Shown piece by piece: positions 1 to 57,626 of a stretch of 57,626 bases of DNA; the stretch's first letter is position 1; every line of letters begins with the position of its first letter. Location: contig JAAYCR010000076.1 in the NCBI GenBank assembly GCA_012729675.1, forward strand, positions 1 through 57,626. The letters run 5' to 3'. The position numbers and the translations under genes were made by a program. Origin of the DNA: Phycisphaerae bacterium (lineage in GTDB: Bacteria > Planctomycetota > Phycisphaerae > Sedimentisphaerales > Anaerohalosphaeraceae). A model generated the notes under the pieces. The model was not told the DNA's origin. It did no database searches and worked only from the letters and a program-made list of their open reading frames with translations.

Positions 1-131
1 CTTTCAAGAGTTTTTGTTGTTTGCAACATTATTGGACGAATGCAATATAACAAACTCTAAGGGCCATTTCGAGTACTTCTATGAATTTTTAACTCATTTT
101 TCTACTCAGGGTACGCTTGTTTAAGGATTAG

Positions 132-192
132 CCGCCAGGCGCAAGCCTCCGGAAACCGAACACCCAAAAACCCCAAAGCCCCAACGGGGCGA
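132..192. repeat. Two short palindromes upstream of the first gene
   Basis: Positions 137-148 read AGGCgcaaGCCT and positions 176-192 read AAGCCCCAACGGGGCGA. The second element recurs almost exactly at 22281-22297 (one base differs), so it is a dispersed repeat rather than a local accident. The rest of positions 1-221 shows no gene that I can support. The palindromes lie just upstream of the ribosome binding site of the prepilin gene, so they could shape its leader RNA, but nothing here proves that. Confidence 0.5.
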
Positions 193-221
193 AAGAAAAT
201 AAAAACAGAAAGGGCGAAGCA

Positions 222-1103
222 ATGAAAAAACATAAAGGAATTACACTGGTCGAACTGCTCGTCGTCATTACCGTTGCTGTCAGCTTGCTGTTGATCTGGT
301 GGGCTGCCCGAGGTAGGGTTCACGTAACTCCGTACAGGGTGCTTTGCGGCACCTACCTCAAGGGCCTCGGCAACGCCATGACCGTCTATGCCTACGACTA
401 CGACGGCCGCTTTCCGCAGCTTCCCGGCACCGGCCCGTGGGCCAAGGAACTGGGCTTTTCCTATGATATGCCCAAACCCGATTTCTCGTCAGGCGGAGCG
501 CAGGCTGATACACCGCGCACAGTAACCGCAAGCTGGTATCTGCTCGTCCGCGAAGCCGATGTCGGGCCAAAATCCTTTGTCTGTCCACACAGCTACCAAA
601 AAGAATTTGACGGCATAAATTCGAACAATCTGGACTTGGTTCAGCTTTGGGACTTCGGCCCGACCCCGCACACCCATGTCAGCTACTCCATGCACCTCCC
701 CTACGGCCGCTTCCCCGGCCACGATAAATTAAGCTCCGCCTTCGCCGTCGCCGCCGACATGAGTCCTTGGTTCAAAGGCGGCGACATCCAGCCCCCCGGC
801 CCGAACAACACACACCCGCAGATCCTCAACCTCGCCGATCCGACAAGCCGGTACATCGGCAACACACTCAACCACCCGAAACTGAAGACAAAAAACCCTG
901 AAGGCCAAAACGTCCTTTTCGCCGACGGCAGCACACGCTATGAAACCGGTCCCAACGTCGGCGTCGGCAACGACAACATCTACACCTTCTGGACCACCGA
1001 CGAAAACCCAACCCAACAGGACATTCAGGGCGGCGCCGCCCCCACCGGCCGAACACCTGAAAACGATGCCAAGAGCGAAACCGACTCCTTTCTGGTCATC
1101 TGA
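222..1103 (+). CDS. Prepilin-type N-methylation protein with planctomycete H-X9-DG-like tail
   Basis: A 293-residue pseudopilin-like protein. The N terminus has a short basic leader, a Gly at residue 6 and then ITLVELLVV with Glu at +5, which is the class III signal cut and methylated by a PilD-type peptidase. A hydrophobic stretch (about residues 8-26) follows, anchoring it in the inner membrane before assembly. Near the C terminus the motif NVLFADGST matches the H-X9-DG type tail of the many DUF1559-like planctomycete pseudopilins. The start is supported by AAAGGG 8 bases upstream. It lies apart from the pil operon at 5.6-14 kb but probably uses the same machinery. Its role as pilus subunit or pseudopilin is unknown; these genes are usually multicopy in the phylum. 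Confidence 0.85.
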   Translation: MKKHKGITLVELLVVITVAVSLLLIWWAARGRVHVTPYRVLCGTYLKGLGNAMTVYAYDYDGRFPQLPGTGPWAKELGFSYDMPKPDFSSGGAQADTPRTVTASWYLLVREADVGPKSFVCPHSYQKEFDGINSNNLDLVQLWDFGPTPHTHVSYSMHLPYGRFPGHDKLSSAFAVAADMSPWFKGGDIQPPGPNNTHPQILNLADPTSRYIGNTLNHPKLKTKNPEGQNVLFADGSTRYETGPNVGVGNDNIYTFWTTDENPTQQDIQGGAAPTGRTPENDAKSETDSFLVI

Positions 1104-1549
1104 TGCCCGAATACCAAAGCCGACAATCACTTGACACCCGCGGCAGAATGGCACATCCTCTACAGACTTACACTACCCAAATATAGGAAATATCAAAGCA
1201 AAAATCAAGAGCCAGTTTATCTGTATGTCTTTATATTTCAATTTCAGCACAACCACATCCACAATCCTACCCATTACCAAATCCAATCGTCCATCGTCAA
1301 TCCATTATTGTTTATCCAGCTTTCGCATCGCAACCGACATCTTCCCGCCCAAATACATAACCAAAAAACAAAAATAATACTATCTGAACCCACCACAAAT
1401 GCCGATATTAGTGCAGCCCTGCGGATGTTTTGCACTGTCAAAATTCCGCGAAAAGCCGTATTATCTGTTGCCAATCCCCTCTTGGGGGGCTATAATTAAA
1501 AACGTTGATGTGAATATGGTTGATTTACTTGTTTTCTAAGGAGACTCTT
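1104..1549. other. Intergenic spacer with heptad-repeat tract and promoter
   Basis: This spacer holds no convincing gene. An open frame covering 1131-1499 has unconvincing composition and no good ribosome binding site. Positions 1282-1309 hold a short tract with 7-base spacing (CCAATCG TCCATCG TCAATCC) of the same kind as those at 11.7, 12.9 and 22.9 kb. The right end carries the promoter of the lipoprotein gene. Confidence 0.6.
1468..1496 (+). promoter_or_regulatory. Sigma70-type promoter for the lipoprotein-HIT-dgt group
   Basis: TTGCCA at 1468-1473 and TATAAT at 1491-1496 are separated by exactly 17 bases, a near-consensus housekeeping promoter. It lies 54 bases before the start codon at 1550. 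It probably drives the two lipoprotein genes and, by close packing, the HIT and dGTPase genes. Confidence 0.65.
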
Positions 1550-2500
1550 ATGTCGAGCAAAGCAGGTCTATTACTGGCGTCGTTCGTGGCGGGTTTATGT
1601 GTCGTGGTTTCAGGCTGTGCCCCGTCGGCAAATTTATCGCTGCAATTTACGCCGGATACGTCGGAGGCCTACGACGTGACGACGGAAGTCACCCAGGACT
1701 ACCGATTTGAACAACCAACGATGGACAAGCTCGATGAAATGCAAAGTTCCACTGTTATCACCGTCGGTTTTACCCAGACGGTAACCGATGTCGATGAGAA
1801 CGGGATTGCCACTGCGGATGTGCAGATTGATGCTTTATCCGTGCTCAGGACCAATCGAAATGAAGTGCGGATATCCTTCGACAGTGCCAAAGCGGAGGAT
1901 CACGCCAACCCCCTGCACAACCTGATCGGTCAGCACTATACCGTTCGGATTTCACCTGAGGGCAAGGTGGTTTCATTTGATTCGACAGTTGCTCAGCAGG
2001 CGGTGGTCGGCGGGCATGAAGAGATGGCCAAACATATCCTGAATGAAGGAAGCATCCGTCAGCGTCACGAAATTCCGGCACTGTGGGGGTTTGACGAAAA
2101 GACCCCCCTTAATCAGTCTTGGTCGCAGGTTATCGGCTCGCCGCCCGGAATGATGGCGTCGAAGAACTTCCGCCAAGTCTATACGTTGACCGATGTCTTC
2201 ACCCGTAACGGACAGAAGTTGGCTGTGGTTGAAATGGTAGGGACGGAAACTGCTGATGCGCCTATTACGCCGTCGAGAGCGGGGGTGGGGCTTGGGCCTT
2301 TTGCCTCAATGTTCGACACGTTGGACGATTATACCGGCACCCTGCTGCTGAATCAGAATACCGGCACTGTGCTGGAATATGATGAGACGCTTGTAAGTAC
2401 CTTAATGGCACAGGAAATACCCGCTCGCGCACCGGCGGATGCTGAACCCGACACGCTCACAATGCGGTTAACCCATCGGATAAGCATACAGAAACGCTGA
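1550..2500 (+). CDS. Lipoprotein, DUF6263-like, function unknown
   Basis: A predicted 316-residue exported lipoprotein. The start at 1550 is chosen over an in-frame one at 1520 because AAGGAG lies 7 bases upstream and a proper signal peptide then begins with MSSKAG. The hydrophobic core ends in a lipobox, VVSGC, near residue 23. The mature part is a beta-rich domain with alternating polar and hydrophobic strands and no recognisable catalytic motif. It resembles the product of the next gene in layout (short threonine/glutamate-rich strands, a HYTVRISPEGKV segment matching a TLTLTPIGQI segment), so the two are probably old duplicates. I associate the pair with the DUF6263 type of periplasmic protein by pattern only. 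Confidence 0.75.
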   Translation: MSSKAGLLLASFVAGLCVVVSGCAPSANLSLQFTPDTSEAYDVTTEVTQDYRFEQPTMDKLDEMQSSTVITVGFTQTVTDVDENGIATADVQIDALSVLRTNRNEVRISFDSAKAEDHANPLHNLIGQHYTVRISPEGKVVSFDSTVAQQAVVGGHEEMAKHILNEGSIRQRHEIPALWGFDEKTPLNQSWSQVIGSPPGMMASKNFRQVYTLTDVFTRNGQKLAVVEMVGTETADAPITPSRAGVGLGPFASMFDTLDDYTGTLLLNQNTGTVLEYDETLVSTLMAQEIPARAPADAEPDTLTMRLTHRISIQKR

Positions 2501-2561
2501 TACGTTGAAGTTGCGCGACAGCTAAGAAAACATAAAACAATCGTCCCGTTAGGATTTTGTT

Positions 2562-3569
2562 ATGCACCGAGTCGGTCTGAAACGTATGGCGGTGTTGCTG
2601 GTGGCCGGTATGCTCGCGGCGGTTGGAGGCTGCGAAAAATCAAACAGCCGTTTGCAGCCGACAGGCGAGTTGTTGCTGCTCAGTTTTGCGGAAAACCAGC
2701 CCCTGCACTATCGAATGGTCTCGGAACGCCGCACGCATTTCGACTTGAACGGTACGGAAAGTACCCAGCAATCGCAAGGGCAAATCATGACCGAACGCCT
2801 TGAAGCGGTGATGGTTTATACGCCGATAGAGGTTGATCCGTTTGGACTGACGGTAATCCGGGCAACCTGCGAATCGGCCAAAGTCACCCGCACGGCGTTT
2901 ACCAGGCGGCAGAATGACGCCGATGCCATGGAATCGCTTCCGCAACTGTCGTTCACACTGACGCTGACGCCCATCGGGCAAATCGAAGACAGGTCGGATT
3001 TTGAGCGTGTGGTGCAACAATTGGGCGATAAGGCCTTTGCACAAGTTAGTCCCACGGCCGGCCGTGTCAAAAATCCCGATATGATCAGCGACTTTATTGC
3101 CATGCAAAGTTATCTTTGGGACACCGTTGCCTCAATAGATAACCCGGCCAAAGGGGTGACCGTCGGGAAGACCTGGAAAACCAGGCAAATGCTGCCATGG
3201 CCGTCGCCCGTTCCAAATCCGCCGACGCGCATCACCACCTTTGCTCTGCAGGACATCCTCTCCGACGAGCAAGGGCGAAAGGCACACATCACCAGTACCT
3301 ACGCCATGACCGGCGATTTTCTCAGGAATATCCCGCTGGCTTATGAAGGCTCGTTTCAGATGCGCGGAACGTTCGGCTTTCTGCGCCGATACCAGTTTGA
3401 GTCCATCGAGGGCGGCGGCACGCAAATATTCAACATCGATACCGGCGTATTGGAAAAGGATCACCAGAAGTACACGCTGCACGTCGGGGCCGACTTGGCA
3501 TTACCGCTGGGCGATTCCAAGCCGGTGTTAACGATCGAGCAAACCATTTCGATTGAGCTGCTTCAATGA
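2562..3569 (+). CDS. Lipoprotein, paralogue of the preceding gene
   Basis: A predicted 335-residue lipoprotein. The signal peptide is followed by the lipobox AVGGC at about residue 24, so it should be acylated and anchored facing the periplasm. The mature domain has the same strand pattern as the upstream lipoprotein and likewise lacks an evident active site. It begins 61 bases after that gene, and its last four bases (ATGA) contain the start codon of the HIT gene, so it should be co-transcribed and translationally coupled to it. No function can be assigned from sequence alone. Confidence 0.75.
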   Translation: MHRVGLKRMAVLLVAGMLAAVGGCEKSNSRLQPTGELLLLSFAENQPLHYRMVSERRTHFDLNGTESTQQSQGQIMTERLEAVMVYTPIEVDPFGLTVIRATCESAKVTRTAFTRRQNDADAMESLPQLSFTLTLTPIGQIEDRSDFERVVQQLGDKAFAQVSPTAGRVKNPDMISDFIAMQSYLWDTVASIDNPAKGVTVGKTWKTRQMLPWPSPVPNPPTRITTFALQDILSDEQGRKAHITSTYAMTGDFLRNIPLAYEGSFQMRGTFGFLRRYQFESIEGGGTQIFNIDTGVLEKDHQKYTLHVGADLALPLGDSKPVLTIEQTISIELLQ

Positions 3570-4093
3570 GCGACCATGGGCCGATCGAGCGCAAAAACCT
3601 CTGGGCGCCCTGGCGGATCAAATACATACAGGGGCTGAGCGGAAAGAGCGAATGTTTTTTGTGTGAGTATCTGGCCGCGCCGGAAAAAGACGCCGAAAAC
3701 TATGTCCTGTGGCGCACCGAGCATGCCCTGGTGGTGTTCAATAAATTCCCCTACAACAACGGTCATCTGCTGATTGCACCGACGCGCCACATTGCCGATT
3801 TGACGAGCGCTTCAGATGCGGAATTGACAGCGATGATGCGATTGGTGCGCGATTGTCAGCAGGCGCTGACATTAACGGTTCGACCGCACGGCTTCAATGT
3901 AGGGATGAATTTCGGGCGTTGTGCCGGCGCGGGGCTGCCGGAGCACTTGCATATCCACGTGGTACCGCGATGGGATGGCGACACCAACTATATGCACATC
4001 TGCAGCGACACGGATGTCATCAGTCAGGGGCTTGACGAATTGTATCAACAGCTTGTCGCCGTCAGCCGGGACGAGGGATTGCCGAGGGGGTAA
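3566..4093 (+). CDS. HIT-family nucleotide hydrolase or phosphorylase (Ap4A-type)
   Basis: A 175-residue cytoplasmic histidine-triad protein. The catalytic signature HLHIHVVPR (residues about 129-137) matches H-x-H-x-H-xx. The N-terminal NLWAPWRIKYI and the CxxC-like FLCEYL segment resemble the HIT branch that includes Ap4A phosphorylase-like proteins. Such enzymes cleave or phosphorolyse dinucleoside polyphosphates or other nucleotidyl compounds through a nucleotidyl-histidine intermediate; the exact substrate cannot be read from the sequence. The start overlaps the stop of the upstream lipoprotein gene by four bases, and the dGTPase gene begins four bases after its stop, so the two nucleotide-handling genes are translated from one message. 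Confidence 0.88.
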   Translation: MSDHGPIERKNLWAPWRIKYIQGLSGKSECFLCEYLAAPEKDAENYVLWRTEHALVVFNKFPYNNGHLLIAPTRHIADLTSASDAELTAMMRLVRDCQQALTLTVRPHGFNVGMNFGRCAGAGLPEHLHIHVVPRWDGDTNYMHICSDTDVISQGLDELYQQLVAVSRDEGLPRG

Positions 4094-4097
4094 CGCC

Positions 4098-5198
4098 ATG
4101 ACTGCAAGCGCCGCGTATGCCGTCGCTGAATCCACCAGCCGGGGACGCCGCCATCCTGAGCCGCCCCATCCGTACCGCGGCGCCTTTGAGCGCGACCGCG
4201 ACCGCATTATCCACAGCGCCGCCTTTCGACGGCTCGAAGGCAAAACACAGGTCTTCACCGTCGGTCTCAACGACCACTATCGCACACGACTGACCCACAG
4301 CATCGAGGTCGCGCAGATCGGACGAACGCTGGCCCGCAGCCTGGGCGTCAACGAGAGCCTGACCGAGGCGATCTGTCTGGCACACGACTTGGGACACCCG
4401 CCATTCGGCCACACCGGCGAAAGCATCCTCAATGACCTGACGGCCGCAAACGGCGGCTTTGAACACAACCGGCAGACGCTGCGGATTGTCGATTATATCG
4501 AGCATCCGTATCCGGACTTTGCGGGACTGAACCTGATGTACGAAACCCGGCTGGGGCTGCGGAAGCATTCTTCGCCCTACGACCATCCCGCCGACGAAAA
4601 GGACTGGCCAGTCAATACGACCATTGAAGGCCAGATAGCCGACTTGGCCGACCGCATTGCCTACAACTGTCACGATCTTGAGGACGGCATCCGCGCCCGA
4701 CTGATTGAGATGGATCGGCTTGACGGGCTGGAGCTGTTTGTGCAGATCAGCCGGCAGTACCGCCTTGAGCAGATTGAGGACTTTGTCATCCGCCGCACGC
4801 GGCTGGCCAAGGGGATGCTGGACTGGCTGGCCATCAACGCGATTGAGACCAGTCGGCGCCTGATCGCCGCGGCACAGTGTCAGACGTGGGAGCAGATAAC
4901 CGCCCTGCCCGAAACGCTGGTACGGCTCAGCGAAGCGGCGGATGCGGCCCTGCGCCAGATCGAAGCCTTTCTGATGGATCAGATGTATCTGCATCCCGAA
5001 CTGCGGGATTCGGCACGAAAGGCCGAGCAATGGCTGCATCAGCTTTATGCCGCCCTGCTCAACCATCCCGACCGAATGCCGACTTATTATCAGCACATGA
5101 TCCCCGCCGAAGGACTGGAGCGGACGGTCTGCGACTACATCGCCGGAATGACCGACCGCTTCTGCGTCGCCACCGCCCGGCAGTTTTCCACGCTGTAA
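4098..5198 (+). CDS. dgt: Deoxyguanosinetriphosphate triphosphohydrolase-like HD protein
   Basis: A 366-residue HD-domain dNTP triphosphohydrolase. It would hydrolyse dNTPs to the deoxynucleoside and tripolyphosphate and so trim the dNTP pool. The metal-binding residues are visible: the His in RLTHSIEVAQ, the HD pair in LAHDLGHPPFGH, and the Asp in LADRIAYNCHDLEDG. The N-terminal FERDRDRIIHSAAFRRLEGKTQV segment is typical of the family. The frame is open further upstream to 3921, but that part overlaps the HIT gene in another frame and is not dgt-like, so the start is placed at 4098. No transcription terminator is obvious after the stop. Confidence 0.93.
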   Translation: MTASAAYAVAESTSRGRRHPEPPHPYRGAFERDRDRIIHSAAFRRLEGKTQVFTVGLNDHYRTRLTHSIEVAQIGRTLARSLGVNESLTEAICLAHDLGHPPFGHTGESILNDLTAANGGFEHNRQTLRIVDYIEHPYPDFAGLNLMYETRLGLRKHSSPYDHPADEKDWPVNTTIEGQIADLADRIAYNCHDLEDGIRARLIEMDRLDGLELFVQISRQYRLEQIEDFVIRRTRLAKGMLDWLAINAIETSRRLIAAAQCQTWEQITALPETLVRLSEAADAALRQIEAFLMDQMYLHPELRDSARKAEQWLHQLYAALLNHPDRMPTYYQHMIPAEGLERTVCDYIAGMTDRFCVATARQFSTL

Positions 5199-5646
5199 TT
5201 CAACCTGCTTGACCCTTCGCTGTTCCTGAGGGTTATCGGACGTGTTTGGGCAAGCGGCGAATCCGAACGGGAGTTTTTGCGGATTTCTATCTTTCAATTC
5301 ACGCCTTATCAAGTCATTTTGAGTGTCCGATAAAATCCTCTTTTTTCAAATTGACGAAATTTCGCTCTTACCGAGAATTTCTGGTCGCCCTGTCAAAGCC
5401 GGTTTTATCGGTCGCTGTCGTTTGCATCATGGTCGCGATGGCGGGATTTGCCCGATTGAATATGTTTCGTAAACTTTAAGAGGTCGTCTTTTGTGGGCGT
5501 TTCGATGGGGTTCGGTCAACTCCGACCTAATGCCACAGGGCATTTGAGACGAGATAGCATTGCCGAAAAGCGTAAAACATGAAGCGCCCGCGGCCGCTGT
5601 GTACAGCGACCGGGGAAAAACCTGAAAGGAATAAGCGTAACGGATT
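5199..5646. other. Spacer between dgt and the pil operon
   Basis: No gene is supported here. A 77-codon open frame at 5246-5479 starts with TTG and has no family features. A small dyad, AATGCCacaGGGCATT, lies near 5530-5545. A promoter for the pil operon is expected in this stretch but I cannot point to a clear -35/-10 pair. Confidence 0.45.
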
Positions 5647-6618
5647 ATGTTGGGATTCAGCAAAAAACGAATTCATCCTGTCGGCGTCGATCTGGGAACC
5701 GCCCATCTTCGAATGGCGCAACTGGGCGTCAACGATCAGGGGCATTTTCTGGTGTCCGCCGGCCTGCGCACAAAACCGGAGACGATTGATCCAGGCAGTC
5801 CTGCATGGCAGCGATGGGCGATTAACGCGATCAAAGATATCTGGGCTGAGGCGAACTTCAAGGGCAAAGAAATTGTCACGGCGCTGCCGTCCGACGATCT
5901 GTTTTTGGACCCCATCAAAGTGCCGCGAACCACCTTGGATCGCCTGCCCCAAACCGCGGCGGCCAAGGTCCAGAAGCGCCTCCCCTTCAACATCAACAGC
6001 GCCATTATTCAATATGTCGTCATCGAACAAGCCGAGGCCGCCGGACCGGACGCCGATGTCCTGGTGATCGCCGCCGAACGCGAAACCGTCAATCGCTATC
6101 TGGCGATCTTTGAAAAAGTCGGCCTCAATGTCGCCGGCATCAGCATCTGGCCGAACGCCCTGATTCAAAGTTATTATAAATTTTTCTGCCGGCGGAAAAA
6201 CGAACAGGAACGCATCGCGATTCTGCTGAATGTGGGAACCAACCACACCAATGTCGTCATTTGCCGGGGCAGTGAACTGCTGTTTGCACGCGTTATCTCC
6301 ATCGGCTACGCACAAATGAACGAAAGCCGGACGGCCCAGCGATTGTTGGCCGAAATCGACGCCTGCATCCGATATTTCGAAGGACTTCCCGGCGGCAAAA
6401 CCATCGAGCGGATGGTCTTTCTGGCCGGTAGCGGTGCCCCGACGGGATTGTGCGAAAAAATTGCCGAGCTGGCCCAGCAAATAGAGGTGGCCGCACAGAT
6501 CGGCGACGTCCTCTGTGCGGTGGAAATGAATCACGGGCCGGAATGTCTGGTGGATCGGCGCAACAGCCGCGTGGACTGGGCCATGGCCTTAGGCCTTAGC
6601 TTGAATAATAAACCGTAA
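5647..6618 (+). CDS. pilM: PilM-like actin-fold pilus assembly protein
   Basis: A 323-residue cytoplasmic protein of the PilM/FtsA-like actin superfamily. The start MLGFSKKR and the phosphate-1 motif VGVDLGTAHLRMAQL are as in PilM, and a second nucleotide-contact segment, ILLNVGTNHTNVVI, lies near residues 198-211. PilM binds the N-terminal tail of PilN and forms the cytoplasmic ring that links the pilus motor to the inner-membrane alignment complex. It is the first gene of an operon that continues with PilN, PilO and a PilP/GspC-like gene, which supports the call. The ribosome binding site is weak: the nearest AAAGGA is about 17 bases upstream. Confidence 0.88.
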   Translation: MLGFSKKRIHPVGVDLGTAHLRMAQLGVNDQGHFLVSAGLRTKPETIDPGSPAWQRWAINAIKDIWAEANFKGKEIVTALPSDDLFLDPIKVPRTTLDRLPQTAAAKVQKRLPFNINSAIIQYVVIEQAEAAGPDADVLVIAAERETVNRYLAIFEKVGLNVAGISIWPNALIQSYYKFFCRRKNEQERIAILLNVGTNHTNVVICRGSELLFARVISIGYAQMNESRTAQRLLAEIDACIRYFEGLPGGKTIERMVFLAGSGAPTGLCEKIAELAQQIEVAAQIGDVLCAVEMNHGPECLVDRRNSRVDWAMALGLSLNNKP

Positions 6619-6659
6619 AACAGTCGAAAAAATCGCAAACTTTAGTCAAGAGGTCGATT

Positions 6660-7376
6660 ATGGGAACGATTAACTTTGTCCCGAACGATTATATACAACA
6701 GCGGCAATCCAGCCGAGCCAATATTCTGTATCTGATGTTGCTGATGGCCATGCTCGGCGCGATCGGAATTACGTTCGGGTTTATCAAAATGCGCCAGCGC
6801 GCCGTAAGCAATGAAGTGCTGGTGCTTAACAGCCGCATGGAAAAGGCCAACGAGCAGATCGCTCAGCTTGAAGAGTTGAAGATCAAAGGACAAACCATGC
6901 TCAAGACGATGGTCGTAACCGCCGAACTGCTCGAACCGGTTCCCCGCAGCGTAGTGCTGGCGTCGGTGACCAACAATCTCCCGCTCGGCGTTTCGCTGGT
7001 GGATTTCAGCCTTGTGGAAAACGAACTGAAGCCCGCCGCGACACAGGCTCGACCCGCCGCAAAGCCCGCCAATCAGCAACAGGCCAAAACGGCTAAGACT
7101 CAAAAGAACGCCGCCGAAGAACCGCAGCGCCGGAGTGAAACCAAAATTGAACTGATGGGCATCGCGCCAAGCGATATCGAAGTGGCGTCATTCATCGCCC
7201 GGCTGAGCGACTCCATCCTGCTCGATCAGGTTGAACTGGTGGAGTCCAAAGAACGGGTCATTGATGAGATTAAGTTCCGGGAATTCAAACTGCGGGCGAT
7301 GCTCAAGCCCCACCTGACACTGACACGGGAAGATATCGATTCGATACGACTCAAACGCGAAGAAGCGATGCTGTAA
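6660..7376 (+). CDS. pilN: PilN-like inner-membrane pilus assembly protein
   Basis: A 238-residue bitopic membrane protein. A short cytoplasmic N terminus (INFVPNDYIQQR, the PilM-binding region in PilN proteins) precedes one transmembrane helix (about residues 23-43), a coiled-coil (about 45-85) and a ferredoxin-like periplasmic domain. A low-complexity Ala/Gln/Lys-rich linker at about residues 122-158 splits the periplasmic part and is unusual for PilN. It follows pilM by 41 bases and precedes pilO. It would form the PilN-PilO heterodimer of the alignment complex. Confidence 0.8.
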   Translation: MGTINFVPNDYIQQRQSSRANILYLMLLMAMLGAIGITFGFIKMRQRAVSNEVLVLNSRMEKANEQIAQLEELKIKGQTMLKTMVVTAELLEPVPRSVVLASVTNNLPLGVSLVDFSLVENELKPAATQARPAAKPANQQQAKTAKTQKNAAEEPQRRSETKIELMGIAPSDIEVASFIARLSDSILLDQVELVESKERVIDEIKFREFKLRAMLKPHLTLTREDIDSIRLKREEAML

Positions 7377-7409
7377 ACGGCTCGCGCCTCGCCGGAAAGG
7401 AACAACATC

Positions 7410-7949
7410 ATGATGACAAGCGGATTTCGACATTTGATTTTCTTTGTGCTGATCATCGGGCTGGCGTATGCGGCCTATGCCTATATGATCAAGCCGGCCA
7501 ACACCTACCTGGCCCAGGAACGAACGGCCATGGAACAGAAACGAGCCAAGCTCGACGAACTGGAGCGGGCGACCGCCACCGCCGAAGACCTCAACGAACA
7601 GCTTCGCAGGGTCGAAGAGGCGATTGCCGTGTTTGAAAGCAAACTGCCCCCGAGCAGCGAGATACACACGGTGCTTGAAAATGTCACCCTGATCGCGCAG
7701 CGGCACGGGCTGACGCCAAAAACCATCCGCACCATGAAGACCGTCGAGAACCGCGGCTATATCGAACAGCCGCTGAAGATGGAGCTTCACGGCGACTTTA
7801 ACGCCTATTACGCCTTTTTGCTGGAACTGGAAAAGCTCGACCGAATTACCAAGGTTCGAGAGCTGACGCTCAAGAAAAAAACCCAGATCGAAGGGCAAAC
7901 CGAATCGGAATTTGTGATGAGCATCTTTTTCCAAAAGTCGTCAGTCTAA
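7410..7949 (+). CDS. pilO: PilO-like inner-membrane pilus assembly protein
   Basis: A 179-residue bitopic protein with one N-terminal transmembrane helix (about residues 8-28), a coiled-coil (about 35-75) and a periplasmic ferredoxin-like domain containing FNAYYAFLLELEKLDRITKV, a pattern seen in PilO. It would pair with the PilN-like protein. AAAGGA lies about 10 bases before the first ATG; a second ATG follows immediately at 7413. Position after pilN and before the PilP/GspC-like gene supports the assignment. Confidence 0.82.
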   Translation: MMTSGFRHLIFFVLIIGLAYAAYAYMIKPANTYLAQERTAMEQKRAKLDELERATATAEDLNEQLRRVEEAIAVFESKLPPSSEIHTVLENVTLIAQRHGLTPKTIRTMKTVENRGYIEQPLKMELHGDFNAYYAFLLELEKLDRITKVRELTLKKKTQIEGQTESEFVMSIFFQKSSV

Positions 7950-7994
7950 GCCAAATCAATGCATAAATACAGTTTTAGTTAATGGAGATCGGTT

Positions 7995-8645
7995 ATGCTG
8001 TCCTATCTGAAAGACAACCAAAGCCAGATTCCCGCCGCCTCCGGCGCACCGGACAATCCGGCCGCTTCGGAGTCGGAACTGAGCCGTCAGGAAGATTTTC
8101 TGACGGTGTCGGGACACGGGCAAAAACTCCGGCAGAGTACGATACTGCTGATCGTGGTGTTCGGCGTCGCGGTTCTGGGGGTGTGGTTTATGATCAAAAA
8201 AACAACGCCCGCCGAGGCGATGACAGCCGCTGACAATCAGACACAGCTTGAGGCGGCAATTGCCCAACTGAACGGAATGCAGACCGAAATGAACAGCCAG
8301 ATGAATTCGGTGGTGGGACGCTTTTATCAGGTTTCAACCGTCGGCCAGGTCGGCGTTGAAGAGCTGAAGAAAAACCCCTTCCGACGAGAGTCGGGCGTCG
8401 GCCTGGCCGGCGAGCAAGACGATACGCAGCAGCGCCTTCGGATGGAAGACCGGGCACGCCGCGCCGCTGCCGGACTGGAGCTGTGGTCGATCACGACGAC
8501 GCCGCGCGGCATCTGCTGCATGATCAATGACAAAGTGCTGTATATCGGCGACGAAATCAACGGGATGACCGTCACGCGCATTGATAACAAAGTCGTCACG
8601 CTCGACCTTGACGGCGTCGGCTTGCAATTGAAGATGGACGAATGA
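7995..8645 (+). CDS. PilP/GspC-like periplasmic protein of the pilus or secretion complex
   Basis: A 216-residue protein with a disordered cytoplasmic N terminus (residues 1-48), one transmembrane helix (about 50-67), a coiled linker and a small C-terminal beta domain. The C-terminal pattern, KVLYIGDEINGMTVTRI followed by VVTLDLDG, resembles the homology region of GspC and the beta domain of PilP, which contacts the secretin. Unlike classical PilP it has no lipobox, so it is closer to GspC in membrane topology. Its stop codon overlaps the start of the ATPase gene. No secretin gene lies in the window, so its partner must be encoded elsewhere. Confidence 0.65.
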   Translation: MLSYLKDNQSQIPAASGAPDNPAASESELSRQEDFLTVSGHGQKLRQSTILLIVVFGVAVLGVWFMIKKTTPAEAMTAADNQTQLEAAIAQLNGMQTEMNSQMNSVVGRFYQVSTVGQVGVEELKKNPFRRESGVGLAGEQDDTQQRLRMEDRARRAAAGLELWSITTTPRGICCMINDKVLYIGDEINGMTVTRIDNKVVTLDLDGVGLQLKMDE

Positions 8646-10519
8646 AACGATTATTTTCCACACCTAAAAAAAGCGACCCGGCTAAGCACGATTACGGGGC
8701 GGCATTGGAAGAGATGAACGCCGGCCAGACCGAACTGGCGCCGGGGCTGCGTAACTTATACAGTCCGCAGGTCACGACGCTGCGCACCCGGATTCGGGAC
8801 GTCGCCGATATTCTGGCCGAACGGGAGTTATTGAATGCCGAGCAGGTCGAACAGCTTCGCCAGGAACGGCGACAAAACGGCCTGCCCCTCGAACAACTCC
8901 TGAGCCGATACGACATCACCCCTGAGCAAATCCTCGACGCCAAGGCCAAACTGTACGGCTACCCGTTCCGGCGTATCACGCCCGATGACGTGGATAAAAA
9001 AGCCTTCGTCAAGCTCGATATCAAGTACATTCTGACCAATCACCTGCTGCCGATCGCCATGACCGACAAGACTCTGACCGTCGGCTCGTGCGACCCGGCC
9101 AATGTCTTCGCTATTGACGATGTCAAACGACAGACCGGGATGGCGGTGGACGTGGTGGTCTGTCTGGAAGAAGACATCGAAAAGGTCTGCGACGAACTCG
9201 ATGAGACCAAGTTTAACTACAACCTTGACGAGTTCGTCAGCGATCTGGACGACATTGAGCTGGTGCAGGACAGCGACGACGACATCGAAGACCTCGAAAA
9301 GAGCGCCGGCGAATCGCCCGTCATCAAATTCGTCAATTATCTGCTCAGCAACGCCCTGCACGAAGGCGCCAGCGATATTCACATCGAGCCGAAGGAAAAG
9401 AACACCAAGATTCGCTACCGTATCGACGGTGTGCTGTTTGAAACGATGCAGGCCCCGGCCAAGATGCATCCGGCCATCGTCTCGCGTCTGAAAATTATGT
9501 CGAATCTGGACATCTCCGAGCGCCGCGTCCCGCAAGACGGCAAAATCGCCGTCATCATGGGCGGTCGCGGCGTCGATCTGCGTGTCTCGGTGCTGCCGAC
9601 CAGTCACGGCGAAAAGGTCGTGATTCGTCTGTTGGACAGCAAAAGCATTATGATCGGGCTGGATAAAATGGGCATGGCCCCGCGGGTGCTGGATGCCCTG
9701 CGCGAAGAAATCGCCCGCCCGCATGGTATCCTGCTGGTAACCGGCCCGACCGGCAGCGGCAAAAGCACCACGCTGTATTCGGCCTTGGCCCAGATGGACA
9801 GCGTCACGATGAACGTGTCAACCGTCGAAGACCCCGTCGAATACAATCTCGAATTCTGCAATCAGGTACAGGTCAACGAAAAAGCCGGCCTGACATTTTC
9901 CGGCGCGCTGCGGTCGCTGCTGCGGCAGGACCCCGACATCATCATGATCGGCGAAATCCGCGACTCCGAGACCGGACGCATCGCCGTACAAGCCGCACTG
10001 ACCGGCCACCTGGTGCTTTCGACGCTGCACACCAACGATGCCCCTAGCAGCGTCTCCCGGCTGGTCAACATCGGCCTGGAACCGTATCTGATCGCCGCGT
10101 CGCTGAACGGCATTTTGGCCCAGCGGCTGGTGCGGCGGCTCTGCAGCAACTGCAAAGAGCCGTTCACTGCCCCGGAAAACCTGCGTAAATATCTGGACAT
10201 CGGCCAAATCGAGCCGCACGAATTGCTGGTGGGCAAGGGCTGCGATCAATGCCGAAACACCGGCTACGCCGGCCGCTGCGGCATCCACGAATTACTGATT
10301 GTCGATGATTCATTCCGAGAAATTATTAATACCGACTCCTCGGTCAACAGCATGCGTCGGGCGTTTCGCCAGAGCGGCTGGCCCAGCCTTTTTGAAGACG
10401 GACTGAATAAAGTCAAATGCGGCATTACCAGCATCGAAGAAGTCCTCCGGGTAACCGCCGCCGAAGGGCTGGATCCCGCGGCGTTCAGTCACAACGCCTG
10501 CACCGAAGAAGTCCTGTAA
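8642..10519 (+). CDS. pilB: PilB/GspE-type assembly ATPase
   Basis: A 625-residue hexameric motor ATPase that powers pilus or pseudopilus extension. After about 30 residues comes an N-terminal MshEN-type domain (DILAERELL to about residue 180), then the ATPase core: Walker A GPTGSGKST at about residues 368-376, Asp box STVEDPVEY, Walker B IIMIGEIRD and His box LVLSTLHTND. A zinc-binding tetracysteine follows (CSNC near residue 500 and CDQC about 35 residues later), a mark of the PilB/GspE group. An acidic insert, DDIELVQDSDDDIEDLEK, lies between the N domain and the core. It overlaps the previous gene by four bases. Sequence alone does not decide between pilus and secretion use; the downstream pilT favours a retractable pilus. 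Confidence 0.95.
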   Translation: MKRLFSTPKKSDPAKHDYGAALEEMNAGQTELAPGLRNLYSPQVTTLRTRIRDVADILAERELLNAEQVEQLRQERRQNGLPLEQLLSRYDITPEQILDAKAKLYGYPFRRITPDDVDKKAFVKLDIKYILTNHLLPIAMTDKTLTVGSCDPANVFAIDDVKRQTGMAVDVVVCLEEDIEKVCDELDETKFNYNLDEFVSDLDDIELVQDSDDDIEDLEKSAGESPVIKFVNYLLSNALHEGASDIHIEPKEKNTKIRYRIDGVLFETMQAPAKMHPAIVSRLKIMSNLDISERRVPQDGKIAVIMGGRGVDLRVSVLPTSHGEKVVIRLLDSKSIMIGLDKMGMAPRVLDALREEIARPHGILLVTGPTGSGKSTTLYSALAQMDSVTMNVSTVEDPVEYNLEFCNQVQVNEKAGLTFSGALRSLLRQDPDIIMIGEIRDSETGRIAVQAALTGHLVLSTLHTNDAPSSVSRLVNIGLEPYLIAASLNGILAQRLVRRLCSNCKEPFTAPENLRKYLDIGQIEPHELLVGKGCDQCRNTGYAGRCGIHELLIVDDSFREIINTDSSVNSMRRAFRQSGWPSLFEDGLNKVKCGITSIEEVLRVTAAEGLDPAAFSHNACTEEVL

Positions 10520-10575
10520 GCTTAAAGTCAAAACAGATCGCAAACGATAGACAATATAAGGAAAAGGAAATACCG

Positions 10576-11661
10576 ATGATCGACGTAAAGGAAATACTGG
10601 CCAAGGCGATTAAAGCCGGATCATCCGACATTCACATCAATGTCGGCATGCCGCCGGTGATGCGCATCAACACGGATCTGGTGTTGCTGGATCTGCCGGA
10701 AATCTCTGACGAAGACGCCGGCAACCTGGTTCTGCAGATGGTCGGAGAGGCAAAATTCAAGGTGTTTCTGGAAAAACGCGATCTGGACTTCTCGACGATG
10801 ATCGACGACGGCAGCCGTTTCCGCGTCAACGCCCACTTCCAAAAGGAAAGTATCGCCATCGCCTTTCGTACCATCTCCAATCAAATTCCAGACATCGAAG
10901 ACCTCCATCTGCCCGAGGTGGCCAAAGAATTGACCGACCTGCCGCGCGGCTTGGTACTCGTGACCGGACATACCGGATCTGGCAAAAGCACCTCTCTGGC
11001 CGCGATGATCGGTGTGATCAATCGCAAGTACAAAAAACGCATCATCACCCTCGAAGACCCGGTCGAATACCTCCTCGAGAACAAATCCTGTATGATCGAA
11101 CAGCGCGAGATGGGGTCGGACTGCACCTCGTTTGCCTCCGGCCTGCGGCACGCCCTGCGTCAGGACCCCGACATCATCCTCGTCGGTGAAATGCGCGACC
11201 TGGAAACCACCAGTTCGACCATCACGGCCGCCGAAACCGGCCACCTGGTCTTCAGTACGCTGCACACCGTCAACGCCTCGCAGACCGTCGAACGTATCAT
11301 CGACATCTACCCGGCCAGCCAGCAGAACCAGATCCGCGCAATGCTGTCCAATACGCTTCAGGCCGTCATTTCGCAGACCCTGTTCCGCCGCGTCGATAGG
11401 CCGGGCATGGTACCCTGCGTGGAAATCCTCCTGTGCACCTCGGCGGTGCGCAACTGCATCCGCGAAAACCGCGTCTATGAAATCCCCAACATCATCGAAA
11501 CCTCCCGGCGCCTGGGGATGCAGTCAATGGATCACAGCATCCAGCAGATGTACATGGACGGCTTCCTCGACCGGGATGAGGCCATCATACGCTCCAGCAA
11601 CCCCGGAAAAATGGAAAAACTGCTGCCGCTCAAACCCGAATCAGTACTGCAAAATGCTTAG
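10576..11661 (+). CDS. pilT: PilT-type retraction ATPase
   Basis: A 361-residue hexameric ATPase that would power pilus retraction. Walker A reads GHTGSGKST (about residues 131-139), with His where Pro is usual. The rest is standard: LEDPVEYLLE, Walker B DIILVGEMRD, His box HLVFSTLHT and a C-terminal AIRNLIRE-like motif, AVRNCIREN, which in PilT is needed for retraction. The SSDIHINVGMPPVMRI N-terminal PAS-like domain also fits. The start at 10576 is preceded by AAGGAAAAGGAAA; an in-frame extension back to 10417 runs inside pilB and is rejected. The gene sits between pilB and pilC. Confidence 0.93.
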   Translation: MIDVKEILAKAIKAGSSDIHINVGMPPVMRINTDLVLLDLPEISDEDAGNLVLQMVGEAKFKVFLEKRDLDFSTMIDDGSRFRVNAHFQKESIAIAFRTISNQIPDIEDLHLPEVAKELTDLPRGLVLVTGHTGSGKSTSLAAMIGVINRKYKKRIITLEDPVEYLLENKSCMIEQREMGSDCTSFASGLRHALRQDPDIILVGEMRDLETTSSTITAAETGHLVFSTLHTVNASQTVERIIDIYPASQQNQIRAMLSNTLQAVISQTLFRRVDRPGMVPCVEILLCTSAVRNCIRENRVYEIPNIIETSRRLGMQSMDHSIQQMYMDGFLDRDEAIIRSSNPGKMEKLLPLKPESVLQNA

Positions 11662-11662
11662 A

Positions 11663-11733
11663 ATTGACAATTGATGATGGACGATTTTCGATTGAATAAT
11701 CGTCATTCGTCAATCGACAATCGTCAATCTTTA
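11663..11733. repeat. Heptad-periodic tract and hairpin between pilT and pilC
   Basis: The gap between the two genes is filled by a tract with 7-base spacing (TCGTCAT, TCGTCAA, TCGACAA, TCGTCAA on its right half). Its left part, 11676-11695, pairs imperfectly with 11710-11728 to form a stem-loop. A similar tract lies two genes apart at 12904-12980. The tract ends just before GGAG and the pilC start codon, so it lies in the translated message and may affect RNA stability or pilC expression. Confidence 0.6.
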
Positions 11734-11745
11734 TGGAGATTGCTT

Positions 11746-12903
11746 ATGTCGTTTATGGAACAACTGACTGCCAAAAAGAATGCCGCCGCCGCCTCGACGC
11801 GTCGAATACACAGCGGCGCCGAACAAGCGACCAAACCCAAAGTGGGATTTCGCTTTGAGTTCGGCCCCAGCCGCAAAGACATCCTCAACTTCAGCAACCA
11901 GTTGGCCGTAATGGTGCGGGCGGGCATCAGTTTGCAGGACGCTCTGGAGTCCATCGGCACCCAGATTCAAAAGGAAAAATTCCGTGCAGTGGTCTTTGAC
12001 CTGAAAGCGCGTATCGAAGGCGGCCAAAGCTTTTCACAGGCACTGGCCGAGCACCCCGATGTGTTCACCAACCTCTATATCAATATGATCGCCGCCGCCG
12101 AAATCTCCGGCTCGATGAGTTCGATGCTCCAGCAGTTGGTCGAATACCTCGATCAGGAGGCCGAGACCCGCAGCCAGATCATCAGCGCGATGGTCTATCC
12201 CATCATCATTGCGGTGATGGCCATCTCGACGACCACCTTTCTGCTGACCTTCGTGCTGCCCCGCTTCCTGGTGGTCTTTGCCGGCAAAGAACACCTGCTG
12301 CCCGGCCCGACCAAGGTCATCATGGTCCTCAGCGGCGTAATGAGCAATTACTGGTTCATTATCTTCCCCGCCCTCGGCGGCGCCTTAATGGGGTTTTGGT
12401 ACGTCACCAATAAAACGCTCACCGGCAAGTACTGGTGGGACAAAACCAAACTGCGTATCCCGCTGCTCAACTCGCTGTGCCGCAGCCTGTACATCACACG
12501 CAGCATGCACACGATGGGCGTATTGACCAACGCGGGCGTGCCCATCCTCGATACGCTGGCGATTACCGCGCACATCTCCGGCAATATGCTGTATGAAAAT
12601 ATGTGGAAAGGCGTACACGAGGCCGTGCGGCAGGGCCGAAAGATCGCCGTCAGCCTCGGCGACTACGCCCTGATGCCCGGCAATGTCGTCCAGATGATTC
12701 AAAGCGGCGAAGAATCCGGCACGCTGTCCGAGGTACTCGGCGACATCGCCGACTTCTACGCTCGCGAGCTGAAGACGGTCATTAAGACCGTGACCAGTAT
12801 GATCGAACCCATTATGATCGTCGTCATGGGCGTACTGGTTGGCTTTATCGCAATGAGCATCATTCTGCCCATCTTCAAGATGAGCAGCATGGCGACGGGA
12901 TGA
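11746..12903 (+). CDS. pilC: PilC/GspF-type inner-membrane platform protein
   Basis: A 385-residue polytopic membrane protein that links the assembly ATPase to the growing pilus. Two copies of the T2SSF domain are visible: about residues 48-170 (FSNQLAVMVRAGISLQDAL) and about 250-375 (SMHTMGVLTNAGVPILDTL). Hydrophobic helices lie near residues 145-175, 190-215 and at the C terminus, in the usual three-helix layout. The frame is open to 11671, but that stretch is the repeat tract; the start at 11746 has GGAG 8 bases upstream. It follows pilT. Confidence 0.92.
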   Translation: MSFMEQLTAKKNAAAASTRRIHSGAEQATKPKVGFRFEFGPSRKDILNFSNQLAVMVRAGISLQDALESIGTQIQKEKFRAVVFDLKARIEGGQSFSQALAEHPDVFTNLYINMIAAAEISGSMSSMLQQLVEYLDQEAETRSQIISAMVYPIIIAVMAISTTTFLLTFVLPRFLVVFAGKEHLLPGPTKVIMVLSGVMSNYWFIIFPALGGALMGFWYVTNKTLTGKYWWDKTKLRIPLLNSLCRSLYITRSMHTMGVLTNAGVPILDTLAITAHISGNMLYENMWKGVHEAVRQGRKIAVSLGDYALMPGNVVQMIQSGEESGTLSEVLGDIADFYARELKTVIKTVTSMIEPIMIVVMGVLVGFIAMSIILPIFKMSSMATG

Positions 12904-12980
12904 GTATTGACGATGGACGATGGACGATTTTCAATTGACATTCTTTATTCGTCAATTGTCCATCGACAATCGTCAATCAA
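12904..12980. repeat. Heptad-periodic tract and long hairpin between pilC and a prepilin gene
   Basis: The left arm (12906-12939) contains GACGATG GACGATG GACGATT and the right arm (12951-12977) contains TTGTCCA TCGACAA TCGTCAA, all in 7-base units. The arms are reverse complements with small gaps, around an 11-base loop. The tract closely resembles the one between pilT and pilC. It lies directly after the pilC stop codon and within the likely operon. Confidence 0.65.
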
Positions 12981-13018
12981 AAAAATGGTGATCTCTGTGG
13001 CAAAAATGGGAGTTCTGT

Positions 13019-13441
13019 ATGAAGATAAAACGTCATATAAAAGGCGATGGCTTCACGTTGCTGGAATCGCTGTTTGCGGCGGTTCTGATCGGGCTGGTCA
13101 TCGCGGCCCTGGCTGCCTCCAGCGGGGCGTTCACAATGGCCAATGCCGCCGCCGTCGATCTTTCGACCGCCGAATTTCTCATTGAAGAAATCCGCGAATT
13201 GACCGCTCATTTGCCGTTTGCCGACCTGGCCTCATTAGCCGGATCTCACTCGCCGCCGATTGATGTCAGCGAAATACCAATGATGGATTTTGATATGTAC
13301 AAACAACAGGTCGCCATCGTTTCCTGCGGCGATGAATTTAACGCTATCACCAACAATGACTTTGTTCGCATCACAGTTACGGTACTCAAAAACAACCTGC
13401 CCGTCAGCGAAGCAAGCTGGATCCGGGCCAATCTGGATTAA
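13019..13441 (+). CDS. Prepilin-like protein, GspI type
   Basis: A 140-residue minor pseudopilin or pilin candidate. The class III signal is clear: a basic leader, Gly at residue 11, then FTLLESLFAAVLIGLV with Glu at +5, followed by a hydrophobic helix. The body is short and has no cysteine pair apart from single residues. Short length and the position next to a second prepilin gene resemble GspI/GspJ pairs of pseudopilin tips. GGGAG lies about 7 bases upstream of the start. It ends the run of genes after pilC. Confidence 0.82.
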   Translation: MKIKRHIKGDGFTLLESLFAAVLIGLVIAALAASSGAFTMANAAAVDLSTAEFLIEEIRELTAHLPFADLASLAGSHSPPIDVSEIPMMDFDMYKQQVAIVSCGDEFNAITNNDFVRITVTVLKNNLPVSEASWIRANLD

Positions 13442-13545
13442 CCCATAGGGGCAGACCTATGTGTCTGTCCTCAATCTTACATTTTAAAGAGGCGCCGCGA
13501 AGGGTGAACACTCAGATTCGCCCGTACGAAAATATGGAGCTTACT

Positions 13546-14064
13546 ATGGCTAATAAACACAAATCCGCGTTCACGCTGGTAGAAGTTCTATTATCATTGG
13601 CCATCCTCGGCATGCTGATGGCGGCGGTGGCGGTCGCCTTTGACGCCTCGGTCAAGAACTATCAGGCCAACGAAGGCATCTACCGCGCCGTCAATACCGG
13701 CCGCCAAACCTTACTGCGCATCACTAATGATGTGCGAACGGCTGAAAATGTATTAAAGCTCGGTGTTCCCGGCGGTGACCCGCCTACACATTTGACACTG
13801 AGAAATGCAGATGGCAACGACATAACGTATGTCTATAGCACCACAGACGACACTGTAAACGGATTAGAAAAAAACACCCTTTATCTGTTTACTGAAGGTG
13901 GAATGAAATATAAGTTATGTGAAAACATTTCATCGATGACATTCAATCGTACAACGGAGCCTGTTCGAAACGTCCGCATCAAAATGAAGATCACCGATCC
14001 TGATTCAGGCGTCACCCAGACACTCGTCGCCGCGGCCGTCGTCCGCCGAAATCTCGGCGATTAG
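13546..14064 (+). CDS. Prepilin-like protein, GspJ type
   Basis: A 172-residue prepilin-like protein. The class III signal is AFTLVEVLLSLAILGML, with Ala instead of Gly at the cleavage position and Glu at +5; Ala is tolerated by some prepilin peptidases. The body (TGRQTLLRITNDVRTAENV, then a beta-rich part ending in VAAAVVRRN) resembles GspJ/PulJ-like minor pseudopilins. The start at 13546 is chosen because GGAG lies 6 bases upstream; an in-frame ATG at 13534 is possible. Its 3' end overlaps the convergent hydrogenase-maturation-type gene by four bases. Confidence 0.8.
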   Translation: MANKHKSAFTLVEVLLSLAILGMLMAAVAVAFDASVKNYQANEGIYRAVNTGRQTLLRITNDVRTAENVLKLGVPGGDPPTHLTLRNADGNDITYVYSTTDDTVNGLEKNTLYLFTEGGMKYKLCENISSMTFNRTTEPVRNVRIKMKITDPDSGVTQTLVAAAVVRRNLGD

Positions 14065-14543
14065 CCCGGCAAAATTTCCTCAACCAGCGCCGCCAGATAC
14101 TCCGGCACGCGCCGCTGGAGGGTTTCCGTCAGGGCCATCTGCGGTTCGATGGTTTCCGGCTGGATGCCGAAGATGATAATCTCGTCGGGACGTTGGCCGA
14201 TCATCTCCGCCAGCTCAATAACCCGCATAATATCCACCTCGTGCAGCGACAAATGCGTCATCTGTTTGACGGTGTTCACATCCTCCGGCGTAAACCGCCG
14301 CAACTCGCCCGGAGCAAGCCCCATCTTGGCACAGTCAATCAGAATCACCTTCCGCCGTCCCGCGATGGAATGCAGAAGATACATCCCCCCGCAGCCGCCA
14401 TCGAGATATTCGACATAGTCCGTCGACAGCTTGCCCGCCTCGGCCAGCTCCGCCAGCGCCCCGACGACGGCCGTGCCGATCCCCTCATCGGTCATCAGCG
14501 GATTCCCCAACCCGATGACGATGACAGGCTTTGGCGCAGTCAC
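14061..14543 (-). CDS. Hydrogenase-maturation-type endopeptidase (HycI/HyaD family)
   Basis: A 160-residue protein of the family that trims the C terminus of the large subunit of [NiFe] hydrogenases after nickel insertion. The N-terminal VIVIGLGNPLMTDEGIGTAVV carries the conserved GNPLMTDEG signature with the nickel-sensing acidic residue, and a LIDCAKMG segment lies near residue 90, with Cys followed by Ala instead of the usual D-A. The SLHEVD segment supplies the conserved His. No hydrogenase subunit lies in the window. Its start overlaps the stop of the DEAD-box helicase gene by four bases, so the two are coupled. Confidence 0.85.
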   Translation of the reverse strand: MTAPKPVIVIGLGNPLMTDEGIGTAVVGALAELAEAGKLSTDYVEYLDGGCGGMYLLHSIAGRRKVILIDCAKMGLAPGELRRFTPEDVNTVKQMTHLSLHEVDIMRVIELAEMIGQRPDEIIIFGIQPETIEPQMALTETLQRRVPEYLAALVEEILPG

Positions 14544-15793
14544 GCCTGCCCCCCTGTCGGGTCGGGTTTTTTGCCGCGGTTTCGGCGCGGACGACGACGA
14601 CGTTTCGGTGCAGTGTCTTCGACCGGCGCATGCTTGGGGCCGTGTCCGGTGGACGGCCGGGCCGCTTTGTGCGCATTGGTCAACGGGGCAGACTCGCCCA
14701 GCCAGACGGGCGTGACTTTATTCTGATGCAAAATGCGCTTAAGTTTGCCCATATCCCGCAGCGTGCAGAACGTCACCGCCCTGCCCTTGCGACCCATCCG
14801 CGCCGTGCGGCCCGTCCGATGCGTATAAACCTCCGCATTCAGCGGAAAATCATAATTGACCACATGCGAGGCGTGCGCAAAATCCAGCCCGCGTCCCGCG
14901 ATATCGGTAGCGATCATATATTTGATCTGCTGATTTTTAAATTTTCGGAACAAACTGGTGCGCTTGTTCTGATCCTGTCCGCCGTGAATCACATCCACCG
15001 AGTCCAGCTTCTTTTTCAACTGGTCATACAGCGTCTCACAGCCGCGGCGGCTGTTGCAGAACAAAATCGCCTGCACCGGTTTTTCCGCTTCGATCAACGC
15101 CAGCAGCCGCTCCAGCTTATGGTGGGGCTTGACATCGACAAAACAATGCTCCAGCGACGACGGCGCGGCCTGCTCTTTGTTCAGTTCCACCAGCGCCGGG
15201 TCGTTGAGATATTTTTTCGTCAGCCTCTTGATCTCCGCCGGCATCGTCGCACTGAACAGCAGCGTCTGATGCTCGTGGATCAGACACGAAAAGATAAACT
15301 CCACATCCTGCTCAAACCCCTGATCGAGCATCTCGTCGGCCTCATCCAGAACAAATGTCCGCACGTTCGACAGCCGCAGCGACGTGTTGTACAGCATATC
15401 GATCAGCCGGCCGGGCGTGGCCACGAGAATATGCACGCCATGTTCGAGCTTGCCCATCTGAATCGCCAGCGAAAAGCCGCCATAAATGGCAAACGCTTCT
15501 ACCCCGGCACGTTTGCCGATCTTGGAAATTTCAGTCACATACTGCAGCGCCAGCTCGCGTGTCGGAACCAGCACCAGCGCCTGAACGGTGCGCAACGCCG
15601 GGTCCACGGCCTGAACAATCGGCACACCGCAGGCGGCGGTCTTGCCCGACCCCGTCTCGGCCATCGCGATCAAATCGCGCCCGGCCAGAATGTGCGGCAG
15701 CGTCTGCTCCTGCACCGGCGTCAGCGTCTCATAGCCCATCTCCTTGAGCGCCTGCCGGATCTCCGGTTTCAAATCCAATTCATCAAATTTCAT
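14540..15793 (-). CDS. DEAD-box ATP-dependent RNA helicase
   Basis: A 417-residue RNA helicase with the full motif set: Q motif (TPVQEQTLP), I AETGSGKT, Ia PTRELALQ, Ib TPGRLID, II DEAD, III SAT, IV ILFCNSRRG, V ATDIAGRGLDF and VI HRTGRTARMGR. The C-terminal tail after about residue 370 is rich in Arg, Lys and Pro (KRRRRPRRNRGKK), typical of the RNA-binding tails of RhlE/CsdA-like enzymes. It would unwind RNA in ribosome assembly or mRNA decay. The hydrogenase-maturation-type gene follows with a four-base overlap. Confidence 0.95.
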   Translation of the reverse strand: MKFDELDLKPEIRQALKEMGYETLTPVQEQTLPHILAGRDLIAMAETGSGKTAACGVPIVQAVDPALRTVQALVLVPTRELALQYVTEISKIGKRAGVEAFAIYGGFSLAIQMGKLEHGVHILVATPGRLIDMLYNTSLRLSNVRTFVLDEADEMLDQGFEQDVEFIFSCLIHEHQTLLFSATMPAEIKRLTKKYLNDPALVELNKEQAAPSSLEHCFVDVKPHHKLERLLALIEAEKPVQAILFCNSRRGCETLYDQLKKKLDSVDVIHGGQDQNKRTSLFRKFKNQQIKYMIATDIAGRGLDFAHASHVVNYDFPLNAEVYTHRTGRTARMGRKGRAVTFCTLRDMGKLKRILHQNKVTPVWLGESAPLTNAHKAARPSTGHGPKHAPVEDTAPKRRRRPRRNRGKKPDPTGGQA

Positions 15794-15835
15794 TGCGTTT
15801 TAGTTGTTTCAACTTTTAATTCTAAATGAACGTAG

Positions 15836-15875
15836 CACGGGCTTCCAGCCCGTAATCACGGACAAGATGGCCGTG
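15836..15875. repeat. Pair of REP-like palindromes
   Basis: Two adjacent short hairpins: CACGGGCttccaGCCCGT at 15836-15853 and CACGGacaagatggCCGTG at 15857-15875. The same type of element occurs at 20767-20785, 22071-22108 and 28812-28850. They lie between the helicase gene and the DUF1080 gene. A short stretch at 15911-15930 shows weak 7-base spacing. Confidence 0.6.
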
Positions 15876-15925
15876 CTGCAAAAATACAAATTCCTATGCT
15901 ATTTAATTATTCTGCCTTCTGACCT

Positions 15926-16678
15926 CTAATCCTCCAGAGGACGAATCCAGATATTACGGAATCGTGTCGGGTTGCCGTGGTCCTGAAGTTTGATCGGCAG
16001 CTTGGCGGCGTGCGGCTCATACTCGGCCCGTCGCTGATGGAACGCCGTACCTTCGATTACCCAATGATCCTGCACCAGCACGCCATTGTGAAGTATCGTG
16101 ATGGTGGCGGGTTTTTCGACTGCCCCGTCCTTGAACACCGGTGCGTGAAAGATAATGTCATACGTCTGCCACTGAGCAGGCTCGCGGCAGACGTTGACCA
16201 GCGGCGGCTTCTGTCCGTAGATTGCTGCGGCCTGACCATCCGCATAAGTATCGTTGTTGTATGAATCCAACACCTGCACTTCATAGAGACCCATCAGGAA
16301 AACGCCGCTGTTGCCGCGTCCCTGCCCTTCGCCGCGGACGACTTCCGGCGTGGCCCATTCAATATGCAATTGACACGATCCGAACGCCTGACGTGTCTGA
16401 ATATCGCCGCCGTTGCGAACCACCTCTATATACCCGTTTTCGACTTTCCAACGGGCGTCGGTGCCGCCCTGAACACGCTGCCAAGCTGAGAGGTCCGTCC
16501 CGTCAAACAGCACGATCGCATCCGACGGCGGAAGACGATCCTCCGCCCCCGGCGTGACCACCTTCGGCCGCGGACGATTCATATCGTGTACTCCCCACTG
16601 ATACACCTTCTCCGCCGCACACGCGGCCAACGCAAATACCGCCAAAAACACACCCGTTCGCACCATAAGAGACTTCAT
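15926..16678 (-). CDS. DUF1080 (3-keto-disaccharide hydrolase domain) lipoprotein
   Basis: A 250-residue exported protein. The signal peptide ends in the lipobox-like LAAC near residue 20, so it is probably a lipoprotein. The mature part is a concanavalin-like beta sandwich of the DUF1080 family: SDAIVLFDGTDLSAW near the start of the domain, GRGNSGVFLMGLYEVQVLDSY in the middle, and IKLQDHGNPTRFRNIWIRPL at the end. The family includes 3-keto-disaccharide hydrolases that split 3-keto-glycosides, and it is greatly expanded in planctomycetes. It stands alone in the window, with a 12-base inverted repeat just upstream. Confidence 0.92.
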   Translation of the reverse strand: MKSLMVRTGVFLAVFALAACAAEKVYQWGVHDMNRPRPKVVTPGAEDRLPPSDAIVLFDGTDLSAWQRVQGGTDARWKVENGYIEVVRNGGDIQTRQAFGSCQLHIEWATPEVVRGEGQGRGNSGVFLMGLYEVQVLDSYNNDTYADGQAAAIYGQKPPLVNVCREPAQWQTYDIIFHAPVFKDGAVEKPATITILHNGVLVQDHWVIEGTAFHQRRAEYEPHAAKLPIKLQDHGNPTRFRNIWIRPLED

Positions 16679-16699
16679 AATCGTTCTCCAGATAAAGAC

Positions 16700-16766
16700 A
16701 TTATAGGTTTACTAATTTTAGAATTATACGCGACTGTACCGTGTAAGTATAACCTAAACCTATAAT
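16700..16766. promoter_or_regulatory. 12-base inverted repeat upstream of the DUF1080 gene
   Basis: ATTATAGGTTTA at 16700-16711 and its exact reverse complement at 16755-16766 lie 22 bases upstream of the DUF1080 start, 43 bases apart. Each arm contains a TATAAT or its complement, and a third TATAAT-like hexamer on the minus strand lies between them. This could be an operator pair around a promoter. No -35 box of good quality is seen. Confidence 0.4.
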
Positions 16767-16810
16767 TTTTCCAGCATTCTTTAAATATTGCCCCAAATCA
16801 AACCGAAAGA

Positions 16811-16845
16811 GCAAAAAAAAGCGACGCCCTGATTAAGCGTCGCTT
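16811..16845 (-). terminator. Intrinsic terminator of the glycosyltransferase gene
   Basis: AAGCGACGC at 16819-16827 pairs with GCGTCGCTT at 16837-16845. On the minus strand the stem is followed by eight T residues. It lies 31 bases after the glycosyltransferase stop codon. Confidence 0.85.
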
Positions 16846-16875
16846 TGGGAAATATCCGCTATGTTACGTCCGTGT

Positions 16876-18663
16876 TCAGACGGCGGCCATTATCCTGGCG
16901 TGTCTTTTTTTGACCGCTTTTTTCAGGCTCTTGAGGACATAGTTCTGCACGACCGCCTCCCAGCCCATATGCCGAGTCATCTCGTAGCCGCTCTTGAGCA
17001 TCCGGTCGGCGTCATCGTCGTTCTTGGGCAGCCGGGCGCAGATTTCAAGCGAGATTTTTTCGCTGATCTTATGCTCGATGTTGTCGCGGTAGGCACGGTC
17101 GATGCGCAGCATTTCATCAATCTCCAGCCCCGCGTCGCCGTTCAACTCGGAATAGTCGGCGACAATGACGTTGGGCACAGGATTGCCTTCGGAGACGGCC
17201 TTGACAAAGCCCGCACAGCCGCAGACATTGGTCACGACGCAGATGCCGCCGAAGCACAGCGGCTCAAGCTGGGCAATCCCGAAGGGTTCGTAGATGCTCT
17301 GGCCGAACTCAACGTCGCTGCCCTTGCGAATGTCGAGAAATTCCATATCGGCGGGCATTCTCGCCCCGCAGCATGCCCGCGAAAAGCCGAACTGGTTGAT
17401 AAAGATTGCCTTGATATTCCGGCTGCGGGCGTTGAACTCCTGCACACCAGCATAATACGCCGCCTCGCCGCCGGACAGGTCGGGCATGCCCTCGCGATGG
17501 GAGACCGGCCAATTATACGCGGCCTCCATCTCGTAAATATCGCGGTCGCGGCGTTTATGGGTCTCGGTGCTGAGCACCAGCAGCACGGCCGTCTTGTTGA
17601 GGGCGGCAAATTGCCGATCCATGTGTTCCAGCACGCGCAGATCGCGCCACAGCCCCTTGCTCAAGACCAGCCGCGTAACGTGCGTGAACACAAAATCCGG
17701 CTTCCAGCCAAGCAGGTTTTGACAGTACTGACGCAGCCGGTCGCGTGACTGATACCGCTCGGCCAGGCTGATCTGATAGGCCGGGATGCCGTTGTAGGTC
17801 AGGTCGATGTCGGCCAGCTTAAACTCCGGCGCCATAAACCGCAGTTCTTCGACGACGCAATCGCCGACGGCCAGGATATTGTCGCAGTGCCGGGCGGCGT
17901 CCACCAGCGCATATTTAAAATTGTGCGACTGATCGCCGAAAATGTCATTGACATAAAGGTCCTCCGACGCAGCCTTGCGCAGCACATTGTAGAACATCGT
18001 ATCATGGCCGGGATGATTTTCGACAATCGCACGCACCGGGGCCACTTCGTGCGCATAGAACACGGTCTTGAAGTCAAACGCATCCAATACGCCCGCCAGC
18101 GCTGTCGGCATTCCCATAAACTCGTGCGAGACGATAATGGTGGACTGATCGCGCTCGGCGGCGCCGATGGCCTTCAACGCCGCAATCGCCGGCGGCGCAA
18201 GCCGCACATACTGCTCGTATTCCCAGTACTGTTCGTACAGGTTGCTGCGGATGCCGAACTCGCGGAACAGCGACGACTTGAATGCGTTGACCGGACGCAT
18301 TTCCATCCGGGTGATGTCGATGAGCAAGACTTCCGGGTGGCTTTGCACGCCGGTCATCGGATCAACGAACAAACGACGGCCATAGACAATATGGACATTG
18401 AAGTCGCTTTCGATCCGGCGAAAGCTGGAGACATAACTGCTGCGGACCAACCCATCCAGCGACGAATACAGCACCTCGCCGCCCGGCCCTAATCGCGTAG
18501 AAACATCCCCTTCGGTCGAAAACAGCGGGCTGACCAGAATCGTACGGCCAACGGCATCGTCGTAGGCCTTGCTCGTGAACATTCCGTCCAATACAGCCCC
18601 GATACCACCGATTTTACCCGTCGCCTCATGCGTTACATGCACCACTGTGGGTTTTTGATTCAT
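16876..18663 (-). CDS. Glycogen-synthase-like glycosyltransferase (GT5/GT4 fold)
   Basis: A 595-residue cytoplasmic glycosyltransferase. The N terminus THEATGKIGGIGAVL is the glycine-rich sugar-nucleotide loop seen in glycogen and starch synthases. The C-terminal domain has IYEPFGIAQLEPLCFGG, the E-x7-E type donor-binding signature. Other segments, such as FYAHEVAPVRAIVENHPGHD, look like the acceptor side of GT5-like enzymes. It is longer than bacterial GlgA (about 480 residues) and does not match it closely, so the product (glycogen, another alpha-glucan or a sugar-phosphate) is uncertain. GAGG lies 9 bases before the start and an intrinsic terminator follows the stop, so it is a one-gene unit. 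Confidence 0.75.
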   Translation of the reverse strand: MNQKPTVVHVTHEATGKIGGIGAVLDGMFTSKAYDDAVGRTILVSPLFSTEGDVSTRLGPGGEVLYSSLDGLVRSSYVSSFRRIESDFNVHIVYGRRLFVDPMTGVQSHPEVLLIDITRMEMRPVNAFKSSLFREFGIRSNLYEQYWEYEQYVRLAPPAIAALKAIGAAERDQSTIIVSHEFMGMPTALAGVLDAFDFKTVFYAHEVAPVRAIVENHPGHDTMFYNVLRKAASEDLYVNDIFGDQSHNFKYALVDAARHCDNILAVGDCVVEELRFMAPEFKLADIDLTYNGIPAYQISLAERYQSRDRLRQYCQNLLGWKPDFVFTHVTRLVLSKGLWRDLRVLEHMDRQFAALNKTAVLLVLSTETHKRRDRDIYEMEAAYNWPVSHREGMPDLSGGEAAYYAGVQEFNARSRNIKAIFINQFGFSRACCGARMPADMEFLDIRKGSDVEFGQSIYEPFGIAQLEPLCFGGICVVTNVCGCAGFVKAVSEGNPVPNVIVADYSELNGDAGLEIDEMLRIDRAYRDNIEHKISEKISLEICARLPKNDDDADRMLKSGYEMTRHMGWEAVVQNYVLKSLKKAVKKRHARIMAAV

Positions 18664-18988
18664 AAATCACATCCTCGTTATCGCCAAACTACAATATTTC
18701 TACGCTGTACGGTCAAACAAATTGGTCTTTCGTCATATAACTCACAGTGTAGAATCGGCCAAGTACACAGGGATGCTTTAGGAGTTTTTACGGGTTGAAG
18801 TTCTGTTTATTTTTTCACTATCGAAACAGGGGTTTTTATCGGGTTTTGTTGAAAAATTATTTCTCGAACAGTGCATATCAATACTGATAACGCATTTTGG
18901 GGTTGCATAAAATCACCTCCAAAATCCTTTTTCCGCCCTGCCGCATCCACTCTGTTTTCCCCGTCGGCAATACAGAAAACGATTGTTA
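18664..18988. other. Spacer between nnrD and the glycosyltransferase gene
   Basis: About 325 bases without a supported gene. A short minus-strand open frame at 18807-18992 has no family features. The spacer should hold the glycosyltransferase promoter, but I see no clear hexamer pair and no strong hairpin. Confidence 0.4.
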
Positions 18989-19852
18989 TCAAGGCTTCTG
19001 AAATGCAATTTTGAGATGGTCGATGAGGTCGGTGGCGATCAGGCTGATTGGGCCGATGGATTCGGCGGCGAAGTCTCCCGCCCGGCCGTGCGTATAAACG
19101 CCCAAAACAGAGGCATCAAAAGGCGAAAGCCCCTGTCCGCACAGGGCGGCGATAACACCGGTCAGGACGTCCCCTGCCCCGGCGGTGGCCATGCCGGGGT
19201 TGCCGGTGGTGTTGACATAGACCCGCTCGCCGTCGGTTACAACGGTTCCGGCGCCTTTGAGAACGACGACGCATTGGGTATGCTGTGCCAGACGCACGGC
19301 CTGATCGGTGCGGTCGTGCGGCAGCGAACTCCGAAACAAACCCGCCCACAGCCGCTTCATCTCGCCGGGGTGCGGCGTAAGGACGACATTTGCTTTTTTA
19401 TGCCGCAGCCAGTTGCCGGGTCCCTTCAACCCCGCCAAAACATTAAGGCCGTCGGCGTCGATGACCAGCACAAGTTCGTTGACCCCCAACAGGGTCAACA
19501 GAGCCGCTTGAACCCCCCTGCCGGTTCCGGCGCCGGGACCGAAAGCCACGACATCATTATCCGCGGCATGTTTGAGTATGTGTGCCGATGTCTCATCGAT
19601 TTGTCCATTTTTATCTTCGGTCAACGCTATCGTCGTATAGCACGGATCCAGAGCGGCTACGACCGGCTGAACGCCCGCGGGCACAGCCACACGCACCAGC
19701 CCCGCCCCGCTGCGCAAGGCCGCCTTGCCCGCCAGCGCCGGAGCTCCGCTAAAACCCGTACTGCCCCCGACGACAAGAACCCTGCCGAATGTCCCCTTGT
19801 GGCTATCGGCGGGACGCGACGGCAGAGTCGGTATGTCGGTGATGCGTTTCAT
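18989..19852 (-). CDS. nnrD: ADP-dependent NAD(P)H-hydrate dehydratase
   Basis: A 287-residue ribokinase-fold repair enzyme that dehydrates the damaged S-form of NAD(P)H hydrate using ADP. Visible signatures are GRVLVVGGSTGFSGAPALAG near the N terminus, LTPHPGEMKRL in the middle, and NPGMATAGAGDVLTGVIAAL near residue 215, the last carrying the catalytic Asp and anion hole. It lacks the N-terminal epimerase (NnrE) domain found in fused bacterial Nnr proteins, so the epimerase must be separate. Its ribosome binding site AAAGGA lies within the end of larB, five bases upstream, which indicates translation from one message. Confidence 0.92.
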   Translation of the reverse strand: MKRITDIPTLPSRPADSHKGTFGRVLVVGGSTGFSGAPALAGKAALRSGAGLVRVAVPAGVQPVVAALDPCYTTIALTEDKNGQIDETSAHILKHAADNDVVAFGPGAGTGRGVQAALLTLLGVNELVLVIDADGLNVLAGLKGPGNWLRHKKANVVLTPHPGEMKRLWAGLFRSSLPHDRTDQAVRLAQHTQCVVVLKGAGTVVTDGERVYVNTTGNPGMATAGAGDVLTGVIAALCGQGLSPFDASVLGVYTHGRAGDFAAESIGPISLIATDLIDHLKIAFQKP

Positions 19853-19857
19853 TTTGA

Positions 19858-20628
19858 CTATCCTTTGTTGGGCTGAATGCGGCGATTGATGGCGGCGGCG
19901 GCACAGGCGGCGCCGAAGCCGTTATCGATATTGACAACGGTAACGCCGGAGGCACAGCTATTGAGCATTGCCAACAGCGCCGACAAGCCTTCAAACGAGG
20001 CGCCATAGCCGACACTGGTGGGCACGGCGATCACCGGGCAATCGACCAGTCCGCCGACCACGCTGGCCAGCGCCCCCTCCATCCCGGCAACCACAATCAA
20101 CACATTGGCTTTCTGCAGCCGCTCGATATGCCCCAGCAGCCGATGCAGCCCTGCCACGCCGACGTCACAAACCAGCTCGACCTTCTGTCCCATCATCTGC
20201 GCGGTCACACGAGCCTCTTGGGCCACCGGCATATCCGCCGTCCCGGCCGTCACGACAACAATATCCCCGACGGGCGATTCGATCGGCTGCTGTTCGAGAA
20301 CGATCATCCGGGCGGCGCGTTCATAACGAAGCCCTTTGAGTGGGGCCAAGCGTTCAACGGCGTCATAGACAGACTCATCCGCTCGCGTGGCGATGACGTT
20401 ATGGCCGGTTTGAGCCAGTCTTTCAAAAATCGCCGCAACCTGCTGTTCCGTCTTGCCGGGGCAATAGATCACCTCCGGAAAGCCGCATCGCACGTGTCGA
20501 TGATGATCGACCTTGGCAAAGCCCATATCCTCAAACGGCAAATGCCGCAGCCGCTGCACGGCCTCTTCGACAGAAAGCTTTCCGTCTTTTACTTCCGCAA
20601 ACAATTTTTCAAGCTGCTTTTCATTCAT
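19858..20628 (-). CDS. larB: LarB-type nickel-pincer cofactor biosynthesis protein
   Basis: A 256-residue protein of the LarB family, which carboxylates and hydrolyses nicotinic acid adenine dinucleotide in the synthesis of the nickel-pincer nucleotide cofactor. The N-terminal part (LRHLPFEDMGFAKVDHHR) is family-specific, and the C-terminal half is a PurE-like domain with AGMEGALASVVGGLV and PTSVGYGASFEGLSALL. No LarC or LarE lies nearby, so the remaining steps are encoded elsewhere or LarB serves another purpose here. It is placed between tsaD and nnrD on the same strand; the spacing to nnrD is five bases. Confidence 0.9.
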   Translation of the reverse strand: MNEKQLEKLFAEVKDGKLSVEEAVQRLRHLPFEDMGFAKVDHHRHVRCGFPEVIYCPGKTEQQVAAIFERLAQTGHNVIATRADESVYDAVERLAPLKGLRYERAARMIVLEQQPIESPVGDIVVVTAGTADMPVAQEARVTAQMMGQKVELVCDVGVAGLHRLLGHIERLQKANVLIVVAGMEGALASVVGGLVDCPVIAVPTSVGYGASFEGLSALLAMLNSCASGVTVVNIDNGFGAACAAAAINRRIQPNKG

Positions 20629-20766
20629 AATTATTCATCTTGAGGGGTGGCATCGGCTCTGCGCAGCAGGCCAATGGGAGATCGTCTCCTGAACTTATTT
20701 TTCCGAACGCATTTACAATAGTCGCTTTTATGGATATTTGATTTGTCATTCTATTCGATTATTAAT

Positions 20767-20785
20767 CACGGGATGGAAGCCCGTG
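20767..20785. repeat. REP-like palindrome downstream of tsaD/upstream of larB
   Basis: CACGGGatggaagCCCGTG is a 19-base hairpin of the same family as those at 15.8, 22.1 and 28.8 kb. It is flanked by a decamer-periodic stretch (20800-20835, CTCGGCGG CCTCGGTGG). The element is in the 214-base gap between larB and tsaD. Confidence 0.6.
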
Positions 20786-20842
20786 CTGCGTTAACATTTA
20801 TTTTCGTTGTTCTCGGCGGCCTCGGTGGTTTATGTGTTGTCT

Positions 20843-21880
20843 CTAATCGGAAGTTGCCTTCGGTTCCAGATTCATTGCGGCAAACTGCTCCGCTTGGTAT
20901 TTGTAAAACGCCAGCGAGGCGATCATCGCCGCGTTATCGGTACACAGCCGTTTGGGGGCGATCATCAGTGCCAAACCCTCGCGCGTCGTCATCGCCTCCA
21001 TCGCCTCGCGCAGGGCGCCGTTGGCGGCCACCCCCCCGCCGATGAGGACGGTCTTTGCACCAACCCGGGCGACGGCGCGGCGCGTCTTTTCGACCAGCAC
21101 ATCGACCACCGCCGCCTGAAACGACGCGGCAATATCGGCAATCTCCTGCCGGCTCATCGCGGCGACCTTATTTTCGCCCTTCATATCCTGCCCCTGCACA
21201 TGGTACAGCACGGCGGTCTTGAGGCCGCTGAATGAAAAATCCAGCGACTCCTTATCCAGCAGCGTCCGCGGAAAGGCGACGGCCTTGGGGTTGCCCTCTT
21301 TGGCGACCTTTTCGATGCTCGGCCCGCCGGGATAGGGAAGATGCAGGATGGCAGCGACCTTGTCAAAGGCCTCCCCCGCCGCGTCGTCAATCGTCTTGCC
21401 CAGCAGCCGCAAGTCCAGACACGACTCGGCGTCGTACAGGCTGGTATGCCCACCCGAAACCACCAACGCGACCGCAGGCAGTTCAAGAACATCAGGCTGC
21501 TCGAGCATCGCCGACTGAAAATGCGCGTGGATGTGATTGACGGCGACCAACGGCTTTTGCCACGCCCACGCCAGCGCCTTGGCGGCGGTGACGCCCACCA
21601 TCAGGGCAATCGTCAGGCCGGGCTGGTTGGCGACGGCCACCGCGGCGATCCGGTCGGGCATCGCTTTGGCCTGCGCCATCGCTTCCTGCACGACGGGCAG
21701 GATCTTTTCGACATGGGCGCGCGAGGCGATCTCCGGCACGACCCCGCCGAAGCGTTCGTGCAGGTTGACCTGCGAGGCCACCACAGAGGATTTGACGACG
21801 TGGCCGTCGGCCACAACCGCCGCGGCGGTCTCATCGCAACTGGTTTCAATCGCAAGAATCAGCGTTTCCTTATCCGACAC
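20843..21880 (-). CDS. tsaD: tRNA N6-adenosine threonylcarbamoyltransferase TsaD
   Basis: A 345-residue enzyme that transfers the threonylcarbamoyl group to A37 of ANN-decoding tRNAs. The metal-binding HIHAH motif (about residues 111-115) is present, as are ILAIETSCDETAAAVV at the N terminus, VVSGGHTSLY and GGVAANGALREAM near residue 280. The start is GTG at 21880, with GGAG about 9 bases upstream. It normally works with TsaB, TsaC and TsaE, none of which is in the window. Confidence 0.96.
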   Translation of the reverse strand: MSDKETLILAIETSCDETAAAVVADGHVVKSSVVASQVNLHERFGGVVPEIASRAHVEKILPVVQEAMAQAKAMPDRIAAVAVANQPGLTIALMVGVTAAKALAWAWQKPLVAVNHIHAHFQSAMLEQPDVLELPAVALVVSGGHTSLYDAESCLDLRLLGKTIDDAAGEAFDKVAAILHLPYPGGPSIEKVAKEGNPKAVAFPRTLLDKESLDFSFSGLKTAVLYHVQGQDMKGENKVAAMSRQEIADIAASFQAAVVDVLVEKTRRAVARVGAKTVLIGGGVAANGALREAMEAMTTREGLALMIAPKRLCTDNAAMIASLAFYKYQAEQFAAMNLEPKATSD

Positions 21881-22070
21881 AGGCTGTCACTCCACTACAA
21901 TCGCTTTAAAAAACACTATGGTTACGATGTATCAACTATGCAAATGGGTCTCGAAAAGCTAAAAAATTCGCATTGGAAGCCATGCATAACCTTTTTGCAG
22001 GAGATCCGAGCCGGATTTTAACACAGGGACAGGCGTTTCTCAAGGCCAAAGCAGGATTTCAAAATAGGGG

Positions 22071-22108
22071 CAACCTCAAAAATTCGTGGCACGGGCATCT
22101 TGCCCGTG
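22071..22108. repeat. REP-like palindrome with conserved flank
   Basis: The core CACGGGCatctTGCCCGTG (22090-22108) is preceded by a flank, CAACCTCAAAAATTCGTGG. The whole 38-base unit recurs in the opposite orientation at 28812-28850 with one insertion. Such a conserved flank makes it a mobile or copied unit rather than a chance hairpin. Confidence 0.7.
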
Positions 22109-22115
22109 AAAAAAA

Positions 22116-22238
22116 GGTTCTTCTGGACAATGAATAGCTCGCAATAAAATAACAGACTTTGTATGTCGCATTGGTTTCCGAAAGGACGTTTTCATCAGAC
22201 AGATAAATCCCGAAGGGATGATAGACAGTAGCTGGTGG
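22116..22238 (+). repeat. Dispersed repeat of about 120 bases, copy 1
   Basis: This stretch aligns along its whole length with 55521-55644 (same orientation, roughly three quarters identical by eye). Best-kept blocks are GGTTCTTCTG at the left end, GAAAGGACGTT, and AAATCCCGAAGGGA toward the right end. Another dispersed palindrome, AAGCCCCGACGGGGCGA, follows at 22281-22297. The rest of the 594-base gap between tsaD and the MarR gene holds no supported gene. Confidence 0.65.
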
Positions 22239-22402
22239 TGGATCGCAGCGCAACCACCGGACGACGTCTCCGGAATTTCCAAGCCCCGACGGGGCGATAC
22301 TTATATCCCCTGTCGAATACCCTCTTAATCGCTTTACATGCCACCTATCCATTATCCCGAAAGACCAAAATAACAATTATTTGAGATTTTTCAGAATTTG
22401 CC

Positions 22403-22431
22403 TTGACAAAGATAGGTCACAGGGATATAGT
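22403..22431 (+). promoter_or_regulatory. Consensus sigma70 promoter of the MarR gene
   Basis: TTGACA at 22403-22408 and TATAGT at 22426-22431 are 17 bases apart. The region just after it (22436-22461) is AT-rich with the short dyad AATTAATT and a TAGCAAATTAC segment, a reasonable place for a MarR-type autorepressor to bind. The operator is inference. Confidence 0.7.
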
Positions 22432-22474
22432 TTATATGTAAATTAATTGATAGCAAATTACGCAGGTATCAGCA

Positions 22475-22936
22475 ATGGGATTAAAAGACGAGTTACATCT
22501 GAATAAACCGCTGGCGTCGGTTGAGCATGAGGCACTGATGAACTTGTATTACACGGCCGCACGGCTCAAAAAGCGTGCCGGGGAGTTTTTTGGGCCGTGG
22601 GGGCTGACGGATGTGCAGTTTCATCTGATGATGCTGCTGCGGCATCAGGGGGCTGGCGAGGGGCTAAGTCAAGCCAGGCTCAGCGAGCTGATGCAGGTCA
22701 ACCGCCCGAATGTGACGGGGCTGGTGGATCGGCTGGAGCGACAGGGACTGGTACGGCGAACGGCAGCAGACGACCGGCGGTACAACATCATCCAGTTGAC
22801 GGACAAAGGCGATCAGCTTCTGGACAAAACCGACGCGGCGTATGGGCATGAGATGCGGCAGGTGATGGGCGCACTGAGCAAAAGCGAACTGGCCGCACTG
22901 ATACAGGCCTGCGGAAAGCTGCGGCAGAACCTTTAA
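22475..22936 (+). CDS. MarR-family transcriptional regulator
   Basis: A 153-residue winged-helix regulator. It has the family layout: an N-terminal dimerisation helix (residues about 10-50), a helix-turn-helix with LSQARLSELMQVNRPNVTGLVDRLERQGLV, and the wing RTAADDRRYNIIQLTDKGDQLL with the conserved D-x-R-R. It would bind palindromic operators and respond to a small ligand. A near-perfect promoter lies upstream. A heptad-periodic tract follows the stop codon, then an unknown membrane-protein gene on the same strand. A regulatory link to that group is possible but unproven. Confidence 0.93.
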   Translation: MGLKDELHLNKPLASVEHEALMNLYYTAARLKKRAGEFFGPWGLTDVQFHLMMLLRHQGAGEGLSQARLSELMQVNRPNVTGLVDRLERQGLVRRTAADDRRYNIIQLTDKGDQLLDKTDAAYGHEMRQVMGALSKSELAALIQACGKLRQNL

Positions 22937-22937
22937 G

Positions 22938-22962
22938 AGTGACGATGGACGATGGACAAATT
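22938..22962. repeat. Heptad-periodic tract after the MarR gene
   Basis: GTGACGA TGGACGA TGGACAA repeats with a 7-base step, starting one base after the MarR stop codon. It closely matches the left arm of the tract at 12904-12939, which also starts right after a stop codon. Confidence 0.6.
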
Positions 22963-23067
22963 ATTGATGTTTGGCGCGATAGTTTATATATGAACCGTTG
23001 GCGGGCGGTTGGTTATTGGGAGTTAATGGCAGAGAATGTGTGCTGAGAATCAGAAACGGAGGTTTGT

Positions 23068-24111
23068 ATGATGTCGATGCCACTGGCGAATGCAGGAACG
23101 GCCCTGATGTGGGGCGCAGTGATACACCTTTTGATCGGCAATCTTCTGATCGGCCTGCTTGAGGGTTTTCTGCTATGGCTGGCATTTCGGGTCAATTTTT
23201 TGAAGACGGCCTTGATCATGATCGCGGCCAATTATGTCAGTGCCTGGGCGGCCTATATGATTCTGCAAGAATTGTCTGCACCCCAGTACGATATAGTCAA
23301 CCTGTATAATATCCAGCGGATTCTCCGGATTGGATTCGGAGCAGCCTTCGTGTTTACCGTCCTTATCGAGGTTCCTTTTGTAGGATTGCTGTTTTATAAA
23401 CGGAAGTATTGGGTTTCCCGTTCAATAACAGCATGTCTTCTGATTCATGCGGTATCTTATATCCCCCTTTACGGCTGGTATCGTCTTGTGAGCGCTGAGG
23501 GTGTATTAAAGAATGCTACTGTTGTTAACCTTTCGGACTATGTGGTCAGAAATCCGGAAGCTGTTGTATATTATATCGGCGATCAATCGACGGTTTATCG
23601 CTTGGGGCTGGACAGGAGCGAAGTGGAAGTTGTTTATAAGCTGGAGCGGCAGGAGGGAAAGCCTTTCCTGTTTTTACATTACGCCCAAAACCGGGGCGAA
23701 GCGGATTTGAATCTGAGTTGGTCCGAAGGGGGATATATGCTGATTCCACAGGGATCTGAATGCTTGAAGCAAAGTGTTCTTTCTGATTCGGATATACCTT
23801 CACTGCCGGATGTGCATGGAATGCAGGCAACCGACTATCGACCTTCCGAAGAGCGGTATTGGGACATCCACGCAGGCTACTGGGAAATGGAAGGGCTTGC
23901 AATGCGAAATAGAGAAGGAGGTAAATGGGTAAATATCGCTCTGGAGACGCCATTCGTGCGGTGGCTTGCGCGGCATGTAACGGTGCTGCCGGGCGACGAA
24001 GTCATTTTTCAGTTCGGAGAGCAGATCTGCATCTTTGACCGACAGAGTCAAAGGCTCGCCTTGCTGACGCATGGTTCCAGTCCGGTTGTGATTATAGAAA
24101 ATAGTAAATGA
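23068..24111 (+). CDS. Membrane protein of unknown function with large extracytoplasmic domain
   Basis: I do not recognise this 347-residue protein. The first 140 or so residues contain about four hydrophobic helices (near 8-45, 48-65, 88-110 and 125-145). The remaining 200 residues are hydrophilic and beta-rich, with repeated short patterns (VYRLGLDRSEVEVVYKL, then QICIFDRQSQRLALLTHG) that recall blades of a propeller-like domain. GGAGG lies 5 bases before the start. It begins the row of closely spaced genes that continues with a small membrane protein and an SGNH hydrolase, so it is likely part of a cell-envelope unit. Confidence 0.75.
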   Translation: MMSMPLANAGTALMWGAVIHLLIGNLLIGLLEGFLLWLAFRVNFLKTALIMIAANYVSAWAAYMILQELSAPQYDIVNLYNIQRILRIGFGAAFVFTVLIEVPFVGLLFYKRKYWVSRSITACLLIHAVSYIPLYGWYRLVSAEGVLKNATVVNLSDYVVRNPEAVVYYIGDQSTVYRLGLDRSEVEVVYKLERQEGKPFLFLHYAQNRGEADLNLSWSEGGYMLIPQGSECLKQSVLSDSDIPSLPDVHGMQATDYRPSEERYWDIHAGYWEMEGLAMRNREGGKWVNIALETPFVRWLARHVTVLPGDEVIFQFGEQICIFDRQSQRLALLTHGSSPVVIIENSK

Positions 24112-24126
24112 ATCGCCGGGGTAACA

Positions 24127-24384
24127 ATGAGCATTGATGTCTTCAATCTTGTTGAGGGTGCGTTCTGGATCGGGCTGGGGGCGTGGGTGCTGTTGACGCG
24201 ACGGATGGTGCGGGGGCGGCGGCAGGTTGCGTTGGCGGTATTACTGATGGCATTCGGAGTGTCGGATTTTGTAGAGATGCGCACCGGGGCGTGGTGGACG
24301 CCGTGGTGGCTGTTGGTGTGGAAGATTGTCTGTGTGGGTGTGTTCATCCATTATTTCATACACCTTGAAAGGAGACGACCATGA
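24127..24384 (+). CDS. Small membrane protein, unknown
   Basis: An 85-residue protein with two or three hydrophobic helices (about 8-25, 34-50 and 58-78) and a tryptophan-rich segment, TGAWWTPWWLLVW. No family is recognised. It starts 15 bases after the preceding membrane protein gene, and its stop overlaps the start of the SGNH hydrolase gene (ATGA), so it is translated in the same operon. Confidence 0.7.
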   Translation: MSIDVFNLVEGAFWIGLGAWVLLTRRMVRGRRQVALAVLLMAFGVSDFVEMRTGAWWTPWWLLVWKIVCVGVFIHYFIHLERRRP

Positions 24385-25337
24385 AAACGCGAGTGAAATG
24401 GTATCGGATGCGGTGGCGGGTGGTGCTGATGCTGGCAGCGGCGGTGGTGCTGTCGTGCGGGTATGTGGGGTGGCGGTTTTATAATGCGGTGCGGGTGCGG
24501 GCGATGGGAGACGGTCCTGCCGGGCCGGCGATTGCGGTCGAGCCGTTTGAGCAACGCTGGCACGACGGGCCGGTGGTGTTCATCGGGGTCGGCGACAGTA
24601 TTACACGGGGGCTGGGGGCCAACAAAGAGCATACGTATTATGAACTGCTGCTGATAAACGACGATGCAGTCTATCCGGATATGGCCGGGCGCGAGCTGAT
24701 GCGGGTGTTTGAACGGCTTGGAACGCACAATTACGCGCAGGACTACTCGACCTCGCAGGATCATATCGACAATCAACTGGCACGCATCCCGACGTATGGG
24801 CACGAGGTGCGGGGCGTCGTCGTATTGACCAGCGGGGGCAACGACCTGATCCATGACTATGGCCGGTCGGCACCGCAGGACGGGGCGATGTACGGCTGCA
24901 CGTACAAACAGGCGATCGTGTGGTGCGAAAACCTCAAGGGGCGGCTCGATACGCTGCTGCTGGGGCTGATGGAGAAGTTTCCGGGCGGCTGCGATATCTT
25001 TTTTGCCAATGTCTATGACCCCACCGACGGGGTGGGCGACCCGCAGACAATGGGGCTGCCGCGATGGCGCGACTGCGTCAAGGTGCTGGCGCTGGCCAAC
25101 AGCAAGATCGCGGAACTGTGCGAACAATATCCGAATGTGCATCGGGTGGATATTCATACGGAGTTTTTGGGGCACGGGATTCATTGCGATGAGCCGTGGC
25201 GAAGGCATTATCACAAAGACGACCCGCATTTCTGGTTTTACTACAACCTCGAAGACCCGAACCGACGCGGCTTCGAAGCCATCCGGCGGCTGTATCTGCG
25301 GGAGATGGTCAAGGTGTTTTACAAGGGGAATAACTGA
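24381..25337 (+). CDS. SGNH/GDSL-family hydrolase, membrane-anchored
   Basis: A 318-residue predicted esterase or acyl hydrolase. An N-terminal hydrophobic segment (about residues 11-30) acts as signal or anchor, so the catalytic domain is probably outside the cytoplasm. Block I is VGDSITRG with the nucleophile Ser near residue 77, block III is GGNDL, and a C-terminal DDPHFWFY segment supplies the Asp-x-x-His type pair. Family members remove acyl or acetyl groups from lipids, polysaccharides or peptidoglycan; the substrate cannot be told. It is coupled to the upstream small membrane protein and is followed by a lipoprotein and an Lnt-like gene. Confidence 0.83.
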   Translation: MKTRVKWYRMRWRVVLMLAAAVVLSCGYVGWRFYNAVRVRAMGDGPAGPAIAVEPFEQRWHDGPVVFIGVGDSITRGLGANKEHTYYELLLINDDAVYPDMAGRELMRVFERLGTHNYAQDYSTSQDHIDNQLARIPTYGHEVRGVVVLTSGGNDLIHDYGRSAPQDGAMYGCTYKQAIVWCENLKGRLDTLLLGLMEKFPGGCDIFFANVYDPTDGVGDPQTMGLPRWRDCVKVLALANSKIAELCEQYPNVHRVDIHTEFLGHGIHCDEPWRRHYHKDDPHFWFYYNLEDPNRRGFEAIRRLYLREMVKVFYKGNN

Positions 25338-25363
25338 AGAAATTATACTACACAGGAAAACCC

Positions 25364-25738
25364 ATGAATCAAACCAAATTGACACTTCTTTTGACATGCT
25401 TGCTTATTACAGGCTGTTGCAGTGATCGAAATAACCCAATACTGTCTAATCGGGATTTGGGGGTTAATTATTACTCAGGTATGAAATATTACCCCGGTCC
25501 GCTTCGTGCTTATAACAAAATTGATACTGGACAGTTAGGAGAGTACAGGGCTTTTTATATGATTACCTATAATATGGACGCGTTGCCTGAAACAGTGGAG
25601 AAGCGGTTGGATGACAAAGTTATTTGGAAACATGAATATTTCTATGAGAACGGAAGGCTTGCAAGATATCGAGCTATGGCAGGCCAAGAAATATCCGAGA
25701 AAGAAATTCGATACAATGGTTGCAAAGCGATTTATTAA
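25364..25738 (+). CDS. Small lipoprotein, unknown
   Basis: A 124-residue protein with a signal peptide ending in the lipobox LITGC at residue 17. The mature part contains patterns like DKVIWKHEYFYENGRLARYRAM, reminiscent of the short YD/MORN-like antitoxin or toxin-associated repeats but too short to name. Codon use is more AT-rich than in its neighbours. The next gene, an Lnt-like acyltransferase, begins 50 bases downstream; the enzyme could acylate this type of protein, but that is context only. Confidence 0.65.
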   Translation: MNQTKLTLLLTCLLITGCCSDRNNPILSNRDLGVNYYSGMKYYPGPLRAYNKIDTGQLGEYRAFYMITYNMDALPETVEKRLDDKVIWKHEYFYENGRLARYRAMAGQEISEKEIRYNGCKAIY

Positions 25739-25788
25739 ATCATCTCAAACTCCAAGACGTAATGTATATAGATGAAAGGGAGCCTGAT

Positions 25789-27168
25789 ATGGAAACGAAA
25801 CAGTGGCAATATCGTGCGGCCGGGGTGGTCGGCGGGCTGATGCTGGCGGCGGGACAGTTCTGGGGGCCGGCGTCTGTCTTGCAGGCGGGGGCGCTTGTAC
25901 CGGTGCTGTGGCTGGCGGTCAAGGACAGGCGTATCGGCGATGCGGCGATGGCGGGGCTGTACATGGGCATCTTTTACACCCTGCCGCAAATGGTGTATCT
26001 TCGGATGCCGATTTCGGTGACGGTGATTCTGCTGGTATGGATGTGTTTGTTATTGACGGGATTGTGTGCGGGGGCGGCGGCTCTGCTGCGGCGCGGGGAT
26101 GTATGGGGTGCGGCGGCGGTCGGGGCGGTGTGGTTTCTGCTGGATGTGGTCAACGTGACGGCGATTCCGATCTGGGGATTGGCGCAGTCGTTTGCGCGAA
26201 GCTGGACGGCGTACCCGGCGGCCATCGGCTTTATCGAGTGGACGGGCATTTTCGGTGTGGTGTTTGTATTGGGATCGCTGCAGGCACTGGCGGTAACGGC
26301 GATGCGGATTCCCCATCAACGGCACAATGCGTTAATTGCCCTGGGTGTGCTTGCCGGACTTGTGGTTACGGCCAATATGCAGGGGCTGCTGCGAAAGCCG
26401 TCCGGGACGATTCATATTGCGGCGGCGGGATGGGTGTTTGATGACCGCATCGCAGAGATCGACCCGCACACCTCAAAAGGGTTTGACGCGCTGTTCGCCG
26501 AACCGGCACACGAAGCGGCGGCGGGCGCAAAAATCTTCACGACCGGCGAGATGGGCTTTTACATCGCCGATCACGAGCGTGCCGAGTGGATGGAGCGGTT
26601 TGCAGGCGTCGCGCAGGCGACGGGAATGTGGCTGGTGGTCGGATACTGGAACGTCAGCGCCGATGAGAACCGACTGTTCTTTATGTCCCCGGACGGGGCG
26701 ATTATGCACGAATACACCAAGACCTATCTGACACCGTATGAGCCGGGCAAACAGGGCACGGGCGATCTGCGAACAGTCGAGGCCAACGGCGTCACGGCAG
26801 GAGCGATGATCTGCCAGGACGATAACTTTGCGCCGCTGACGCGCTATTACGGCCAGCTCAAGGCGGACGTGGTGCTCTGCCCGACGGCGGACTGGCAGAC
26901 GGTACGCATCGCGCACTTACAGGCAGTGCGGGCGCGGGCGATTGAGGGACGCTTCGGCATCGTACGCGGGGCGGCCAACGGCATCTCGGCGATTATCTCG
27001 CCGCGCGGGCGGATGCTGGCAATGCACGACCATTACCGGGACGGGCCGGGATGGATCATTGCGGAAATGCCGGTCATCGAGGGCGTTACGGCATTCAGCC
27101 GATGGGGATTTTGGCCGGGGGTCGGAGCCGCATTGACCCTTCTGGCAATCGCCCTGTACCGGCGTTAG
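25789..27168 (+). CDS. Apolipoprotein N-acyltransferase-like protein (Lnt family)
   Basis: A 459-residue membrane enzyme. The N-terminal half has five to seven hydrophobic helices, and the C-terminal half is a nitrilase-superfamily domain. The catalytic triad residues are visible: Glu in TTGEMGFY, Lys in EYTKTYLTPYEPG and Cys in GAMICQDDNF. Lnt adds the third acyl chain to the N terminus of diacylglyceryl lipoproteins in the inner membrane. The domain is shorter than in proteobacterial Lnt and the segment after the Cys differs, so it may act on another amine acceptor. The start at 25789 has GGGAG upstream; an earlier in-frame start at 25720 overlaps the lipoprotein gene. Confidence 0.8.
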   Translation: METKQWQYRAAGVVGGLMLAAGQFWGPASVLQAGALVPVLWLAVKDRRIGDAAMAGLYMGIFYTLPQMVYLRMPISVTVILLVWMCLLLTGLCAGAAALLRRGDVWGAAAVGAVWFLLDVVNVTAIPIWGLAQSFARSWTAYPAAIGFIEWTGIFGVVFVLGSLQALAVTAMRIPHQRHNALIALGVLAGLVVTANMQGLLRKPSGTIHIAAAGWVFDDRIAEIDPHTSKGFDALFAEPAHEAAAGAKIFTTGEMGFYIADHERAEWMERFAGVAQATGMWLVVGYWNVSADENRLFFMSPDGAIMHEYTKTYLTPYEPGKQGTGDLRTVEANGVTAGAMICQDDNFAPLTRYYGQLKADVVLCPTADWQTVRIAHLQAVRARAIEGRFGIVRGAANGISAIISPRGRMLAMHDHYRDGPGWIIAEMPVIEGVTAFSRWGFWPGVGAALTLLAIALYRR

Positions 27169-28041
27169 GGGGTTAACAACGCCGCAAGTGCCTCTCGGAG
27201 GGTGGAGTGGTTGAATGAAAAGCCGGAATGCAACAGTTTTTCGGGCAACGCGCGGGTGCTGCTCAAGAGGGTTTCGTCGGCGAATTTCCCCGGCAGCAGA
27301 CGCAGCACGGCGGCCGGGGCGGGCAGAATTGCCGGGCGATGCAGCGTCTCGGCCAGCGTTTTGGTGAAAGTGCGATTCGTGACCGGTTCGGGCGCCACGG
27401 CATTGACGGGGCCGCAGAGGGTCTCGGCAGTCAGCGCAAACGCGATGACCCGCACCACGTCCGCCAATGCAATCCAACTGACCCACTGCCGCCCGCTGCC
27501 GAGGACGCCGCCGAGTCCCATCTTGAACGCGGGCAGCATCTTGGCCAGCGCCCCGCCGCGTCTGTCCAATACCATCCCCAGCCGCAGGTTGACCACGCGA
27601 ACGCCCGCCGGCTGTGTCGCCGCTTCCCACTCCCGACAGACCCGGCTCAAAAAGCCGCTGCCCGCGGGCGATTGCTCCGTCAGTACCGTCTCGCCGCCAT
27701 CGCCATAATAGCCCACCGCCGAAGCACACACCAACACGCTCGGCTTGCGGCTCATCGCCGCCAGATGCTCGGCCAGCAGTGTTGTGCCGTTGACGCGGCT
27801 GGCATAAATCCGCTCTTTTTTGCGTGTCGTCCACAGGCCGAAGATATTTTCCCCCGCCAGATGCACCACAGCGTCCAGATCGTCCGGCAGGCCGCCGATC
27901 CGCCCTTCGTCAGGCTCCCCACACGACCGTATTCTCCCCCGCCCGACGCGACAACCGCACGACGGTATGGCCGAGCGACTCAAGATGCGCAGCGACCGCC
28001 GACCCGATAAAGCCCGTCGCCCCGCTGACCAGAATTTTCAT
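27165..28041 (-). pseudogene. TIGR01777-type NAD(P)-dependent epimerase, broken by a frameshift
   Basis: The C-terminal 260 or so residues form a clear SDR-type epimerase of the TIGR01777/YfcH group, with AVVHLAGENIFG and a later DUF1731-like end (NHSTLREALAALL). The proper N terminus is in another frame: from the ATG at 28039-28041 it reads MKILVSGATGFIGSAV with the GxxGxxG Rossmann loop, then runs for 43 codons to a stop. The two parts meet at a C4 run on the plus strand (27917-27920). One base fewer would give a continuous reading VVWEPDEG, which fits the family consensus. So this is either a recent one-base insertion or a sequencing error. The downstream frame shows no other damage. Confidence 0.82.
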
Positions 28042-28056
28042 CGGACGTGTCATTAC

Positions 28057-28089
28057 ACATTTAACATTTTACATTTAACATTTCACATC
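28057..28089. repeat. Heptad-periodic tract upstream of the epimerase
   Basis: Four units of CATTTAA/CATTTTA/CATTTAA/CATTTCA in 7-base steps fill the gap between the PPOX-like gene and the epimerase, and reach a few bases into the end of the former. The sequence differs from the GACGATG type, but the period is the same. Confidence 0.65.
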
Positions 28090-28457
28090 TCCCCGTCGCC
28101 GACCAGCGGGCGGGTCTCCGTCACCTTAAAATACACCAGCACGGCCTGGGCCTCATCGCCGCCGTGATGGCTGCGGCGGAGCAGATTGACCTTCTGCGGG
28201 TCGTCTTCCTGGCCGCATTTTTCAAGCCCAAGCCGCACCCCTTTATAGCCGGGGCCCTTTTCGATAAACAGATACGCCGCCTTGGGGTTTTCCTGCACAT
28301 TGGCCAGACTCCGCCGCGGCCGCATAATAAACCCCACCGTCGTCTCATCCATCACATGCGGCGTCGCATAAATCGCCGCATCCACATCCCCGCCGGCCCC
28401 GCTCGTCGCCAGCACGCCCGTCCCATCCGTCTTCGAAAAATAGTCATTCAGATTCAT
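28083..28457 (-). CDS. Pyridoxamine-5'-phosphate-oxidase-fold flavoprotein
   Basis: A 124-residue small protein of the split-barrel FMN-binding family. The motifs GVLATSGAGGDVDAAIYATPHV near the N terminus, VGFIMRPRRSLANVQENPKAAYLF in the middle, and a conserved GPGYKGVRL strand resemble single-domain PPOX-like proteins. Such proteins bind FMN, F420 or heme; the exact cofactor and substrate are unknown, and it is too short to be the PdxH enzyme itself. GGGAG precedes the start by 8 bases. It lies upstream of the broken epimerase gene on the same strand. Confidence 0.82.
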   Translation of the reverse strand: MNLNDYFSKTDGTGVLATSGAGGDVDAAIYATPHVMDETTVGFIMRPRRSLANVQENPKAAYLFIEKGPGYKGVRLGLEKCGQEDDPQKVNLLRRSHHGGDEAQAVLVYFKVTETRPLVGDGEM

Positions 28458-29037
28458 CGTTGTACTCCCTGTTGCAAAGGTTTCGTTTTCTCAAGCATAG
28501 CCCGTTTCGCTTCGGCCTGCAATCTTTTACCTGTACGCCGACAACATTATTCTGTTCCACAAACACCCGTTTTCGTTCTGCAGGACAGGCTTGAGCTTAT
28601 CACCGTTCGTAGTCCAAGCTTCAGCTTGTTAATAGACCTCGAAACCACCGATTCCGCCGATGAACGCGGATTTTGTCGGGAGGCAGAAGATAGAAGATAA
28701 TTTTGAATTTTTAATTTTAAATTGGGTCGAATTTTACTTGTTTTTTACCACCGAGGACACTGAGGGTAGAGAAGTTTTGAGTTCTTAGTTCTTAGTTTTG
28801 AGTTAACGCAGCACGGGCAAGATGCCCGTGCCACGAATTTTTAGAGGTTGCCACAAAAGGAAAATTCGATCTCTAAGTTCTGTACCCTGCTCTTTACGAA
28901 ATAATCAGTGTTTATCTGTGTTAATCTGTGGCTAACTGAAAAAAACAAACCCAAAACAAACCCAATCTCGGCCGCGTAGTACTGGATACGTTTGATTTTG
29001 AACCCATGATTGCTATTCAATACGAAAGAGGACGACA
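28458..29037. repeat. Repeat-dense spacer
   Basis: No gene is supported in these 580 bases. From left to right it holds: a heptad tract at 28682-28728 (AGATAGA, AGATAAT, TTTGAAT, TTTTAAT, TTTAAAT); a decamer-like element at 28748-28767 (CCACCGAGGACACTGAGG); a second heptad tract at 28772-28806 (GAGTTCT, TAGTTCT, TAGTTTT, GAGTTAA); the inverted copy of the REP-like unit at 28812-28850; and a 10-base-period tract at 28905-28936 (AGTGTTTATC, TGTGTTAATC, TGTGGCTAAC). Four or five unrelated short periodic elements thus sit side by side between divergent genes. Confidence 0.7.
28812..28850. repeat. REP-like palindrome with conserved flank, inverted copy
   Basis: CACGGGCaagaTGCCCGTG followed by a flank that is the reverse complement of the one at 22071-22089. 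The two units therefore face opposite directions and match over about 38 bases with one indel. Confidence 0.7.
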
Positions 29038-29619
29038 ATGGCTTTTACACTGGACATCGGACAAAAGGCACCGGATTTCAAACTCCCGGCCACCGACGGC
29101 AAGACCTATTCACTTGCGAATTTTGCCGACGCGGATGTATTGGTGATCTTTTTTACCTGCAATCACTGCCCCTATGTCATCGGGTCGGACGAGGTCACCC
29201 GGCAGACGGCCGACAAGTACGCCCCAAAGGGGGTGCGGTTTGTCGGAATCAATGCCAACAGCCCCACTACCTACGCCGAGGATTCGTTTGACAATATGGT
29301 CAAGCGGATGAATGAATACAAGTTCCCGTGGGTCTATCTGTACGACCGCTCGCAGGATGTGGCGCGGGCGTATGGCGCACTGCGGACGCCGCATTTTTAT
29401 GTCTTCGACAAAGACCGCACACTGGTCTATACCGGTAGAGGCGTGGACAACCCGCGCGACACCGGCAAGATGACCGTCAACGATCTGGAGCGGGCGCTGG
29501 ACGAGCATCTGGCCGGCAAGCCCGTCTCCGTGCCGATGACCAACCCCATCGGCTGCAACGTCAAATGGGACGGCCAGGACGCCCACTGGATGCCCGCCGA
29601 CGCCTGCGATCTGGTGTAG
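29038..29619 (+). CDS. Thioredoxin-fold protein, AhpC/TSA type
   Basis: A 193-residue redox protein. The start [20 protein letters not shown] is the classic AhpC/TSA opening, and CNHCPYV near residue 41 is a CxxC active site of the kind in the thioredoxin-family group that also occurs in planctomycetes. A typical peroxiredoxin would have a T-x-x-C motif instead, so disulfide reductase or thiol-dependent repair is more likely. The C-terminal segment [11 protein letters not shown] is shared by this subgroup. No signal peptide is seen, so it is cytoplasmic. AGAGG lies 7-8 bases upstream. Confidence 0.85.
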
Positions 29620-29622
29620 GGC

Positions 29623-30219
29623 CTACCCTGCGATGCGTTGGCCGGCGGCATAGGCGCGGCGTTTGTCCTTTTCGCTCAGGGTATCATCAGCGTTGATGGA
29701 GACCATGCCGAAATAGAGTGTTCGGATGGAACCGACGCCCAGGCAATTGGCGCTGGCTTTTAACAGGCTGAACACACCGCGAAATGCGATGCGTCCGATA
29801 AAGGCCGGGCAGGCGCTGGACGTGATCAGCAGTGCCTGCTTTTTCCCTTTGGGGAGGCGCATTTTCGGGATGCCCGTTCCCCACGGCCAAAAGCCGTAAC
29901 AGACCAGCCGTTCAATGAAGCGTTTCATCAGAGCCGTCACAGAATAGTAATTCATAGGGCTGGCTAAGATATAAGCATCCGCTTGATCGAGCGTGTCCAG
30001 AATCGCCTCCATATCATCGTCCAGCACACAGCGTCCACGGTCTGGCCCGGGTGTTTGCGTGCAGGCACGACAATTGGTGCAAAACTCGATGTGTTTGTCC
30101 AGCAGATGAATTATTTCCGTCTCGGCGCCGCCGTCGCGTGCGCCGCGCAGGGCCTCCTCGACAGCCGTGTCAATGGTGCGCCCTTTCCGATATGTACCGA
30201 CAACCGCGACGACCTTCAT
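29623..30219 (-). CDS. Flavodoxin-fold NAD(P)H-dependent FMN reductase-like protein
   Basis: A 198-residue flavoprotein of the NADPH-dependent FMN reductase / iron-sulfur flavoprotein superfamily. VVAVVGTYRKGRTIDTAVEEAL is the phosphate-binding loop, and ILASPMNYYSVTALMKRFIER is the second flavin contact. A cysteine cluster, CTNCRACTQTPGPDRGRC, near residues 47-64 resembles the compact motif that binds a cluster in iron-sulfur flavoproteins. A strong GGGAGGAG site precedes the start. It converges on the thioredoxin-like gene three bases away. Confidence 0.83.
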   Translation of the reverse strand: MKVVAVVGTYRKGRTIDTAVEEALRGARDGGAETEIIHLLDKHIEFCTNCRACTQTPGPDRGRCVLDDDMEAILDTLDQADAYILASPMNYYSVTALMKRFIERLVCYGFWPWGTGIPKMRLPKGKKQALLITSSACPAFIGRIAFRGVFSLLKASANCLGVGSIRTLYFGMVSINADDTLSEKDKRRAYAAGQRIAG

Positions 30220-30389
30220 TGCCTATCTCCTCCCGACCAAAACGATGAACGGCCGGTTTTTTCGAAAGTATCCATTGGTTCCTTGCGTTCGACAAGGCTT
30301 TAGAATAGCGATACCCGCAGTGGATTGCAATGTTAAAAAACCGTGTTCCGACTTGCTTTTCTAAAGATTATCCCGTATCTTGATTGTTT

Positions 30390-31112
30390 ATGCGAATACC
30401 TTTGACCAAATACGGGTTGCCCCAAGTGGCGATATTTCCGGCGATACTCGTCGCGGTGATGATTCTCTATTATCTTTTTGCCCGGCGGTTTTTGGCGCTG
30501 GCGTGCGGATGTGCGACGGGGGTTTTTCTGACGGTGTGGCTGCCGCAATTGATCCTGCTGGCGGTTCTGGTGTGGGTGTTTTCGTTCTTCCGCGACCCGC
30601 ACAGGGTCGTGCCGAGCGATCCTTCCCTTTTGCTGTCGCCGGCGGATGGGACGGTGATGGCCGTAGAGACGCTGGAGTCCTGTCCGGGCTTTGAGGGGCA
30701 GGTGCTGCGGATTGAAATCTTTTTAAGCATCTTCAATGTCCACATCAATCGCGTCCCCTGTGCAGTGCGAATCGGGGAAATTACGTACAAGCCGGGCAAG
30801 TTTCTGGACGCACGAAAGCCGGAATGCAGCAAGGTCAACGAGGCCAACGAGGTCGAGATGTTCAGGCTCCATGAGCCGAAGGATCGGCTGCTGGTGCGGC
30901 AGATTTCCGGAGCCATCGCCCGGCGGATTGTGTGCGAGGCCAAGCCGCAACAGGAATACGCCGCCGGGGCGCAGTTCGGGATGATCAAATTCGGTTCGTG
31001 TACGGAAGTGTATGTTCCGGCCGATGCATCGCTCAAATGCACTGTAAACATCGGAGACAACGTCAAGGCGGGACTGACCGTCCTGGCACGATATGACCAT
31101 GCGGCCGACTGA
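30390..31112 (+). CDS. psd: Phosphatidylserine decarboxylase proenzyme
   Basis: A 240-residue membrane-associated proenzyme that self-cleaves to form a pyruvoyl group and converts phosphatidylserine to phosphatidylethanolamine. The family signatures FNVHINRVP (middle) and MIKFGSCTEVYVP (near the C terminus) are present; cleavage is expected at the Gly-Ser bond in FGSC. An Arg commonly follows the Ser in type 2 enzymes, here it is Cys. Two hydrophobic helices occupy residues about 12-55. The ATG at 30390 is taken as start; a TTG two codons earlier is possible. The 3' end overlaps the pssA gene by 20 bases, the usual pair for phosphatidylethanolamine synthesis. Confidence 0.92.
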   Translation: MRIPLTKYGLPQVAIFPAILVAVMILYYLFARRFLALACGCATGVFLTVWLPQLILLAVLVWVFSFFRDPHRVVPSDPSLLLSPADGTVMAVETLESCPGFEGQVLRIEIFLSIFNVHINRVPCAVRIGEITYKPGKFLDARKPECSKVNEANEVEMFRLHEPKDRLLVRQISGAIARRIVCEAKPQQEYAAGAQFGMIKFGSCTEVYVPADASLKCTVNIGDNVKAGLTVLARYDHAAD

Positions 31113-32004
31113 CGACAACAAGGTGATTCCGCAGCATCGATTTACGCGGCGGATGCAGCGGGGACGGCTCAAGACCATCGCCATTCTGCCGTCGCTGATT
31201 ACGCTGATCAACGGCGTGGCGGGGTTCTCGTCCATTGGGCTGGCGGCCCGCGGGTCGTATGCGATGGCAGGGTATGCCATATTTATCGCGATGATCGCCG
31301 ATATGCTCGACGGGCGGGTGGCGCGGATGAGCCATTCGACCTCCAGCTTCGGCGGGCAGCTCGACAGCCTATCCGATATGCTCAGCTTCGGGGCAGCGCC
31401 GGCGTTTTTGTCGCTGAATCTGATGATGCACTATCACGGCTCGCTGATCGGCGATGCAAAGCTGCTCTTCGGCGATTTATTCGAACGGTTTATCTGGCTG
31501 ACCTGTGTGGTCTATTTGTGCTGCTGTGCGATTCGGCTGGCGCGGTTTAACGTCGAGAACACCGAGGATGAAACCGCCCACATGAGCTTTATCGGCCTGC
31601 CCAGCCCGGCGGCGGCGGGCATTCTGGCCAGTCTGGTCGTGCTGTTTAAGCATGTCCTTCACGATGCGGCGGCCGATACCACGCTGTTTACGGTGGTGCG
31701 ATGGACAATCCTGTATATCCTGCCGTTTGTGACGCTGGGGGCCGGGGTGCTGATGGTCAGCCGGGTTCGGTATCCGCATGTCGTCAATCAGTATCTGCGC
31801 GGGCGAAAGCCGATTACGTACCTGGCTTGGACAGGCGTGACCGTGGGCATCATCTATCTGTTTGGCCTGCAACCGGCCTTGGTGATCTCCTTCGGGGCGT
31901 TCGCGATCAGCGGCCTCGTCCGATGGGGGTGGCTCTATATGACACGGAAACGACTGTTGGGCCCCAAGCCGCCGAAAAGCGACCATCCGGCGGAACAGTC
32001 ATAG
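31093..32004 (+). CDS. pssA: CDP-diacylglycerol-serine O-phosphatidyltransferase
   Basis: A 303-residue integral membrane enzyme that makes phosphatidylserine from CDP-diacylglycerol and serine. The CDP-alcohol phosphatidyltransferase motif D-G-x2-A-R-x8-G-x3-D-x3-D is complete: LDGRVARMSHSTSSFGGQLD followed by SLSD (about residues 74-97). About six to eight hydrophobic helices follow. It overlaps the psd gene, so both enzymes of the route to phosphatidylethanolamine are made together. hemW begins nine bases after its stop. Confidence 0.93.
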   Translation: MTMRPTDDNKVIPQHRFTRRMQRGRLKTIAILPSLITLINGVAGFSSIGLAARGSYAMAGYAIFIAMIADMLDGRVARMSHSTSSFGGQLDSLSDMLSFGAAPAFLSLNLMMHYHGSLIGDAKLLFGDLFERFIWLTCVVYLCCCAIRLARFNVENTEDETAHMSFIGLPSPAAAGILASLVVLFKHVLHDAAADTTLFTVVRWTILYILPFVTLGAGVLMVSRVRYPHVVNQYLRGRKPITYLAWTGVTVGIIYLFGLQPALVISFGAFAISGLVRWGWLYMTRKRLLGPKPPKSDHPAEQS

Positions 32005-32012
32005 TCCTTTCA

Positions 32013-33170
32013 ATGAAACCGCCGCCCGCACAAACCGATCTTGGGCTTTATGTGCATATCCCGTTTTGCCTACGCAAATGTGCCTATTGCGCCTTCTACT
32101 CCGAGCCGCTGGGCAGACACGACCCACGGCCCGTGATTGATGCCCTCCTTGCCGAACTGGCGTTATACGCCCCCGCCGAGACCATCGCGACGCTCTATCT
32201 GGGCGGCGGCTCGCCGACATGTCTGCCTGCCGAGATGCTCTGCGGGCTGATCGATGCGCTCACTACGCACACCGGACAGCCGACGGAAGTCACCGTCGAG
32301 TGCAACCCGGCGCAAGCGGATGCGGCGTTGTTCGGTGCGCTGCGACAGCGCGGCGTCAACCGTCTGTCTATCGGGGCACAGTCCTTCGATCCGGATGAGT
32401 TGAACACCCTCGGACGGCCGCACTCGGTCGAGGCGATTCGGCTGGCCGTCGCGGCGGCACGGGCGGCGGGGTTTGACAACATCGGACTGGATTTGATCTT
32501 CGGGATCCCGGGGTCAACGGTCAAAACGTTTGCGCAGTCGCTGGAAGAGGCCGTCGCTCTCGAACCGACGCATTTGTCGGCGTACAGCCTGACATGGGAA
32601 AAGGACACGCCGATGACCCAGGCGATGGACGCCGGGCGGATTGCTGCTGCGGACGAAGCGGTCGAACGCGAAATGTATCGTCTGCTGTGCGAGACGTTGG
32701 CGGCACACGGCTACCGGCATTACGAGATTTCCAATTTTGCACGCACCGGTTACGAATGCCGGCACAACCTTCGGTACTGGCACAATCAGCCGGTCATCGG
32801 CTTAGGTCCTGCGGCATCCGGCTGGTATCGCGGGCAGCGCACAACCAACATCGCAGCGATTGAGCCGTATGTGGCAGCCATTCGGGCGGGCCGGTTTGCG
32901 TATAGCGAGGCAGACCGCCCTGCCGCTTTCCAGATCGCCTCGGAAACGGCGATTCTTGGCCTGCGATTGACTGAGGGCGTCGAGCTGGCCGGGTTTGTTC
33001 AGATGACAGGCTATGACGCCGGGCAGTTATTTGCCGAGGCGATCTCCGCCCATGAGCAATCCGGGCTGCTAAAATTGACGCCGACTCATCTGCGTCTGAC
33101 CGAAAAGGGGCGTTCCTTCGCCGACACCGTCGCATGCGACTTCATCACTTCGCCGGATGAGCCTAAATAA
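32013..33170 (+). CDS. hemW: Radical SAM protein HemW (heme chaperone, CPO-like)
   Basis: A 385-residue radical SAM protein. The cluster-binding motif is CLRKCAYC, C-x3-C-x2-C, in IPFCLRKCAYCAFYS, as in HemW. The LYLGGGSPTCLP and SIGAQSFDP segments are diagnostic of the HemN/HemW group, and the extra N-terminal Cys found in true HemN enzymes is absent. HemW is thought to deliver heme to target proteins. The frame is open far upstream into pssA, but homology starts at 32013. The gene closes a run with psd and pssA, and the TatD gene follows 37 bases later. Confidence 0.9.
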   Translation: MKPPPAQTDLGLYVHIPFCLRKCAYCAFYSEPLGRHDPRPVIDALLAELALYAPAETIATLYLGGGSPTCLPAEMLCGLIDALTTHTGQPTEVTVECNPAQADAALFGALRQRGVNRLSIGAQSFDPDELNTLGRPHSVEAIRLAVAAARAAGFDNIGLDLIFGIPGSTVKTFAQSLEEAVALEPTHLSAYSLTWEKDTPMTQAMDAGRIAAADEAVEREMYRLLCETLAAHGYRHYEISNFARTGYECRHNLRYWHNQPVIGLGPAASGWYRGQRTTNIAAIEPYVAAIRAGRFAYSEADRPAAFQIASETAILGLRLTEGVELAGFVQMTGYDAGQLFAEAISAHEQSGLLKLTPTHLRLTEKGRSFADTVACDFITSPDEPK

Positions 33171-33207
33171 TCATTGCATTTTCCCCCACATTATTTAACA
33201 TACGCCT

Positions 33208-33981
33208 ATGGAACTGATCGATACGCACGCACATTTGACGTTTGAGGAACTCGAAAACCGCATTGACGAGGTGCTGGCACAAAGCCGCGCCGCCGGCGTC
33301 ATCTCATGGATTACCATCGGCACTGACCGCGGGCATATAGACAAGGTGCTTAGACTCCTGTCGCATGTGGCGGAACTGTGGGCGGGGCTGGGTTATCACC
33401 CGCACTATGCCAACGCCATTACCGAAGCGGACATTGTGTATTTGAGAGAGTCGCTGCGTGCCGACCGCGTCGTGGCCGTCGGGGAGACGGGGCTGGATTA
33501 TCATTATGACAACGCCGTGCCGGACAACCAGAAGCGGCTGTTCCGCACATTGCTGGATATTGCCGTCGCAATGCAAAAGCCCGTCATTGTCCATACCCGC
33601 GACGCCTTTGACGACACGATGGGGATTTTGGATGAGTACGACGGCAAGCTGACGAATGTGGTCATCCACTGCTATGGCGGCACGGCCGAACAGACTCGCC
33701 TTGTACTGGACAGGGGGTATTACGTCTCCTTTACCGGGACGGTCACGTTCAAACGCTCCGGGGCGCTGCGCGAAGTCGTCAAAACGATCCCCCCCGAACG
33801 CATCATGCTGGAAACCGACTGCCCGTATATCTCTCCGGAACCCGTCCGCCGCATCCAGCCCAACGAACCGGCACTGATGGTCCATACAGCACGCTGTCTG
33901 GCCGAGGTGCATGGGATGTCGCTGGAACAGCTTGCGGAGATCACTACGGCCACGGCTCGCGCTTTCTTTGGGCTACGCTGA
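33208..33981 (+). CDS. tatD: TatD-family metal-dependent hydrolase
   Basis: A 257-residue TIM-barrel amidohydrolase-type DNase. Metal ligands and motifs are present: IDTHAHL at the N terminus, AVGETGLDYHYD, VIHTRDAF, IHCYGGTAEQ and ETDCPYISPEP with the catalytic Asp. TatD proteins act as 3'-5' exonucleases on DNA or RNA ends, or remove D-aminoacyl groups in related families. It is the last gene of the rightward psd-pssA-hemW-tatD run, and the strand switches afterwards. Confidence 0.93.
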   Translation: MELIDTHAHLTFEELENRIDEVLAQSRAAGVISWITIGTDRGHIDKVLRLLSHVAELWAGLGYHPHYANAITEADIVYLRESLRADRVVAVGETGLDYHYDNAVPDNQKRLFRTLLDIAVAMQKPVIVHTRDAFDDTMGILDEYDGKLTNVVIHCYGGTAEQTRLVLDRGYYVSFTGTVTFKRSGALREVVKTIPPERIMLETDCPYISPEPVRRIQPNEPALMVHTARCLAEVHGMSLEQLAEITTATARAFFGLR

Positions 33982-34084
33982 CAAAAGGGGCGAAAGGTGC
34001 GACTTTATCGGTGAGTCTCTGCCGCTTTCGGCTGCGCCGAAAAACGATAGCTTTCATTCGAACGTAATCCCACCCTTTTTTCCC

Positions 34085-34125
34085 AAACAAAAAAAGGCCG
34101 CTGCCCCTTTCGGAACAGCGGCCTT
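34085..34125 (-). terminator. Intrinsic terminator of the giant gene
   Basis: AAGGCCGCTG at 34094-34103 pairs with CAGCGGCCTT at 34116-34125. On the minus strand the ten-base stem is followed by a T-rich run. It lies 14 bases after the stop codon of the giant gene. A weaker stem (TTTCGGctgcgCCGAAA near 34027-34043) may serve the converging TatD gene. Confidence 0.88.
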
Positions 34126-34138
34126 GAAACAACTTCAT

Positions 34139-37100
34139 TTACTGCTGCTGCTGCTGCAACGGTGTTCGCTCTGATTCTTCCGTCATATTCGGCGGAGTGC
34201 CCATATCGCGATACTGAACCGTCCAGTAGAGCATAATTCCCGGCGCGCCGACATACCGCCAGTGCTCATGCGGACGCTCGACTCTCGACCGCCCATCCGG
34301 GAAGGTCCCGGTGGAATTGGCGAGATTCTGCCACGAACTTTCATAAACCAGCGAGCCGCCTTCCAGTGCCGAATAGGCGCGGAACTTGTACTCGACATTC
34401 TCGTGCTCCGCCCCGCCATCATCGGTCGCCGGTTCGGCCACCATAATGTGGAACCACTGGTTGTTGACCTGTCCCTGGAACGGATAATCGGCCTGGAACT
34501 GGGCAGGATCCGGATCCGGCGGAGTGATATCCGGCTCGGTCATAAGAATCGTTGCCCTTGCTTCATCGGTCTGGGATATTTGGAAACCATCCACATAGTT
34601 GTAAAACCGCATCCGAAGAGAATACACATACGTCGAATCGACTTCCAGACCGCTTTCCTCATAAATTGGGCTGACCTGCCAGCCGCTGCCGCTGCCCTCA
34701 GCGCCTGCACTCGGGAAAACATGCAGGAACCGATATTCAACCCGAACGCCGGCCGGCAAGGCCGGTCCGTTGTAGGGAACCGCTTCCATCCGCACCGTAT
34801 AGGGGCCACTGACATACGGCGTGTCCTCGACGAATTCCGCAGGATTCGGCGTCGGGAAGGTGTTTTGACCCGCTTTCTGAACTATGGCATCGGACCAGTC
34901 GGTCTCATTGCCGCTTCCGTCGCGTGCCTTCACTCGGAATGTAATTTCGCCGCCAGGGGTCAGTCCGTCCAGAGAGAGTTGCGGAGAGAATCTCCAGACT
35001 CCCAGACCGGGTCCCACGTTCAGGTCGGGTCTATCCACTGCCTCAAAATAGTACATAATGTACTCATCCGGCCACCACGCATCGTGTGTTGCGACAGCTT
35101 CCATTTCCATTTCTGTAAAGGTATCCGGCAGTGCGATGGGTTCCACGGCCCAGACCGACGGATTTGGCAGCGGCGACTCGGTATCTTCTTCGAGCCAGCA
35201 TGGGGTAAAGGTTAACAGGTCATAGATGTCCACAAAGCCGTCGAAGTTCAAATCGGTCCCAGTGCACCATAAATCTCCATCATAGCATTCCGATTCCATC
35301 CACCGGGACGCAATCTCTGCAAAGTCGGCCAAATCTACCCGACCGCTCAGAAAAACATCGGCTCTGCTGCAGTCGGTTTTGAAAGCTATCCTGTAATGAT
35401 ACCCTTGGTCCACGACGCCGCGGTCCGGATTGCCGAAGATGTTGGTCGTAAAGTCCGTCAGGCCCAAAGCGGATGCGGGCGTGCTGCCGGCGTCAATCGA
35501 TGGGCTGCCGGTGTTCAGGTAGTACTGATAATGAACATCGTCTTCTTCGACCCCGTCCGGTGCCACAAACCGCGGTTCGTGCAGCGCTGTGTTGCTGCCG
35601 AGCATCCCGTCGCCAGTATTGACGATGCAGTCTTGGTCGCGGAAAATCCCGCCGCCGCCGAGGGCCTGCACATTCGAGTAGGCGATGTTCAGCGTCGAAG
35701 GACGCGGGGCAACTAGAGATCCTGTGCTGACTGTAATCTGCGCACCTTGGGTGGCATTGTTGGACCAGAAGATGCTGTCCAATACATCCACAATGCTGTT
35801 GTAAGCGACGTACAAACCGCCGCCGGAGCCGGCAGTGTACAACTCATCCGTACCGTAACCGGTTGCCTGGTTATCCGCAAACGTACAGTTGCTAAAGACC
35901 ATGCGGCTGTCCCAGTTGACCGAGGCCCCGCCGCCGTCGTGACCGGCCGTGTTGCCGGCAAACAGCGTGTTGAAAACACTCGGCGGCGTCTGGACGGTAC
36001 CGGCCGTATAAAGCCCGCCGCCCGATATAGCGGCACGGTTGGTGATAAACACAGAATGACGCAGATCGAGATTTGTTCGATCCACAAACAGGCCGCCACC
36101 ATGACCGATATTCGAAGGGTCGACCTCCGGCAGCACTATATCATCATCTTCATCATCTTCATCATCTTCATCATCTTCGCCATCTTCGCCATCGCCTTCG
36201 TCCGGCGGCACGACATCGGCATCCGGCTGTTTGGCCAGGTTGTCCTGCACGACCGTATCCGTAATTAAGGCATCGCCACGTTCAAGATAAAGTCCCGCCC
36301 CCAGAAACGCCTCATTATTCAGGATGCTGCTGTTGGCAATCTCGACCGTCGAATCGCGACCGAAAATCGCGCCGCCGACGGCAGCGAGGTTGTCCTCGAA
36401 CTCGGTGTTGATGAAGAGTACCTCGCTGTCATGCTCGTAGGCCAACGCACCGCCAAAGCTGACTTCATAGGTCAGCGGAATCTCGACGGTACTCCTGTCG
36501 GCCAAGTTGCCGGCAAACCGCGAATTCTCAAAAACCAATTTGGAGTCATGCGCCGCATACACCGCACCGCCCGCATTCGGCACATTCAGTTGACGGTCGG
36601 GTAAAGGAGTGCTTGTGCCGCCGGCGCCGGTCAGGCCGCCCAAGGTCTGGTTATTTTCAAAGATACAGTCGACAAACCTTGCCTCGGACAGATAACTGAC
36701 ATACACTGCACCGCCTAAACCGGTGTACTTCCAGTAGTCCTCATAACCATCAATGTCCGGTGTGGTTGTCGCTAACGCTGAGGTTAAGAATTCCTGCCAA
36801 CTGTTCCACTTGTCCAACCCAAACCACTTGGACCACAGTTCCCAGTCATAACGGCCGAAATACGCGCTGTAGAGCGTGTATATATCGCCGTATTCCCAAC
36901 CATCCCACCACGACCACAATTCCGGGTCGTTCTCAATGGACGGCGGGAACAGGAAACCGCCGCCGCGACCACCGTTGGCGTCTTGCGTGCCATTGCCGCC
37001 GTTACCGCCATTGCCGCCGATGGCCTGATTGCCGGTAAAGGTACAATGCTCAAACACCGGCCTGCTGTTGAAGCCGACATAAACCGCGCCGCCGTAGGCG

Positions 37101-40100
37101 CGTCCCGGCCAACCGCCGTCGCCGCCTTCGGGGTGTTCATCACAACCACCGGCGCCGTCCTGACCATCGCCGCCCTGTACCAAATTCTCTTCAAATCTGC
37201 AACTGATAAACCGCGGCGCCCCTTCAATGATCGTAACTGCACCGCCAAAGACGCTGGCGCCATTAGCGCCGTCAACAACCAAGTTGGCGCAGTCGTGAGT
37301 AGCACTCTCGGTAGTCCCTACCCAACGGCAGTCGCGAATCACTACATTACGTATGATGGGCGATCCACGGTAAATGTCCACCCGACTTTGCTGTATAGTG
37401 ACACCCTCAATCACCGTTTCTTCAGTCGTATCAGTCAAATCAAATAGGTAACGTGAGAAAACCGTGGCGCTAACCATCTGCTCATCATCCGGATTCAAAC
37501 CGGATATCCGCACCGATTTTCCGTGCAGAGAAAGAGAGGCTATCGGGTCATCGCTGAAAGGCTCCTCTTCTCCCGAACCGACAGGCGGGCTATAGGATCC
37601 CGGATAGACCAGGATGTTGTCGCCGTCTTTTGCCGCGTCGATGGCATCCTGAATACTGGGTAAGCCCGTGCTGCCGCCGACAAAGTAGGTCTTGCGCTGA
37701 CGTACCAAGACGGTGATCGCCTTGTCACCGGTCATCAGAACCTTGTTCGTCGTCGCCGCGGACGTGTCGTTGACCGTCCCGCCCGACCAGCCGACAACGA
37801 TATAATCCGTTGGCAGTGAGACGGCCATCTCAACGACCTGGCCGAAGAAGTATTTGCCTTCATACGGCGGCAGCGGCGTCACCGTTACCGTTCCGCGCAA
37901 CTGTCCCTGCTCATCCCGTGCCTCGGCCGTCAGGGTCAGATTCGTACTCTGTTCGTCGGGATTGTAGTGATAGCCCAGATCGACCAGTCCGGTGTCATAG
38001 ATGATCTGGGTCATCGACGGGTGGGTCGTATAGCTGCTCAGCCCGACCGCTGCGGCGGTCGTATTGCCGGCATTGACGGCCGGACTTGACGGATTGAGAT
38101 AATACTTGCCAAGAGGACCGTTCACATACGTGGGATCGCTGAACAGTACATCGCCGTCATCCCATGTGAAGGATCCGCCCGGCTTTTGACCAAAGTTCGT
38201 CGGCGTATTGTTGTACACGATTGAGTTTTCAACGTGCGCGCCGGAGGACTGATCCACATAGATGCCGCCGCCGAATTGACCGGCGGTGTTGTCGGCGATT
38301 GTGCAGTTGTCAAATCGCGGCTGGGTATCGTTCATAACCATGACGCCGCCGCCGCGCCCTTCGGACGTGTTGCCTGCAATCAGACAGTTCTGCAGGCTAT
38401 ACGTGATGATGTCCGCCAGGCCGCCGTTGATGCACAGGCCGCCGCCGGCCGAATTCACGCCGTTGGCCGTATTGTTGAGGATTCGCGTATCGATCATCTC
38501 CGTTTTGGTATTGATCAAGTTTATCCCACCGCCGAAACCTTCACTTAACTTGCTGTGATAGTTTTCATAATCGCCGAGAAGAATAATACTGTACACAATG
38601 CCGCTGGTCGGGTCCTCGATCGTCTGGTACGTCGGAGCCAGACCGGTCGCCTCATTGTCGATAAACAGCCCGCCGGCCATCGTCAATTCGCTTTCGACCG
38701 CCATCAGACCGCCGCCGCTGTATGCGGCATTACCGAAGAACTGGCTGAACTGTAAGTCCAGAATGATATTCTTGACATAGATCGCCCCGCCCAACTCGTC
38801 GGACGTGTTTGTCACAAATTCACTATTGTGCAGATTGACCAACAGCATCTCGGTATTCGGACCGGGTATATCGCGATAAGCAAAAATCGCTCCGCCCTGC
38901 AAAATCGCATTGTTGCCGGTAAATGAACAGTTCTGAACCGTCAGATCGCTCTGGGTCTGGATCGCGCCGCCAGCCCCTTCGCTCAGGTTGCCGATAAACT
39001 GAGAATTGACAATCATCGGCGCTGTCGTCACATCCGCATCAATGGTAATGGCGCCTGCAGGAGGATCACGCAGTTCCACCATGCCAAACATCGATTCAAG
39101 GTTGTAAATGCCTTCTTTGCCCAGCGCCGGATCATACGTGGCGTTATTTTCAAAGAGGCAGTTGTCCACGGTCAGAACCGTCAGGTCGCCGGCGCTGATA
39201 TAAAGGGCGCCGCCTAGATTCTCGGTAAAGTCACAATTCTCAATCAACAAAACCACATTCGGATCGGCGAAAATTGCGCCGCCGCGAGTGAAGTCGTAAA
39301 TCTCCTGTTCAATGTCGCTGTTACTCTGCTCGATATCCTCAAGCGTTGACAGATACGCCCGGTTATTCTTAAACACGGACTTCTGAACGTTCTGAATGAG
39401 CGAACCGGTCCCTTCGCCAAAGTAGATTGCACCGCCGGCAACGGAACCATAAGACAGCAGAGAACCCGGCGTTCCGTCCGGAATATCCTCCCCATCACCA
39501 ATTCCGCCCATACCGGAAAAACCAAGCCGTACATAATTTCCTTCAAATAGATTATCGCTCATCAGCGCCGTGCTGCCGCCTTCGATATAGATTGCCCCGC
39601 CGCGACCATCGCCATAGCCGCTACCGCCGTTACCACCAGTACCGCCATCGCCGCCCCAGCCGCCGGTCGCGTAGTTATTGCAGAACGTGCAATATTCAAT
39701 GGTCGGACTGCTCGCATCAACCACTGCGATTGCGCCGCCAAAACCATTCCCCATGCCAACACCGCCATCGCCGCCAATACCGCCGGTAACCGCATTGTTT
39801 TCAAAGACGACTTTGCGGATGACCGGCGAACTGCCGTTGGCAATCAGGATCGCACCGCCATAGCCGTGGCCAACTCCGGAGATTCCGACTGCCCCGGCCC
39901 AGAAGCCGTTGCGAATCGTAATACCCTCGATCACCGTTTTTGAATCTTCGCCGCTATTGAAAGTAAAGGCGCGTTTGCGAGCCAACGGTGTACCTTGTAC
40001 GTCAATGACCGTATTGGCGATGACATACGAATCGTTTGGATCGGAGGATCGCAGCGTCAACTGTTTGCCGCCAAAGTTGAGACCTTCAGGATGGGTGATG

Positions 40101-43100
40101 GTATAGGGTTGTCCGAAGCGCGGAGCCAGTACAATCGTATCCTTCGACCGTGCCGCCTGAACCGCTTCCTCAATCGTAGCATACGCTTCCGGCACGAGCA
40201 GGGATTTCGGTATCGCCAGTTCAAACTCAACCTGGACATTCCGCGACGCGGCCATCAAAACCGCATTGGTCAGTTCAAACGAAGTATCGTCCTCAGTCCC
40301 GATCCAGCGACGGACGCGATAATTGGCCTCCGGAACCGCCGTCAGCAGCACCTGTGTGCCCTGCTTGAGCGTCACGGATTCCGGCGTCTGGCCGACGGTA
40401 AACTCACCGCCCTGCCAGGACACGTTGAGACTGCCGAAGGGGTAATGATTCCCCACAAACACCGACGCCGTCAAGGTGTACTCTTCCACCGGCAAGGCCG
40501 CATTGTAGTGGTACCCCATATCCACCGTGTCGGTATCCGGCTCGTGGTCGGTGCGCGTGCTAGCCGCAAAGCCCAACAGATCTTCCAGTATCGACGCATT
40601 GCCGATACCGGTGTTGACGGACGGACTGGTCTCATACTGCCCGGCCGCCTCTTGCGCCAAATAGAAAGTGCGCGTCGTCGGATCGTCCGGGTCAACCGTT
40701 CGGGTCTGTATAAATTGCGGATCGGCGTCAATCACCCCGCCGGAATTGAATGCCCACGGATAGCCGTAGGGTTCGCCCAAAAAGACATCCGCAAGATGCC
40801 CTTCGATGTTGGTGTAATACAGTTCCAACGTGCTGGGCACATTGAAGACCTTGAGCGGATCGCCCACCGCCACCTGCGGACCAAAGACCGCCAGGTTGTT
40901 CCACAAGATACTGTTTTTAAGCAGCACATAACTGGAGTCCCACCAATTCCAATCGTCGCCGTCGCCGCTGAAATGATCGTAACCAAGACTGATCGCACCG
41001 CCGTCACCGTACATATTCGTCGCCAGGTTGTCGGCCAGCGTACAGAACTGCAACATCAGTTCGGCGCCGTTCATTGCTTTGATCGCACCGCCGGTCATCC
41101 CGGCTTCGTTTTCCACGAACAGACAATTGATAAACTCCTGCCGGACGTCCCAGTCGCCCAGACTATCTGCGACATAAAATGAAGGACCGAGCAGATAAAC
41201 CGACCCGCCGCCGTATTGCGCCAGGTTGGCAACAAATGTGTTGTTGGTCAGCACGGCGCCGGAATGGTCCGCATAAATCGCACCGCCCAACGCCGCCATA
41301 TTCGTGCTGCCTGTCCCGACCGGAACGGCCTGGTTGCCCACGAAGTCAGAATTGGTGATGCGCACATCTGAATCCCACCAGCTCATCGCACCGCCGTACT
41401 CGGCCGTGTTTTCAGAAAACTGACACTCCTCAACTCTCAAAATACTCAACCATGCCGCAATACCACCGCCGTATTCGGCCTGGTTGCCGGAAAAGGCGCT
41501 GCGAAGAATCGTATGCACAGTGTTAGGGTCCACAGCAAGGCCCAGATACTCAATGTCGATCGCACCACCGGTACACGTCTGAGTGTTTGAAGCGCTCGGA
41601 AGCCCTGACCGATTGTCCGTAAATGTGCAATCCGTGACAGACAGAGGACCGCTTGAGCCAATGATCTCTTCGGAGCCATCAACGCCAACGATCACATTGG
41701 AGCCAGCTTCAATGGTCACAAAAGAGATCGCACCGCCGACACCGGTGCCGGTTACACTGTTTTCGGTAAATGAAGACCGGACGAGATTGCATGTATTCGC
41801 ACTGTAAACATAAAACGCACCGCCCGACCCGCCGGCCCTGTTGTTCACAAAGGTGCAGTCTTCAACCGTAAGCGTTGAACCCAAATAAAACGCACAAATC
41901 GCACCGCCATGGTCGGCTTCAGCATAGTTGTCCAGAAAGTCAGTATTTTTTATCGACAGATCGGCCTGCCCATTCAGGACAATCGCACCGCCATAGGAGC
42001 GATTGAATCTGCTCGCACCGGGATTGCTTCCCTGACCTCCATCCGGCTGTCTGGTTCCGTCTGTATTACCGCCGCCCTGACCGTCAGCGCCGCCGGCGCC
42101 GGACGAATTGCCATCCCCGGCATCGCCGCCGTCACCGCCGTCACCGCCGTTACCGCCCTGGCCATTGCCGCCCGCCCCGGCATTGCCGCCGGCGCCGCCG
42201 GCGCCGCCGTTATAGGGGAAACTGTCAACCAGATAGGAGGCCAGGCTGTTTTGGATGGAAGAGCCGGAAATCTCAATCACACAGCCCTGACTTATAAAGA
42301 AAGTGCCGCCCAACGCACCATACCATCGTTCTGCTTTCTCATATCCATTAATTCCGCCCTCGCCGCCGTCGCCGCCGTCGCCGCCGTCGCCGGCGCGACC
42401 CACCAATCCGTCCTCCTGCCCCTCAGCACCGTCGCCGCCGGGACCGCCATTGCCGCCGTTGCCGCCGGCGCCGGCACTGCCGGCGGAATTACCCAGACCG
42501 GGCATGGTCACACAGTTGACAAAGCTCAAATCAATTAAGGTGGCCTGACAGTTATCTTCAAAGAAAATGGCACCGCCGCCGGCAGCGCCGCCCCAGCCGC
42601 CGTCGGCCCCGTCGCCGCCGCGACCGCCGTCACCGCCGCGACCGCCCTGGCCGCCAAACCCGCCCGGAATTTCGGGAATGTTTTCTTCTTCTTCTTCACC
42701 TTCGACTGCATCGACTGCATCGGCGCCATCGCCGCCGTCACCGCCATGACCGCCGTCACCGCCGCGACCGCCGGCGCCGCCGGCGCCGGCGTTGCCGCCG
42801 ATCGCCTGGCAGTTCTGGAAGGATACTTTCTTAATCAGCGGAAAGCTGTTTTCACCAAAGTACATCGCACCGCCCAGCCCCATGCCGCCATCACCGCCGC
42901 GCTCGCCGTCCTCACCGGGAGTCCCATCGCCGCCGCGATCGCCTTCACGACCGGATCTTAAATCCGCCGCCGCATAAACAGTCTCGCTGACAATAACCCC
43001 TTCATGCACAAAATGCACTGTCAGTTCTTCCGAATCCAAGCCCTCAAGCGTGTACTGAATCGGGTTGTCGAGTTCTTCGTCAACGGGCGCCCAGAGTACC

Positions 43101-46100
43101 CCCGAACGCTGCTCAATCATCACAGAACGTTCAACCACCGCCGCCCCTTGGTAGAGGCTGGCCGTCAGAACAATAACTTCTTCCGGCGTCCAGGTGAGAG
43201 CTGCGCCGCGTGATTGCAGAAAAACAAGCCCGTAATAGGATTCCACAGAAAGCAGCACTTCACGGTCCGCCGCCTCATCGGCAATTCGCACCGGGTCCTG
43301 CCACGTCTGTCCGCCGTCATCACTGAGCCGCATATAGCGATGTCCTTCGAGAAACGTTTCGACCCAGTCCTCTTGGCCATCGACACTATACTGCACGGCC
43401 TCTTCATCAATTTCCTGAGGATCCGCCCAGCCCACCTGATCGGCGAAAAAACCCCCCGTCCATTTTTGCGCCGTCGTAAACCACAGCGGCTCATCGCCCT
43501 CCGGCGGCACCGGGTACCATATATCGAGTAATAGGCCTCCGATATCACCCACTTGATCCGGCCTTTCCGGTGCAACAAATGACCGAGTGAACAGATACTC
43601 GGTAAACGGTGGCTCTGTCGTCAGATTGACCAACGTAATGGTGTCTATCACCGCACCGGCCGGACCGTCCTTTAATGTAATCTCCATGCTGCCGTCAAAG
43701 TCCTCGTAACCAAACATCACTTCGTATCCGAGCGGATTATTGTCCGGATCGTAAAGCTCAATAGTGCCGGCATCCAGCGTGCTTTCCACATTTTCAATCA
43801 CGGAGCGCGCTTGAATGATAATTAAGTCATTGATGCCTCGAATCGCCGTGATGCCGTTTTCCGGGTGGATGTAATAAATCGGGGTATGGTATTCGCCTTC
43901 AATGCCGTCACCCCCGTCGCCCCCGTCAGCGCCGCGCTGGCCGCCTTGGCCGGCATTGCCGTTGCGGCCGTCCTGACCTTGTGCGAAACTGTCACGGATA
44001 ATCAGGTTGATCAGCGTGGGCGAACTGCCGTTAATCGCATACACTGTACCACCAAAAGCATCCAGACCGTTCGGATCAGACTGCGGACTTGGAGGGTTTT
44101 TCGGCGCGCCCACGGCGTAAGCGTTCTGGATCGTAAAGCCGGTAACAACCGTATCCCGCCCCTCAACGAAATTTGGATCGGTACCAAAAACAAAGGCGCG
44201 GCACTCTCCACTGCCTCCCGTCTGTGAGCCTCCCGGGTCAATAATGGTCGCCGCAACCACACTCGGATCGTCCGGATTCTCGCTGCGCAGCGTCACCGCC
44301 TTGCCCTGAAAATCCAGGTTGCTGTTCCCCCCGCCGGTATAGGTGGCGGGCCTGACCACCACGGTATCGCCGTGATAGGCCGCATTCAGTGCGCTTTGAA
44401 TGGTTGCATAAGGGAAAGGTACGGTCAGCGTTCGCGGCGGCGGCCCAATAATCACACTTTCGACCACCGTATCCGTCGTTTGGTTTTGCTGGGCAGACTG
44501 ATCGCGCACCTGCAATTCAAAATCGTATTTATAGCGAGGAGAATCCTGGGGACCAATCGGGCTTAAACCGCCGACGGTAAACGATGTGGCGGTTTGCCAG
44601 TCACTGCTCAGTTCATCGGCGTCGCCGGCATAGAACGGATCATTGGGGTCGCTGTATCTCGGATCATCCGTAAAAATACAGACAAATCGGTATTCAACGC
44701 TATTTTCATCGTAATGCGTCTGGGCCTCCATAAAAATACCGGGGGCAGCGTTTGCGCCGATTTTTCGCGGCACCGCCGCCCACCGCGCCGGATTGGGAGC
44801 CGGCGGGAGATCATCAACACCGCTTGCCGTTGTGGTAGAGACGTCTTCAGACCACAAGCCGACATTTTGGTTCTCAGATTTGTCGCGGTACTGCACGCAG
44901 AAGGTGTACGTTGTACCCTCGGCGGCGGTGAAGACCTGATACAGCGGGCTATCCTGCCAGCCGCTGCTTAACGACTCGTCTTCAAGACATTCAAAGTAGT
45001 ATTCAACGCCCGATGGGTCCTCAGCGACCACCGAACGCATCACGATATGGTGTAAGCCCGTTGCCGTCGGCACAATATCCCACTGCGCCGGATTCGGCGT
45101 CGGCGGCAAAACATCCGCCCCCCCGACCGCCTGGATCGCATTATTCAGGTTTAACCGTGCTTCTGAAACACTCAGATCGATCAACGACACGAGCCTGTCG
45201 GCGGTACTCATCAAAATCTGCTTAATATCCAGATAGGTCAGCTCTGGATTGACCGACAGCAGCAGCGCCGCGGCGCCCGCAACATGCGGAGACGCCATCG
45301 ACGTACCGCTCATATATTCGTAAGAATTGTTGGGCATCGTGCTGAGAATGTTCTCGCCCGGCGCGCCCAGATGCACCGTCGTTTTGCCCCAATTGGAAAA
45401 GGACGAACGCTGATTTGCATGATCTGTCGCCAGAACGGACAGGATATTATCAATATTGTAGCTGGCCGGATACGCTGGTGTAAGATCGTTGTCAAGGGCT
45501 TCATTGCCCGCCGCCGCGACAAACAGCATACCCGCTGCCCGACTGGCTTCAATCGCGTCAAATAAGGCCTGGCTATACTCATAGCCGCCCCACGAATTAT
45601 TGGCGATATGTGCCCCGTTGATGTAGGCATACTGAATCGCCTCAATGGCGGCGGCTGTCGAAACATTTTGGTCTCCGATCTTCAGTGCCATCATCCGCAC
45701 GTTCCAGTTGATCCCTGTAACGCCGAGATTATTATTGCCCACCGCACCAATCGTGCCGGCCACATGGGTTCCATGGCCGTCATTATCCACGATCATTCCG
45801 GTTTGATTAGCAAAATCGTACCCGTAGATGTCATCAATATACCCGTTGCCGTCGTCATCCGCACCGGTTAAGCCATATAACTCCGCTTGATTGACCCACA
45901 TGTTGGCTGCCAGATCAGGATGCGAGTAGTCCACGCCCGAATCAATCACCGCTACAATGACGTTCCGACTTCCGGTCGTCACATCCCAGGCCGGAACGGC
46001 TTTGATATCAGCGCCCGGCGTACCGCCGGTCTGACCGGTATTGCGCAATCCCCACATCTCATCGAACATAGGATCATTGGGTACGGCTTGAAACTGATAA

Positions 46101-46405
46101 ATATAGTCCGGCTCGGCATACTTGACGCCAATGGTCGCCTGAAACGTACTTTGAGCCGTTTTCACTGTGGCTCCCTCAGGCAGTTTAACCACGGCCAGAC
46201 CGGGAATGAGCGGATACATCCGTTCAATCGTTCCGCCGCCGGCGGCATTCAACACCGCTTGGCGTGTCGTATCGGCTTGCGATGTAAATTCCGTCTCGGT
46301 AAATCGCACCAGCAGATAGCCTTCGCGATACTCATTCGCCTCTGCGATACCGCCAACCGCAAAAAGAAAAGATAAAAGCAGCCCCGCAAACAGTGTGTGT
46401 CTCAT
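34139..46405 (-). CDS. Giant secreted subtilisin-like protease with beta-helix cassettes and dockerin
   Basis: A 4088-residue multidomain protein. The start at 46405 has GGAGG 6 bases upstream and a signal peptide ending near residue 23; an open extension of 15 codons lacks this. Order of domains: propeptide-like segment; S8 protease (about residues 90-420) with catalytic Asp155, His211 and Ser369 (GTSMASPHVAG) and oxyanion Asn301; two modules headed PxPNPA (about 430-655); beta-helix cassette 1 (about 655-2000); InlB-like repeat; cassette 2 (about 2065-2810); InlB-like repeat; cassette 3 (about 2900-3670); dockerin (about 3675-3740); three more PxPxPA modules; Gln tail. Each cassette opens with a PYATIQ...GDTV-type header, holds GGA(I/L) and FxxN repeats, and closes with an SPS(I/V)xxG...DxGYHY end. 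Glycine-rich loops are inserted. It is most likely exported and displayed or released; the target of protease and helices is unknown. Confidence 0.9.
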   Translation of the reverse strand: MRHTLFAGLLLSFLFAVGGIAEANEYREGYLLVRFTETEFTSQADTTRQAVLNAAGGGTIERMYPLIPGLAVVKLPEGATVKTAQSTFQATIGVKYAEPDYIYQFQAVPNDPMFDEMWGLRNTGQTGGTPGADIKAVPAWDVTTGSRNVIVAVIDSGVDYSHPDLAANMWVNQAELYGLTGADDDGNGYIDDIYGYDFANQTGMIVDNDGHGTHVAGTIGAVGNNNLGVTGINWNVRMMALKIGDQNVSTAAAIEAIQYAYINGAHIANNSWGGYEYSQALFDAIEASRAAGMLFVAAAGNEALDNDLTPAYPASYNIDNILSVLATDHANQRSSFSNWGKTTVHLGAPGENILSTMPNNSYEYMSGTSMASPHVAGAAALLLSVNPELTYLDIKQILMSTADRLVSLIDLSVSEARLNLNNAIQAVGGADVLPPTPNPAQWDIVPTATGLHHIVMRSVVAEDPSGVEYYFECLEDESLSSGWQDSPLYQVFTAAEGTTYTFCVQYRDKSENQNVGLWSEDVSTTTASGVDDLPPAPNPARWAAVPRKIGANAAPGIFMEAQTHYDENSVEYRFVCIFTDDPRYSDPNDPFYAGDADELSSDWQTATSFTVGGLSPIGPQDSPRYKYDFELQVRDQSAQQNQTTDTVVESVIIGPPPRTLTVPFPYATIQSALNAAYHGDTVVVRPATYTGGGNSNLDFQGKAVTLRSENPDDPSVVAATIIDPGGSQTGGSGECRAFVFGTDPNFVEGRDTVVTGFTIQNAYAVGAPKNPPSPQSDPNGLDAFGGTVYAINGSSPTLINLIIRDSFAQGQDGRNGNAGQGGQRGADGGDGGDGIEGEYHTPIYYIHPENGITAIRGINDLIIIQARSVIENVESTLDAGTIELYDPDNNPLGYEVMFGYEDFDGSMEITLKDGPAGAVIDTITLVNLTTEPPFTEYLFTRSFVAPERPDQVGDIGGLLLDIWYPVPPEGDEPLWFTTAQKWTGGFFADQVGWADPQEIDEEAVQYSVDGQEDWVETFLEGHRYMRLSDDGGQTWQDPVRIADEAADREVLLSVESYYGLVFLQSRGAALTWTPEEVIVLTASLYQGAAVVERSVMIEQRSGVLWAPVDEELDNPIQYTLEGLDSEELTVHFVHEGVIVSETVYAAADLRSGREGDRGGDGTPGEDGERGGDGGMGLGGAMYFGENSFPLIKKVSFQNCQAIGGNAGAGGAGGRGGDGGHGGDGGDGADAVDAVEGEEEEENIPEIPGGFGGQGGRGGDGGRGGDGADGGWGGAAGGGAIFFEDNCQATLIDLSFVNCVTMPGLGNSAGSAGAGGNGGNGGPGGDGAEGQEDGLVGRAGDGGDGGDGGEGGINGYEKAERWYGALGGTFFISQGCVIEISGSSIQNSLASYLVDSFPYNGGAGGAGGNAGAGGNGQGGNGGDGGDGGDAGDGNSSGAGGADGQGGGNTDGTRQPDGGQGSNPGASRFNRSYGGAIVLNGQADLSIKNTDFLDNYAEADHGGAICAFYLGSTLTVEDCTFVNNRAGGSGGAFYVYSANTCNLVRSSFTENSVTGTGVGGAISFVTIEAGSNVIVGVDGSEEIIGSSGPLSVTDCTFTDNRSGLPSASNTQTCTGGAIDIEYLGLAVDPNTVHTILRSAFSGNQAEYGGGIAAWLSILRVEECQFSENTAEYGGAMSWWDSDVRITNSDFVGNQAVPVGTGSTNMAALGGAIYADHSGAVLTNNTFVANLAQYGGGSVYLLGPSFYVADSLGDWDVRQEFINCLFVENEAGMTGGAIKAMNGAELMLQFCTLADNLATNMYGDGGAISLGYDHFSGDGDDWNWWDSSYVLLKNSILWNNLAVFGPQVAVGDPLKVFNVPSTLELYYTNIEGHLADVFLGEPYGYPWAFNSGGVIDADPQFIQTRTVDPDDPTTRTFYLAQEAAGQYETSPSVNTGIGNASILEDLLGFAASTRTDHEPDTDTVDMGYHYNAALPVEEYTLTASVFVGNHYPFGSLNVSWQGGEFTVGQTPESVTLKQGTQVLLTAVPEANYRVRRWIGTEDDTSFELTNAVLMAASRNVQVEFELAIPKSLLVPEAYATIEEAVQAARSKDTIVLAPRFGQPYTITHPEGLNFGGKQLTLRSSDPNDSYVIANTVIDVQGTPLARKRAFTFNSGEDSKTVIEGITIRNGFWAGAVGISGVGHGYGGAILIANGSSPVIRKVVFENNAVTGGIGGDGGVGMGNGFGGAIAVVDASSPTIEYCTFCNNYATGGWGGDGGTGGNGGSGYGDGRGGAIYIEGGSTALMSDNLFEGNYVRLGFSGMGGIGDGEDIPDGTPGSLLSYGSVAGGAIYFGEGTGSLIQNVQKSVFKNNRAYLSTLEDIEQSNSDIEQEIYDFTRGGAIFADPNVVLLIENCDFTENLGGALYISAGDLTVLTVDNCLFENNATYDPALGKEGIYNLESMFGMVELRDPPAGAITIDADVTTAPMIVNSQFIGNLSEGAGGAIQTQSDLTVQNCSFTGNNAILQGGAIFAYRDIPGPNTEMLLVNLHNSEFVTNTSDELGGAIYVKNIILDLQFSQFFGNAAYSGGGLMAVESELTMAGGLFIDNEATGLAPTYQTIEDPTSGIVYSIILLGDYENYHSKLSEGFGGGINLINTKTEMIDTRILNNTANGVNSAGGGLCINGGLADIITYSLQNCLIAGNTSEGRGGGVMVMNDTQPRFDNCTIADNTAGQFGGGIYVDQSSGAHVENSIVYNNTPTNFGQKPGGSFTWDDGDVLFSDPTYVNGPLGKYYLNPSSPAVNAGNTTAAAVGLSSYTTHPSMTQIIYDTGLVDLGYHYNPDEQSTNLTLTAEARDEQGQLRGTVTVTPLPPYEGKYFFGQVVEMAVSLPTDYIVVGWSGGTVNDTSAATTNKVLMTGDKAITVLVRQRKTYFVGGSTGLPSIQDAIDAAKDGDNILVYPGSYSPPVGSGEEEPFSDDPIASLSLHGKSVRISGLNPDDEQMVSATVFSRYLFDLTDTTEETVIEGVTIQQSRVDIYRGSPIIRNVVIRDCRWVGTTESATHDCANLVVDGANGASVFGGAVTIIEGAPRFISCRFEENLVQGGDGQDGAGGCDEHPEGGDGGWPGRAYGGAVYVGFNSRPVFEHCTFTGNQAIGGNGGNGGNGTQDANGGRGGGFLFPPSIENDPELWSWWDGWEYGDIYTLYSAYFGRYDWELWSKWFGLDKWNSWQEFLTSALATTTPDIDGYEDYWKYTGLGGAVYVSYLSEARFVDCIFENNQTLGGLTGAGGTSTPLPDRQLNVPNAGGAVYAAHDSKLVFENSRFAGNLADRSTVEIPLTYEVSFGGALAYEHDSEVLFINTEFEDNLAAVGGAIFGRDSTVEIANSSILNNEAFLGAGLYLERGDALITDTVVQDNLAKQPDADVVPPDEGDGEDGEDDEDDEDDEDDDIVLPEVDPSNIGHGGGLFVDRTNLDLRHSVFITNRAAISGGGLYTAGTVQTPPSVFNTLFAGNTAGHDGGGASVNWDSRMVFSNCTFADNQATGYGTDELYTAGSGGGLYVAYNSIVDVLDSIFWSNNATQGAQITVSTGSLVAPRPSTLNIAYSNVQALGGGGIFRDQDCIVNTGDGMLGSNTALHEPRFVAPDGVEEDDVHYQYYLNTGSPSIDAGSTPASALGLTDFTTNIFGNPDRGVVDQGYHYRIAFKTDCSRADVFLSGRVDLADFAEIASRWMESECYDGDLWCTGTDLNFDGFVDIYDLLTFTPCWLEEDTESPLPNPSVWAVEPIALPDTFTEMEMEAVATHDAWWPDEYIMYYFEAVDRPDLNVGPGLGVWRFSPQLSLDGLTPGGEITFRVKARDGSGNETDWSDAIVQKAGQNTFPTPNPAEFVEDTPYVSGPYTVRMEAVPYNGPALPAGVRVEYRFLHVFPSAGAEGSGSGWQVSPIYEESGLEVDSTYVYSLRMRFYNYVDGFQISQTDEARATILMTEPDITPPDPDPAQFQADYPFQGQVNNQWFHIMVAEPATDDGGAEHENVEYKFRAYSALEGGSLVYESSWQNLANSTGTFPDGRSRVERPHEHWRYVGAPGIMLYWTVQYRDMGTPPNMTEESERTPLQQQQQ
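36141..36190. repeat. 9-base tandem repeat coding an acidic stretch
   Basis: ATCTTCATC-type units repeat about four to five times and encode a run of Asp and Glu (GEDDEDDEDD) within the third beta-helix cassette of the giant protein. The unit length is a multiple of three, so copy-number change would keep the frame. Confidence 0.75.
42050..42800. repeat. Glycine-rich coding repeats of the giant gene
   Basis: Three GCC/CCG-rich stretches (about 42050-42215, 42355-42480 and 42560-42800) encode GGxGGDGG-type sequence on the minus strand. Further short ones lie near 42880-42950, 43890-43975, 39600-39665, 39740-39785, 36955-37025 and 37110-37165. They all fall at equivalent points, between the ends of a GGA(I/M)xF helix turn and the next turn. 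Confidence 0.75.
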
Positions 46406-46464
46406 GACACCCTCCGAAAAGAAAGTTCCATTTTTCATCGTTTTTTCCATTCCGACAAGAAAAG

Positions 46465-46494
46465 GTTATAAATCAAGCACTTGCCTGCGTGCAA
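46465..46494 (-). promoter_or_regulatory. Possible promoter of the giant gene
   Basis: On the minus strand TTGCAC (46489-46494) and TATAAC (46465-46470) are 18 bases apart and lie 60 bases upstream of the start at 46405. The fit is moderate. The rest of the 440-base divergent spacer up to aroA holds a small dyad (AGCAGattcccTGCT type near 46572) and is otherwise AT-rich without a supported gene. Confidence 0.4.
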
Positions 46495-46846
46495 TCGACA
46501 CAACAGGCCCGGTCGTTCGATAATCCGTTACCTTATCGGAGAATAATACCCGTGAGTTTAGCTTCTTCTATAGCAGATTCCCTGCTAAAAGTCAACCCCA
46601 AAGAAGTTGCTTCAACGCCCCACTGACAATTCTCGTCTTTTTATCGGACCCCCTATTTGTTGTCGCGGAATCCTTTAAAACGTCCTAAAGTCAAATCCAT
46701 GACAGATTTATTATATAAGAATGATAGGCATTTTTATAAAAAAATTACTGAAAATTTTGAATTTTTCTCAATTAATTTCCCCTATTACGATAAAATGCCT
46801 TTTTTGTAGAAATTTTCCCGACTTGAAAACGACTGTCCGGAACTGT

Positions 46847-48130
46847 ATGAAGCTGTTGTCAAACAAATCGACCCTGAAAGGAGAGATTTCGATCCCTGGC
46901 TCGAAATCGCACACAATCCGCGCCGTGGCAGTGGCGGCATTGGCGGAAGGGACAAGTTGTATCCGAAATCCGCTCATCTCCAGCGACACCCTGAGTGCGG
47001 TGGACTGCTATCGATCTTTAGGGGCTGAAATCGATAAATCGAATCCTGAAATATGGGTTGTTACCGGAACTTCGGGGAAAATTCGCAACAAAAACCAGCT
47101 CATAGATGTCGGAAACTCTGGGACGACGCTGCGGATGGCCCTTGCATCGGCCGCCCTTGGCACTCCCGAAGGTTCGGTCACCTTTACCGGCGACAAGCAA
47201 ATCCAAACCCGCCTGCTTGGCGCGCTGGCCAATTCTTTAAATGACCTCGGTGCTATCGTACAGTCCGTTAAAGGTAACGGATGCGCCCCGGCGATCGTCC
47301 GGGGTCAACTCAAAGGCGGCCGTACATCTATTGAGTGCTTTACCAGTCAATATTTATCCAGTTTATTGATGGCATGCCCGCTGGCCGAGGGTGACACCGA
47401 AATTGAAGTGACCCTGCTAAACGAACCTGACTACGTCAAAATCACGATCGACTGGCTCGATAAACAACAAATTCGTTACGAAAACAACGATTTCAAGAGC
47501 CTTTTTATCCCCGGCGGCCAGCACTACACCGCATTCGATGAGGCCATTTGCGCCGATTTTTCCAGCGCGACATTTTTTCTCTGTGCCGCAGCCCTCTGCG
47601 GCCGGGACGTGCTGATTCGCGGTCTGGACTTTAATGACAGCCAGCCCGATAAGGCGGTAGCCGACTACCTTGCGGCAATGGGCGCCGACATCCGGCAGGA
47701 ACCAAATGGCATCCGCATCCGCGCTTCCGCTCTCAAAGGCGTCGAAATCGATATGAACCGCACTCCGGACGCCCTGCCCGCCATGGCGGTTACCGCCGCA
47801 TTTGCCGACGGCGTCACCCGGCTGGTCAACGTACCCCAAGCCCGCAAAAAAGAAACCGACCGCATCGCCTGCATGGCCGTCGAGATGAAAAAACTTGGCG
47901 CCGATATCGAAGAACTGCCCGACGGCCTGATCATCCGCGGCGGAAAACCCCTCACCGCCGCCGCCGTCAGAGGCCACGACGACCACCGCATCGTGATGGC
48001 GTTGGCGATGGCCGGTCTGGCGATACACGAGCCGGTCGAAATAGACACCGCCGAGGCGATGAACGTTACGTTTCCGGAATATGTAACCTTGATGAAAAAA
48101 CTCGGAGCCGATCTGAACACAACGAAATAA
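46847..48130 (+). CDS. aroA: 3-phosphoshikimate 1-carboxyvinyltransferase (EPSP synthase)
   Basis: A 427-residue enzyme of the shikimate pathway that joins phosphoenolpyruvate to shikimate 3-phosphate. Signatures: IPGSKSHTIRAVAVAALAEG at the N terminus, GNSGTTLRM near residue 90, and RKKETDRIACMAVEMKKLGADIEE near residue 340, the last with the conserved K-E-[ST]-D-R motif. The segment PGSKSHTIR has the PGSKS core, and Gly in the active-site loop reads GNSGT instead of the GNAGT common in class I enzymes. The frame is open to 46721, but homology starts at 46847. It is a single-gene unit with a terminator after it. Confidence 0.93.
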   Translation: MKLLSNKSTLKGEISIPGSKSHTIRAVAVAALAEGTSCIRNPLISSDTLSAVDCYRSLGAEIDKSNPEIWVVTGTSGKIRNKNQLIDVGNSGTTLRMALASAALGTPEGSVTFTGDKQIQTRLLGALANSLNDLGAIVQSVKGNGCAPAIVRGQLKGGRTSIECFTSQYLSSLLMACPLAEGDTEIEVTLLNEPDYVKITIDWLDKQQIRYENNDFKSLFIPGGQHYTAFDEAICADFSSATFFLCAAALCGRDVLIRGLDFNDSQPDKAVADYLAAMGADIRQEPNGIRIRASALKGVEIDMNRTPDALPAMAVTAAFADGVTRLVNVPQARKKETDRIACMAVEMKKLGADIEELPDGLIIRGGKPLTAAAVRGHDDHRIVMALAMAGLAIHEPVEIDTAEAMNVTFPEYVTLMKKLGADLNTTK

Positions 48131-48154
48131 ACCGACATATAGACATATAGTAGT

Positions 48155-48193
48155 AATCGAAACGTGTCGCGGATCGGCTGTTTCGATTTTTTT
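48155..48193 (+). terminator. Intrinsic terminator of aroA
   Basis: AATCGAAAC at 48155-48163 pairs with GTTTCGATT at 48180-48188 and is followed by five more T residues. The stem lies 25 bases after the aroA stop codon. Confidence 0.85.
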
Positions 48194-48237
48194 ATGGACA
48201 ATAAACTTACTTTAAAAAGAAAGAAAACGAAATCAAA

Positions 48238-50136
48238 ATGAATCACACGCTGGATTTTGAATCCCACTGGCGGCAATTTGAGCTACCTGAACACATCGTG
48301 CAGATACTCGACGCCTGCCCAAGCTGCCTGTTTCCCAAGAGCCGCGCCGAGATTCTTGATTTGGCGATGGGCAATTCCGATGCGCCCGTCTTTGAAGTCG
48401 CTTACGATGTCCCCGGCAAAGGCCCCGTCACAGAAGCGACCGTCACCCGCTGCACCAACGGTCTGGCTGTCAACTATATCGATCCCTATATGCGTCGGCG
48501 CGACCCGGACTGTATGGTCATCGCCGACGACAAAGAAACCGACAAGTCCCGGTTCCAGGATCGCTTCGGCACCCCCTTTTCGCCCCTCCGCGACGACACC
48601 TTCAAGTGGCTGACCGGACAAGACTTGGTCGTGACGCTCTTTACCATCGGAGCATTTGAAGCCAACACCGGTCAAGGCGCGATGCTGATCGCCCCCAAAA
48701 ACGCCGGCTTCTTCGTCGGCGGCCTGGCCGACCTGCAGGGAATGATCCCCGCCGACCAAGTCCCGGCCAACTTCCGCATCCGCAGCGTTATCTATCTGGC
48801 CCCCCCCTACCGCCACACGCATTTTGACGGCAGACAAATGGTTGTACACAACCGCCTCAAAGGGCTGCATGAAGTCTTCTCCTACAACCTCTACCCCGGC
48901 CCCAGCGCCAAAAAAGGCGTCTATGGCGTCCTGCTGTCCATCGGCGAAAAAGAAAATTGGCCGACGCTGCACGGCTCGACCGTCGAGGTCGTCACCCCCT
49001 ACGACAACATCACGACCATCATGCACGAAGGCGCCAGCGGCGGCGGCAAAAGCGAGATGCTCGAATACGTCCACCGCGAAGAAGACGGCCGCCTGCTGCT
49101 CGGCGAAAACGTCGTCACAGGCGACAAACGCTATCTGACCCTCAATCAGGCCTGCCATCTGCACCCCGTCACCGACGATATGGCGATGTGTCTGCCCAAC
49201 GACAAAGACGGCTACCTCTTCGCCAAAGACGCAGAGCAGGCGTGGTTCGTCCGCATCAACCACATCCGCAAATACGGCGTCGATCCGCACCTCGAGGCGA
49301 TCACCATCCACCCGCCCGAACCGCTCATCTTCCTGAACCTGGCCGCCGTGCCCGGCTCGACCTGCCTGATCTGGGATCACACGCAGGACAAGCCCGGCGT
49401 ACCCTGCCCCAACCCGCGCGTCATTTTGCCGCGCCGATTCGTGCCCGATGCCGTCGAAGGCCCGGTCGAGGTCATGGTCCGCAGCTTCGGCATACGCACC
49501 CCGCCCAGCACCAAAGAAAATCCCAGCTACGGCATCGTCGGCTGTCTGCACGTCCTGCCGGCCGCCCTCGGCTGGCTCTGGCGGCTGGTCGCCCCCCGCG
49601 GCCACGACAATCCGTCCATCACCGACACCAAAGGCATGACCAGCGAAGGTGTCGGTTCGTATTGGCCGTTTGCCACAGGCCGCATTGTCGATCATGCCAA
49701 CCTGCTGCTCCGCCAGATTCAGGCCACCCCCAAAGTCCGCTACGTCCTGACGCCCAATCAGCACGTCGGCGTCTGGAAGGTCAGCTTTATGCCCCAGTGG
49801 ATCAGCCGCGAATACCTGGGCCGCCGCGGGGTCGCCCGTTTTCGCTCCCAGCAGCTCCAGCCGTCACGCTGTCCGCTGCTCGGTTATGCGTTCACCTCCA
49901 TGCAGATCGAAGGAACCCCCATCCCGCTGCAATTTCTCCAGGTTGACTCACAGCCCGAAGTCGGCCCCGAAGGCTACGACGCCGGTGCGGACATCCTCCA
50001 GAAATTCTTCGAAAAGGAACTCAACAACTTCCTCCACCCCGACCTCGACTCGCTCGGCAAGAAGATCATCACCTGCTGCCTTGACAAAGGAACGGCCAAA
50101 GATTACGAAGACCTTCTCTATGACGTCTTCAAATAA
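48238..50136 (+). CDS. DUF4914-like P-loop protein, HprK/PEPCK-type Walker A
   Basis: A 632-residue soluble protein with no signal peptide. I associate it with the uncharacterised DUF4914 family from length and layout. The central P-loop, GASGGGKSEM (about residues 265-274), has the G-x-S-G-x-G-K-S-E form of HPr kinase/phosphorylase and the SGxGK of PEP carboxykinases. Later segments, such as IWDHTQDKPGVPCPNPRVILPRRFVP and SEGVGSYWPFATGRIVDHANLL, have no close named match to me but would lie in the phosphate-binding and metal-binding part of a PEPCK-like fold. A kinase or carboxykinase-like reaction is possible, but no function is established. The gene stands alone between two terminators and is oriented with aroA. 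A 493-codon minus-strand open frame over it is a shadow. Confidence 0.75.
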   Translation: MNHTLDFESHWRQFELPEHIVQILDACPSCLFPKSRAEILDLAMGNSDAPVFEVAYDVPGKGPVTEATVTRCTNGLAVNYIDPYMRRRDPDCMVIADDKETDKSRFQDRFGTPFSPLRDDTFKWLTGQDLVVTLFTIGAFEANTGQGAMLIAPKNAGFFVGGLADLQGMIPADQVPANFRIRSVIYLAPPYRHTHFDGRQMVVHNRLKGLHEVFSYNLYPGPSAKKGVYGVLLSIGEKENWPTLHGSTVEVVTPYDNITTIMHEGASGGGKSEMLEYVHREEDGRLLLGENVVTGDKRYLTLNQACHLHPVTDDMAMCLPNDKDGYLFAKDAEQAWFVRINHIRKYGVDPHLEAITIHPPEPLIFLNLAAVPGSTCLIWDHTQDKPGVPCPNPRVILPRRFVPDAVEGPVEVMVRSFGIRTPPSTKENPSYGIVGCLHVLPAALGWLWRLVAPRGHDNPSITDTKGMTSEGVGSYWPFATGRIVDHANLLLRQIQATPKVRYVLTPNQHVGVWKVSFMPQWISREYLGRRGVARFRSQQLQPSRCPLLGYAFTSMQIEGTPIPLQFLQVDSQPEVGPEGYDAGADILQKFFEKELNNFLHPDLDSLGKKIITCCLDKGTAKDYEDLLYDVFK

Positions 50137-50160
50137 CCCCCAACCCAGCCGAACACCCTC

Positions 50161-50190
50161 AAGGGCGAACCTCCGAGTTCGCCCTTTTCA
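50161..50190 (+). terminator. Intrinsic terminator after the DUF4914-like gene
   Basis: AAGGGCGAA at 50161-50169 pairs with TTCGCCCTT at 50178-50186, followed by TTCATTTTC. It lies 25 bases past the stop codon. A short AATCAATCGTCAATT stretch at 50231-50245 recalls the heptad tracts elsewhere. Confidence 0.85.
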
Positions 50191-50290
50191 TTTTCATCTT
50201 TACCCAATAAAACCGCCCCCTCCTCCCGACAATCAATCGTCAATTCCCCGAAGGGGTCAAACAGATGCGTTCACCCGATGATGACCTGGA

Positions 50291-51919
50291 TCAGGGAAGG
50301 TCAAACTCGATTTTGGCCGCACCCAAGAGCGTCCCGGTGGCGTATGCGGCGTCAACCAGAGAGATTTGATATTCCGCCAGCGCAGCGATTTCGGCACGCT
50401 GGGCCTCGGCCAGCCGCGTCTGGGCCTCCAGAACATCAGTGCTGGTCCTCATTCCGATCTCAAACTGACGCAGTTCGGCCTCGTAGAGCTGGGCCTGAAG
50501 CAGGGTGTTTTGCCGCCCAGCCAGAATGCGCTGCCAGTTGGCCTCAACGCGGTCAACAGCGCTGAGTACTTCCATCTCGATGAGAGATCGGCGGCTTTCG
50601 GCGTCGGCCAGAATCTGCGCACGTTCGTAGAAGGCGCCGAGCAGGCGATTTTTGGCCGCAACGTTGCCCAACGGGATGACCATTTGCACGCCGAGCCGAT
50701 GGTCGGCAAAGCGGTGATCGCCGAGCAGACCGAAGGAATCGCTTCGGGTCTCACCCAGCCCGCTGATGTTGTAGGTATAGTCCAGGTTAACAATCGGCAG
50801 TGCCTGATTGCGGAGGTAGTCAATGGTGCTGACCTGCCGGGCAAGCTGAAGCTCGTACTCCAGCAGTTCCATACGGTTGGCTTCAGCCAGTGAGACCAGC
50901 ACGGCCGGATCCAGTGCGTAATAGATCGGGTCCGGCTCGGTGTCGGGAATAAGACGAATCACTGAGTCTGGCAAAAAATCCTGTTGCTGGAGCACCTGCT
51001 TGAGTTCGCGCTGGCGGTTGCGCACATCGTTTTCGGCGAGGATGATCGCCTCCAACTGCGTGGCCAGTCCGGCCTCGGCGCGGAGGATTTCGATGGGGGC
51101 GTGGGTGCCCGCATTGACGAAGCGCCGTGCACGCTCCAACTGGGCCTGAGCCAGAGCGTACTGCTGCTGACGGACGGTCAGTACCTTTCGGGCGGCGTAG
51201 AGCCGCCAGTAAAACCGCTCGACCTCGGCCAGAACCCGGATGACCTCCAGTTTGGTGCGGGCGTCCACGATCTGCCGATTGTAGCGGGCAATGCGAATCG
51301 TGTGCAAGGTCGTTCGCCGGCCGGCATTGCGGAGCAGCGGATGGCTGATCGACGTGGTAAGATTACCCACATAGGACGGATTCAGCACTGAAAATTCGTT
51401 GTTGGTTTTTGTCCACAAGTCGGCCAGTGCAAACTGAAGCGTTCCCCCGGTTTGCAGCGGCATCTCGACGCCCAGATTGGTGCGGGCGGATTCTTCCTGT
51501 GAACTGGTCAGGCGTGACGGGGCCGGCGAGTCGGTTTTGGAATAATTGACATTGGCAAAGAATGCCGCTTCAAATTTGGCCTCTTCGGCCTGGACGGCAG
51601 CCTGCGAAATCTGCGGGCCGATGAGCGCGGCCTTCAGTCCGAGGTTGTTCTGCAGGGCCATCGCTCGGCACTGCTCCAGAGTCAGCGTTACCTGGCCGTC
51701 GTTGGGGTCGGCAAACAGGGGGGCCATGAGCGTCTCATCCATCGCGTCGATGTGGGTTCCGGACGTCAGCGGCAGGACGGCGATGTCGGAAAACCGCCGT
51801 CGGTCAAATCGCTGTTCATGAGGGTCTTCCAGCCCACACCCGGCCAGAATAACCGCCGCGGCCGCCGACAACACGGACACCGCCGCAACCTGTTTTAGTT
51901 TTAAGCTGTGGTTTCGCAT
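50291..51919 (-). CDS. TolC-like outer-membrane efflux lipoprotein
   Basis: A 542-residue outer-membrane factor. The lipobox ILAGC near residue 28 indicates an acylated protein, as in OprM-type members of the family. The mature part has two long helical repeats, including LEQCRAMALQNNLGLKAALIG and LAEAQRAEIAALAEYQISLVDA near the C terminus, matching the OEP domain pair. It forms the exit duct of a tripartite pump. The start at 51919 is used because the upstream in-frame TTG directly follows the AAAGG sequence. It is the last gene of the leftward adaptor-ATPase-permease-duct operon. Confidence 0.9.
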   Translation of the reverse strand: MRNHSLKLKQVAAVSVLSAAAAVILAGCGLEDPHEQRFDRRRFSDIAVLPLTSGTHIDAMDETLMAPLFADPNDGQVTLTLEQCRAMALQNNLGLKAALIGPQISQAAVQAEEAKFEAAFFANVNYSKTDSPAPSRLTSSQEESARTNLGVEMPLQTGGTLQFALADLWTKTNNEFSVLNPSYVGNLTTSISHPLLRNAGRRTTLHTIRIARYNRQIVDARTKLEVIRVLAEVERFYWRLYAARKVLTVRQQQYALAQAQLERARRFVNAGTHAPIEILRAEAGLATQLEAIILAENDVRNRQRELKQVLQQQDFLPDSVIRLIPDTEPDPIYYALDPAVLVSLAEANRMELLEYELQLARQVSTIDYLRNQALPIVNLDYTYNISGLGETRSDSFGLLGDHRFADHRLGVQMVIPLGNVAAKNRLLGAFYERAQILADAESRRSLIEMEVLSAVDRVEANWQRILAGRQNTLLQAQLYEAELRQFEIGMRTSTDVLEAQTRLAEAQRAEIAALAEYQISLVDAAYATGTLLGAAKIEFDLP

Positions 51920-51942
51920 TTTTGATTTCAACCTTTACGTTG

Positions 51943-53211
51943 TTATTCGTGCCGCAGGGCCTCGATGGGATTGAGACGCGCGGCCTTAATCGCCGGGAAC
52001 ATGCCGAAGACGACGCCGACAAAGGCCGAGAAACCGAACGAGACGGCAATGGCCCACGCGGGAATCTGCGTTTGTTCCATCAGCGGGGCGGAGTTGGCGA
52101 TGACGCTGGCCAGCAAGTGTCCGAAACCGACGCCGATAAGACCGCCGATCATGCACAACACGACCGCTTCGACCAGAAACTGCGTCAAGATGGCGGACGG
52201 CCGCGCCCCGACGGCTTTGCGCAGACCGATTTCGCGTGTACGCTCCGATACCGAGACCAGCATAATATTCATAATCCCGACGCCGCCGACCAAAAGTGAG
52301 ATACTGACAACCCCGGCGGCGACCAGCGTAATCATCCCCATGACCTCCTTGAATTGGCGGACTTCGTTTTCCATCAGGAAAACGCCGAAGTTGTCCGGTT
52401 CGCCGGGGCGCAGGCCGCGGGTGCGGCGCAGAAAGAAGCGAATCTCCGCTCTGGCCTCATCGGCAACCGTGGAGTCGCGGCAACTGGCCATCACGCGAAT
52501 CCAGGGCATACGGACCAGCTTGGCGGCGGTGGTATAAGGGATATAGGCTTCCATCGGGTCATCGGAGCCGCCGAACATCATGCCGGTATTGGGCTTGTCT
52601 TCCACCACGCCGGCCACCAGGTAAGAATTAATTCCCAGTTGAATGATCTGGCCGGAACAGTCGCGATCCATCTGCAGTTTGTCGCGCAGTTGGGCGGTGA
52701 TGATGCAGACATAACGACCCTGACTTTCGTCGAGCATCGAGAACGGACGGCCGAAGACAATGGGACGGTTTTCGATCTTGAACCAGCTTGCATCGACGCC
52801 GGTGACGGAGACCGAATCCACCGTGCGATTCATATAGCGGCCGGGGACGCGGCCGGCATTGGCGATCAACGAGATAAATTCGACCGAGGGGCAGTGCTCC
52901 AGCAGGCCTTCAAAGTGCTTGGCCTCAAATCGCAATTGCCAGGTGGGGGCGTTTTTCTGCGGGCCGGAACTGGGCTGTTCGGGCCAGATGAAGATTTTGC
53001 GCGTGCCGAACATCTCGAAGTTTTCCAGAATTTTGCGGTTCATCCCCTCCATCGCCGCGATGACCGCCGAGACCGAAGAGACGCCGATAATGATGCCCAG
53101 CGTCGTCAGGATGCTGCGCGTCTTGTTGACCCATATCTGGCTCAAGGCCAGCGCTGCGCTTTGCAGGACGAGCCGAAACAGGAACAGCGGGAACATAAGG
53201 AGGGCTGTCAT
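51943..53211 (-). CDS. MacB-type ABC transporter permease (FtsX-like)
   Basis: A 422-residue permease with the MacB layout: one N-terminal transmembrane helix after SQIWVNKTRSILTTLGIIIGVSSVSAVIA, a large periplasmic MacB-PCD domain (about residues 60-260), and three C-terminal helices in the FtsX domain, including SISLLVGGVGIMNIMLVSVSERTREIGLRKAVGA. Unlike E. coli MacB the ATPase is a separate gene. It overlaps the ATPase gene by four bases. It would move substrates from the periplasm through the TolC duct without crossing the inner membrane. Confidence 0.93.
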   Translation of the reverse strand: MTALLMFPLFLFRLVLQSAALALSQIWVNKTRSILTTLGIIIGVSSVSAVIAAMEGMNRKILENFEMFGTRKIFIWPEQPSSGPQKNAPTWQLRFEAKHFEGLLEHCPSVEFISLIANAGRVPGRYMNRTVDSVSVTGVDASWFKIENRPIVFGRPFSMLDESQGRYVCIITAQLRDKLQMDRDCSGQIIQLGINSYLVAGVVEDKPNTGMMFGGSDDPMEAYIPYTTAAKLVRMPWIRVMASCRDSTVADEARAEIRFFLRRTRGLRPGEPDNFGVFLMENEVRQFKEVMGMITLVAAGVVSISLLVGGVGIMNIMLVSVSERTREIGLRKAVGARPSAILTQFLVEAVVLCMIGGLIGVGFGHLLASVIANSAPLMEQTQIPAWAIAVSFGFSAFVGVVFGMFPAIKAARLNPIEALRHE

Positions 53212-53954
53212 CGTTCGCCTCCTATCTGTTCGCCGTCGCGCAGCGGGCGGGCGGGATCCTTCTCGGTGGGCAGGTCGCTGATGATCTGTCCGTCGCGCAT
53301 CCGTACGATACGCCGTGCCCGAACGGCAATGTCGACTTCGTGCGTGACCATGATGATGGTCTGGCCTTCGCGGTAGAGCTTTTCAAACAGCAGCATGATG
53401 CCGTCGCTGGTGGCGGTGTCGAGGTTGCCGGTCGGCTCGTCGGCCAGCAGCAGGCTGGGCTGGTTAACCAGCGCCCGGGCGACGGCGACACGCTGTTTTT
53501 CGCCGCCGCTGAGTTGATTGGGTTTGTGGTGGATGCGTTCGCCCAAACCGACACGTTCAAGGGCTTCCCGCGCCATCCGCCGCCGCTTCCAGAAGGAAAT
53601 GTCCGAGTAGATCAGCGGCAGTTCCACGTTTTTGAGGGCGCTAAGCCGGCCCATCAGTTCAAACGACTGAAAGACAAATCCGATCTGCCGGTTACGAACG
53701 TGCGCCAGCTGCCCTTCGCTCATACGCGTGGTGTTGATGCCATTGAGGAGGTAATCGCCTTTGTCGGCGCGATCCAGACAGCCGAGGATATTCATCAGGG
53801 TGCTTTTGCCCGATCCGCTGTGCCCCATGACCGCGACATACTCGTTGGTCCGGATACTGAGGTCCACGCCGCGCAGGGCACGGACTTTCTCGGCGCCAAC
53901 GACATAGGTCCGTTCCAGTTGACAGATTTCGATCAAGCGACTGCCGCTGTTCAT
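53208..53954 (-). CDS. ABC transporter ATPase of the MacB/LolD type
   Basis: A 248-residue ATPase. Walker A GHSGSGKST, Q-loop region IGFVFQSFELMGRLSALKNVELPL, signature LSGGEKQRVAVARAL, Walker B LLLADEPTGNLD and the switch His in IMVTHEVDIA are all present. The sequence around the Q loop is that of the LolD/MacB/FtsE group, which pairs with FtsX-type permeases. It overlaps the adaptor gene and the permease gene by four bases each, so the three proteins are made from one message in near-equal amounts. Confidence 0.95.
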   Translation of the reverse strand: MNSGSRLIEICQLERTYVVGAEKVRALRGVDLSIRTNEYVAVMGHSGSGKSTLMNILGCLDRADKGDYLLNGINTTRMSEGQLAHVRNRQIGFVFQSFELMGRLSALKNVELPLIYSDISFWKRRRMAREALERVGLGERIHHKPNQLSGGEKQRVAVARALVNQPSLLLADEPTGNLDTATSDGIMLLFEKLYREGQTIIMVTHEVDIAVRARRIVRMRDGQIISDLPTEKDPARPLRDGEQIGGER

Positions 53955-55351
53955 CGTGGGCCTCGTTGGGGTCGCGAGTTATCGGCAGCAGAGGAGATGT
54001 TGCCGGAAGACGGGACATCGGACTCGGATTCTTCGCGGACGGCAGTGTTGTGTTCTAGGGTTTCGAGCACCTTGTAGGGTCCCACGATGACGCGGTCCTC
54101 CTCGGCAAGGCCCTCGCGGATAAGCGTATGCGTCAAATCGCTGGGACCGATCGTCACCGGCGTGACCACCGCACGGCCGTCGATGAGACAAAAGACCACG
54201 GGCACTTCGGTTTTGCGGACATCGACGAGGACATTGTCGTCCCGGATGGAGGCGGGCAGTTCGTCAACCGAATAGCCCATGACGGCCTGGCTGGGGACCT
54301 TGATGACGTCGGTGTGCCGGCGGGTTTCGATTTCGACGGCCCCGGTCAGGCCGGTGTAGAGCTTGTGGACATCGCCGGCCAGCACAATCCGTGTGCGGTA
54401 ATACTTGACCCCCGACGACGACAAGCGGTGGGTCAGGGCGATGGATTCGACGACACCTTCAAACGTCTCTTCCCAGAAGGCCTGCACGCGCACCTTGGCT
54501 TTCTGACCCACGCTCAGCATTCCGACATTGGCTTCGTCCACCTCGGCGACCAGCATCATCAAGCCCAGGTCAGCGACCTTCATAATGACCGTACCGGGAT
54601 TGTTCATTGTCCCGGTCATCACAACCTCGCCGACTTCGGCGTTCAGTTGCGTCACGACCCCGTCGATCGGCGAGGTGATAGTCGTGTAGCTGAGCGTTTC
54701 GCGGGCCTGATCGACGCGCGCCTGGGCAGCCTCGAGATTATGTTCCATTACGATGAGGTTCAGCTCGGCCGCAGTGATGTTGTGCGTGGCGGATTCGTAT
54801 TGAGCCTTCAATTCCTGATAGGAAAATTCGGTCTGCTCATACGCCGCCTGACTGATGTCGCGGCTTTCGAGAAGCGTTTTCTGGCGTTCGTATTCCAGCC
54901 GCGAACGGTTGACGATGGCCGCCAGTCCCTGCAGTGTGGCTTTTTGGGCGGCAATGCGGGATTTTTCGACGGCAATCTGGGCCTGCTGGGCATCGCGACC
55001 GGCCTCAGCGCTGCGCAGCTGGCTTTCCATATCCGCTGAATCCAGTTGTACCAGCACCGACGCCGGTATCGGCGGATTGGCGGTCGGGTCCCCCTCGGTG
55101 ACAATGCTGCCTTCTTCGTGAGGGAGTCCGAGAATCCGCCCCGAAATCTTGGCACTGATTTCGACCTCTGTTTTCGGCTCGATCTGGCCGGGGGCGCTAA
55201 CAACTTCGATAAACTCTCCACGCCTGACGGTTTCCAGCCGCACGACCTCCCCGGCGGTCTGAGATGTACCGGCACTGCGAATCGTCTTTACCCCAAACCA
55301 GCCGGCTCCGACCACCACAACGATGACAATGCCCACAATAATTTTTTTCAC
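53951..55351 (-). CDS. MacA/HlyD-type periplasmic adaptor subunit
   Basis: A 466-residue membrane-fusion protein of a tripartite efflux pump. One N-terminal helix (IIVGIVIVVVVGAGWFGVKTI) anchors it, followed by a lipoyl-like half (GQIEPKTEVEISAKISGRIL), a long helical hairpin (about residues 95-215), the second lipoyl half (SYTTITSPIDGVVTQL) and a beta barrel with a conserved GQKAKVRVQAF. The start is GTG at 55351, 8 bases after AAAGG; the reading frame is open for 21 more codons, but these lack a good site. The C-terminal tail is Ser- and Asn-rich. It is the first gene of the operon. Confidence 0.9.
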   Translation of the reverse strand: MKKIIVGIVIVVVVGAGWFGVKTIRSAGTSQTAGEVVRLETVRRGEFIEVVSAPGQIEPKTEVEISAKISGRILGLPHEEGSIVTEGDPTANPPIPASVLVQLDSADMESQLRSAEAGRDAQQAQIAVEKSRIAAQKATLQGLAAIVNRSRLEYERQKTLLESRDISQAAYEQTEFSYQELKAQYESATHNITAAELNLIVMEHNLEAAQARVDQARETLSYTTITSPIDGVVTQLNAEVGEVVMTGTMNNPGTVIMKVADLGLMMLVAEVDEANVGMLSVGQKAKVRVQAFWEETFEGVVESIALTHRLSSSGVKYYRTRIVLAGDVHKLYTGLTGAVEIETRRHTDVIKVPSQAVMGYSVDELPASIRDDNVLVDVRKTEVPVVFCLIDGRAVVTPVTIGPSDLTHTLIREGLAEEDRVIVGPYKVLETLEHNTAVREESESDVPSSGNISSAADNSRPQRGPR

Positions 55352-55520
55352 GTTGGTGCCTTTCAACAAAACATTACCCTTGGCTGAGCATCCAGACAAA
55401 CGTTGGAAGCACAATCATATCTCAAACAGGGATAATGAAAAGTGATTTTTTTGTTAATAGACGCCTTGAGGGTAAAAATGTTACCAAAAAAGAGTCATCG
55501 AATGAAATAAATGGTATTAT

Positions 55521-55644
55521 GGTTCTTCTGAATAACGGATAGGTCACCATGAAATAACTGACTTTGCAAGTCGCCTTTGCCTGCGAAAGGACGTTGTCAT
55601 CAGGCAAAGAAATCCCGAAGGGAGGATACATAGTGGCCGGTGTA
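55521..55644 (+). repeat. Dispersed repeat of about 120 bases, copy 2
   Basis: Second copy of the repeat at 22116-22238, in the same orientation. It lies in the gap between the export operon and the BamE-like genes. It is followed at 55656-55669 by GCGTGGGCACGGCC, which also recurs at 56349-56362 after a base change downstream. No gene is supported between 55352 and 55883. Confidence 0.65.
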
Positions 55645-55777
55645 CGATGGCCCTCATACCGCGTGGGCACGGCCCATTATACCCGGCTGTGTATCATCTG
55701 CAAGGCCATGAGGAGAACACCCGGCCATCGTCCTGTAAATCGATAGCGTTGGTCGATTGTTCCAAACCGTCAAAACA

Positions 55778-55811
55778 CCACTGCGGCCGGTTTTGCGTCC
55801 GGCCGCAGTGG
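55778..55811 (-). terminator. Strong stem-loop, probable terminator of the BamE-like gene
   Basis: CCACTGCGGCCGG at 55778-55790 pairs perfectly over 13 bases with 55799-55811, with the 8-base loop TTTTGCGT. On the minus strand it lies 73 bases past the stop of the BamE-like gene and is followed by TGTTTT, a weak T-tract. It may act as a terminator or transcript stabiliser. Confidence 0.6.
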
Positions 55812-55883
55812 CCGGAACAGAAAAATCGGCCGATGGTTTCGGATTATTCAGCCTGAAGACCACGCGAACGCGAGTAACAGCGG

Positions 55884-56243
55884 TTATTTATATGCATCCA
55901 CAACCTGATTGACCGTGCCATCCGGTCCATAGTCAATAATGATCGAGGGCGATGAAAGGGATATCCAGTAAACCGAACGTAATGATTTATCGCTCTGAGA
56001 CGCAATTGTGTCAGGCCGTCCAAGAATAGCCTCAACCTGTTCTTGGGTCATTCCAATTTCTACGACTTCTTTCAATTTATCTGAGTGAGGTCGTGCTAAA
56101 GGCTTTGCTGCCTTGAACCGTTCGCTGGCTTGCGCAATGTCAGGGGGCAACTCATTTGCGTTACGCGCAGAATCAAAAACAACGAAGAAGAATACAATAC
56201 CAATGAGAATTAAGACAACCAATAGTATCGTTTGTGTTTTCAT
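55884..56243 (-). CDS. Membrane-anchored BamE/SmpA-like protein, single domain
   Basis: A 119-residue protein with an N-terminal transmembrane helix (MKTQTILLVVLILIGIVFFF), a short linker and one SmpA/OmlA-like domain: VEIGMTQEQVEAILGRPD, then a YWISL...IIIDYGPDGTV strand pair. The pattern (GMTxxxVxxxLGxP and then a strand with D-x-x-G-x-V) is that of the BamE fold, but there is no lipobox. The start at 56243 is taken because AAAGG lies 9 bases upstream; the longer open frame upstream runs through a repeat. Residues LPPDIAQASERF near the N terminus match LPSDIQSAIEDF of the next gene, so the two are paralogues. Confidence 0.72.
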   Translation of the reverse strand: MKTQTILLVVLILIGIVFFFVVFDSARNANELPPDIAQASERFKAAKPLARPHSDKLKEVVEIGMTQEQVEAILGRPDTIASQSDKSLRSVYWISLSSPSIIIDYGPDGTVNQVVDAYK

Positions 56244-56441
56244 CAATAAAAACCTTTCATACTCTACGGTTTGTGATGCACTTTTACAACATTCAACAGT
56301 CTGCAGGGTGGGCTTCGCCCGCGCCGGACTGTTTGAGATCGCATTTGACAGCGTGGGCACGGCCTGCCCTATCTGACTTGGGTGTAATAGTCTCGTGAAC
56401 TGCATGCATACCATTTCCAAGATTGCAGGGAGGGATGACCA

Positions 56442-57328
56442 TTACTGACCAATGTCGGTACCGGAAATATGAACACATTTCCCTTTTTTATCAAACGTAA
56501 TGACTAACAATCTGGAGTCCGCCAAAAAATAATTCCATGATTCTGCCTGATCACCAATGGTCTTTTTTCCGGGTTCGCCGAGAAGCATAAAAACACCTTC
56601 TTTCTCTATTTCATTCTTTTCCAAAATATTAACGACTCTTTTTACTTCTTCAACGGGAGGGCCGCCTTTTATGACCGTCTCCATATCACGCCACTGTTCT
56701 GCCTTTTTGTAATGAATTCAATGTCAGCCTTCGGCATTAAAGCAAGAGTCTCATTTTTGGGGGATAGTTCGGTTTTTTCGAGATGGGAAACCTTGTCGTT
56801 GTCATCAAATCGGATGGTATATAGATATGTTTTCCCTTTATACAGCCACTTTTTTCCATCATCTGATATTTCATCGGGTTCATACATCTTTGTTAAGACC
56901 AATTCTTGCGTCATGCCAACACGAATAAAGGGCCAGACCCTATCATTGTCTAAAAACTCAATGCCTGGACCTTCAATATGAAAGACTCTTCCCTTGTCAT
57001 CATAATTAATTAGGATCGCTTCGGAATACCAAATCGGATAAATAGAAAGATTCTCAGATGAACCTTCCGTCTCTGGTAAACCGAGAAACTCCTCGACCTT
57101 TGCCTTTGACATCCCGGTTTTGATATAAGGCATAAGTTTTGTAGCCGCTTCTTTACGCAAACCCGTTACCAAGGCATTTTCAGATTGAAAATCTTCAATT
57201 GCACTCTGAATATCTGAAGGCAGCCTAACCTGCAAATCCTCATCTCGTTGATTAATTGACAGAAATAAGATCAACAATATTACAATGGTGAAAACAACGC
57301 TAAGCAATAAATATATAGAGGTTTTCAT
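56442..57328 (-). pseudogene. Triple BamE/SmpA-like membrane protein, frameshifted
   Basis: The first 219 codons (57328 to 56669) encode an N-terminal membrane helix and two SmpA-like domains (IKTGMSKAKVEEFLGLPE and IRVGMTQELVLTKMYEPDE). A third domain (IKGGPPVEEVKRVV followed by LLGEPGKKT and ITFDKKGKCVHI) is encoded in another frame from about 56708 to 56442. The plus-strand T5 run at 56704-56708 is the likely point: one more A on the coding strand would read TKKAEQWRDMETVIKGG and join the parts into one protein of about 295 residues. AAGGA precedes the start at 57328. The break may be real, a sequencing error or slippage at the homopolymer. Function is unknown. Confidence 0.7.
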
Positions 57329-57348
57329 ATGTGTATTCCTTTATAAAT

Positions 57349-57528
57349 TCAACTACGGCTTACGATAAACTCTAATTCTTGTATGCCCGTTTCGTTTTCG
57401 TCAGGGATTTCTATCTCGGTTTCATAAGTTGAAACCAGCAATTCGGTGGAAATGACAGTAGCTTGGATCTTAACCTTGTGGGGTTTTTCTTCAAGAAGAA
57501 TTTGCCTCTTCAAAAAAATTTGTGGGTT
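57349..57528 (-). pseudogene. Possible 3' remnant of an unrecognised gene
   Basis: An open frame of 59 sense codons without a proper start, ending 20 bases before the frameshifted BamE-like gene. Its translation (KPHKVKIQATVISTELLV, then a run of Glu and Asp) looks like the end of a real beta-rich protein, and its spacing to the next gene is that of an operon. Its upstream part is cut by the transposase fragment, which suggests an insertion that removed the 5' end. The call rests on composition and spacing only. Confidence 0.3.
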
Positions 57529-57626
57529 TCAACCGGTTCCGGTAATGCACCAAGATTGTGATACAAGGCCAATTCCAGCGTTTTGAAGCTCTTAAAGCCA
57601 TACGCTTTTCTGGTAGCCAGTTTTGC
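57510..57626 (-). mobile_element. C-terminal end of a transposase (ISL3-like), partial
   Basis: The last 38 codons of a gene entering from the right edge. The translation includes KLATRKAYGFKSFKTLELAL and then HNLGALPEP, which matches the C-terminal pattern (arginine-lysine-AYGF-x-SF) of DDE transposases of the IS204/IS1001/IS1096/IS1165 type. Only the end is visible, so neither activity nor the inverted repeat can be judged. Confidence 0.6.

Follow-up and report, generated by a model that had tools for sequence, protein, structure and literature searches.

Deseasin MCP-01, a collagenolytic S8 protease from Pseudoalteromonas SM9913, degrades collagen and possesses a PKD domain that binds and swells the substrate (PMC11294657). 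In the Pmp proteins of Chlamydia, FxxN/GGA rungs form the adhesin passenger (PMC2997323, PMC10715098), and in published models (PMC10715098) these motifs make up buried helix rungs in a Phycisphaerae protein as well as in Chlamydia. The Pmp-like Phycisphaerae protein MBL7186538.1, with rungs of the FxxN/GG type, is described only as an example of the helix, with no protease reported (PMC10715098). Planctomycetota show an enrichment of both giant proteins and dockerins (PMC11573180), and the planctosome model of the Nemodlikiaceae proposes dockerin/cohesin-linked extracellular peptidases in planctomycetes (PMC6461901).

The window analysed here, the 57,626 nucleotides of contig JAAYCR010000076.1 from a Phycisphaerae bacterium, encodes a giant protein that resembles each of these systems in part. 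With MCP-01 it shares an S8 domain and putative binding modules after it, whereas MCP-01 has neither beta-helix rods nor a dockerin (PMC11294657) and the P-proprotein and collagen-binding PKD modules of deseasin are absent from the Pfam matches of the giant to E 0.1. As in Chlamydia Pmp, the giant has beta-helical rungs in which FxxN and GGA(I,L,V) motifs recur and scores over the cut-offs of PF02415 and TIGR01376, but it lacks an autotransporter barrel (PF03797 is absent from the Pfam matches and the C-terminus is FN3) and has an N-terminal S8 domain and a dockerin/FN3 tail. The rungs are also like those of MBL7186538.1, as judged from the published description only. The huge dockerin-bearing proteins of Planctomycetota belong to the same large size class and share the dockerin enrichment, whereas the accessible part of PMC11573180, which gives domain statistics and treats proteins over 5,000 aa, contains no family with the domain order of the giant. 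The planctosome peptidases are of the M12B/M14 types and cohesin-bound (PMC6461901), whereas that of the giant is an S8 domain inside a rod protein and no cohesin was found. Rhombotarget A (PDB 9cdu), the only solved chain found by a profile of the third cassette (E 0.001), is a beta-helix like that cassette but is much smaller, with 465 residues in the solved chain, and has no protease domain. The first-pass annotation of the window considered the combination undescribed; the open-access literature searched contains no account of a protein that combines an S8 protease, Pmp-type rods, and a dockerin tail, but giant dockerin proteins and Pmp-like Phycisphaerae helices had already been reported (PMC11573180, PMC10715098).

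The gene lies on the minus strand, as do all features of the protein given below, in an unbroken open frame of 4,103 aa (34139..46450). A GGAGG (46411-46415) lies five bases before a second ATG, at position 46405, and because of this motif and the clean signal peptide that begins there, the start at 46405 is taken as correct and the gene spans 34139..46405 (4,088 aa), in agreement with the single intact frame first annotated. The Sec signal peptide (residues 1-23, MRHTLFAGLLLSFLFAVGGIAEA; 46337..46405), identified from the sequence and a hydropathy scan, is the only strongly hydrophobic stretch of the protein. After it come a prodomain and an S8 domain, then a pair of FN3-like domains. Three beta-helix cassettes follow, with InlB-like repeats between them, and a dockerin-like module leads to three FN3 domains at the end of the chain. 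An Rfam scan of the window gave no match, with no riboswitch or structured leader upstream of the gene, and a promoter scan of the upstream region gave nothing above chance on the gene's strand.

This domain content strongly favours a secreted, surface-type protease-helix protein, as predicted from sequence. The preferred reading, with a probability of about one half, is a Sec-exported, self-maturing surface or extracellular protease whose rods would bind and space it and whose dockerin/FN3 tail would hold it in place. After export, the prodomain would fold the protease and then be cleaved off; the Gly-rich rods would extend outwards from the cell, where they would attach to a polymer, a particle, or a partner cell; the dockerin/FN3 end would retain the protein on the surface or join it to other envelope parts; and the N-terminal S8 domain would digest protein held near the rods. 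Such a protein would work like deseasin MCP-01, with its catalytic domain and substrate-binding modules, scaled up and with exchangeable rods, and changes in rod number between species by duplication would set its reach or binding valency. Proteolysis could instead be directed at the giant itself or at its partners.

A Pfam domain search, which the first-pass annotation had proposed as a check alongside structure prediction of the cassettes, identified the S8 subtilase domain (PF00082, E 4.2e-62, 210 bits) at residues 108-427 (45125..46084), a fervidolysin-type N-terminal prodomain (PF22148, E 6.8e-7, 30.0 bits against a cut-off of 21) at residues 25-103 (46097..46333), which is conserved in the orthologue alignment, and eight Beta_helix stretches. 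Prodomains of this kind guide and inhibit subtilases, and that of the giant probably serves as both chaperone and inhibitor. The catalytic triad of D155 (45941-45943), H211 (45773-45775), and S369 (45299-45301) and the oxyanion N301 (45503-45505) are intact, as had been noted, and invariant in 13 of 13 aligned orthologues. Between the S8 domain and the rods lie two linker domains of the PxPNPAxW type (residues 432-654; 44444..45112), which are conserved in the orthologue alignment, have no meaningful Pfam match on their own, and are probably FN3-like given their similarity to the C-terminal domains.

The closest solved match to the S8 family profile is deseasin MCP-01 (PDB 3vv3, E 1e-135, 456 bits; the next match has 257 bits), and the similarity is confined to the catalytic domain. 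Because this closest solved protease is digestive and collagen-degrading, a role in digesting external protein is no less likely than processing or assembly. The first-pass annotation had suggested a secreted processing or surface-assembly factor, of which the secreted, surface-type part is upheld by the signal peptide, prodomain, rods, tail, and selection, whereas the processing or assembly of other surface proteins is conjectural. As such a factor, the S8 domain would cut its own linkers or exported dockerin-bearing proteins, and the freed rods would assemble on the surface. Dedicated maturation subtilases elsewhere do such processing, and the S8 domain is distantly similar to the maturation subtilases T7SS mycosin and PatA; InlB-like and FN3-like linkers lie between the rods, and other dockerin-like proteins of the genome are possible substrates. 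The domain nevertheless scores far below the cut-offs of the NCBIfam maturation-subtilase models, no cleavage sites were identified in the protein, and its closest solved relative is digestive, which makes a processing factor a doubtful reading, albeit the alternative that survives best.

The preferred reading of a rod-borne, tethered protease is also consistent with the helical region. Three beta-helix cassettes run from a header to a GYHY closer: the Gly-rich cassette 1 at residues 658-1967 (40505..44434; PF13229, 36.2 bits), cassette 2 at residues 2067-2814 (37964..40207; PF13229, 79 bits), and cassette 3 at residues 2905-3671 (35393..37693; AlphaFold2 model and fold comparison). Their relatedness, asserted at first from shared motifs, is confirmed by 25-36% mutual identity within the protein in BLAST and by a profile comparison of cassettes 2 and 3 (probability 100%, E 2e-105). 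The common closing motif SPS(I/V)xxG that had been claimed holds only in part, in that all three cassettes have the GYHY closer but the preceding wording varies slightly (SPSVNTG, SPAVNAG, and SPSIDAG). Similarly, the first of two claimed InlB-like repeats (Flg_new_2, PF18998) is over the cut-off at 36.8 bits (residues 1974-2064; 40214..40486), but the second is weak at 14.2 bits, below the cut-off (residues 2821-2904; 37694..37945), and its assignment rests partly on its position between cassettes like that of repeat 1. Cassette 2 matches the Chlamydia PMP repeats of PF02415 (44.8 bits against a cut-off of 20.6) and TIGR01376, and the helix region contains 23 GGA(I,L,V,Y) and 35 FxxN motifs compared with 1.4 and 7.8 in shuffles. 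Cassette 1 contains a 312-aa insert (42956..43891) with no family match, which it shares with a single other protein, L036 from the same genus (41% identity).

Cassette 3, modelled with AlphaFold2 from 12 sequences, folds as a right-handed beta-helix that has disordered loops (pLDDT 79, pTM 0.85). Its best Foldseek matches are PL6 lyases and AlgG, and VIA gives Z scores of 20-21 to AlgE modules, which, together with the dockerin profile matches given below, would suit a polysaccharide-degrading complex in which the helices are PL6/AlgG-like lyases or epimerases and the dockerin docks into a cellulosome-like assembly. However, VIA scores tailspikes, Vag8, pertactin, and NosD about equally well, so the fold is generic, and the matches of both methods, including AlgG/AlgE and rhombotarget A, are generic beta-helices. 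No carbohydrate-enzyme or lyase family was found in the cassettes by Pfam or NCBIfam scans, and with the generic fold this makes a lyase identity for the rods unlikely. Most of the residues that are invariant in cassettes 2 and 3 are Gly, Asn, or Cys; Asp, Arg, and His are few, and no conserved charged cluster is present. Those that are charged comprise the header and closer Asp, the closer His, and one Arg or scattered Asp. This scarcity of charged invariants argues that the rods would more probably bind than catalyse.

The single dockerin of the first-pass annotation (residues 3677-3739; 35189..35377) is recognisable at the level of the family, where a profile of ten orthologue modules places cellulosomal dockerins first (2y3n, E 4e-4), but alone it reaches only 18.0 bits against the PF00404 cut-off of 22.9. 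A cellulosomal dockerin has two F-hand calcium loops with a helix after each. The second calcium loop of the module, DLNFDGFVDIYD, is canonical, and the first is degenerate in the window protein and complete in orthologues L047 and L048. The same profile finds the module in about a dozen other frames of the genome, including a second S8 protease. Dockerin-like frames are located on contigs C61, C90, C48, C74, C14, and C29 of this genome, G000 (L150-L154, L002), with several grouped on C74 and one in a beta-helix protein. Cohesin (PF00963) has no match in the same genome and none in the orthologue-bearing genomes searched, a set without G095; membership of a cellulosome was rejected on these grounds, and a polysaccharide-degrading complex is unlikely. 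A dockerin-like module without a detected cohesin suggests either a receptor that is divergent, which is possible, or that the module acts in another way, and it indicates that this order may have a receptor not yet recognised. The tail ends in three FN3 domains (residues 3742-4088; 34142..35182) identified by fn3 profile matches, AlphaFold2, and Foldseek, the AlphaFold2 model being only moderate (pLDDT 71.5, pTM 0.41).

At least 15 related species have conserved this giant protein, although the number of its rods differs among them. When the first 654 residues were used as query, strong matches were obtained in draft genomes of the same genus, family, and order. Single-frame orthologues from twelve genomes measure 3,482-4,787 aa, apart from one of 2,574 aa, and are colinear with the window protein from end to end at 44-47% identity within the family and 36-39% outside it, with the headers, GYHY closers, and dockerin-like module sharing alignment columns. 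In two close pairs, 500-codon segments gave dN of 0.02-0.27, dS of 0.3-1.9, and dN/dS of 0.06-0.17 along the whole length, which is under purifying selection. As the orthologues are colinear and dN/dS is low throughout, a split frame or other frame error and an assembly or chance fusion were excluded, and the further grounds for doubt named in the first-pass annotation, a missing propeptide and unrelated cassettes, are contradicted by the PF22148 prodomain and the cassette homology. This whole-protein conservation, the FN3-like domains (the three at the C-terminus supported by fold search), the PMP repeats, and the genus-specific insert of cassette 1 are additions to that annotation. Wider searches of the class and phylum returned many S8 proteins, with full-length N-terminal matches confined to the same order. 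A wider contig scan returned mostly unrelated subtilases from many phyla; its only match extending well beyond the protease domain is the planctomycete record CP070715.1, where the frame is short and partly masked. Elsewhere in the phylum, S8 domains occur in frames of 4,591-6,052 residues (G383:C43:25434, G615:C1:444945, and G576:C1:7402429).

A role in predation or as a contact weapon, which work cited in PMC12057145 has proposed for the giant proteins found in Omnitrophota and their relatives, would have the rods hold a neighbouring cell while the protease attacks it, and the giant size, adhesin-like rods, protease head, and rod number varying between species would fit, but with no toxin domain in the Pfam or NCBIfam scans of the protein and a conserved orthologue under purifying selection beside housekeeping genes, such a role is improbable.

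The divergent neighbour of the giant gene is aroA (EPSP synthase; 46721..48130, plus strand; PF00275, E 3e-102), assigned also by synteny, and aroA adjoins the giant in most relatives. In f7 genomes, the giant is directly preceded by a TPR-secretin and directly followed by aroC and aroA. Of the neighbouring genes, aroA, aroC, and TatD are of housekeeping type, and DUF4914 is an uncharacterised family; a functional operon with these neighbours was rejected, and the synteny is therefore evidence of orthology and not of function. The TPR-secretin (L048:598-3720, L049:12194-15406, L054:1-2169, and L149:7158-10082) is of the PilQ/GspD/MshL type and, in several f7 relatives, precedes the giant by 42-320 bases. 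It is also near the giant in two f1 genera, is unlinked in the window's own genome, and occurs in genomes that lack the giant, being widespread either way. Its presence in genomes lacking the giant and the absence of linkage in the window's own genome led to its rejection as a dedicated secretion partner, and outer-membrane export through the neighbouring secretin in some relatives is only suggested.

Two relatives carry frames of 10,565 and 12,792 aa at the same secretin-giant-aroC-aroA locus, with the catalytic motifs intact. GYHY-type closers number two in the shortest orthologue (2,574 aa), three in most, four in one, at least seven in the 10,565-aa protein, and 12 in the 12,792-aa protein, these cassette counts being drawn from the motif and not from structure and the two largest frames lying on draft contigs. 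The locus therefore ranges from 2 to about 12 rods and from 2,574 to 12,792 aa, with the ends constant (S8 in front, dockerin-like/FN3 at the back). The window cassettes match the same-position cassettes of other species far better than they match each other, suggesting that the three-cassette state is old, whereas in the 12,792-aa protein some adjacent cassettes match each other best (e.g. c5/c6, 60%), a sign of later tandem duplication. It is possible, though tentative, that this is an 'accordion' locus, vertically inherited with a constant S8 head and dockerin/FN3 tail, in which 2 to about 12 Pmp-type rods have been gained or lost; if so, a tethered protease would have its reach or valency tuned through the number of rods, a design that, to our knowledge, is known for no bacterial surface protein. 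As an ordered and conserved family that combines a predicted enzymatic head with a readable rod repeat and, at one syntenic locus, comes in a natural series of lengths, the giant opens the roles of giant bacterial surface proteins, and of Pmp-type helices outside Chlamydia, to biochemical test.

Two further features of the window lie beyond aroA. The DUF4914 protein (PF16260, 1011 bits; 48238-50136, plus strand) is beside aroA in the window's own genus and in g2 relatives. At 50291-55414 on the minus strand, TolC-type, MacB-type permease, ABC ATPase, and HlyD-type genes stand in a row some 4 kb away from the giant and make up a tripartite cluster for efflux or export.
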